Shown here in pieces: positions 1 through 34,070 of a stretch of 34,070 bases of DNA. The DNA is from Bacteroidota bacterium (GTDB lineage: Bacteria; Bacteroidota; Ignavibacteria; Kapaibacteriales; UBA2268). The DNA is taken from NCBI GenBank assembly GCA_004322215.1, contig SCSM01000030.1, positions 1 to 34,070 on the forward strand. Direction: 5' to 3'. The first letter of the stretch is position 1. Each line of letters begins with the position of its first letter. A program made the position numbers and the translations under genes. The notes below the pieces were generated by a model. That model saw only the letters and a program-made list of their open reading frames with translations, was not told the DNA's origin and did no database searches.

Positions 1-15
1 ATTGTATATTTAATT

Positions 16-185
16 TTCACGTAGTGAATATATGTCTATAGCAAATAAATTTAGTGGAATATTATTTTTCACGTAGTGAATATATATCTATAGAATTTGA
101 ATAGAAACATTAAAGATATAATCCCTACGGGATAAGCGTTGTATTGAGGAAATGATTTTCTATAGGCATTTAATCTCTACGAGAT
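16..185. repeat. Cluster of four short palindromic repeats with covarying stems
   Basis: Four 13-bp hairpins lie in this otherwise non-coding leader: TTCACGTAGTGAA at 16-28 and again at 68-80, ATCCCTACGGGAT at 121-133, and ATCTCTACGAGAT at 173-185. Each has a 5-bp stem and a TAC/GTA loop. The stem changes at the fourth position are compensated on the other arm. Copies one and two are followed by TATATGTCTATAG or a close variant. Copy four is preceded by CTATAGGCATTTA, the same flank in the opposite orientation. A fifth relative lies at 16625-16637. The repeated flank plus compensatory change suggests a small structured interspersed element. No gene is seen in 1-187. Confidence 0.75.
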
Positions 186-289
186 AGAATTGTTTAATAA
201 TAATATTAATAATAGAGGAAATTATAAATAAACTACTTAACGATATTCGCTCCATCCCCCCCATCTTCTGGGCACTGAACCTGCTCCAG

Positions 290-1633
290 ATGCTGGAAAA
301 ACTTGCCTATTGGTGCGTCCTGTTGCAAATGCCCATTTATATCGCACAGAAAGACATCACCGGAGGTCTCCACTGGGAGCAAACTGTCAAGGGCTTAATC
401 TTTTTCTGGTGGGCTTTGGTTCAAAATATTATTCCGATTTTTTCAGGTGGCTTTGCAGATAAATACAGCCACAAGAAAACGATGTTCATTTCAATCATCA
501 TAATTGCAATCGGTTATTTTGTTCTTGCAACTCAAAGAAACTTTTATCCTTTTCTTTTCGGAACAATTATACTCGGACTCGGTTCCGGCATGTTCAAACC
601 GGCTTTGCAGGGGTCAGTCGCAAAAACTATTGACAAAACAAAATCGAAAACCGGTTGGGCTGTATATTTCATGCTGCTGAATCTCGCTGTATTTTTTGGT
701 CCCCCCCTATCGAAGCTTTTGAAGGAAATCTCCTGGGAGGCAGTATTCATAGGCAGTGCAGTTATAATTCTTCTGAATCTCATCATCATATTATTTCTGA
801 ATGAAAATAATAATAATAACGAAAACAAGGAAATTACTTATTATCCTGTAATCAAAAACATTTTTGTTAATCTTCTTAAACCGAGAGTGGGACTGTTTGT
901 CTTCATCATGTCCGGTTTCACAATTATTTATATGCAATTTTATGAAACGCTTCCTAATTTCATTTATGACTGGACCGATACATCAGGATTGGCAAATGCT
1001 CTGCATCTTCCCGGATTTATGCTTATGGAAACTGCAAGAGGAACCATGATTTCTTATGAGTGGCTCTATAATCTGAATGCAGGACTTGTATTTATCGGAG
1101 TTGTTTTTGTCTCGTGGTGGTTTTCAAAGATTCACAGGAATTACGCTTTGATTATCGGGATACTTTTCGCAGGAATCGGTTTATTCCTTAGCGGAGCTAC
1201 TTATTACGGTTCTTTTACTGTAATTGGAATTATTGTTTATACATTCGGCGAAATGCTCACCAATCCGAAATTTTCGGAGCAAATGAGCACGCTTGCAGGT
1301 AAATCGGAAAAGGGCTTATATATGAGCTTCCTCAATATATCGCTCGCTATCGGATTAGGTGGCGGCTCCCTGCTTGGCGGCTGGCTCTATAAGCATTATG
1401 CAGAGAAATCTTCTCTTGCAATCAATTATCTCCATACTCATTTCGGTATAAATAATGTTAACCCTACAGAAGCATTTGATAAGCTAAGCGAAATGGCAAA
1501 ACTGAATCCGAATGATTTGTCATTAATGCTATGGAAAGAGTACCAGCCATGGTTCGTTTGGCTACCATTCATCGGCATCGGATTAATTTCCTGTGTGTCC
1601 CTGTATTTTTATTCGAGAAAATTCAAAGACTAG
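290..1633 (+). CDS. MFS / POT-like peptide or solute transporter, start codon uncertain
   Basis: Integral inner-membrane transporter of the major facilitator superfamily. Many hydrophobic segments are visible, with a loop after TM2 reading GGFADKYSHKKTMF, the typical MFS loop 2-3 motif. The overall style resembles proton-dependent oligopeptide transporters, but the substrate cannot be told. The only in-frame ATG is at 290, and it falls inside the first membrane helix. The frame is open upstream to a TAG at 185, and residues encoded from 221 (IINKLLNDIRSIPPIFWAL) look like the genuine N-terminus. A GAGGAA ribosome-binding site sits at 215-220, but only ATT (221) or ATA (224) could start there, with no ATG, GTG or TTG. 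Its last 11 bases overlap convergent nadB. Confidence 0.8.
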   Translation: MLEKLAYWCVLLQMPIYIAQKDITGGLHWEQTVKGLIFFWWALVQNIIPIFSGGFADKYSHKKTMFISIIIIAIGYFVLATQRNFYPFLFGTIILGLGSGMFKPALQGSVAKTIDKTKSKTGWAVYFMLLNLAVFFGPPLSKLLKEISWEAVFIGSAVIILLNLIIILFLNENNNNNENKEITYYPVIKNIFVNLLKPRVGLFVFIMSGFTIIYMQFYETLPNFIYDWTDTSGLANALHLPGFMLMETARGTMISYEWLYNLNAGLVFIGVVFVSWWFSKIHRNYALIIGILFAGIGLFLSGATYYGSFTVIGIIVYTFGEMLTNPKFSEQMSTLAGKSEKGLYMSFLNISLAIGLGGGSLLGGWLYKHYAEKSSLAINYLHTHFGINNVNPTEAFDKLSEMAKLNPNDLSLMLWKEYQPWFVWLPFIGIGLISCVSLYFYSRKFKD

Positions 1634-3182
1634 AACCGTTTTGCTGTATATAATGCGAGCCGCGGCTTGCCCTTGCTTCGAGTGTAGCATAAGTTACTGC
1701 AATCGCAGTCTGCACCCCGTTTCTAAGCTCGAGTATCTCATTAGTCATTTTTGCTTTCTGGTAGAAATGCTCGATTTCTGTTTGCAAATGTCTTAAGGTG
1801 GTTGCCGCTCTCAAAAGCCGCTGCCTCGTCCTGATTAATCCGACATAATTCCACATCGTGTTCTTGATCGTATGCCAGTCCTGTGCAATCAATGCCGGGT
1901 CAACATACTCCACCTCGTCCTCCCACGAATAAATATCCGGAAAATACTCATCCATCATCGAGTGTTCCGATGCATCTTTCCCTGCAACATAGCCCCACAC
2001 AACGCTTTCTAATAAAGATGTCGAAGCGAGACGGTTTGCCCCGTGAACACCTGTACAGGACACCTCACCGACTGCATACAATCTTTGCAGCGATGTTCTC
2101 CCTTTTAAGCTGACACCGACACCTCCGCAAGAATAATGTGCAGCAGGAACAACCGGTATCGGCTCCTTTGTCAAATCAATTCCCATGTTCAGGCAATGGT
2201 TGTAAATAGTAGGGAAGCGATTTTTAATCCATTCGGAATCCTTGGAGGATATGTCGAGATAAACGCAGGGATGATTTGTGTTCAGCATTGTCTGGTGAAT
2301 TCCACGGGCAACGATATCTCTTGGGGCAAGCGAACCCCTCTCATCGAAATCCTTCATAAACTCCATGCCATTCCTGTCAATCAGTTTTCCGCCTTCCCCA
2401 CGCATTGATTCCGAAATAAGAAAACTTTCACGGTCATTATATAATGTCGTAGGATGGAATTGAATGTATTGCAAATTGAAGCATCTCGCACCTGCACGCC
2501 ACGATAATGCGATTCCATCACCGGTCTGCTCCCTCGGATTTGTCGTGTGACGGTAAATCTGTCCCAAGCCGCCTGTCGCAAGTATCGTTTCGGATGAATA
2601 AATCGGAAAAACTTTTCCCGAATTCATATTCAAAACAAAAGCCCCAAAGCAAGCCGGCTTGTCATATATATTAAGTAAATTTTTCGAGTGATGCGACAAT
2701 GTCAGTAGGTCAACTGCAGTATGATTCACAAGAACTTCAATATTCGGATGTGCCTCGATTACATTAAGCACACTCTTTTGAATAGACCTCCCCGTACTGT
2801 CCTTCGAGTGCAATATTCTCGGAAGTGAGTGCGCTCCTTCGGCAGTCAGGTCGAATTCATTCTCTGATTTTTTATCGAAGTCAATGCTGAATTTATCTAT
2901 CAATAGTTCCTTCACAAGAGTAGGACCCTTCTGGCAAAGCAGGTCAACCGCCGGCTCCCAGCACAATCCGTCACCCGCCTGCATTATATCATTCTTCAGC
3001 TTCTGCGGTGAATCCATAAAACCCTTGTAAATGATTCCCCCTTGTGCGTAGGCACTGCTGCCACTTAATAATTCAGGTGTCTTGGTTATAATAGTTACTT
3101 TTTTGCCAAGGTCTGCTGCAGTGATTGCAGAAATCGCTCCCGCTAATCCCGAACCAATTACTAATATATCTGTTTTTTTCAT
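1623..3182 (-). CDS. nadB: L-aspartate oxidase
   Basis: FAD enzyme that oxidises L-aspartate to iminoaspartate, the first step of de novo NAD synthesis, in the cytoplasm. The N-terminus holds the dinucleotide-binding motif GSGLAGAISAITAADLGKKV at about residues 11-30. This is followed by SSAYAQGGI (about 42-50), RGEGGKLIDRNG, and the flavoprotein end signature HYSCGGVGV, then YAVGEVSCTGVHGANRLAS and SLLESVVWG. The length of 519 residues is normal for NadB. The active-site order separates it from succinate dehydrogenase flavoprotein, its nearest paralogue. NadA and NadC are not in the window, so the gene stands alone. Its 3' end overlaps the transporter convergently by 11 bp. Confidence 0.95.
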   Translation of the reverse strand: MKKTDILVIGSGLAGAISAITAADLGKKVTIITKTPELLSGSSAYAQGGIIYKGFMDSPQKLKNDIMQAGDGLCWEPAVDLLCQKGPTLVKELLIDKFSIDFDKKSENEFDLTAEGAHSLPRILHSKDSTGRSIQKSVLNVIEAHPNIEVLVNHTAVDLLTLSHHSKNLLNIYDKPACFGAFVLNMNSGKVFPIYSSETILATGGLGQIYRHTTNPREQTGDGIALSWRAGARCFNLQYIQFHPTTLYNDRESFLISESMRGEGGKLIDRNGMEFMKDFDERGSLAPRDIVARGIHQTMLNTNHPCVYLDISSKDSEWIKNRFPTIYNHCLNMGIDLTKEPIPVVPAAHYSCGGVGVSLKGRTSLQRLYAVGEVSCTGVHGANRLASTSLLESVVWGYVAGKDASEHSMMDEYFPDIYSWEDEVEYVDPALIAQDWHTIKNTMWNYVGLIRTRQRLLRAATTLRHLQTEIEHFYQKAKMTNEILELRNGVQTAIAVTYATLEARASRGSHYIQQNGSSL

Positions 3183-3385
3183 TTTTATATTTCGTTATTT
3201 AATATTATCCATTAACGTAATTATGGATTGATTATTAAAATATCACAAACCAAAATTAAACAATATAATTTGAATTAAAATGAATAGTCACTACATTTAT
3301 GCAGTGGTGAAGGTTCATTAAAATAAAATCGGATTCATCCCCTAATAAATAAGTGACTATAGTCAGACTCTAACAGTTCCTTTCT

Positions 3386-3405
3386 CCACTATCTAAAGAT
3401 AGTGG
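3386..3405. terminator. 9-bp hairpin between nadB and trmB
   Basis: CCACTATCT-AA-AGATAGTGG is a perfect 9-bp stem located 33 bp past the trmB stop. A further perfect 12-bp palindrome, TGACTATAGTCA, lies at 3354-3365. There is no immediate T-run on the trmB-sense strand, so a terminator role is plausible but not proven. The rest of 3183-3438 is AT-rich, and no gene was found in it. Confidence 0.4.
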
Positions 3406-3438
3406 CTATTAATTTCCAATTTTTTTTTAATTATTATC

Positions 3439-4113
3439 TTAAAGCTTCGAGCATTTTATTCTATAAAATTCAATATCATTCGCCCTGCAAAACTTCTCTT
3501 TATTTGTTACAGCCAGATTCCATTCATCATCGTTGTCAATTATTTTATAACTGAACAAACCGGATTTATCAAGCACTTTCAAATGGTAGTTATGTATTTC
3601 TTCCAAATCTGTAGCAAGATATAATTCACCCCCCTTTTGAAGAACTCTTGCAAATTCATTTATTGATTCATTATTGAAAGCTCTTCGCTTCAAATGTTTC
3701 CTTTTGGGCCAGGGGTCAGGAAATAAATAAAAGATTTTTTCGATGGAATTGCTTTCGACAAAACCCATGCCGTTTGCAATATTATACCATAAAACAGCAC
3801 AATTCTGAAGTTTTTCGCCTTCTATTACACCCGCTATCCAGTCAACGGGTTGTTTCCTGAGTTCAATGCCTATTATATTCTTATCAGGATTCTGTAAGGC
3901 ATTTTCTAGAAGGAAACTTCCTTTGCCGCATCCAATATCTATTAGATCCGGTGCTTTCCCGTTCAGGAAGACCTGATTCCAATCGAGCTTATCAAAAACC
4001 GGTGGATAATAATCCGGTTTATTTTTCATCAGAGACAAAGGCACATAAAGATGGGCGGCAGTGTGATGCCTGAACCTTTTCGGCAATGGATATTTTGAAA
4101 AATCAATATTCAC
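3439..4113 (-). CDS. trmB: tRNA (guanine-N7-)-methyltransferase
   Basis: SAM-dependent enzyme that methylates G46 in the tRNA variable loop. The SAM-binding motif I is IDIGCGKGSFLLENA at about residues 58-72. The family signature FPDPWPKRKHLKRR is at about 131-144. A C-terminal ATDLEEIHNYHL segment follows. The length of 224 residues is typical. It begins with MNIDFSKYPLPKRFRHHTAA, matching the usual N-terminal extension of Bacteroidota homologues. It is divergent from the large T9SS gene at 4246, with about 130 bp of AT-rich DNA between them that probably holds both promoters. Confidence 0.95.
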   Translation of the reverse strand: MNIDFSKYPLPKRFRHHTAAHLYVPLSLMKNKPDYYPPVFDKLDWNQVFLNGKAPDLIDIGCGKGSFLLENALQNPDKNIIGIELRKQPVDWIAGVIEGEKLQNCAVLWYNIANGMGFVESNSIEKIFYLFPDPWPKRKHLKRRAFNNESINEFARVLQKGGELYLATDLEEIHNYHLKVLDKSGLFSYKIIDNDDEWNLAVTNKEKFCRANDIEFYRIKCSKL

Positions 4114-4245
4114 TAATAATTTCTATATTCAATCTTTAAATTAGATTTAAATTTATTAAAAATAATTTGATTATTAACTATAATAAAATTATATTATATT
4201 TCGTTTACTTTTATTTGATAAACATTGTTTTTTGCGGGCTCAGAT

Positions 4246-7200
4246 ATGAAAAATTTTTCTTACTTATTACTGCTGATAATTTGCTTTTCGCTTAGTTTGC
4301 AAAGCCAGACTACAAATATAAAATATCCGAAAAGCTTACTCGAAGAAATCAAACCATCGGACCATGTGCCTAAACCATTTATAAGAGTGCATGAATTTAT
4401 GCGGCAAAGGGCTTATCCTTATGAGGATATTCCCGAAAATGCCAGAATCAATGCCATTAAGCAAGCCGACAGATTGATGCATTCAAAAAATGCGACAGCA
4501 TTAATCCAGGCACAGCAGCCCGAATGGAGACCGATTGGACCATTCAATGTGGGTGGCAGAGTTAAATCAATCGCACCCCATCCTGTGAAAAACGGCTGGG
4601 TTTATATAGGCGCCGCTGCAGGCGGAATATGGCGTTCAACCGATTACGGCTCGAACTGGACGCCGATTTTCGATTTCGAAAACGGGATTGCCTTCGGCTC
4701 GATTGCCATTGACCCGAATCACCCCGATACAATCTATGCAGGAACTGGCGAACCGGTCAGCAGTGCCGGAGGAGGTTTGGGCGGAACTCCTATTTATCTT
4801 GGTGCAGGTCTTTATAAATCTACTGATGCAGGTACAACCTGGAATTTCCTCGCATTGAGAAATGTGGGTACATTTTCAAAGGTATTCGTTCATCCTAAAA
4901 ATTCAAATTTCATTGTTGCAGGCGGATGCTATAAAGGTCAGGGATTTTATAAATCCACGGATGGCGGTGCAACATGGAATAAAACTTTCGACAAGAATGT
5001 TACGGATGTAACTATTGACCCGAACGATGAAAACAGGATTTTCATCGGAGTTACGAGTGAAGGTGTATATTATTCCTCCGATGCTGGGGACACATGGGAA
5101 CTCAGGAGTACCGGTTTCGAAACAGGTATTGGCAGGGTATCGGTTCAGCTTGCACCATCGAGTCCCGAAACACTCTATGCCCTGATGGATATAGGTGGAA
5201 TAGGAACCATTTACAAATCAACGAATAGCGGCACAAATTGGTCAATTTCCTACAAAGGTCAAGCATCATTTTTCAACGACCAGGGCTGGTACGATAATTA
5301 CATCTGCGTTCATCCTACAAATGAGAATATCGCCCTGGCAGGTGGCATTGATATTTACAGAACTTCCGACGGAGGCCAATCCTGGACTAACGTAACAAGC
5401 GGCTATACCGGAGGTGCCGTTCACGTTGACCAGCATCATGCCGCATTCAATCCCTTAAATCCTAACATTGTTTATGCCGGAAATGACGGAGGTATGTATT
5501 ACAGCTCTAATGCCGGATATTCATGGTCTGAAATTAATAATAATTTGCAGGTTACTCAATTTTACTCACTTGCTGTTGACTATTCAAAAGCAAACAGGAA
5601 TTTCGGTGGAACCCAGGACAACGGCACACTTGGCAACCTTAATCCAGATATCTGGCAAGGCATTATCGGCGGTGACGGATTCCGTGTCATCGTTGATTAC
5701 GACAATCCGAATCTTTTTTACGGTGAATCTCAATATGGAAGTTTGCGTAGGGTTAATCTATCGAATATGTCGGGAAAATCCATCTTAACAGGAATTCTGT
5801 CCGGTGACACCGGTCCCTGGGATTCACCCTTCATTATGGACCCACTAAGCAATTACATACTGTATCACGGCAGACATGCCCTTTATGCAAGTTATGACAA
5901 TGGAGATTTATGGACTCCTATTATGAGTCAAAGGACTAACACATTTTCTGCAATTGCAGTTTCCCGTGCAAATAATTATATAATATGGGCAGGAACTCAG
6001 GTTGGAGAACTTTTCGTTTGCACCGATGGGGCACAAAATGGAGATCAAAGCTGGACTGAAGTATCGTCCAACGGTCTCGTCAACAGGTATATGACCGATA
6101 TTGAAACTTCTTATGAAAACGAGGGAACTGCTTACGTTACCTATTCCGGTTATGGTGCCGGGCATATCTTCAAAACAACCGATTATGGCAAAACCTGGGA
6201 AAATATAGGTAAATCATTACCGGATGTCCCCTGTAATGCAATAGCAATTCATCCAGATAACGAAAGCTACCTTTTCGTTGCAACCGATGTAGGTGTTTTT
6301 GCAACTTACGACGGAGGCAATTCATGGCTCCCATTCGGAAGGGGATTACCCAGAAGCCCGGTGCTGGATTTGAGCTTCCACATGAACCGTCTCGTTCTTC
6401 CCGATTTGGTGCTCAGGGCTGCCACTCACGGCAGGTCAATGTGGGAAGTTACCGTTCCAACCGATGTTATTACCGATATGGCAATAACAGCACCCGCAGG
6501 AGGGGAGATATTTGTTGGGACAAGCTCAACGGTTATTTCCTGGTACGGTTTCATTAACCCGGTTAATATTGAATACTCCACAGATAACGGTTCTCTCTGG
6601 AAAACTATTGCAAATGGCGTTACAGGAAATTACCTTCGATGGTATGTACCCAATGTTGATGCAATGATGTGCAAAATCAGGGTAAGTTCAGATGAAAATT
6701 CACTGATTTCTAATTCTTTTTCAATTAATTCATTACAGAAGGGCTCTGTGTTAATCAGCAGCGGAGTCAAATATGTTCCCTACGGAATCACTTATGACGG
6801 AATTAGCGGATTGTGGTCAACTGACTTTGAAGGGAATAAACTATATAAACTTAACGGAGATAATTTTGCCATCGAGAAATCTTTTACTCTGCCCGGCGAC
6901 AGTTTGTTCAGTGATTTAACACTCGACAGGCAAACCGGAACTTTATTCATACACAAAATGAACAGCACGGCAGGAAATGGAGGTAATATTTTGGTTCTCG
7001 ACACGCTCGGCAATGTCATCCGCTCATTCAAAAGTCCGTCAAAATCATACCCGATAGGTCTGGAGTTGGTTGATGGTGTACTCATTGCATGCGACAGGGA
7101 CGGAAGCCGTCAGATGTATAAGATTAATCCTGAAAACGGAGATGAAATATCACGAAGCACCAATCCTTATAACAAAACTTATGGACCAAGAGGACTTTGT

Positions 7201-7746
7201 TACGACGGCAGCCAGTATCTTTACCAGGTCTGCACATACTTCCCCGGTGGAGGAAGTTTGACAGAAGCACTTGCTATGAAAATTGACAAATCGAACCTTA
7301 CTGCCGGCTTAGAAACGATGCCTCTTGAATCAAATACAGGTGGGCTGATTAATGCTCGCGGCATTGACATTGACCCAAGAGACAACAATTTCTGGATTTC
7401 GGATTATAATGGAAACCTATATAAAATTGCCGGATTCAATCCGATTATATCTGTTAAAGAAAATACTGATGAGCAGGGTGCACTCGACACGAGAATTTTC
7501 CCGAATCCTATGGTCGAATTCTCAACCATATCATTCAAATCGTTAATTGATAATGCAAGCGTGAAAGTGCAAATCAACGATGTTCTCGGAAGATGTATCG
7601 GAACATATTACGAAGGAATGATGAACAAGGATGATACTCACTACTTCCAGCTTAAAAAAGAACAATTATCATCAGGTGTTTATTATGTATCATTCATCAT
7701 TAACGGAAGACAGGCACAGTTAAAACAGTTGGTAGTGGTTGAGTAA
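4246..7746 (+). CDS. Secreted VPS10/BNR-repeat beta-propeller protein with T9SS sorting domain
   Basis: Large exported protein of about 1,166 residues. The start is taken at ATG 4246 (MKNFSYLLLLIICFSLSLQS), which gives a clean signal peptide; the longer TTG start at 4225 adds only seven residues. Residues about 90-730 carry repeated sortilin/BNR-type Asp-box motifs such as STDYGSNW, STDAGTTW, STDGGATW, TSDGGQSW and TTDYGKTW, expected to fold as beta-propellers. A later part (about 840-1080) reads like a second, NHL/YVTN-type propeller. The end contains IFPNPMVEFSTISF followed by a beta-rich tail ending in KQLVVVE, the type A C-terminal sorting domain used by the T9SS. The ligand or substrate is unknown; proteolytic or glycan-related roles are known for relatives but not shown here. 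Confidence 0.85.
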   Translation: MKNFSYLLLLIICFSLSLQSQTTNIKYPKSLLEEIKPSDHVPKPFIRVHEFMRQRAYPYEDIPENARINAIKQADRLMHSKNATALIQAQQPEWRPIGPFNVGGRVKSIAPHPVKNGWVYIGAAAGGIWRSTDYGSNWTPIFDFENGIAFGSIAIDPNHPDTIYAGTGEPVSSAGGGLGGTPIYLGAGLYKSTDAGTTWNFLALRNVGTFSKVFVHPKNSNFIVAGGCYKGQGFYKSTDGGATWNKTFDKNVTDVTIDPNDENRIFIGVTSEGVYYSSDAGDTWELRSTGFETGIGRVSVQLAPSSPETLYALMDIGGIGTIYKSTNSGTNWSISYKGQASFFNDQGWYDNYICVHPTNENIALAGGIDIYRTSDGGQSWTNVTSGYTGGAVHVDQHHAAFNPLNPNIVYAGNDGGMYYSSNAGYSWSEINNNLQVTQFYSLAVDYSKANRNFGGTQDNGTLGNLNPDIWQGIIGGDGFRVIVDYDNPNLFYGESQYGSLRRVNLSNMSGKSILTGILSGDTGPWDSPFIMDPLSNYILYHGRHALYASYDNGDLWTPIMSQRTNTFSAIAVSRANNYIIWAGTQVGELFVCTDGAQNGDQSWTEVSSNGLVNRYMTDIETSYENEGTAYVTYSGYGAGHIFKTTDYGKTWENIGKSLPDVPCNAIAIHPDNESYLFVATDVGVFATYDGGNSWLPFGRGLPRSPVLDLSFHMNRLVLPDLVLRAATHGRSMWEVTVPTDVITDMAITAPAGGEIFVGTSSTVISWYGFINPVNIEYSTDNGSLWKTIANGVTGNYLRWYVPNVDAMMCKIRVSSDENSLISNSFSINSLQKGSVLISSGVKYVPYGITYDGISGLWSTDFEGNKLYKLNGDNFAIEKSFTLPGDSLFSDLTLDRQTGTLFIHKMNSTAGNGGNILVLDTLGNVIRSFKSPSKSYPIGLELVDGVLIACDRDGSRQMYKINPENGDEISRSTNPYNKTYGPRGLCYDGSQYLYQVCTYFPGGGSLTEALAMKIDKSNLTAGLETMPLESNTGGLINARGIDIDPRDNNFWISDYNGNLYKIAGFNPIISVKENTDEQGALDTRIFPNPMVEFSTISFKSLIDNASVKVQINDVLGRCIGTYYEGMMNKDDTHYFQLKKEQLSSGVYYVSFIINGRQAQLKQLVVVE

Positions 7747-7768
7747 AATAATTTTGAATTTTGGCTGA

Positions 7769-7944
7769 CGAAAATTAAGAATGCTTAATAATTCGCAAAG
7801 TCTGCTCGATTTGAAAATTCCGCCTTCGAAAAGGTTGGAAAAATTAAGAGCCAAGCTTAAAGAATTTTATAGCGTAAGAATAAATGACCAATGGCGAGTC
7901 GTTTTTTAAATGGCTTGACGGCAATGCAGAAGAAGTATTTCAGT
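7769..7944 (+). pseudogene. higB-like toxin relic (RelE superfamily), frameshifted
   Basis: The frame from 7769 reads RKLRMLNNSQSLLDLKIPPS then RLEKL...FYSVRINDQWRVVF and stops at 7907. This closely follows the C-terminal half of HigB/RelE toxins (L.IPPS.RLE.L, Y.IRINDQWRI.F). One base later in register the expected continuation KWLDGNAEEV appears, so a one-base frameshift in the T-run at 7902-7907 broke the gene. The N-terminal half is missing. Known HigB proteins cut mRNA on ribosomes; this copy cannot be functional. Confidence 0.75.
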
Positions 7945-7945
7945 T

Positions 7946-8107
7946 GATACTGCTTTACGACTGAGCAGATATTTCGGAACAACTGCAAAATTCTGGCTCG
8001 GGTTGCAAACTGACGATGATTTGGAAGTAGCGCAAAAGAATAAAAACGGTGATTTGAGTAAAATAATAAAAATCGAAATACAGGCGAATTTCTCTTACTC
8101 AATATAA
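7946..8107 (+). pseudogene. higA-like antitoxin C-terminal relic
   Basis: The frame from 7946 to the TAA at 8105-8107 encodes DTALRLSRYFGTTAKFWLGL and then QTDDDLEVAQ. This is the signature end of the HigA helix-turn-helix antitoxin, which normally reads ALRLSRYFGTS..FWLNLQ. The DNA-binding N-terminal half is absent, so a deletion fused the end of the higB relic directly to the end of higA. Together with the preceding feature this is a collapsed higBA locus. Confidence 0.75.
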
Positions 8108-8177
8108 GAATTTGAGAGGTTGGAGAAAAAGTTAAATCAAAAAGAAGCTGATTTTAATTACATAGATGAGGTTTGAA

Positions 8178-10403
8178 ATGAAGCTTCGGAACATAATAAT
8201 TTTTCTGCCGGTTATTTTATCTTTAACAACTCTGTCATTCTCAGATGATGGGTGGTACAAATCGGAATATTTGCCTTTTCTTAGTGAAAATAATACATCT
8301 ATGATTGATGACTCTACGTTAATACTCGCAGCTGTTGAATATTATTATTTATTAAATATAGAAGTATATAATATAAACAAATCACCCTCAGAATTATTAA
8401 TAAAATTCCCTGCTGGACAAGGTGAGTTATTTGCTGTCTCAAAGCCAAATAATAAAATAGCTGTTATAAACTGGAATGGAGACCTTGAAATTTATGATTA
8501 CAAGACCGGAACACTAACTGATAGTATGCGTTTTGATGACCCGGGATTCGGATATCAGAGAAATAAGTTAATTGGATTTGATTCATCAATGTCTGAAATT
8601 GTAACGGTTGACGAGGATTATTACTCAATAAATAGATGGAATTTAAAAACCAAAAACAAATTATTTGAAATAGAGTTATATGATTCATACACGAGATATA
8701 ATGCTCAACTAAGTAAGTTTGGTGCAGGTAAAGCACTTCTCAATTTTGATGACAGAGTTGAAATTTATGATACAAAAAATGGAAACTTGTTATCAAAAAT
8801 TGAATTAAAACCTAATAAATTCATGGAACCCAAATGGTCTTATGACGAGAATAATATTATTTATATAGATGACAGCAGTCATATTAAATCAATTTTGATT
8901 TCGAACGGTCAAACAAAATATGAATTAATACCCGTTAACAAAGATAATGTTTATGATTTTTCTGAAACACCGGATGGAAAACATTTAATTGTTGCTTATA
9001 CCGACGGACATAGTACAAACAAATATTTAATTTGGAATATTCCTGAATTAACGATAGCAGATTCGATTAATATAAATTCAATATTAATTAATTCCAGGCC
9101 TCAATTAAAATATATTTCTAATAATTTAACTCATTTGGTTTTTGATATCTTCAATGGTTATTATTGCGGATATAATTCCGACGACTTGAAAGAAGCTGAC
9201 CGGGTAATTATTTATAATATAAAAGAGAGAAAATTGATTGACCAGCTTCCACAGGGAAATATAGGAGAAAACATTAACAATATTTTTTTCAATCAGTCAG
9301 GCAATAGATTACTATTTGCCGGTTCCGACAGTATAATTGCTATTTGGGAACCAGATTCGGAAAAACTCCTTCATATTTTCAGCTATCATTATGAACCTAA
9401 TTGTTTCTCTAATTCAGGAAATGAAATTTTGTTCTATCAAAATGATAAAATATTTGTCTATAGCATCCCTCAGGAAAAATATATTGACAGTATGTATATT
9501 CAAATCAATCCTCAAATAATTTTCAATCTGCCAAACGACAGTCTGATATTAACTCGATTAAACCGTCAGATTTTTATTTATAATTGGCTAAGCAAAACAT
9601 ACCGGGATACAATTTTACTTGATTCTTTGTTTCCTGATACCTCTGGTAAATTATTTTTATACAAAATCAAAAATAGCAATTCGATCGTCGTTGCTTCGGA
9701 CAAATTTGAAGTTGTAACAATTGATTTGGATTCTAAACAGGTATTGTTAAAAATTCAATTGACTGAACCATTCGAAGGTGGACATGAATTCTGTGATATT
9801 TCTGCCGATGGAACAAGATTACTTAGTATAAAAGATAAAAACGCATTTATATGGAATATCATGAACTCTGAATTGGAATATATTACTTATTTTGGGGAAT
9901 GTATTCTGGGAAACATAAATTTCCTTAACAATAATCATAATATTAGTTTATCGAATTGTTTAAGTTATTATGATAATCACTATAATTCCTTTGCTATTAA
10001 TGCAATAAACCATTTAAAAGTAAATTTGAGAGGAAGGGAGCCGGTAATAGCACCAAATGGAAATTATTATGCAAGCTGGAACTGTCCTGCATTTTATAAT
10101 TATACCAAATTAAGCGATGATTTTCTCATTGGTGTAGAGGACGAAGATATACAAACAATAGAAGCAAATGATTTTATCATCTATGATAATACAATTAAAT
10201 TCAGACTGAATATACCTGAAAATGTCGAATTATCAGTATATAGTTATCTCGGTTATTTGGTATTTATTCAAAGAATTGGATTATTATCCGAAGGAAATCA
10301 TTCAATACCATTTGATGAAGAAAAACTGCCAACAGGACTGTATATTTTAAGAATGAAGATTGACAAAGAAATAATTATAAAGAAGCTGATAATAATAAAA
10401 TGA
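8178..10403 (+). CDS. Secreted WD40/YVTN-like beta-propeller protein with T9SS sorting domain
   Basis: About 741 residues. ATG 8178 is chosen over 8166 because GAGG at 8169-8172 sits at proper spacing before it and because the protein then begins MKLRNIIIFLPVILSLTTLS, a signal peptide. The body alternates WNGDLEIYD, WNLKTKNK, YDTKNGNLLSK and IAIWEPDSEKLLH type strands, typical of WD40 or quinoprotein-like propellers. The C-terminus (VELSVYSYLGYLV, then LPTGLYILRMKID, then KKLIIIK) matches the T9SS type A sorting domain. It is more AT-rich by eye than the 4246 gene. The ligand is unknown. Confidence 0.8.
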   Translation: MKLRNIIIFLPVILSLTTLSFSDDGWYKSEYLPFLSENNTSMIDDSTLILAAVEYYYLLNIEVYNINKSPSELLIKFPAGQGELFAVSKPNNKIAVINWNGDLEIYDYKTGTLTDSMRFDDPGFGYQRNKLIGFDSSMSEIVTVDEDYYSINRWNLKTKNKLFEIELYDSYTRYNAQLSKFGAGKALLNFDDRVEIYDTKNGNLLSKIELKPNKFMEPKWSYDENNIIYIDDSSHIKSILISNGQTKYELIPVNKDNVYDFSETPDGKHLIVAYTDGHSTNKYLIWNIPELTIADSININSILINSRPQLKYISNNLTHLVFDIFNGYYCGYNSDDLKEADRVIIYNIKERKLIDQLPQGNIGENINNIFFNQSGNRLLFAGSDSIIAIWEPDSEKLLHIFSYHYEPNCFSNSGNEILFYQNDKIFVYSIPQEKYIDSMYIQINPQIIFNLPNDSLILTRLNRQIFIYNWLSKTYRDTILLDSLFPDTSGKLFLYKIKNSNSIVVASDKFEVVTIDLDSKQVLLKIQLTEPFEGGHEFCDISADGTRLLSIKDKNAFIWNIMNSELEYITYFGECILGNINFLNNNHNISLSNCLSYYDNHYNSFAINAINHLKVNLRGREPVIAPNGNYYASWNCPAFYNYTKLSDDFLIGVEDEDIQTIEANDFIIYDNTIKFRLNIPENVELSVYSYLGYLVFIQRIGLLSEGNHSIPFDEEKLPTGLYILRMKIDKEIIIKKLIIIK

Positions 10404-10507
10404 AGAAATCTGTTACTTTTGTAACTCAAAATAATTATTTAACTTATACGATTAAATATATATTATAAATAGATTTATATATTCATAATATAAATGGATG
10501 AAATAAA

Positions 10508-10711
10508 ATGACAATTGAAAGAACAACAGAAGAGATTATCATTAAAGTGCCTTCTTTTGTAAATACAGAAGGTATCCAGAGAATTATTGATTTATTAGCT
10601 TACCGGGAAGCAACAGCAAAAAGCAAAGCAAAACAGAAGGATATAGATGAACTTGCTAAAGATATTAAAAAAGGGTGGTGGAAAAAAAATAAATCAAGAT
10701 TTATTAAATGA
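10508..10711 (+). CDS. Putative antitoxin of PIN-type toxin-antitoxin pair
   Basis: 67 residues, beginning MTIERTTEEIIIKVPSFVNT with a basic, helix-rich C-terminus (KKGWWKKNKSRFIK). Its stop overlaps the start of the PIN toxin gene by four bases (ATGA), the usual translational coupling of antitoxin first, toxin second. The sequence resembles small antitoxins paired with COG1569-type PIN toxins in Bacteroidota. Assignment rests mostly on the neighbour. It probably binds the toxin and autoregulates the promoter in the AT-rich 104 bp upstream, where a short GTTAC-tttt-GTAAC hairpin occurs (10413-10426). Confidence 0.7.
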   Translation: MTIERTTEEIIIKVPSFVNTEGIQRIIDLLAYREATAKSKAKQKDIDELAKDIKKGWWKKNKSRFIK

Positions 10712-11157
10712 AGATTATTGTTGATACCAACATTGTATTTAGTGCGATTCTTAATACTGAAGGTAAAATAGGAAATTTACTTATTGATTCTGAAAAACAA
10801 TTTCAATTTTTTTCAACTGATTACCTGAGATTCGAATTAAATAAACATCATCAAAAACTTAAATATTTTTCAGGGCTATCAGACTTTGAAATTGAAGAAG
10901 CAAAGTATAGAATTACAAAATATATTCAGTTTATTAATATCGAGATAATACCCGAACAAATATGGAAGGAAGCAGGAAAAATTATTTCAGATATAGATAT
11001 TGATGATATTGACTTCGTAGCTCTGACAATTTCATTAGGAGGTTATCTATGGACAGGAGACAAAGAATTAAACCTTGGTTTAAAATCGAAAGGTTTTACT
11101 AAAGTAATAACCACAAATGAACTATGGGAGAGGCGCGAAAAGTTTTTAATAAAATAA
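10708..11157 (+). CDS. PIN-domain toxin (putative RNase), COG1569-like
   Basis: 149 residues forming one PIN domain, a metal-dependent RNase fold. Acidic active-site residues are visible: D6 in IIVDTNIVFSAI, an acidic pair in DIDIDDIDFVALT (about residues 92-104), and D in LWTGDKEL (about 115-122). The C-terminus has the family's VITTNELW end. PIN toxins of this class usually cleave tRNA or mRNA; the target here is unknown. It is intact, unlike the higBA relic nearby. Confidence 0.85.
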   Translation: MKIIVDTNIVFSAILNTEGKIGNLLIDSEKQFQFFSTDYLRFELNKHHQKLKYFSGLSDFEIEEAKYRITKYIQFINIEIIPEQIWKEAGKIISDIDIDDIDFVALTISLGGYLWTGDKELNLGLKSKGFTKVITTNELWERREKFLIK

Positions 11158-11208
11158 TTTTAATATTCAATATTATATTTATTATGAATTACTTTCTTTT
11201 TTGACCTA

Positions 11209-13683
11209 ATGAAGCAATTTATATCATATATCATATTGATTTTTACATTAGCTTGGCTTTCTGTTTCAGCCCAGCTCTTTGAGTATCGCAAGCTCGATAT
11301 AAATTCATTAATCCAAAATCAATCCGTTTCTGTTCAAGTCAACTCTAATTTCGATTTAGGAAAACTCTCAAATATATTTGACAGGGATACTCTTTCACTT
11401 GCAAGAACACCGGGCGTTAATCCCCTTGTAATTACATTATCATTTACCGATTCTATTGAAATTGTCAAAAGCAAAATCTTATCATCTGTTGGAAATGGTA
11501 TTTGGTTAATTGAATCCGCGATGACACCCGAAGACCTCCAGCAGCAAAGAAGAACATATAAAGTCCTGTTGAATGACAGTTCCCTGACAGACAATCAATG
11601 GGATTCACTTGAATTTGAAAAAAGATATGTGAAAATAATTAGGTTGACTCTAACAAAAACCACTGAAGGAAATTTCGTCCGGCTCAATGAGTGGGAACTA
11701 TACGAATATGTCTCGCTCGCTTATTTGAAACTCGAACCGCCTGCAATCACGATGAAACCTGCATGGCAATACAAAATTTGGAAAGTATGGCGTGCTTCCG
11801 AAATTGATACAATCTTAATTGAAAACTCTCTCGTCAAATGGACAAGCTCCGACTCATCCGTTGCCTTTGTTGACAGCACTGGCACTGTCTTCGGAGTATC
11901 AAAAGGGAAAGCCACAATCAATGCTGAGTATGATAAATATAAAGGTAAATGTTCAGTAAATGTCGAGCAGGGATTGAGAAGCACAGACCCGGGAGATATA
12001 ATAGTTACACACATCAGCCGGCTCCCTTCTATTGATTTTGTATGGGGGAGCTTGAATCCCGCTCGTGACGGCTGGCCCCTGGTAGGAGACTCTGTAACTT
12101 GGGTTGCACATGTTTTGAATTTATCGAAGCATTACAGAAAAAATGTTCAATACGAATGGCAAATAACGTATCTGAGTAGTTACCAGGTTTTAGGAGGAAC
12201 GATTGACCTACCTCCATTTTCAACTGTTAATATTGATTATAAAACTGCATGGAATTTTGATAGTAATCAGCTTGAATTCAAGATTAATCCAAACTATTCT
12301 ATTCCCGAAGCCGAAGAAGATAATAATTCCATTTCATTTTATACTTATGCTTTGAGTGCCGGTTTCTATGTCGAGGAATCCCTTAACAACTATTTCAGGG
12401 AATACCAGCACCTTCTTAACCAACATAGAAACTGCTGGGAAGATTGGGCAAATAGCATCCTTCAAATAGTAAATTTTAAATTTAATACTCCTTTTATTGA
12501 TACTTCAAGCTCGCTAATGTATGAACAATACAGAATTGATAAAATTGTAATTGTTCCCGATGGTTCACTCCCGCTTGATGGTGTTAACTCAGTAACATCA
12601 CCGAATTTCAGTGATAAAAGTGTTGACCTAATTCGCGGGTTTCCTGATTCGCTTATTCTGGCTAATATATATGGTAACCATTTTTCTCCTTATTATACAA
12701 ATCCTTTCTATTTTGACCAGGCATTTGTTAATGATTTGCTCCAAGCGAGATACCTGGTTGACCCTAAAGGCTTCAGTGTTTCAGATAATAGCTTTGGTGA
12801 TGTTGTTAATATAAAAGAGAGCGGCAATTATATTGGTGGAACAAATTTTCTTCCATGGGAATCGGGAAAATTAGTTCATAAATTTCAAAACAGCGGATTG
12901 CTTTATGGAGACAACGTGGGTGTCTCTTTTGATGAATATAGCTGGAATGCACTCTCTCTCATAGCAGGTCATCGTGCCACTCTGGGAAACTACAACCCTC
13001 CCGGCAACAGTGGTGAATATCTAAATGACCTCCCCGAAAATAATATCGTTACATTAATGGATTCTTCAGGCAATCCATTATCAGGAGCCAATGTCCGTGT
13101 CTTCAGGTCATCCGGCAAACTGGGAGTGATGTTTGGCAAATACTATGACAGCATACCGGATATGGAATTCACAAGCGATGAGTTCGGAAAAGTCAATCTC
13201 GGCAGATGTCCCTTCGATGAATTCGGTGCAATCTTCTATGGAATGGGTAATGCGAATGTAGTCATACTTATACGTGTACAGCAAGGCGATAAAGCTGGAT
13301 ATAGGTTTCTCGACATCACTGAATTCAACCGCCACTATTGGTCGGGACAAATAGACACAGCAAATTACGAACTGAAATACAATCTCTATCCTGTTATAAC
13401 TTCTGTCAACGATAATAAAAATAGTTCGTACGACATTCTGCAAATCAGGTATAATTCCATGAATTCATCCGCCACTGCAGTTATTCACCTCGAGCAACCT
13501 TCTCAAATCAATCTCTCTATTTATACATCACTCGGAAGACTGGTTGGTGAAATCAACGAATCAATCTCTATACCGGGCATTAGTGAACTCAGTTTAGATA
13601 GATTTAATCTATCAAAAGGAATATATTTATGCCGTTTGAAAACAGGTGCTGCTAATCAAATTAAAAAGATTTGTGTGTATTGA
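11209..13683 (+). CDS. Large secreted Ig-like (BIG2/CARDB) protein with T9SS sorting domain
   Basis: 824 residues starting with a signal peptide (MKQFISYIILIFTLAWLSVS). Residues about 170-255 contain a bacterial Ig-like group 2 pattern, with VKWTSSDSSVAFVDSTGTVF then GKATINAEY. Residues about 265-380 look like a CARDB-type adhesion fold (SVTWVAHVLN ... YSIPEAEEDNN). The middle (about 400-620) is of unknown function. A carboxypeptidase-regulatory-like beta sandwich follows (VTLMDSSGNPLSGANVRVF), then a C-terminal T9SS tail (INLSIYTSLGRLV ... LSKGIYLCRLKTG). No catalytic motif is evident. It is less AT-rich by eye than its neighbours. A cell-surface or matrix role is inferred only. Confidence 0.8.
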   Translation: MKQFISYIILIFTLAWLSVSAQLFEYRKLDINSLIQNQSVSVQVNSNFDLGKLSNIFDRDTLSLARTPGVNPLVITLSFTDSIEIVKSKILSSVGNGIWLIESAMTPEDLQQQRRTYKVLLNDSSLTDNQWDSLEFEKRYVKIIRLTLTKTTEGNFVRLNEWELYEYVSLAYLKLEPPAITMKPAWQYKIWKVWRASEIDTILIENSLVKWTSSDSSVAFVDSTGTVFGVSKGKATINAEYDKYKGKCSVNVEQGLRSTDPGDIIVTHISRLPSIDFVWGSLNPARDGWPLVGDSVTWVAHVLNLSKHYRKNVQYEWQITYLSSYQVLGGTIDLPPFSTVNIDYKTAWNFDSNQLEFKINPNYSIPEAEEDNNSISFYTYALSAGFYVEESLNNYFREYQHLLNQHRNCWEDWANSILQIVNFKFNTPFIDTSSSLMYEQYRIDKIVIVPDGSLPLDGVNSVTSPNFSDKSVDLIRGFPDSLILANIYGNHFSPYYTNPFYFDQAFVNDLLQARYLVDPKGFSVSDNSFGDVVNIKESGNYIGGTNFLPWESGKLVHKFQNSGLLYGDNVGVSFDEYSWNALSLIAGHRATLGNYNPPGNSGEYLNDLPENNIVTLMDSSGNPLSGANVRVFRSSGKLGVMFGKYYDSIPDMEFTSDEFGKVNLGRCPFDEFGAIFYGMGNANVVILIRVQQGDKAGYRFLDITEFNRHYWSGQIDTANYELKYNLYPVITSVNDNKNSSYDILQIRYNSMNSSATAVIHLEQPSQINLSIYTSLGRLVGEINESISIPGISELSLDRFNLSKGIYLCRLKTGAANQIKKICVY

Positions 13684-13698
13684 ATCATGTAATGATTC
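13682..13698. terminator. Hairpin at the stop codon of the Ig-like gene
   Basis: GAATCAT-GTA-ATGATTC is a perfect 7-bp stem with a three-base loop that begins within the TGA stop codon. A terminator or mRNA 3'-end structure is plausible. The GTA loop matches that of the palindrome family at the start of the window, but the flanks do not. Confidence 0.4.
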
Positions 13699-13820
13699 CA
13701 TATTTTATACTAAAATTAATCATCCAATCTTATTTCTAATTCCATTCCTAACAATGTAAATAAATTTAAATGTGATAATTTGAAATTGAAAAATTAATTG
13801 TTAATTGTGAATTGATTGTA

Positions 13821-14012
13821 TTACGCTTTCCAGGTGGATTTCAGCAGGTCGACGATTACCTGGAGCACTTTTTCAAAGATGCTTCCAAATTTAACTTCAT
13901 CGGGATTAATTTCGATTTTCAGGTCAGGCACAAAGACTAATGCAGCAATAAAAACAGACGAAACGATGACAGTAAAAATTATGGTTCGTTTGTATGTCTG
14001 TTTCAGTTTCAC
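13821..14012 (-). CDS. Small single-pass membrane protein, hypothetical
   Basis: 63 residues from a GTG start. The sequence has a basic N-terminus (KLKQTYKRT), one hydrophobic segment (IIFTVIVSSVFIAALVFV) and a short amphipathic tail, consistent with a single-pass membrane peptide. There is no strong ribosome-binding site and no recognised family. It stands alone between AT-rich low-complexity DNA, so it may be a chance open frame. Confidence 0.35.
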   Translation of the reverse strand: MKLKQTYKRTIIFTVIVSSVFIAALVFVPDLKIEINPDEVKFGSIFEKVLQVIVDLLKSTWKA

Positions 14013-14102
14013 CCGGATAACCCTATGATTGCAAAAGCAAAATTAGTTAAACGAAAATGAGATTTGTTTATTGAAAATTGTTGTTGTGTAATAATATTTT
14101 TC

Positions 14103-14149
14103 TTTATTTTTGAGACCAAATGCTGTCTTATGTGTTATTGTATTTAATG
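14103..14149. repeat. Diverged direct repeat, left copy
   Basis: TTTATTTTTGAGACC followed later by ATGTGTTATTGTATTTAA closely matches 18437-18486 (T-run GAGACC ... ATGTGTCATTGAATTTAA) in the same orientation. Shared blocks are GAGACC, ATGTGT, ATTG and ATTTAA at constant spacing. The two copies flank the DUF2971, phage gene and IS cluster. Confidence 0.55.
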
Positions 14150-14205
14150 AATAGTGAATAACGAATAATGAATAATTGAGGATATATATTATTCAATATA
14201 AACAG

Positions 14206-14224
14206 CCCCCTTTTTCAAAGGGGG
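14206..14224. repeat. CCCCCTTT/AAAGGGGG palindrome
   Basis: CCCCCTTT-TTC-AAAGGGGG is a perfect 8-bp stem, followed by ACTAAGGGGG, which offers a second pairing partner for the C-run. It looks like an interspersed palindromic repeat rather than a gene terminator, because the nearest genes on both sides read away from it or toward it from far off. Nearby 14147-14177 is AT-rich iterated GAATAATGAATA-type sequence. Confidence 0.55.
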
Positions 14225-14330
14225 ACTAAGGGGGTTTTACTTTAAACAATAAATTCAACTAAAGTTCATTATGAAAAAAATTTCTATTTCTTATGCTCAT
14301 TGCTTTTTTTGTAATTATTCAATTGGGTAA

Positions 14331-14405
14331 ATTGACAATCTCATTTACTTGGTCAACGATTTAACCGACAAGGAGATTGATGTGTTGGAAGGAGAAGGAA
14401 TATGA
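14331..14405 (+). pseudogene. Short C-terminal relic, possibly of a type IIG restriction-methyltransferase
   Basis: An open stretch of 24 codons between TAA (14328-14330) and TGA (14403-14405) encodes IDNLIYLVNDLTDKEIDVLE and then GEGI. It resembles the ending common to Eco57I/TaqI-like type IIG enzymes (LVY.LYGLTEEEI.IVEG). The stop overlaps the DUF2971 start (ATATGA), the arrangement expected if the two once formed an operon. It is far too short for certainty. Confidence 0.2.
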
Positions 14406-15283
14406 AAATTTCAATTTCTGATGTTTTAAAAGAATATTTAGATAATGATAATGTCTTGTTTCATTATACTAAATTAAGGACAGGAATAGAAAATATTTTA
14501 AAAGATAGAAAATTAAAATTTGGTGATATTTCAAAATTTTCTGATCTAAGGGAAAAAATATTTATACAACCAATGTTTGTGCCTACTCCAAATGGTTTTA
14601 CAACGGATATTAATAAAATAAATGACATTGACAAACAAGTTACAAATCAAATAGAAAATTATAAGTGTTTATGTTTTTGTACTAATAAACAAATCGTTGA
14701 AGGTGTAGATGTCAATTCTTATGTATATTTACTCAATAGAGTTCTTCCCCAAGAAATGGAAATTATCAAAATTTTAAAAGGGTATCAAAAGGATAGAATG
14801 TGGGATCAATACTCAGATGGTTTTGAAGGTTTCTGTTTTGTATTTGATAAGAGTATTTTTATAGATGACATTGAGAAAAACTTAAGTTATAAAATAATTA
14901 ATCAAGGTAATGTTAATTATTCTGAAGATCCACGTCATCAATTATCACTTTTAAACTTAAATGAAGTATCAGAAAAAGAAGCTGATGATAATTTGAAACA
15001 AAAGTTTTTCGTTAAGCACTATGATTATAAAGAAGAAAATGAATATAGAATTCTTATTAAATCTCAAAAAGGTAATGATGATTTTATTGATGTTTCAAAG
15101 TCTATGAAAGCTGTTATTGTTGGTCCTTCATTTCCTGAAATTTATTACAATGTTGTTAAAGAAAAATTATATGAATTAAACTCTATAAGGAATTGTAATA
15201 ATGTTAAATTATTAAAATATTATATGACACGAGTTGGTGATTCAATTGAAGAAGTAGAATTATCCCAATCATACAAATCATAG
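14402..15283 (+). CDS. DUF2971 domain protein
   Basis: 293 residues. The N-terminus FHYTKLRTGIENILKDRKLK, the central LCFCTNKQ and MWDQYSDGFEGFCFVFDK, and the late YDYKEENEYRILIK follow the order of DUF2971 proteins (F-H-Y-T; MW..Y......G.C..FD; Y..E.E.R). Its biochemical role is unknown; relatives are often found in mobile or defence-associated islands. GGAAGGAGAAGGA directly upstream gives a strong ribosome-binding site for ATG 14402. No signal peptide or membrane segment is seen, so it is probably cytoplasmic. Confidence 0.75.
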   Translation: MKISISDVLKEYLDNDNVLFHYTKLRTGIENILKDRKLKFGDISKFSDLREKIFIQPMFVPTPNGFTTDINKINDIDKQVTNQIENYKCLCFCTNKQIVEGVDVNSYVYLLNRVLPQEMEIIKILKGYQKDRMWDQYSDGFEGFCFVFDKSIFIDDIEKNLSYKIINQGNVNYSEDPRHQLSLLNLNEVSEKEADDNLKQKFFVKHYDYKEENEYRILIKSQKGNDDFIDVSKSMKAVIVGPSFPEIYYNVVKEKLYELNSIRNCNNVKLLKYYMTRVGDSIEEVELSQSYKS

Positions 15284-15317
15284 TTCGGACAATTTGCGTC
15301 TTTTCGTGAAACCAAAA

Positions 15318-15359
15318 AATCCTGTCCATCCTTTAATCTCCTTAATCCTGTTCAGACAA
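15318..15359. repeat. AATCCTGTCCATCC...TTAATCCTG interspersed repeat
   Basis: The stretch AATCCTGTCCATCCTTTAAT then CTCCTTAATCCTG is an internally repetitive ATCCT/TTAATC unit of a type I recall from intergenic regions of many unrelated environmental bacteria. It is bracketed by a near-duplicate, TTCGGACAATTTG (15284-15296) and TTCAGACAATTGG (15351-15363). No coding potential is evident. Confidence 0.4.
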
Positions 15360-15414
15360 TTGGGCAGTGAAACCTTAATTGTGAATTATGAATATTTAAT
15401 TGTTAATTATTTTT

Positions 15415-15447
15415 AAAACCATTTTAAAATCCTTTTAAAATGGTTTT
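15415..15447 (+). terminator. Perfect 15-bp hairpin, likely terminator
   Basis: AAAACCATTTTAAAA and TTTTAAAATGGTTTT form a perfect 15-bp stem with a TCC loop, ending in a T-run. It lies 130 bp after the DUF2971 gene and before the phage-like gene. It could terminate transcription in both directions. Confidence 0.65.
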
Positions 15448-15520
15448 ATTGTTCATACCTTACGGCTGAGATATTTTCGCACCACAGATTTTGTTTCACT
15501 TATTTTTTTTGGAATGTATT

Positions 15521-16576
15521 ATGTGGATTGAAATATTCAGGACCGGCTCTCACACTGACTCCTCAGGCAGAACAGAAGCATACACAGAAGACACACTCGA
15601 CCGCATGTCGGAAATCTACAACAGCAGAATTAATGAATCAACAACCAATGAAGCACCTCTCGTAAAAGGTCATCCCTCTACGGATGAACCCGCTTACGGG
15701 TGGATTGAACGTCTCGCAAGACGCGGACAATCGCTAATGGCAAAATTGAAGGATGTTGCACCGGAACTTATTGATGAAGTATCGAAAGGTATGTTCAAAA
15801 AAGTATCCTCTGCGTTCTATCCTGACCTTATGCTCAGGCATGTTGGTTTGCTCGGTGCTGTTCCCCTGGCGGTGAAGGGATTGAGGACAGTGAGTTTTGC
15901 AGGTAGTGAGTTCAGTGAGCATGAAGTTGAAATTGCATTATCATATAATTTTGAGGAAGACCCTTCGACGGAGTTTATCCCGAACTTAGATTCGGGACTC
16001 AATGAGACAAATGAAGAATCATTTAAAGATGAAGTTGAGACACACCCCTGTACTTCGGACATCCCCTCTCAAGAGGGGAACGAACAACCTGAATTGGATG
16101 AGCTTATTGAGAAGCTGGATGAGGAGAACAGGAAACTGAAGAAGGCAATTGAAGAGATGGAAAGGGATATCAGGAAAAAGGAATTCAGTGAATATGTGAA
16201 TTCTCTTATTGACCATCCCGGCGGCTCTTTGATTAAACCCTCACAGCAGGATTCTCTTTTGGAACTACTCGAATTTGCTTCCGAGATTGATAATCACAAA
16301 TCTGACAATGCTGAATTTAACGAATCTGACTCACTTGTTCATAAGGTAAAGGTGTTTGTGTCGGGCTTTGAACCTATTGTTTCAATGAAGGAATTTGCTG
16401 TACGCAGAAATGAAGTCAAACATCAGTCCGAACCGGATTTTCATACGAAGAATGTTGCTCCCGAAAGATTGAAACTTCACGAAAGAGCAAAAGAAATTCA
16501 ATCTGAAAATCCAAACATTTCCTACGAGGAAGCAGTCACTCAGGTACAAAGAGAACTTCAATTAATTAACAATTAA
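15521..16576 (+). CDS. Orphan phage Mu gpI-like head protease/scaffold protein
   Basis: About 352 residues from ATG 15521 (MWIEIFRTGSHTDSSGRTEA). The N-terminal ~140 residues, with TEDTLDRMSEIYN, EAPLVKGHP, PAYGWIERL, MFKKVSSAFYPDLMLRHVG and LGAVPLAVKGL, match phage I-like prohead protease/scaffold proteins that process and template capsid assembly. Residues about 190-235 are a strong charged coiled coil (LDELIEKLDEENRKLKKAIE), as expected for scaffold. No capsid, portal or terminase gene is adjacent, so it is a stranded phage gene. The linker between the two domains contains two perfect palindromes carried in frame (15979-15996 and 16063-16078). The nearby upstream TTG start at 15491 is less likely. 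Confidence 0.65.
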   Translation: MWIEIFRTGSHTDSSGRTEAYTEDTLDRMSEIYNSRINESTTNEAPLVKGHPSTDEPAYGWIERLARRGQSLMAKLKDVAPELIDEVSKGMFKKVSSAFYPDLMLRHVGLLGAVPLAVKGLRTVSFAGSEFSEHEVEIALSYNFEEDPSTEFIPNLDSGLNETNEESFKDEVETHPCTSDIPSQEGNEQPELDELIEKLDEENRKLKKAIEEMERDIRKKEFSEYVNSLIDHPGGSLIKPSQQDSLLELLEFASEIDNHKSDNAEFNESDSLVHKVKVFVSGFEPIVSMKEFAVRRNEVKHQSEPDFHTKNVAPERLKLHERAKEIQSENPNISYEEAVTQVQRELQLINN

Positions 16577-16624
16577 TAATTCACAATTGGAAATGGGAAT
16601 TTGGAATTCTAATATAACATATTT

Positions 16625-16663
16625 ATCGCGTAGCGATCAAACCACCACCGCCATAGGCGGTGG
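16625..16663. repeat. Two adjacent hairpins beside the IS200 stump
   Basis: ATCGC-GTA-GCGAT (16625-16637) has the same design as the palindromes at the window start. CCACCGCC-ATA-GGCGGTGG (16645-16663) is an 8-bp stem located 14 bp past the transposase stop. It resembles the subterminal hairpin that IS200/IS605 transposases recognise at an element end. Confidence 0.55.
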
Positions 16664-16676
16664 ATTTCTCAACACT

Positions 16677-16933
16677 CTAAAAGAGTGTAAAATTTTCTCT
16701 GTATTTTTCTTGTTCCCTCTCTTCATCTTCCTGATACTTGACATACTTCCTTATCATTTCCTCGTCTAAACCAATTGTACTAACAAAGTATCCTCTTGAC
16801 CAAAAATGATTACCCCAATATGGCTTTTTCCTTAATTCTGGATTTGTTTGAAACATCCTTATTGCTGTCTTGCCTTTTACGTACCCAATGTATTCTGATA
16901 CTGAAATCTTGGGTGGTATCGATGCTATTGTAA
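16677..16933 (-). pseudogene. tnpA: IS200-type (Y1) transposase TnpA, C-terminal stump
   Basis: The minus strand encodes ASIPPKISVSEYIGYVKGKT, AIRMFQTNPELRKKPYWGNH and FWSRGYFVSTIGLDEEMIRK, then a charged end, stopping at 16677. This is the C-terminal ~85 residues of the ~150-residue IS200/IS605 single-strand transposase, including the helix region around the catalytic tyrosine area. The N-terminal half with the HUH motif is missing. The break coincides with the left end of the IS3 element at 16934, and the missing part is not found on its far side. ACACTC-taaaa-GAGTGT (16672-16688) forms a hairpin over the stop. Confidence 0.85.
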
Positions 16934-17006
16934 TGCTTCAAATGAAAATGGGATTTAGAAAAGTTTAGTTAATTTTAAAAAACAAATATTCTAAAGGAGG
17001 TTTCAA

Positions 17007-17348
17007 ATGAAGCAAAGAAAGCATTTAACGGCTGAGAAAAAAGTAATTATTCTCAGAGAACTATTAGACAACGGAGTACCGACAAGCCAGTTGTCAGAGC
17101 AGTATGGAGTGAACGTTAACGATATTTTGAGATGGAAGAAGCAGTTGTTTGAAGGAGCAACTGTATTATTGGAGAGAAAGAAGCTACGCAAGAACAGTGA
17201 AGCCGAGATACGCAATAAGCTCTTGGAATCAAAGCTTAGACAGAAGGATGAAATAATATCTGCTATAACTCAGGAGAACCTTGAGCTAAAAAAAACATCA
17301 ATGGGGACATATAACAGGAAAGTGGGTAGAGCCGGATATAAGGGATAA
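17007..17348 (+). CDS. IS3-family transposase OrfA (helix-turn-helix)
   Basis: 113 residues. TAEKKVIILRELLDNGVPTS then LSEQYGVNVNDILRWKKQLF is the OrfA helix-turn-helix that binds the element's ends. A leucine-zipper-like helix follows (LLESKLRQKDEIISAITQEN). AGGAGG at 16996-17001 is a strong ribosome-binding site. The family-like sequence stops at LELKK; the last 17 residues are read-through in a wrong frame after a run of eight A's at 17288-17295. Confidence 0.9.
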   Translation: MKQRKHLTAEKKVIILRELLDNGVPTSQLSEQYGVNVNDILRWKKQLFEGATVLLERKKLRKNSEAEIRNKLLESKLRQKDEIISAITQENLELKKTSMGTYNRKVGRAGYKG

Positions 17349-17466
17349 GATTGTTGATACAATAAAGAAAACACATAACTTCACAGAGATAGAACTGAAA
17401 CAGATACTTAAATGGATAAGACTCAAACCGAGCAAATACTATGATTGGGAGAAGAGGTACGAGCAG

Positions 17467-18270
17467 GTGAACAGACACAATGCCACTCAGCCCAAGAAGA
17501 ATTGGCTGTTGGACTGGGAAAAAGAAGCAATCATAGAGTATGCAGGGGATCATATCGGAGAGGGTTATCGCAGGCTGATATATATGATGCTTGACGAAAA
17601 CGTAGTGGCTGTAAGTCCGTCGTCTGTTTACAGGACATTGAAGAAAGCAGGTATGCTGAATCGTTGGAATAAAGTTAAAACATCGGGTAAAGGCAAAGGA
17701 TACAAGCAGCCCTGCACAGTTCATTCCGAGTGGCATATAGACATCAAGTATGTTAACTTCAAGGGAACGTTTTTGTTCTTAATCAGTATTATTGATGGAT
17801 ATTCCAGGTATATTACGCACCATGAGTTAAGAACACATATGCAGGAATTTGACGTGGAATTGACCGTACAAAAAGCGTTGGAGAAGTATCCGGGCATAAA
17901 GCCGGGATTGATAACTGATAATGGCTCTCAGTTTATATCAAAGGACTTTTCTGAGTATATGCGTCAGGTTGGTTTACAACAAATCCGGACATCTATCGCT
18001 TATCCTCAGTCCAATGGTAAGATTGAGCGTTTTCATCGTACTATACATGATGAGTGTTTGCAGAAAAAATCATTGATTAGCTTAGATGACGCTAAACAAC
18101 AAATATTTAAGTATATTGAATATTATAACAAGAAGAGATTGCATAGTTCTTTGAATTACCTTACACCTAAAGATTACCTGCTTGGCAGAGTTGATGAGAG
18201 ATTATCAGTAAGAGAAAGTAAATTAGAAGTTGCTGCTATGAATAGAATACAGGTTAGAATGGTGGTTTAA
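17467..18270 (+). CDS. IS3-family transposase OrfB (DDE integrase core)
   Basis: The catalytic DDE subunit. D is in HIDIKYV, D in ITDNGSQF, and E in SNGKIERFHRT, with the usual YNKKRLHSSLNYLTP ending. The coordinate given is the GTG at 17467, but the frame is open and family-like from 17290 (HQWGHITGKWVEPDIRDKIV...), so the natural product is probably an OrfAB fusion. OrfB lies in the +1 frame relative to OrfA. An ordinary -1 slip at the A8 run would hit TAA at 17312-17314, whereas loss of one A would fuse them. Either slippage at the A-run or a disabling one-base insertion explains this. Confidence 0.9.
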   Translation: MNRHNATQPKKNWLLDWEKEAIIEYAGDHIGEGYRRLIYMMLDENVVAVSPSSVYRTLKKAGMLNRWNKVKTSGKGKGYKQPCTVHSEWHIDIKYVNFKGTFLFLISIIDGYSRYITHHELRTHMQEFDVELTVQKALEKYPGIKPGLITDNGSQFISKDFSEYMRQVGLQQIRTSIAYPQSNGKIERFHRTIHDECLQKKSLISLDDAKQQIFKYIEYYNKKRLHSSLNYLTPKDYLLGRVDERLSVRESKLEVAAMNRIQVRMVV

Positions 18271-18315
18271 ATCAACTTATTTTGTATAGGTAAAATTCCA
18301 TTTTGCGTTGAACCA

Positions 18316-18682
18316 ATACAGTATTTATTTACAAAATAATTTTATTCTTGTGGAATTAAGAAATTTTGGACATGATATTTATTTATTAAAAGGTTGTAAG
18401 AAAATTTCTATAATATTTATTTTAGTAATTATTATTATTTTTTTTGAGACCTTTTTCAGTTTCATGTGTCATTGAATTTAAGAAGTGTACAAAAATTCAT
18501 TTTGTTTTTAAAAAATAATTTTTTAATTTAAAAAAAGCTAATACAAAAGTTCTTAAAATTACCGATAAAAATTATTATAAATTTAATATAGATTTATTTT
18601 TAATTTCATAATAACCAACGGAAAAATATTTTAAAATCAAATATAATTAAATAAATAAAAAATTATTTACTCGGAGGATGCT
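18316..18682. other. AT-rich non-coding stretch with right copy of diverged repeat
   Basis: No open frame of note. It contains the right copy of the repeat (18437-18486: T-run, GAGACC, ATGTGTCATTGAATTTAA). Its final part must hold the promoter for the T9SS/RHS operon. The GGAGG at 18673-18677 is the ribosome-binding site for the GTG start at 18683. Confidence 0.5.
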
Positions 18683-19615
18683 GTGAGAAAATTCTTTATT
18701 GCAAAGAAGAGTCTATTTTGTTTAATTTTATTTTTCCAAATAGCAATTGCTACAAATTCTTATTCATGGGAACTTGATTCAGGAGAAGTATATTTATCAA
18801 TTTTAAGTATTGCTCATTTTAATGACGATTCTGTTAAAGATACATTGATAGGTACTGCGTCAGAAAATAGGGTGTTTGTTCCAAAAGCAATTTTATGGGG
18901 ATTAGACACAACTGCCCATGATACTACTAAACCATATTATATACCCGATTCAGTTGTTGTTTCCAAAACATATTTCAAATTTCCATCATGGATAAATAGA
19001 AGGATTGTTTTAGGTATAGATAAGTTGAATTATGATACATTAAGTGATGTTATACTTTTTGTCTCAAGTAAATTCACTGACTCATTAAACATAAATCATG
19101 ATTCAATAATGGCTGTTTTAATATTAGGCCAACATGGTCTAAATAAATTCGATACAATTAATATTTCTTCAATTGATACAATTCAATTCAGTCCATTTGT
19201 TGCATTACATTTAAAATATGGTGAGGAATTAACCGAAAGTAAAATTAGGAACTTTTCAGGTAGAGAAAGCTATATTCTGAATAAAACAGATGTTAGTGCT
19301 TTCCAAGGTGATAGTATCGGTAATGCACCAACTTTAGTTGAAGAAAATACAAAAATTCCAGTAGTTTCATTATTCCCAAATCCAGCAATTACTTTCACTA
19401 ATTTGAAGATAAGTGATATATCACCCGGTAATTATTTTGTTCAGCTAATTTCAATAGAAGGGCGGTTCATTTCAGAACAAAAAATGAAAGTTGAAAATTC
19501 TAATGAATTAATAAAGACGCTATCACTTGATAATGTGGCTAATGGCTTTTATTATTTGCATATCAAATCTGATAAAGTTGATATTGGCACTTTTCAATTA
19601 ATTGTTTTACATTAA
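18683..19615 (+). CDS. T9SS-sorted secreted protein in operon with the RHS gene
   Basis: 310 residues from GTG 18683, preceded by GGAGG at ideal spacing. A signal peptide (KKSLFCLILFFQIAIATNSY) is followed by a beta-rich region of unknown fold (about 30-220). The type A T9SS sorting domain then contains VSLFPNPAITFTNLKI, FVQLISIEGRFISEQ and NGFYYLHIKSD. Its stop is 14 bp before the RHS start, so the two are probably cotranscribed. A role as a surface partner or delivery factor for the RHS protein is inference from position only. Confidence 0.75.
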   Translation: MRKFFIAKKSLFCLILFFQIAIATNSYSWELDSGEVYLSILSIAHFNDDSVKDTLIGTASENRVFVPKAILWGLDTTAHDTTKPYYIPDSVVVSKTYFKFPSWINRRIVLGIDKLNYDTLSDVILFVSSKFTDSLNINHDSIMAVLILGQHGLNKFDTINISSIDTIQFSPFVALHLKYGEELTESKIRNFSGRESYILNKTDVSAFQGDSIGNAPTLVEENTKIPVVSLFPNPAITFTNLKISDISPGNYFVQLISIEGRFISEQKMKVENSNELIKTLSLDNVANGFYYLHIKSDKVDIGTFQLIVLH

Positions 19616-19629
19616 AATGGAGTAATAAT

Positions 19630-22600
19630 ATGAAACAATTATTAAAAATCACAACTGTAGTAATTTATTATTTAACATTTTTGTTATCACATAGTAGCTC
19701 TTTTGGACAATTTTCATCAGACAATGATGGTTCTATTAGTGTTTCACCGATAAATGGGAATTTATCTTATCAGTATCCAATATCAAATTATTCAATTGAT
19801 GGTTACTCTTTTAATGTCTCTATGAATTATTCTGGTAATGTTGTACATACACACTTTCATAAATATGTCAAAGACACTGCTGATACTAATAAAGATGGCT
19901 GGATAAAATTAACTCGTACTCATCCTGCATGGATACTTGGTGTTAATGGATTTGCTATACAGGTTTTGGGACAGAAATTCAGTTATATTTCATGGTACCC
20001 AGGTAATGGGCGAGGAGAAATACCTGATAAACAAAGATATGAAGGAGATGATAATGTATTATGGTTGATTGATGGTTATGATTATTGCAATAGAATGCAT
20101 GAATTAAAAAATCCTGATGATCAAGATGTAATTCATTTACTAAAATCGGACGGCTCGGTTCTTGAATTACGTAACCCAGTCCAAAGAAAGGATGTATCAA
20201 CAGATAATGATCCAACCTTATATTCAGGACATTATTATGAAAATGAAATAAATTCAAATGGTTTTGCGATTGTGAAATTTGATTCAACTTATTGGCCATC
20301 TTATATTAAGAAATTTGCTGATGGCAAATCGGATAGGAATTCATATATACCAAGAGTAATAAAATATTACCCGGGTGATGGTTTGGAATATGTATTTAGA
20401 GAAACTGTGGCACCATACGGTACACGTGAATTTTATCCGTACAGACAAATTATTTATTATCCGATAGATTCAAATGGTATTACAAGGTTACCGGATACAA
20501 TTGATGTCTATGTACCAGGAAGTGCATTGCCAACTATCTTTTATTTAGAAGATATTAATAGTTCAATGGGTAGATTGACATCATTTCTAAGAGCATATCA
20601 TTATGCTAAAGAAGACACAGTGGATGTATCAAGAGGGAGGGCACCAATTATCGAATTCGCAGACCATATAATTAATTATGGGAAAGATGTTTTAACAATA
20701 CAGTCTTTAGGAAGAACATTGAAATTTAATTTGGCTAGAAAAATGTTGAATTATAATGTAGGTATTAGTTGTGGAGATGGTTGTGATGAATATAGTGAAT
20801 ATTTCGATTATGGTTTTGGAAGCGAAGACAACGATAATCTTACATATGAGAGATTATACGGAGATATTTTTAAACTTATTAATAATCCTATAAAGGAATA
20901 TGAAACTTCTTATTGGGATTATTTCAGGTTCGGTGAAATTTCTTTGATAAAAGAAATCATAGACCCTGAAAATCGGAAAACAGAATTTAAATATGGATGT
21001 AAAATGACACATGATTCTGCTTTTGTACTTCCGTATGGTTATTCTCCATGTTATTTTAAATTGCAAGAATTTAGATTAGATTCTATTATTGGACCAACTC
21101 AATATTATTCAATTGAATATCATTCCGGAAACGGTTTGGTTGTTCAGGATGAGATAATAAATTCTGATAATAATTTAGATTATGATTTAATTTCAAGTGT
21201 TAGTCAAATTAAGAAATATGATTACAAGAATTATCAAAAAGGGAATTTGTTAGAAACAATAACGTATGATTTTAATGATAATACAAGTGGTTCTGATACA
21301 ATTTATAAAAGAATAACTTCAGTTGAAATTCTTGATAATTCAGATGATCCAGATGGATTAATGCCACAAAACAATGTTTATGATGGAGTTGATATTACTT
21401 ACTATTTAAAACAATATAAGATTGATCCTTTAAAACCAAATGAAACGCAGTCTTATTACAGTCCTCAACTTCAAATGTTATATCCTGCTAAAATTACACA
21501 ATCAACGTATAATAATAGCTCTGAAACAATTGTCGAAATGGATTCGATTGGATCGAGATTTTATTTTATGCCAATAAGAAAAGAACAAAAGGCAAACGTT
21601 GGAGATGGTTGGGTAACAACATCATATGAAGAATATTTTTATAGGGATTCAATAATAAGATTATTTAATGATAATTCAGAGTTACAAAATGCATTTGGAA
21701 GTGGAATTGTAGAAACAAAAATTAATATATTGAGACCTGATAATAAAGTAGACACATTATATAAAATCATTAATTCATATTTAAATCTTGGTCATCAAGA
21801 AAGATCAATCTCAAGAACTGATTCAATATGGAATAGATATGAAAGCAAAGTAAAAACAGATTCATTTAGAAACCTGGGTATTGATACAACTGTAATCCTA
21901 TATAATACAGTTCAATTCCATGGTAATTTGGATTTGCCACCTATATGGTCATTACCATTAACAATGAAAATTATGGATGGGGAAGATAAATTATTAATAG
22001 GTAAAGTAAATACATACGATACTAATTTTACTTCATCAGGCACACCTTATAGAAGGAGAGGAAGTTTGATAAACGATTCATTAATCGGTAAATATAATAA
22101 TGAAAAATTGCCAATAAATTACTATAATTATACAGGAGGATGGTATCAAAATTTCTTATCAACAATAACAAATGTTATTGGTTCTAAAGTAAGGTTATAT
22201 TATGATTATCATAAAACACCTGCATCTAATTATTTCTATCCAAAAGGGGTAAAACTGATGAATGATAACTCAACATCCCTTAAAAAATTATACATCGAAC
22301 ACAAAGAAATTGAATCACCGATTGCTACTGAATTATATGTTAGAAAATATCACCCTGAAGGATATATTTATTTTGATACATTGACAACATTTTATGAGAA
22401 AACCTATTATGGCTTAAATGGTAGGATTATTGAACCTAATGGTTGGTTATATTCAAGTATTTACGATTATAATGGTAGGGCTAAAAAAATATGGCATCCT
22501 TTTGATTATCCACCAGAAGATAATTGTACTGATAATGACCCATTCGAACCAGGTGGTAGACAAATTAGGATTTATAGTATAGAATCAACAAAAAATGTAA

Positions 22601-23115
22601 CTACAGATACAATTTTTAAATATGACACATCATCAGTGAGATGGGAGATGAGCACCATTCCATATCAGAGTGTATTAGGAGAGCAATATTCCTCAATATC
22701 TCCATATTATAGTGGTTATGGTTCTGAACCGACAAGAGTTGTAAGTAAAGCTGCCATTCCTGTATCATGGGGTTCTGGAACTGAATCAGTATTAATTCCC
22801 GATACAAGTATTGTTTTCCATAAAGACTACGTAACTGTATTTAGGTATATCAAAGATGCAGATGATGCAATTCATAATTGTAATAATTTAGATAGCGCCT
22901 ATTTGAGAATTCAATATATACCTCAAGAAACTGATCAATATCTAATATTAAGAGTTCTTACTAATAAGTTTGGTTTAGAGAAAAGATATGTTTTAGATGC
23001 ACCGCTGATTAAATTGCTTGATAATGTTCCTACCAATCCTCCTACTGAGGGTAATGGATTACCGGAATTGAAAATAGATTCGCACATATATACGATTAGA
23101 CATAGATTATTTTAA
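19630..23115 (+). CDS. RHS/YD-repeat toxin protein, N-terminal half, interrupted by transposon
   Basis: 1,161 residues with a signal peptide (MKQLLKITTVVIYYLTFLLS) and an RHS-type N-terminal region (SVSPINGNLSYQYPISNYSI DGYS, written here as two pieces; MNYSGNVV) followed by long beta-strand-rich sequence of the RHS cocoon type. The native sequence ends at PELKID (23080). The last 11 residues (SHIYTIRHRLF) and the stop come from the left inverted repeat of the transposon at 23081. Joining base 23080 to 27906 continues in frame into the second half (KIDLMPIIDSIHTMNNG) for a total of 2,441 residues. RHS proteins encapsulate and release a C-terminal toxin. The ribosome-binding site GGAG precedes the ATG. 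Confidence 0.85.
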   Translation: MKQLLKITTVVIYYLTFLLSHSSSFGQFSSDNDGSISVSPINGNLSYQYPISNYSIDGYSFNVSMNYSGNVVHTHFHKYVKDTADTNKDGWIKLTRTHPAWILGVNGFAIQVLGQKFSYISWYPGNGRGEIPDKQRYEGDDNVLWLIDGYDYCNRMHELKNPDDQDVIHLLKSDGSVLELRNPVQRKDVSTDNDPTLYSGHYYENEINSNGFAIVKFDSTYWPSYIKKFADGKSDRNSYIPRVIKYYPGDGLEYVFRETVAPYGTREFYPYRQIIYYPIDSNGITRLPDTIDVYVPGSALPTIFYLEDINSSMGRLTSFLRAYHYAKEDTVDVSRGRAPIIEFADHIINYGKDVLTIQSLGRTLKFNLARKMLNYNVGISCGDGCDEYSEYFDYGFGSEDNDNLTYERLYGDIFKLINNPIKEYETSYWDYFRFGEISLIKEIIDPENRKTEFKYGCKMTHDSAFVLPYGYSPCYFKLQEFRLDSIIGPTQYYSIEYHSGNGLVVQDEIINSDNNLDYDLISSVSQIKKYDYKNYQKGNLLETITYDFNDNTSGSDTIYKRITSVEILDNSDDPDGLMPQNNVYDGVDITYYLKQYKIDPLKPNETQSYYSPQLQMLYPAKITQSTYNNSSETIVEMDSIGSRFYFMPIRKEQKANVGDGWVTTSYEEYFYRDSIIRLFNDNSELQNAFGSGIVETKINILRPDNKVDTLYKIINSYLNLGHQERSISRTDSIWNRYESKVKTDSFRNLGIDTTVILYNTVQFHGNLDLPPIWSLPLTMKIMDGEDKLLIGKVNTYDTNFTSSGTPYRRRGSLINDSLIGKYNNEKLPINYYNYTGGWYQNFLSTITNVIGSKVRLYYDYHKTPASNYFYPKGVKLMNDNSTSLKKLYIEHKEIESPIATELYVRKYHPEGYIYFDTLTTFYEKTYYGLNGRIIEPNGWLYSSIYDYNGRAKKIWHPFDYPPEDNCTDNDPFEPGGRQIRIYSIESTKNVTTDTIFKYDTSSVRWEMSTIPYQSVLGEQYSSISPYYSGYGSEPTRVVSKAAIPVSWGSGTESVLIPDTSIVFHKDYVTVFRYIKDADDAIHNCNNLDSAYLRIQYIPQETDQYLILRVLTNKFGLEKRYVLDAPLIKLLDNVPTNPPTEGNGLPELKIDSHIYTIRHRLF
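23073..23080 (+). repeat. 8-bp target-site duplication, left copy
   Basis: AATAGATT immediately left of the transposon. The identical sequence is at 27898-27905 immediately right of it. Eight base pairs is the duplication length known for the IS1595 family. Confidence 0.9.
23081..23104 (+). repeat. Left terminal inverted repeat of the IS1595 element
   Basis: CGCACATATATACGATTAG then ACATA. It matches the complement of 27874-27897 with one mismatch. It supplies the foreign codons and, just beyond, the stop codon of the truncated RHS N-terminal half. Confidence 0.92.
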
Positions 23116-23150
23116 AACTTCATTTATACTTATATAGTATTTTATAATCA

Positions 23151-23166
23151 TGCCAAATTGTCATTT
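23151..23166 (-). promoter_or_regulatory. Subterminal motif, left copy (possible promoter or transposase site)
   Basis: The complement reads AAATGACAATTTGGCA, nearly identical to TAATGACAATTTGACA at 27772-27787 near the other end. Both point outward. Related AATTTGACATAA copies precede cargo genes at 26183 and 26980. The motif contains a -35-like TTGACA/TTGGCA. The function is inferred only. Confidence 0.45.
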
Positions 23167-23249
23167 AATTTATTAGAAAAATAATAAATTACATTGATTG
23201 TCGTTTATAAAAATAAATATAAATATTGACTTTTACAAAAAGGTAGTAT

Positions 23250-23642
23250 ATGAAAAGGGATAAAGAACTAATTAGAGAAATTTTATTATTCACAGAAAGT
23301 CAAAAACCACTTTTTTCTCTTAGTTTCAACAATAAATATGATAGTGATTGCTCATATTTTCCGGGATATAAAAATGGAGATGTATCTCAGCATTACAAAT
23401 TATTAATTGATGATGAATATTTAAATGGAAAATATTTAGAGAATGAGGGGGGAATTATTTGTTCAATTATAGCTATTGAAATAAAAATGAAAGGATATAA
23501 TTTATTAGATTCAATCAGAGATACTGGTATTTGGTCAGAAGTTAAAAACGGTTTGGGTATAGCTGGTGAATCATGGAATCTGGAATTAATTGCTAAACTT
23601 GGAACAAAAATAATCGCAAATAAAATTGGCTTATTAAAATAA
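23250..23642 (+). CDS. Transposon cargo: DUF2513 protein
   Basis: 130 residues. MKRDKELIREILLFTESQKP, GYKNGDVSQHYKLLIDDEYL and LLDSIRDTGIWSEVKN follow the DUF2513 pattern (MKRD.DLIR.IL; GY....V.YH..LL....L; FLD.IR...IW..VK), a small winged-helix-like family common on phages and islands. The family's function is unknown; a DNA-binding role is a guess from the fold. It is the first gene inside the left end of the element. Confidence 0.75.
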   Translation: MKRDKELIREILLFTESQKPLFSLSFNNKYDSDCSYFPGYKNGDVSQHYKLLIDDEYLNGKYLENEGGIICSIIAIEIKMKGYNLLDSIRDTGIWSEVKNGLGIAGESWNLELIAKLGTKIIANKIGLLK

Positions 23643-23653
23643 TCGGAATCCTT

Positions 23654-23941
23654 ATGGAGAAAAATGAAACTCATAATTGGAGAGAAATAGCAAGTAGAAT
23701 TATAACTGAATTGAGTTTAGCACTTATTGTTACCTTTACTATTACTGAACCTTATTTTGAAGATGTACCAAACAATAAAGATAATTACTATAAGGTTGTT
23801 ACAATTCCATTAAAGGGAGAGCATAATGAATCTGGTAATACTTCTTATGAAAAATTAGAAAAATCAACAGATGAATTGAGTACCCCAATGATGAATATTT
23901 CTAATAAATCTCAGAATAAAATAGTATTTAAAGCATATTGA
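23654..23941 (+). CDS. Transposon cargo: small putative membrane protein
   Basis: 95 residues. One hydrophobic segment (ELSLALIVTFTIT, about residues 19-31) is followed by a polar Asn/Lys/Ser-rich tail. No family was recognised. It starts 11 bp after the DUF2513 gene, suggesting cotranscription. Confidence 0.5.
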   Translation: MEKNETHNWREIASRIITELSLALIVTFTITEPYFEDVPNNKDNYYKVVTIPLKGEHNESGNTSYEKLEKSTDELSTPMMNISNKSQNKIVFKAY

Positions 23942-23945
23942 TATC

Positions 23946-24162
23946 TTATTCTTTTGTGAATGGAGTAATTGTATAAGTATATCCATATCGCCATCCTGCA
24001 CCGCCAGTACCTCCTCTATAATCATTTTTCATTGAGTGCATTAATTGTTCCCAAGCACGAGCCTGTAATTCTGTTGTGAATGTTTTTTGTTCCCAGTCAG
24101 TAGGGATTACCATGTTCCTGTTTTCGTCTAACTGGGTCATCAGTTAATCCAACATATTTCAT
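23946..24162 (-). pseudogene. Transposon cargo: mini GIY-YIG protein, frameshifted
   Basis: From ATG 24162, with AGGAGT just upstream, the frame reads MKYVGLTDDPVRRKQEHGNP and then stops. One base out of register it continues TDWEQKTFTTELQARAWEQL and DYRGGTGGAGWRYGYTYTIT to the stop at 23946. Together they make a ~72-residue protein with the YVG...R...HG...E order of the GIY-YIG nuclease superfamily. One extra base in the CCC near 24104 explains the break. The YVGLTDDP..R..EHGNP core is strongly family-like. It is inactive unless recoded or a sequencing error. Confidence 0.75.
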
Positions 24163-24270
24163 ATTTACTCCTAATATTAAAATCAAACATTGATAATCAA
24201 AATTATATTTATAAATAATTATTTCCAATTTGTAATACTATTTATTTTTCAGTAATTTAATAGTCTTTAT

Positions 24271-24295
24271 TAGCACTCTTAATAACAGAGTGCTA
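24271..24295. promoter_or_regulatory. 8-bp hairpin in divergent intergenic region
   Basis: TAGCACTC and GAGTGCTA pair around a nine-base loop. It lies between the minus-strand mini GIY-YIG gene and the plus-strand gene at 24490, upstream of both, so an operator or attenuator is more likely than a terminator. The rest of 24163-24489 is AT-rich without a gene. Confidence 0.35.
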
Positions 24296-24489
24296 TTTAT
24301 ATATAATTATTAAATAAGAAATTTTGCATTTTTTTTTCACGAGCTATAGTTAACAATATAATAATCATTTATTAGTCTTAATTATAAAATATGGTATAAA
24401 AATTGTATAAAAATTTTTTTTTATTATTATTGTTTTTATTATTTTTTTTATTTTTATATTTGTTGTCTAATTTTAAAAATATATTTATT

Positions 24490-24753
24490 ATGAATATGAG
24501 AATTATCAATAATGCCACCTTGAAAGAATCATATAAAAATTATCTTTTAGGTATAGGTTCTATAATAAATTTAGTAGGAAATTTACCAGAAAATTTTATC
24601 AAATTTACTATAAAAAAGGTTGATGCAGAAGTTGCACGACCTAATGATATAATAATTGGTAAATCTTTATGGCTCGCTCCTATAGATATAACTAAGTATT
24701 ATAAAAATGAAGAAAAGACCAAAGAAGAAAAAGAAGTTACAATCGAATCATAA
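24490..24753 (+). CDS. Transposon cargo: hypothetical protein
   Basis: 87 residues from ATG 24490 (MNMRIINNATLKESYKNYLL). Then GIGSIINLVGNLPENFIKFT and VDAEVARPNDIIIGKSLW. No named domain was recognised. An upstream TTG at 24403 would add 29 residues encoded by a T-rich tract (FFLLLLFLLFFLFLYLL), which looks artefactual. The last 47 bp overlap the next gene. Confidence 0.55.
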   Translation: MNMRIINNATLKESYKNYLLGIGSIINLVGNLPENFIKFTIKKVDAEVARPNDIIIGKSLWLAPIDITKYYKNEEKTKEEKEVTIES

Positions 24754-25195
24754 TATTGCAAAGAATCCAGTAGCAATACAAGAACCAGACAAGCAAAATG
24801 GGCATAATACAATTACAAGAAATGGTCAGGAAGATAAAAATACTGAAATTATAGCAGCTGCTTATTCTTTTTCTGGTCCATTACCTCCCCCTGAAATTCT
24901 TAAAAAATATAATGAAACTATTCCAGATGGAGCTAATAGGATAATGATTATGACAGAAAACCAAATAAAATATAGTTATAATCAAATGAAAAGAGGTCAA
25001 GTATTTGCTTTTATTATAACCATATTAATAATTATCATTGGTGGCTATTTAATACACGAAGAACGTGGATGGTATGGGTTTTCAATTATTATAGCTGATA
25101 TAATAATGCTTATAACGGCTTTTCTTAAATCAGGAAATATAAAAACAGAACCTGCAACTATCAAAGAAAATGAAGAAAATAATAATTCGGAATAA
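24707..25195 (+). CDS. Transposon cargo: DUF2335 membrane protein
   Basis: 162 residues. A lysine-rich start (KKRPKKKKKLQ) is followed by FSGPLPPPEILKKYNETIPD and GANRIMIMTENQIKYSYNQM, the hallmark of the DUF2335 predicted membrane proteins. Two hydrophobic helices follow (FAFIITILIIIIGGYLI and FSIIIADIIMLITAFL). The role is unknown; relatives are frequent in accessory regions. It overlaps the upstream gene by 47 bp and is convergent with the transposase gene. Confidence 0.75.
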   Translation: MKKRPKKKKKLQSNHNIAKNPVAIQEPDKQNGHNTITRNGQEDKNTEIIAAAYSFSGPLPPPEILKKYNETIPDGANRIMIMTENQIKYSYNQMKRGQVFAFIITILIIIIGGYLIHEERGWYGFSIIIADIIMLITAFLKSGNIKTEPATIKENEENNNSE

Positions 25196-25203
25196 AAACT
25201 TAT

Positions 25204-26169
25204 TTATAATTTCTTTTTTTTATATACAATTTTCTTTACATCACCTTTGGGTTTCAAATTGACGAGGCATTTATCCTCTGCTACGGCATTTTTTATTGTT
25301 TGACTAAAGCCTATATCTGCCCGTCTCCGCTTGCTATATTTATAGCTATACTCTGCAAGATAGAAGGGTAAATACTTCTTTGATATTGCTCTGAAATTGC
25401 CTTTAATCCCATTTTTTAATAAACTCCAGAATCCTTCAATGGTATTAGTATGAATCACACCTCTTGCAAATTCTTTTGTATGGTCTATTGTCAAATGCTC
25501 TACAACTTCATCAAATTTTTTGTAAGAGGAAAATTCATCAGTTATGAGTATTGCACCATCTTCTTTGACGTATCTCCGGAACATTGCTAATAAATTTCGT
25601 GTAGTCAACTTTTCAATTACTTTTGTTGCAACTTGTCCGCTTTGCCTTGCAACAATTCCAACGACAGGAACTTTACGAGTACCTCGACCTCTTTTTTCGT
25701 AAACACGACTTAATATCGGAACATTATCAGGATATTTAATTACAGGTTTACGTGGCTTACCGCCCATATACGCCTCGTCCATTTCGACAATGCCATCTAA
25801 GAAATCACCTTCATCAAGCATAGCACAACGAACTTTCATAGCATTGAACCATGCAGATTTTTGTGTAATTCCTAATTGTCTGCCTAATTCTTTTGAGGAG
25901 ACACCCATCTTTGAATTAATCATTAGGGCAATAAGTTGAAACCAAATCGGCAAAGGCATATTAGTATCCTCAAAAACAGTATCAACTAATACACTAAAAG
26001 ACCTGCCACAATTATTACATTGATAGCGAAACTCATTTTTCCTGTCTGCGATATGTTCCTGTTCATTACAATAGGGACAGGTAGGAAGTTTCCCCCATCT
26101 AATTTTTTCAAGATGTTCAATACATTTTCTTTGAGTATTGAATTTCTTATGCAGTTCAATAATATTCAT
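25204..26169 (-). CDS. IS1595-family (ISXO2-like) transposase
   Basis: 321 residues. An N-terminal zinc ribbon with two CxxC pairs (CPYCNEQ; CNNCGRSF) is followed by an HTH-like part (SSKELGRQLGITQKSAW). The ISXO2-like DDE core has EMDEAYMGGK, ILITDEFSSYK and HTNTIEGFWSLLKNGIKGNF. Length and domain order are standard and intact. It is the only transposase inside the 23081-27897 element, and the 8-bp flanking duplication fits this family, so it is the enzyme responsible for the insertion. Confidence 0.93.
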   Translation of the reverse strand: MNIIELHKKFNTQRKCIEHLEKIRWGKLPTCPYCNEQEHIADRKNEFRYQCNNCGRSFSVLVDTVFEDTNMPLPIWFQLIALMINSKMGVSSKELGRQLGITQKSAWFNAMKVRCAMLDEGDFLDGIVEMDEAYMGGKPRKPVIKYPDNVPILSRVYEKRGRGTRKVPVVGIVARQSGQVATKVIEKLTTRNLLAMFRRYVKEDGAILITDEFSSYKKFDEVVEHLTIDHTKEFARGVIHTNTIEGFWSLLKNGIKGNFRAISKKYLPFYLAEYSYKYSKRRRADIGFSQTIKNAVAEDKCLVNLKPKGDVKKIVYKKKKL

Positions 26170-26182
26170 AAAATCACTTTTT

Positions 26183-26196
26183 ATAATTTGACATAA
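26183..26196 (+). promoter_or_regulatory. ATAATTTGACATAA motif before cargo gene
   Basis: Identical to 26980-26993 and related to 27772-27787 and the left subterminal copy. It contains TTGACA, with TATAAA about 15 bases later. It probably serves the gene starting at 26244, which has a GTGGAGG ribosome-binding site. Confidence 0.45.
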
Positions 26197-26243
26197 TAGT
26201 TATTTTCGTATAAATTATCATTTCTTCAATTTGTGGAGGTTTT

Positions 26244-26738
26244 ATGCCTAAAATAATTAATTATGGTTTAGCTGGAGCAAATGCCCCATTACCTCATCAA
26301 ATAGCCGTCAAAGAATTGTTATGCTTTATTGACCGTGTTCTTAAAAGGAAACATCCCTTATATGATGTTGTTTCTGAAATGAATGTTCGTGTTTGTACTG
26401 GTGATAAAGAATATTTTGAAAAAAATTCCGATATTGTTATTTGGAAAAAATCAAAAACTCAAATTGATGAAATAACAGAACCAATAACAATAATCGAAAT
26501 AACACGAGATTCATTTCCCATTGAACTTAATAACGATAATAAAGATACAAGAAAAATAATATCATATTTTGATAATTTTCCATCATTGAAAGAATGTCTC
26601 TTATATAATTATCCCGATAAAAATTTAAAAACTAATACAATCAAGTTTATAAGAACTAAGAATAATGAAATAATTAGACAAAAAGGCAAACCCTATCTTA
26701 GTAAAGGGAAAATTAATCTTCGTCCTTATCTGAAATAA
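26244..26738 (+). CDS. Transposon cargo: PD-(D/E)XK/Uma2-like protein
   Basis: 164 residues. HQIAVKELLCFIDRVLKRKH followed by NVRVCTGDKEYFEKNSDIVI and ITIIEITR resembles the Uma2/PD-(D/E)XK nuclease core. D in NSDIVIW and E in IIEIT would be the metal ligands, but the usual lysine is not clear. A nuclease role is therefore only inferred. It has a strong GGAGG ribosome-binding site. The 3' end overlaps a convergent small gene by 26 bp. Confidence 0.5.
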   Translation: MPKIINYGLAGANAPLPHQIAVKELLCFIDRVLKRKHPLYDVVSEMNVRVCTGDKEYFEKNSDIVIWKKSKTQIDEITEPITIIEITRDSFPIELNNDNKDTRKIISYFDNFPSLKECLLYNYPDKNLKTNTIKFIRTKNNEIIRQKGKPYLSKGKINLRPYLK

Positions 26739-26967
26739 CAGATTGTGCGAATTTCAGACTATCAAGGTTTAATTGATAATCAGTATATTCAGGGATAAAA
26801 TCAACATCTCTTGTCCCCTCTATTTCAAATCCATCAATAACTCCATATTCGGCTATGTCCCCTTCAGGCAATTCTACCATTACCGAAACTAACCTTGCCT
26901 GAATTGTTTTTCCATAATTATTTCCAATTCCTCTTAATTCTACATTTAGACATGTATTGTTACTCAT
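26713..26967 (-). CDS. Transposon cargo: small acidic hypothetical protein
   Basis: 84 residues (MSNNTCLNVELRGIGNNYGK ... SVISDKDED), very acidic toward the C-terminus. No family was recognised. AAAGG lies upstream of the ATG. It is divergent from the gene at 27012, with 44 bp between them that contain the TTGACA motif. Confidence 0.5.
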   Translation of the reverse strand: MSNNTCLNVELRGIGNNYGKTIQARLVSVMVELPEGDIAEYGVIDGFEIEGTRDVDFIPEYTDYQLNLDSLKFAQSVISDKDED

Positions 26968-26979
26968 ATTTTAACCTTT

Positions 26980-26993
26980 ATAATTTGACATAA
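26980..26993 (+). promoter_or_regulatory. ATAATTTGACATAA motif, second internal copy
   Basis: Exact copy of 26183-26196, 18 bp before the start of the gene at 27012. The distance is short for a promoter of that gene, so a protein-binding site is equally possible. Confidence 0.4.
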
Positions 26994-27011
26994 ATTTGTT
27001 AAATTAGTTAT

Positions 27012-27410
27012 ATGAAAAAACACTTAAAAAAATATGCCCTCAATCTCGGCTCATATAGATATAAATATGTAGCTAAAACCATTAATAGAGTAATTAAACC
27101 AAACAAAATTGGTAATTATGCTTTGGGCAAAATTATCATAGAAAATCAAAGACATATTTTTAGAGTTTATTACATAGGACGTTCTGATACAGATTTAAAA
27201 ACTGAAATAGCAAAATATTTAAATGAAAAAACTGAATATCATTTTTTTAAATTCGTTTATCATACCACCGAACAACAAGCATACGAACATGAATGCAAAA
27301 ATTTTCATCTCTTAAAAAAGAGAAAAGAGAAAAAATATTATAATAAAATACATCCAGCAAAACCCCAAAATTCTAAAATCTGTTGTCCTATATGTAAATG
27401 CACTAATTAA
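27012..27410 (+). CDS. Transposon cargo: GIY-YIG-like protein with C-terminal Cys cluster
   Basis: 132 residues. GNYALGKIII (G-x-Y), FRVYYIGRSD (YIG-R) and QQAYEHECKNFHLL (E) follow GIY-YIG order at about residues 33-100. It ends CCPICKC, a likely half zinc ribbon. Some elements are divergent, so nuclease activity is uncertain. Its stop is two bases from the convergent gene at 27412. Confidence 0.5.
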   Translation: MKKHLKKYALNLGSYRYKYVAKTINRVIKPNKIGNYALGKIIIENQRHIFRVYYIGRSDTDLKTEIAKYLNEKTEYHFFKFVYHTTEQQAYEHECKNFHLLKKRKEKKYYNKIHPAKPQNSKICCPICKCTN

Positions 27411-27411
27411 A

Positions 27412-27636
27412 TTAGCAGTTATCAATATGATTTGCTGCTATCATATTATTAAAAAGAGTATTAGCACAATTATAAATTTGAAATAATTCAAAATTTCTCC
27501 ATTTATCTTCACATTTATCAAATTCAATTCCTGCTTTCATAGACAAAGCATCTAAAAATTCAATATTTTCAAAATCAATTTTAAACTTTTTTTCAATAAG
27601 TGAAATTTCGGTTTTAACTTTATTTTTATTTGACAT
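27412..27636 (-). CDS. Transposon cargo: small hypothetical protein
   Basis: 74 residues from ATG 27636, chosen because AAGGGGAG lies just upstream and the protein then begins MSNKNKVKTEISLIEKKFKI. The longer frame from 27744 adds a hydrophobic stretch with no ribosome-binding site. No family was recognised. Confidence 0.5.
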   Translation of the reverse strand: MSNKNKVKTEISLIEKKFKIDFENIEFLDALSMKAGIEFDKCEDKWRNFELFQIYNCANTLFNNMIAANHIDNC

Positions 27637-27771
27637 TTTGTTTTCTCCCCTTAATTTTATATTTTTTATTAAAAATTTATATATTAATTTTACTGAATAT
27701 AAAATTATGGGGAGGTGATTTATTATGATTGATAATTTCAACATATTTCCTCCTTAAAATAAATAAATCAT

Positions 27772-27787
27772 TAATGACAATTTGACA
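27772..27787 (+). promoter_or_regulatory. Subterminal motif, right copy
   Basis: TAATGACAATTTGACA mirrors AAATGACAATTTGGCA on the opposite strand at 23151-23166. Both lie within about 70-125 bp of an element end and point outward. Confidence 0.45.
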
Positions 27788-27811
27788 TATTGATATAAAA
27801 ATAAAACAATA

Positions 27812-27834
27812 TTTATCAGAAAATTTCTGATAAA
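27812..27834. repeat. Perfect 23-base palindrome near right transposon end
   Basis: TTTATCAGAAA and TTTCTGATAAA flank a single central A. It could be a strong hairpin or a dyad operator. No counterpart was seen at the left end. Confidence 0.6.
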
Positions 27835-27859
27835 TACTGCATATTTCATAAAATACAGG

Positions 27860-27884
27860 GATTAGGCAATTTTTATGCCTAATC
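27860..27884. repeat. 8-bp hairpin overlapping the right terminal repeat
   Basis: GATTAGGC and GCCTAATC pair around AATTTTTAT, so the inner part of the right inverted repeat can fold on itself. The loop contains the first bases of the ATG that appears to start the downstream RHS half. Confidence 0.55.
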
Positions 27885-27897
27885 GTATATATGTGCG
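27874..27897 (-). repeat. Right terminal inverted repeat of the IS1595 element
   Basis: Its complement reads CGCACATATATACGATTAG then GCATA, one mismatch from the left end. The ATG at 27875 lies inside it. Confidence 0.92.
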
Positions 27898-30800
27898 AAT
27901 AGATTTAATGCCCATTATAGATAGTATACATACAATGAATAATGGGGATACACTTGTTTTTAATTTAGAGTCTGTTACAATTGGCGGCGCTATTAATATT
28001 GTAGATGGTGCAGAAGATTTGGGACCAACAATTATCGTTGTATGTGAAGGATGTACTCATGATGATTACACTTTTGCTTATAATTATAATGATTCGACGA
28101 GGACGACAAATTATTTTGCAAAGATTGATGATGGTTTGCATACTACAACTAAAGGTTGGACAAAAACTTATGATATACTTGATGGACGATATACAGAATC
28201 TATTGGTTTTTTTGGAGCCGATAATAGATTCTTGAAATTGGATACTAAAATAGGTACACCTCCATCTCCCTCAAGTATTGATTCAATCATTATAAAATTA
28301 TCCGGAGCAGGAAAAACAATCCAGATGAAAGATCAAGATGGATTTATATCAAAAATTATATGGAGAGATGGAATACCGAATACATTTACTTCCCCGGATA
28401 ATACAAATATCTTAGCTAATAAAAAGGTTCTTAGTCCAAGTACTTTTACCAATTTACTTAACGTAACTGTTGATGAATATTTCGGTGTTTGTTATGAAAG
28501 TGTCTCGATTGATGAAGCTGGGATTAAAGATGCTTCATATTATGATGCATTCGGAAATTTAAGGAGAACAATTTATGATATTGATGATAAAAGAGTGACT
28601 ACCAATTACACTTATGATAAATCAGGAAATCTTAAGTATGTAATACACCCAAATAATGATACAACAAAATATTGGTATGATGATTTTGGCAGAATGAAGT
28701 ATAAGTTTAACAAAGATGTTGATTATATATCCAATGCGTATAATAAAATCGGACAAATAAGATTCAGCCAGACTAAAGAGCAGGTTGACAGTTGTAAACT
28801 TGCTTATTATGAATATGATGACCTCGGTAGAATTACTATCGTGGGTGAAGCCAAAGTGGATACTAATGGATTATTATTGCATGAACCCCAAATTATTAAT
28901 GATACTTTATGCTTATTTAATAGATTAACTGAAATACTTGATCCTGATATACTCCATTACACTTATTTTAATGACCCGAATTTTGGTGATGAAGGTTTAT
29001 TAACCGCAAATATGACTTTGTTCGCGAATTACACAAGACAAGTGCCAACTTTTTGGAATTCATATAATATATCTGAATGTATACCTTATTATTCAGATAT
29101 ACCTTATGATACTTGTCCTGTCCCTCCTTTTATTGTTCATTCTGTTCAAAATTATGAACCATTGGATACATTTGCATCAATAATGGATTTTGAAAATATT
29201 GCTAAGTTTCCAGATTTTGTAAGAACTCTAATTAGTTATGAAAACCTGCCACCAAATGTCGGTTCGATTTGGAGTAATATTCCTCCGGATTCAAACTGGC
29301 ACAATATGGCTCCCTACGACACATTAAGAAATTTAAAAGGCAGGCAAGTTGCTGCAGCATATCGTGAACATAGCGGTGAACCATTTCACTATGTAGTTTT
29401 CAGCTATGATCCCCGTGGTAGAATTGAAGCAATAATGAGATATACTGAAAATATTGGATATGATGCAGTATATTATACTTATAATTCTATGAATCAAATA
29501 TTATCGGTTATGGCATCAGACCCGGTAAGAACTTATAAAACATGGTACGGTTATGACAATAATGGACGTCTCGATAGTGTCTGGACTAAACTGGGTACTG
29601 TAGGTTCAGGTTTAGGTATTAATATTAGCCCAAAATTTCCGGATACAACTTTATTCCCATTACCCAGACCCGATACAGCAGATATAGTTTATAAATACAA
29701 TAAACGTGGAATGATTGAACAAATTGAGTACTTACCTGTAAATGTTGTACAGTTTTTGAATTATAGTTCACGGGGATGGCTCGATTCGATGATTGCATTG
29801 AGAAATTATGATACTATATTCAATCAAGTGTTAGAACGAAATAATACCGGTAATATTACAAAACAAAAATCAAGACAATACAATCAAAATGAATTCGTTC
29901 AGGAGTATAATTATGACAGGTTGGAACGGCTTCAAAACTGGACTCACGGAAGCCAAACTGATAATTTTAGTTATGACATCATGGGAAACAGGTTAGGACA
30001 TAGAAAAATAGATTCGGTACAATTTAATTATTCAACAAGTTTACCGAATAGATTGTTGACTACTCTTAATCAAACAACAAATAAATTAACTACTTACAAT
30101 TATAACTCAATTGGAGCTGTAAAAATGATTGATTCGTGGAATGGTACAGATTCAATTAAAGAAGCAATAGAGTATACCATGGAAGGATTACCAAAAAAAT
30201 ATTTGAAATGGGAGTTCAGTAATCAATTTCAAACTATATCAGAACATGAAGAATGTACCCAAAGCCCAACTTTCGACCCAGTCAAATGGGATTGGCGATA
30301 CAGGTATTGTATTTTGGGCGGAAGAGAACAAAAGCGGCTCTACTACTCACCTCATGGGGACAGCTGTTTCAGTTATACACATCCCTGGGCTTATTACCTG
30401 CGAGGTGCCGCCGGCGAACAGCTTGCTGTATATTATGGCAGGCAAACTGCCGCCGATACATGCAATGATACTGGAAGAAGGGTTTATTTGTATCCTCATT
30501 CGTATCTCACTAATGGGGGTGAACTTGTTACTTTACCGGAGCCTATTACACAAAATCCTGATGGTTTCAGAAAGGAGTTCTCGATCGGAGACCACCTCGG
30601 CTCAATAAGGACTATTGTCTCAATTAGTAATGGAAATGTTGCAGTAAAAGGATACGATTATCAACCTTATGGTGAGCTAATTAGCAGCTCATCCGGCGAC
30701 GAGGCAAGGATAGGATTTACAGCGCAGGAGAGGGACAGAGAATCATCATTCTTCCTTATGGGAGCAAGGCATTACGACCCTGAAATAGGAAGGTTTTTAA

Positions 30801-31780
30801 GCACAGACCCGCTAATGGAATTACAACCTGACCAGTCACCATATTCGTATGCACATAATAGCCCGTTGATACTAATTGATCCGACAGGATTATCTGCCCA
30901 AACAGCTGGACCACAAGCGAGTGGCGGTTATGCTGTGGCAGTAGATAATAGTATGCAATATTTTTTTGAAGGTTGGTGGGATTTTCTGTGGAATTCTTAT
31001 ATTGCACATAATAGAGAAAGTGGAGGAGGTGGTGGTAATGGTGGGTTTACCCCTGGTGCTCGTGGAGGAGGTAGTGGTTTCTTTAGAGGAGGAAGTGGAA
31101 CCGGTTCACCATACTATAAAAATATGTATCCAAAAGGAACTAAATATCCCAATCCTTATGAATCGAGTAAGCAATTTGCATGGAATGAACTGGTTCAAGG
31201 TTCGCCAAAGTTGTCACAATATAATCCATCATTTTTAGAGGGGGTAAGAAAATATGGTGAAAGTTCTACTTGGTGGAATCCAGTGGGGGCTTACATAAAT
31301 ACTTTCGATGATATAAGTGTTTCTGTAACGAATCTTACAAGCAGAATTACTATGTCCGACAAACCTGCATTGCATATGGACGGCACATTTGCTACAAATC
31401 AGGAAATACGGGAAAGCTCTGTAAATACGATGATATTTTTCGCTTTTCTTGCTGGACCTAAAATATTTGGAAATTTAAAGGGAATTATACCTCAAAGAAC
31501 TTATTCAATTTATCAAGGTATTGATAAAGAGGGTATTGTAAGGTATATTGGTCTGACTGGAAGAGACCCTAAAATTAGGTTTATGGAACAATTAGGTTCA
31601 AAAACAGAAAAAGCTTTTTTACGATATAATGTTGTTTTAACTAAACCTACTTATACAGAAGGTAGAATTTGGGAACAAATATTTATTAATAAATATGGTC
31701 TTCAAAAGAACGGAGGACCTCTTTTAAATAAATATAATTCAATAAGTCCGAAGTATTGGTATCAATATGGAATCAAATAA
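27875..31780 (+). CDS. RHS toxin C-terminal half with RHS core and GIY-YIG nuclease tip
   Basis: 1,301 residues as read from ATG 27875, but the first ten or so (MPNRIYVRID) come from the transposon end; native sequence resumes at LMPIIDSIH. YD repeats are clear (YTYDKSGNLKYVI, YWYDDFGRMKY, YYEYDDLGRIT). The RHS-associated core follows (GDHLGSIRTIVS, YDYQPYGE, FTAQERDRES, GARHYDPEIGRFLSTDP, DPTGL) at about residues 904-1003. After a Gly-rich linker and a hydrophobic stretch, the final ~95 residues form a GIY-YIG nuclease: TYSIYQGIDKEGIVRYIGLT, DPKIRF, EGRIWEQIF and LLNKYNSISPKYW. It has no signal peptide of its own. It was one gene with 19630-23080 before the insertion. Confidence 0.9.
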   Translation: MPNRIYVRIDLMPIIDSIHTMNNGDTLVFNLESVTIGGAINIVDGAEDLGPTIIVVCEGCTHDDYTFAYNYNDSTRTTNYFAKIDDGLHTTTKGWTKTYDILDGRYTESIGFFGADNRFLKLDTKIGTPPSPSSIDSIIIKLSGAGKTIQMKDQDGFISKIIWRDGIPNTFTSPDNTNILANKKVLSPSTFTNLLNVTVDEYFGVCYESVSIDEAGIKDASYYDAFGNLRRTIYDIDDKRVTTNYTYDKSGNLKYVIHPNNDTTKYWYDDFGRMKYKFNKDVDYISNAYNKIGQIRFSQTKEQVDSCKLAYYEYDDLGRITIVGEAKVDTNGLLLHEPQIINDTLCLFNRLTEILDPDILHYTYFNDPNFGDEGLLTANMTLFANYTRQVPTFWNSYNISECIPYYSDIPYDTCPVPPFIVHSVQNYEPLDTFASIMDFENIAKFPDFVRTLISYENLPPNVGSIWSNIPPDSNWHNMAPYDTLRNLKGRQVAAAYREHSGEPFHYVVFSYDPRGRIEAIMRYTENIGYDAVYYTYNSMNQILSVMASDPVRTYKTWYGYDNNGRLDSVWTKLGTVGSGLGINISPKFPDTTLFPLPRPDTADIVYKYNKRGMIEQIEYLPVNVVQFLNYSSRGWLDSMIALRNYDTIFNQVLERNNTGNITKQKSRQYNQNEFVQEYNYDRLERLQNWTHGSQTDNFSYDIMGNRLGHRKIDSVQFNYSTSLPNRLLTTLNQTTNKLTTYNYNSIGAVKMIDSWNGTDSIKEAIEYTMEGLPKKYLKWEFSNQFQTISEHEECTQSPTFDPVKWDWRYRYCILGGREQKRLYYSPHGDSCFSYTHPWAYYLRGAAGEQLAVYYGRQTAADTCNDTGRRVYLYPHSYLTNGGELVTLPEPITQNPDGFRKEFSIGDHLGSIRTIVSISNGNVAVKGYDYQPYGELISSSSGDEARIGFTAQERDRESSFFLMGARHYDPEIGRFLSTDPLMELQPDQSPYSYAHNSPLILIDPTGLSAQTAGPQASGGYAVAVDNSMQYFFEGWWDFLWNSYIAHNRESGGGGGNGGFTPGARGGGSGFFRGGSGTGSPYYKNMYPKGTKYPNPYESSKQFAWNELVQGSPKLSQYNPSFLEGVRKYGESSTWWNPVGAYINTFDDISVSVTNLTSRITMSDKPALHMDGTFATNQEIRESSVNTMIFFAFLAGPKIFGNLKGIIPQRTYSIYQGIDKEGIVRYIGLTGRDPKIRFMEQLGSKTEKAFLRYNVVLTKPTYTEGRIWEQIFINKYGLQKNGGPLLNKYNSISPKYWYQYGIK
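27898..27905 (+). repeat. 8-bp target-site duplication, right copy
   Basis: AATAGATT, identical to 23073-23080. Confidence 0.9.
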
Positions 31781-31782
31781 AT

Positions 31783-32271
31783 ATGTCAAAAATCATAACA
31801 AAAATAGGTGATATTTTTTCTGTTCAAATTGATGATAATAATAAAAAGTATATGCAGTATATTATCAATGATATGACTCAGCTCAATAGTGATGTCATTA
31901 GAGCTTTTAAAACAGTTTATCAAATTGATGATAATTTTGATTTAGCTGATATATTAAAGGGTGAGGTAGAGTTTTACTCTCATTGTGTCTTAGATATTGG
32001 AATTAAATATGGATATTGGAAAAAGGTTGGCAATATAGTTGATGTTGGAAAAATAAACCACATACTTTTCAGAGATAGTAGTGATTACGGTAATCCTGCA
32101 ATAAAAGTATCAAATAATTGGTGGGTATGGAAGATAAATGACGATCAAAAATATATAGGGAAATTACGGGGTAAATATCTAAGTGCCGAAATTGGAATTG
32201 TTGTAACTCCTGAAGATATAGTCACAAGACTTAGAACAGGAAAGTATGACTTTGTTTATCCGGGATACTAG
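31783..32271 (+). CDS. Imm26-like immunity protein for the RHS GIY-YIG toxin
   Basis: 162 residues from ATG 31783, two bases after the toxin stop, so it is almost certainly translationally coupled. The N-terminus SKIITKIGDIFSVQIDD then YMQYI fits the Imm26 family start (KIGDVF.....G.Y.Y). The position directly after the toxin tip is the classic place for the cognate immunity gene in polymorphic toxin loci. It is expected to be cytoplasmic and to neutralise the nuclease in producer cells. The family call is by motif only. Confidence 0.7.
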   Translation: MSKIITKIGDIFSVQIDDNNKKYMQYIINDMTQLNSDVIRAFKTVYQIDDNFDLADILKGEVEFYSHCVLDIGIKYGYWKKVGNIVDVGKINHILFRDSSDYGNPAIKVSNNWWVWKINDDQKYIGKLRGKYLSAEIGIVVTPEDIVTRLRTGKYDFVYPGY

Positions 32272-32385
32272 ATACAATATATATAATTTAAAATTTCTAA
32301 TTTAAAAAATATTTTCGAAATAAGTTTTATTTTTAAAATACAAAAACTAATTTCTTATGGTTGTTTCAATAAAAAATAATTGTTT

Positions 32386-32426
32386 ATGAAAAGAATTCAG
32401 ACAAAAATAGGGGATGTTTTTTCTCC
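32386..32426 (+). pseudogene. Second immunity paralogue, truncated after ~13 codons
   Basis: MKRIQTKIGDVFS matches the start of the gene at 31783 (MSKIITKIGDIFS) and then loses similarity at about 32426, where the IS1634-like element begins. Tandem spare immunity genes are usual behind polymorphic toxins. The remainder of the gene is not seen in the window. Confidence 0.65.
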
Positions 32427-32459
32427 TGAGTTTCGCAATGGGACACCCAAATCAATTTT

Positions 32460-33973
32460 TTATTTAAATAATTGCAGTAATACTTTATGTTCATCGGTTA
32501 AGCCAATTAATTTTGATTGTTGTATCTTAGAATCCGGTAATTTATAGTCAAGCGCATATATGCTTTGAGTTAGTTCTATGGCTTTTTTCGCACTAATGCC
32601 CTTTCTGTTTTTCTTTAACACTCTTTCGAGTTCTTTATAAATCATATAAGCAGTAAATGATATACTGATATGAGCCTGTATCCTTCCTCTTAATCTATGG
32701 TAAACGGGTCTGATCTTTAAATCAGTTTTAGATATTCTAAATGCTTTCTCAATATGCCATAAGTGTTGATAATTTTCTACCACTTGCCCAGGAGTCAACT
32801 TTGAGTTTGTTACATAACCTTTCAAGCCATCCCAGCTATTGTCTGATTCGAACTTATCGTAATCTATCTTGATCTCAATATTACCAATTAATTTTAGATA
32901 TTTATTATATCCTCGATTGTTGATATGACTTTTTGATAATTTACCTTTCTTGATTTTTTCTTCAAGCTTTTTTATTCCACGTTCCCTATTATGCTTATCT
33001 TTCTTTGCTCTTTTCTCAGAATAAGAAACTATCAATCTTGTGTGCCGGCCCTTTTTGATTTCTGCTAATTCATTGTCAGACAATTTCAGTTTTAATATCC
33101 TATCCTTTATATCTTTGCTCTCATTCTTTATTCTGCCACCTAAAATGCAAGTATAGCCTGCTTCCGTGAGTTGTGTGATGTTTTCGTTTGATAATAAACC
33201 AGCATCTGCAATCACTATCGGTTTTGAAAGTTTGAACTTCGTTTCAAAATCCATCAGTACTGGTATTCATGTATGGTCTTAGTATATATTGCCTTCAAAT
33301 ATTTCGTATCCTATTGGATATCCGTTCATACCAACAAGCAATCCTAAATAGATTTGTGGATTCTGATGCTTCCCATCTTTTGAAAATCCCGTTTTACGCA
33401 AATCATCCTCATCTTCTGATTCAAAATATATTGTGGTCATATCATAAAATACTATTCCGATTTCTCCTAAAACCTTTTTACTGTATTCATATGATATTTG
33501 TTCAAGCTCTGCTTTATACTTCCTATCTAGCCTGTCTAAAAACCTGTATATCTCATCTTTTTGCACCTCAACTCCTGATACCTTCTGAGATAATCTATTG
33601 TCTTGAGTTTACTGCCAGGATAGACTAATCGTGTTATTACTAAATGCCTAAATAAATCTTTCCCTATATTATTATAACCTATTTGGTCGAATATCCTGCC
33701 CAATACTAACTCAGGTCCGACTACGCGTATCTGAAAAGTGTCTGTATTATTGATGTATTGTTGGATGTTCTTGTCGTTAGTTGTCTGATAATTTAAAGTT
33801 GGTTGTCCTATTATATCAGGAATTAATTTGTGTGCTTCGCGATAGAAATAATCTATTTTTCCCGGATCTTTTGAACTCCCAAGGGTCTTAACTACATTGT
33901 AGTGACCTTTGCTTTTGTCAATTATCTGGATACTTACACTTCCGCTTCTGTTATGTTTTTTGCGTACAAACAT
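32460..33973 (-). pseudogene. IS1634-like transposase, decayed
   Basis: Three pieces of one ~505-residue DDE transposase. The N-terminal part is 33973-33536 (MFVRKKHNRSGSVSIQIIDK). The middle has VFYDMTTIYFES. The C-terminal part has IVIADAGLLS and YQHLWHIEKAFRISKTDLKI RPVYHRLRGR (two adjoining stretches), giving the D, D and E positions. A one-base deletion near 33574 breaks DYLRRYQ / GVEVQKDEIYRFL. Two in-frame stops, TAA (33279-33281) and TGA (33267-33269), interrupt GNIY-DHT-IPVLMDFE. Terminal repeats could not be set confidently. The element interrupts the second immunity gene. Confidence 0.8.
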
Positions 33974-34070
33974 GTCTGCGAATATAATGAGACACCCATT
34001 TTATTCATAGTCAATTTTACATGTCATTGGTATTATGATACTTATGTTTTTGGGCCCATCGGTTTTTTTT
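33974..34070. other. Upstream flank of the IS1634-like element at window edge
   Basis: Contains GAGACACCC (33991-33999), which on the complement reads GGGTGTCTCATT; a near-copy (GGGTGTCCCATT on the same strand) lies past the transposase stop at about 32437-32448. No gene is evident before the window ends. Confidence 0.3.

What the first reader, a model, noticed from the sequence alone, without database searches (positions are those of the whole stretch)
23073..27905. A cargo-bearing IS1595-family transposon splits an RHS toxin gene with base-perfect boundaries
Seen directly: 24-bp terminal inverted repeats (one mismatch) at 23081-23104 and 27874-27897, the 8-bp duplication AATAGATT on both sides, and an intact IS1595/ISXO2-type transposase inside. 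Removing 23081-27905 joins ...PELKID to LMPIIDSIHTMNNG in frame; 3,451 + 3,875 bases = 7,326, exactly 2,442 codons. The apparent stop of the 5' half and the apparent ATG of the 3' half are transposon sequence. IS1595 elements are known to make 8-bp duplications and sometimes carry passengers. At ~4.8 kb with roughly nine passengers this is a large example, possibly undescribed.
Basis: partly seen in the sequence, partly recalled or inferred. Interest (0 to 1): 0.92.

Follow-up and report, generated by a model that had tools for sequence, protein, structure and literature searches.

The report
Cargo-carrying jumping gene splitting RHS gene
A 4.8-kb jumping DNA element of a known family (IS1595), loaded with about eight extra small genes, has landed inside a large bacterial weapon-type (RHS) gene and cut it in two; relatives with the uncut gene and a sister element with different cargo confirm it, so it is a clean new example of a known kind.

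Summary
Window 23081-27897 (4,817 bp) is bounded by 24-bp inverted repeats (23 of 24) and an 8-bp direct repeat (AATAGATT), and encodes an intact IS1595-family transposase; shuffled controls never exceed 17 of 24. A same-genus genome has the RHS gene uncut at this point, and ten loci of other relatives hold both halves in one frame of 2,193-2,469 codons. A second copy in the genome (5,804 bp; transposase 92% identical; perfect ends; TTAATTTT duplication) has mostly different cargo, and its site is empty in 3 of 3 same-genus genomes. Smaller relatives are 1.9-2.7 kb; a 1.6-kb one without transposase splits an hsdS-like gene. Best reading: a transporter IS (tIS) of the IS1595 family with exchangeable cargo. 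Window cargo includes DUF2513 and DUF2335 proteins, a conserved 164-aa/84-aa pair and a broken GIY-YIG-like fragment, but no recognised defence gene; relatives carry AbiV and a probable RosmerTA pair. IS1595-family tIS are published (MTnSag1, tISCpe8: 1.7-2.0 kb, one resistance gene). New member of a known kind; the multi-gene, partly defence-like, swapped cargo is the interesting part.

The parts
23073..23080 (.). left copy of the 8-bp target duplication AATAGATT
   Evidence: both copies map to one octamer of the uncut relative (6 of 8 bases shared)
23081..23104 (+). left terminal inverted repeat
   Evidence: 23 of 24 with the right end
23250..23642 (+). passenger, 130 aa, DUF2513
   Evidence: PF10711 1.5e-15; phrog_585 1e-18
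23654..23941 (+). passenger ORF, 95 aa, no family match above cut-off
23946..24228 (-). broken passenger: two fragments in different frames (43-aa and 64-aa ORFs) matching one intact 70-aa GIY-YIG-like protein of the C20 sister element
   Evidence: BLASTP 95% over 20 aa and 62% over 52 aa; the intact relative's GIY-YIG match is below cut-off, E 0.1
24403..24753 (+). doubtful ORF, 116 aa (TTG start, low-complexity N-terminus)
24707..25195 (+). passenger, 162 aa, DUF2335 membrane protein
   Evidence: PF10097 6.5e-9; phrog_3996 'membrane protein' 3.4e-27
25204..26169 (-). IS1595-family DDE transposase, 321 aa, intact
   Evidence: PF12762, PF12760; NF033547; alignment with five relatives
26244..26738 (+). 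conserved accessory ORF, 164 aa, divergent from the transposase; at E <= 0.001 homologues found only in two other elements of this lineage among 19 genomes
26713..26967 (-). conserved accessory ORF, 84 aa, 3' end overlapping the 164-aa gene; same arrangement in the two other elements
27012..27410 (+). passenger, 132 aa; GIY-YIG-like by eye only (no family match; fold test uninformative)
27412..27744 (-). passenger ORF, 110 aa, unknown
27874..27897 (-). right terminal inverted repeat; contains the apparent ATG (27875) of the 3' RHS ORF
27898..27905 (.). right copy of the 8-bp target duplication
19630..23080 (+). 5' part of the interrupted RHS gene
   Evidence: a 550-aa piece matches uncut relatives
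27906..31780 (+). 3' part of the interrupted RHS gene with RHS core
   Evidence: TIGR03696 72.3 bits, cut-off 32.5; uncut relatives
31756..32271 (+). Imm26-type immunity gene directly after the RHS gene
   Evidence: PF15428 23.6 bits, cut-off 23.3

Best explanation
A transporter insertion sequence (tIS) of the IS1595 family. Its DDE transposase recognises the 24-bp ends and inserted the whole 4,817-bp unit into an AT-rich octamer of an RHS gene, duplicating 8 bp and splitting the gene (shown by anatomy and by an uncut relative). The lineage keeps the transposase and ends while passenger genes on both sides are exchanged between copies (shown by the C20 sister). Passengers are most likely phage- or competition-related genes carried for the benefit of host or element, plus a conserved 164-aa/84-aa pair that may serve the element itself (inferred). 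Insertion presumably abolished the full-length RHS product (inferred).
For: Ends, duplication and control. Transposase family. RHS uncut at this point in same-genus G002:C105, where the separately aligned left and right flanks fall on one octamer and lie in one open frame. Sister element C20:528605-534408, 5,804 bp, ends 24/24, TSD TTAATTTT, transposase 92% identical, with empty site in 3 of 3 same-genus genomes searched. Further lineage members with exact 8-bp duplications: C24 2,044 bp, G002:C58 1,892 bp, C6 1,601 bp without transposase ORF. Cargo of relatives: AbiV PF18728 3.7e-19 in C24; RmrA 3.8e-66 in C20. IS1595-family tIS with 25-bp ends, 8-bp repeats and AT-rich targets are published (PMC5704250, passages).
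Against: Transposition was not observed. In the window no passenger matched a PADLOC model (0 of 8 ORFs tested: seven intact plus the doubtful one), so a defence role is inferred from relatives only. One member (G015:C33) lacks a clean duplication (6 of 8) and one (G015:C157) has a right end but no paired left end in its short contig. The sibling octamer shares 6 of 8 bases with the duplication, as expected at about 81% flank identity but not an identical empty site. The uncut relative's contig begins within the gene, and its first 249 bases read in another frame (115-codon open frame), so that relative's own gene has a frame break upstream or an assembly error at the contig end.
Confidence: 0.93

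Rival explanations
1. Two separate RHS-like genes with an ordinary gene cluster between them, the end repeats being chance.
For: The two halves are each open frames with plausible start and stop.
Against: Uncut relatives; 23/24 ends plus exact duplication against a maximum of 17/24 in 100 shuffles; same ends on a second element.
Confidence: 0.01
2. A short IS1595 insertion that later gained its passengers in place (nested insertions or recombination at this locus), so the 4.8-kb unit never moved as one.
For: Cargo differs from the C20 sister while the transposase region is 86% identical in DNA; the six passengers measured have G+C 0.20-0.34 against 0.35 for the transposase.
Against: The same kinds of genes (GIY-YIG-like fragment left of the transposase, 164-aa/84-aa pair right of it) sit in the same order in the C20 copy at another locus with its own duplication, so at least this cargo travelled inside the ends.
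Confidence: 0.1
3. The 164-aa/84-aa pair and the GIY-YIG-like genes are part of the transposition machinery rather than passengers.
For: The pair lies next to the transposase in 3 elements; the 164-aa protein was found nowhere else in 19 chosen genomes, in 72,556 plasmid records or in viral contigs.
Against: Three lineage members with transposase (C24, G002:C58, G015:C33) have no copy of the 164-aa gene at E <= 0.001 yet have ends, two of them with exact duplications; G015:C33 has a 209-aa ORF with a faint match to the C20 form (19%, E 0.003, composition correction off), so that one is open. Structure prediction of the 164-aa protein failed (pLDDT 37).
Confidence: 0.15

Closest known systems
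tISCpe8 and MTnSag1 (tISSag10), IS1595-family transporter IS of Firmicutes
   Same: IS1595 DDE transposase, 25-bp ends, 8-bp target duplication, AT-rich targets, passenger gene inside the ends (PMC5704250, passages read).
   Different: Those are 1.7-2.0 kb with one lincosamide-resistance gene; this one is 4.8 kb with seven to nine passengers on both sides of the transposase, no resistance gene recognised among its Pfam/NCBIfam matches, in a Bacteroidota-type genome.
IS1595 family in general (Siguier et al. 2009, seen only as a reference in PMC3129680, PMC7986276 and PMC5704250; the paper itself not read)
   Same: Family profile NF033547 far above cut-off; 'transporter IS' is credited to that paper in PMC3129680 (passage).
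   Different: Outside this bacterial family the listed transposases are 36-42% identical in the class sample, at most 40% in the 15 of 429 plasmid records listed and 51% at best in viral contigs.
RosmerTA (RmrT/RmrA) and AbiV phage-defence genes
   Same: Sister elements C20 and C24 carry an RmrA-type XRE-ImmA/IrrE gene after a 216-aa ORF, and an AbiV gene (RosmerTA described in PMC10440598, passages).
   Different: Not in the window element; the 216-aa putative partner matches no model.

Membership tests
IS1595 family | IS1595/ISXO2-type DDE transposase | tested here: met
   PF12762 3.7e-31, NF033547 170.7 bits vs 75
IS1595 family | N-terminal zinc ribbon | tested here: met
   PF12760 33.3 bits vs 25.4
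IS1595 family | terminal inverted repeats of about 25 bp | tested here: met
   24 bp, 23 matching
IS1595 family | 8-bp target duplication | tested here: met
   AATAGATT twice; 5 of 6 lineage members with both ends seen have exact 8-bp repeats
IS1595 family | catalytic acidic residues intact | tested here: inconclusive
   D131, D211 and E245 are invariant in six relatives; their assignment as the catalytic triad is recalled
transporter IS (tIS) | passenger genes unrelated to transposition inside the ends | tested here: met
   cargo differs between copies
transporter IS (tIS) | moves as a unit | not testable with these tools
   indirect only: empty sites in relatives
RHS gene | RHS repeat-associated core domain | tested here: met
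   TIGR03696 72.3 bits vs 32.5
phage-defence gene carrier | known defence gene among the window's passengers | tested here: not met
   0 of 8 window ORFs match PADLOC at E <= 1; the broken fragment was not scanned

The most novel reading that the evidence does not exclude
A Bacteroidota-type lineage of IS1595 transporter IS serves as a shuttle for interchangeable anti-phage and competition cassettes (AbiV, RosmerTA, GIY-YIG-like, phage-moron membrane proteins), keeping its ends, transposase and, in the larger members, a new 164-aa/84-aa accessory pair of unknown fold that helps the element itself.
Probability: 0.3. Interest if true: 0.55.

Novelty: new member of a known kind. Interest (0 to 1): 0.36.

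Why it matters
It gives a base-resolved tIS lineage (two large copies, several small ones, one copy without transposase, empty sites in relatives) in which cargo exchange between closely related elements can be followed. It also shows small DDE elements, not only islands and phages, carrying AbiV and RosmerTA-type genes, and warns that split RHS and hsdS annotations can be insertion scars.

Tried and rejected
Defence models on window passengers: 0 of 8 ORFs matched. Structure of the 164-aa protein from a two-sequence alignment: mean pLDDT 37, not used; a PD-(D/E)XK-like idea from its motif is by eye only. Structure of the 132-aa protein: pLDDT 57; Foldseek against PDB best E 0.17, with no GIY-YIG nuclease among the 50 rows listed of 481, so the GIY-YIG label stays unproven. 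HHalign between single passengers: no pair of 14 sequences above 30% probability; the test is weak, for it recovers the known 164-aa/C20 pair at 98% but gives 0.3% to the two DUF2513-type proteins. Solved-structure sequence searches of the 164-aa profile and the C20 110-aa protein: best E 0.31 and 1. The 164-aa family in viral contigs and plasmids: none. C20's 110-aa ORF has a faint PADLOC match, PDC-S14, E 0.0015, not relied on. Literature searches for IS1595 with defence systems or GIY-YIG: listings only, no title that describes this. Two paper look-ups were not held, the second being the tISCpe8 paper; Siguier 2009 was not looked up by id and not read. A RosmerTA search with wrong spelling returned nothing useful.
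Full report
Check of the observation. The element is at 23081-27897 (4,817 bp), G+C 0.27 against 0.34 for the window. Its ends match at 23 of 24 positions and are flanked by AATAGATT on both sides. Asking for an exact 8-bp direct repeat plus 24-bp inverted ends across the transposase, the real sequence scores 23 of 24; 100 first-order Markov shuffles reach 17 at most (mean of bests 15.3). The transposase is an intact 321-aa IS1595-family protein.

The interrupted gene. Instead: lengths 3,451 and 3,875 sum to 2,442 codons, and the 3' ORF is in the frame this requires. A 550-aa piece from the 5' side and a 500-aa piece from the 3' side were searched separately in 54 genomes: 12 of 54 and 14 of 54 have matches, own genome included. 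Same-genus G002 contig 105 holds both (77% identity at 222-824, 88% at 831-2330) in one open frame of 1,516 codons with 6 bases between them, which equals the 4 + 2 bases left over in the window. DNA alignment of each 400-base flank puts both duplication copies on one octamer of that relative (81% identity each side); that octamer shares 6 of 8 bases with the duplication. Against a perfect picture: this contig begins inside the gene, and its first 249 bases match in a different frame, so the relative has its own upstream frame break or a contig-end error; the insertion point itself is unaffected. Ten other loci appear in both searches with the same single open frame of 2,193-2,469 codons (G060:C80, G060:C7, G062:C45, G021:C31, G061:C70, G006:C35, G012:C126, G068:C129, G064:C86, G068:C74), at 22-40% identity. 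So the RHS gene was whole at this point before insertion. The 3' part has the RHS core (TIGR03696) and is followed by an Imm26-type gene just above Pfam's cut-off.

Other copies. The own genome has a second large member at contig 20, 528605-534408 (5,804 bp): perfect ends, TTAATTTT on both sides, transposase 92% identical. Its site is empty in 3 of 3 same-genus genomes: left and right flank matches lie within six bases of each other in each. Contig 24 has a 2,044-bp member (TSD TTATTTTA, ends 21 of 24, transposase 65%). Contig 6 has a 1,601-bp member without a transposase ORF (TSD ATATTCTT, ends 22 of 24), lying between two ORFs that both resemble type I specificity subunits, one above Pfam's cut-off and one just below (20.4 bits vs 22), beside an N6 methylase. 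G002 contig 58 has a 1,892-bp member (TSD TAATTTTT, ends 24 of 24, transposase 65%). G015 contig 33 has a 2,713-bp member (transposase 72%) whose flanking octamers agree at only 6 of 8. G015 contig 157 (by length and end position the same record as L017, a Bacteroidetes MAG contig) has a transposase at 77% and a right end, but no paired left end was found in the contig.

Distribution. At E <= 1e-60, 3 of 100 genomes, own included, have the transposase. At E <= 1e-50, 11 of 391 genomes of the class do, but outside the genus the matches are 36-42% identical. A profile at E <= 1e-80 finds only the own genome among 395 of the phylum. The best-ranked of 429 plasmid records with a match is 40% identical, and the best of 93 viral-contig relatives 51%. 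The close lineage thus appears narrow in these collections.

Cargo. The window has DUF2513 (also phrog_585), a DUF2335 membrane protein (also phrog_3996), a broken gene whose 70-aa intact relative in C20 is GIY-YIG-like below cut-off, a 164-aa gene and an 84-aa gene with overlapping 3' ends, and ORFs of 95, 132 and 110 aa without families. None of eight window ORFs matches a PADLOC defence model. The 164-aa/84-aa pair recurs in the same order in C20 (35% and 40-43%) and in G015:C157 (56% and about 31%); the 164-aa protein was not found elsewhere in 19 chosen genomes, in plasmids or in viral contigs. C20 also carries an XRE-ImmA/IrrE protein matching PADLOC RmrA at 3.8e-66, overlapped by a 216-aa ORF with no model match; RmrA antitoxins pair with diverse RmrT toxins in RosmerTA (PMC10440598, passages), so a RosmerTA pair is likely but not shown. 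C24 carries an AbiV protein (PF18728, 69.8 bits vs 27.1), for which PADLOC gave only a weak unrelated match. G015:C33 carries a sub-threshold GIY-YIG protein (E 0.0021). C6 carries a sub-threshold DUF2513-type protein (E 0.0011). Between the window and C20, DNA similarity is confined to the ends, the transposase region and short stretches: the cargo is largely replaced or highly diverged.

Is cargo unusual in this family? Of 80 viral-contig loci I examined 40; 16 of 40 show ends of at least 18 of 22 with an exact 8-bp repeat (two of them look like one element), sizes 1.5-4.6 kb. The threshold of 18 was chosen after seeing what look like chance pairs at 15-16; no shuffled control was run for these. 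All 13 that I opened (13 of 16) have at least one non-transposase ORF of 50 aa or more. Of 10 cargo proteins scanned from six elements, six passed Pfam cut-offs: P63C twice, DUF4760, PemK toxin, KilA-N and a C5 DNA methylase. So passengers, including restriction- and toxin-type genes, are common in these IS1595 relatives.

Known context. Papers define tIS as IS carrying passenger genes (PMC7986276, PMC9330008, PMC3129680; passages). The IS1595-family elements MTnSag1 and tISCpe8 have 25-bp ends, 8-bp duplications, AT-rich targets, sizes 1.7-2.0 kb, one lincosamide-resistance gene, and a circular form seen for MTnSag1 (PMC5704250, passages). All five exact duplications here are 7-8 of 8 A/T. 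The window element therefore meets the family's features and differs in size, number of passengers and kind of cargo. I searched the paper library for IS1595 with passenger genes, transporter IS, defence systems, tISCpe8 and GIY-YIG and saw no description of this element in the listings; most subscription papers are not held.

Mechanism, shown and inferred. Shown: boundaries, duplication, uncut relative, intact transposase, sister copy with the same ends and other cargo. Inferred: transposition by this transposase, possibly through a circular copy as for MTnSag1; loss of full-length RHS; benefit of cargo to host or element; accessory role of the 164-aa/84-aa pair.

Noticed in passing
L009 3606-9409 (own genome contig 20): Sister element with a probable RosmerTA pair (216-aa ORF plus RmrA-type protein) and the conserved 164/84-aa-type pair.
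   Followed up: partly
L026 7551-9594 (own genome contig 24): 2,044-bp IS1595 element whose single clear passenger is an AbiV abortive-infection protein.
   Followed up: partly
L027 8579-10179 (own genome contig 6): 1.6-kb element with the same type of ends and an 8-bp duplication but no transposase; it separates two hsdS-like ORFs and contains a further internal end-like sequence at 8992.
   Followed up: partly
window 26187, 26984, 27781; L009 7640, 8512, 9193: Recurrent TTGACATA-type words, several of them upstream of passengers, like sigma-70 -35 boxes, unusual for a Bacteroidota-type host (recalled).
   Followed up: no
L097 6038-8594: Viral-contig IS1595 element carrying a C5 DNA methylase and a neighbour with a sub-threshold BsaWI-type match, perhaps a mobile restriction-modification unit.
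   Followed up: partly
window 17467-18270 and 32460-33254: Two further transposase genes (integrase-core type and DDE_Tnp_1) near the RHS locus, suggesting a mobile-element-rich region.
   Followed up: partly
window 14402-15283: DUF2971 protein in the same region, outside the element.
   Followed up: no
window 27875-31780: The right inverted repeat supplies an in-frame ATG to the 3' RHS part; whether it is expressed is unknown.
   Followed up: no
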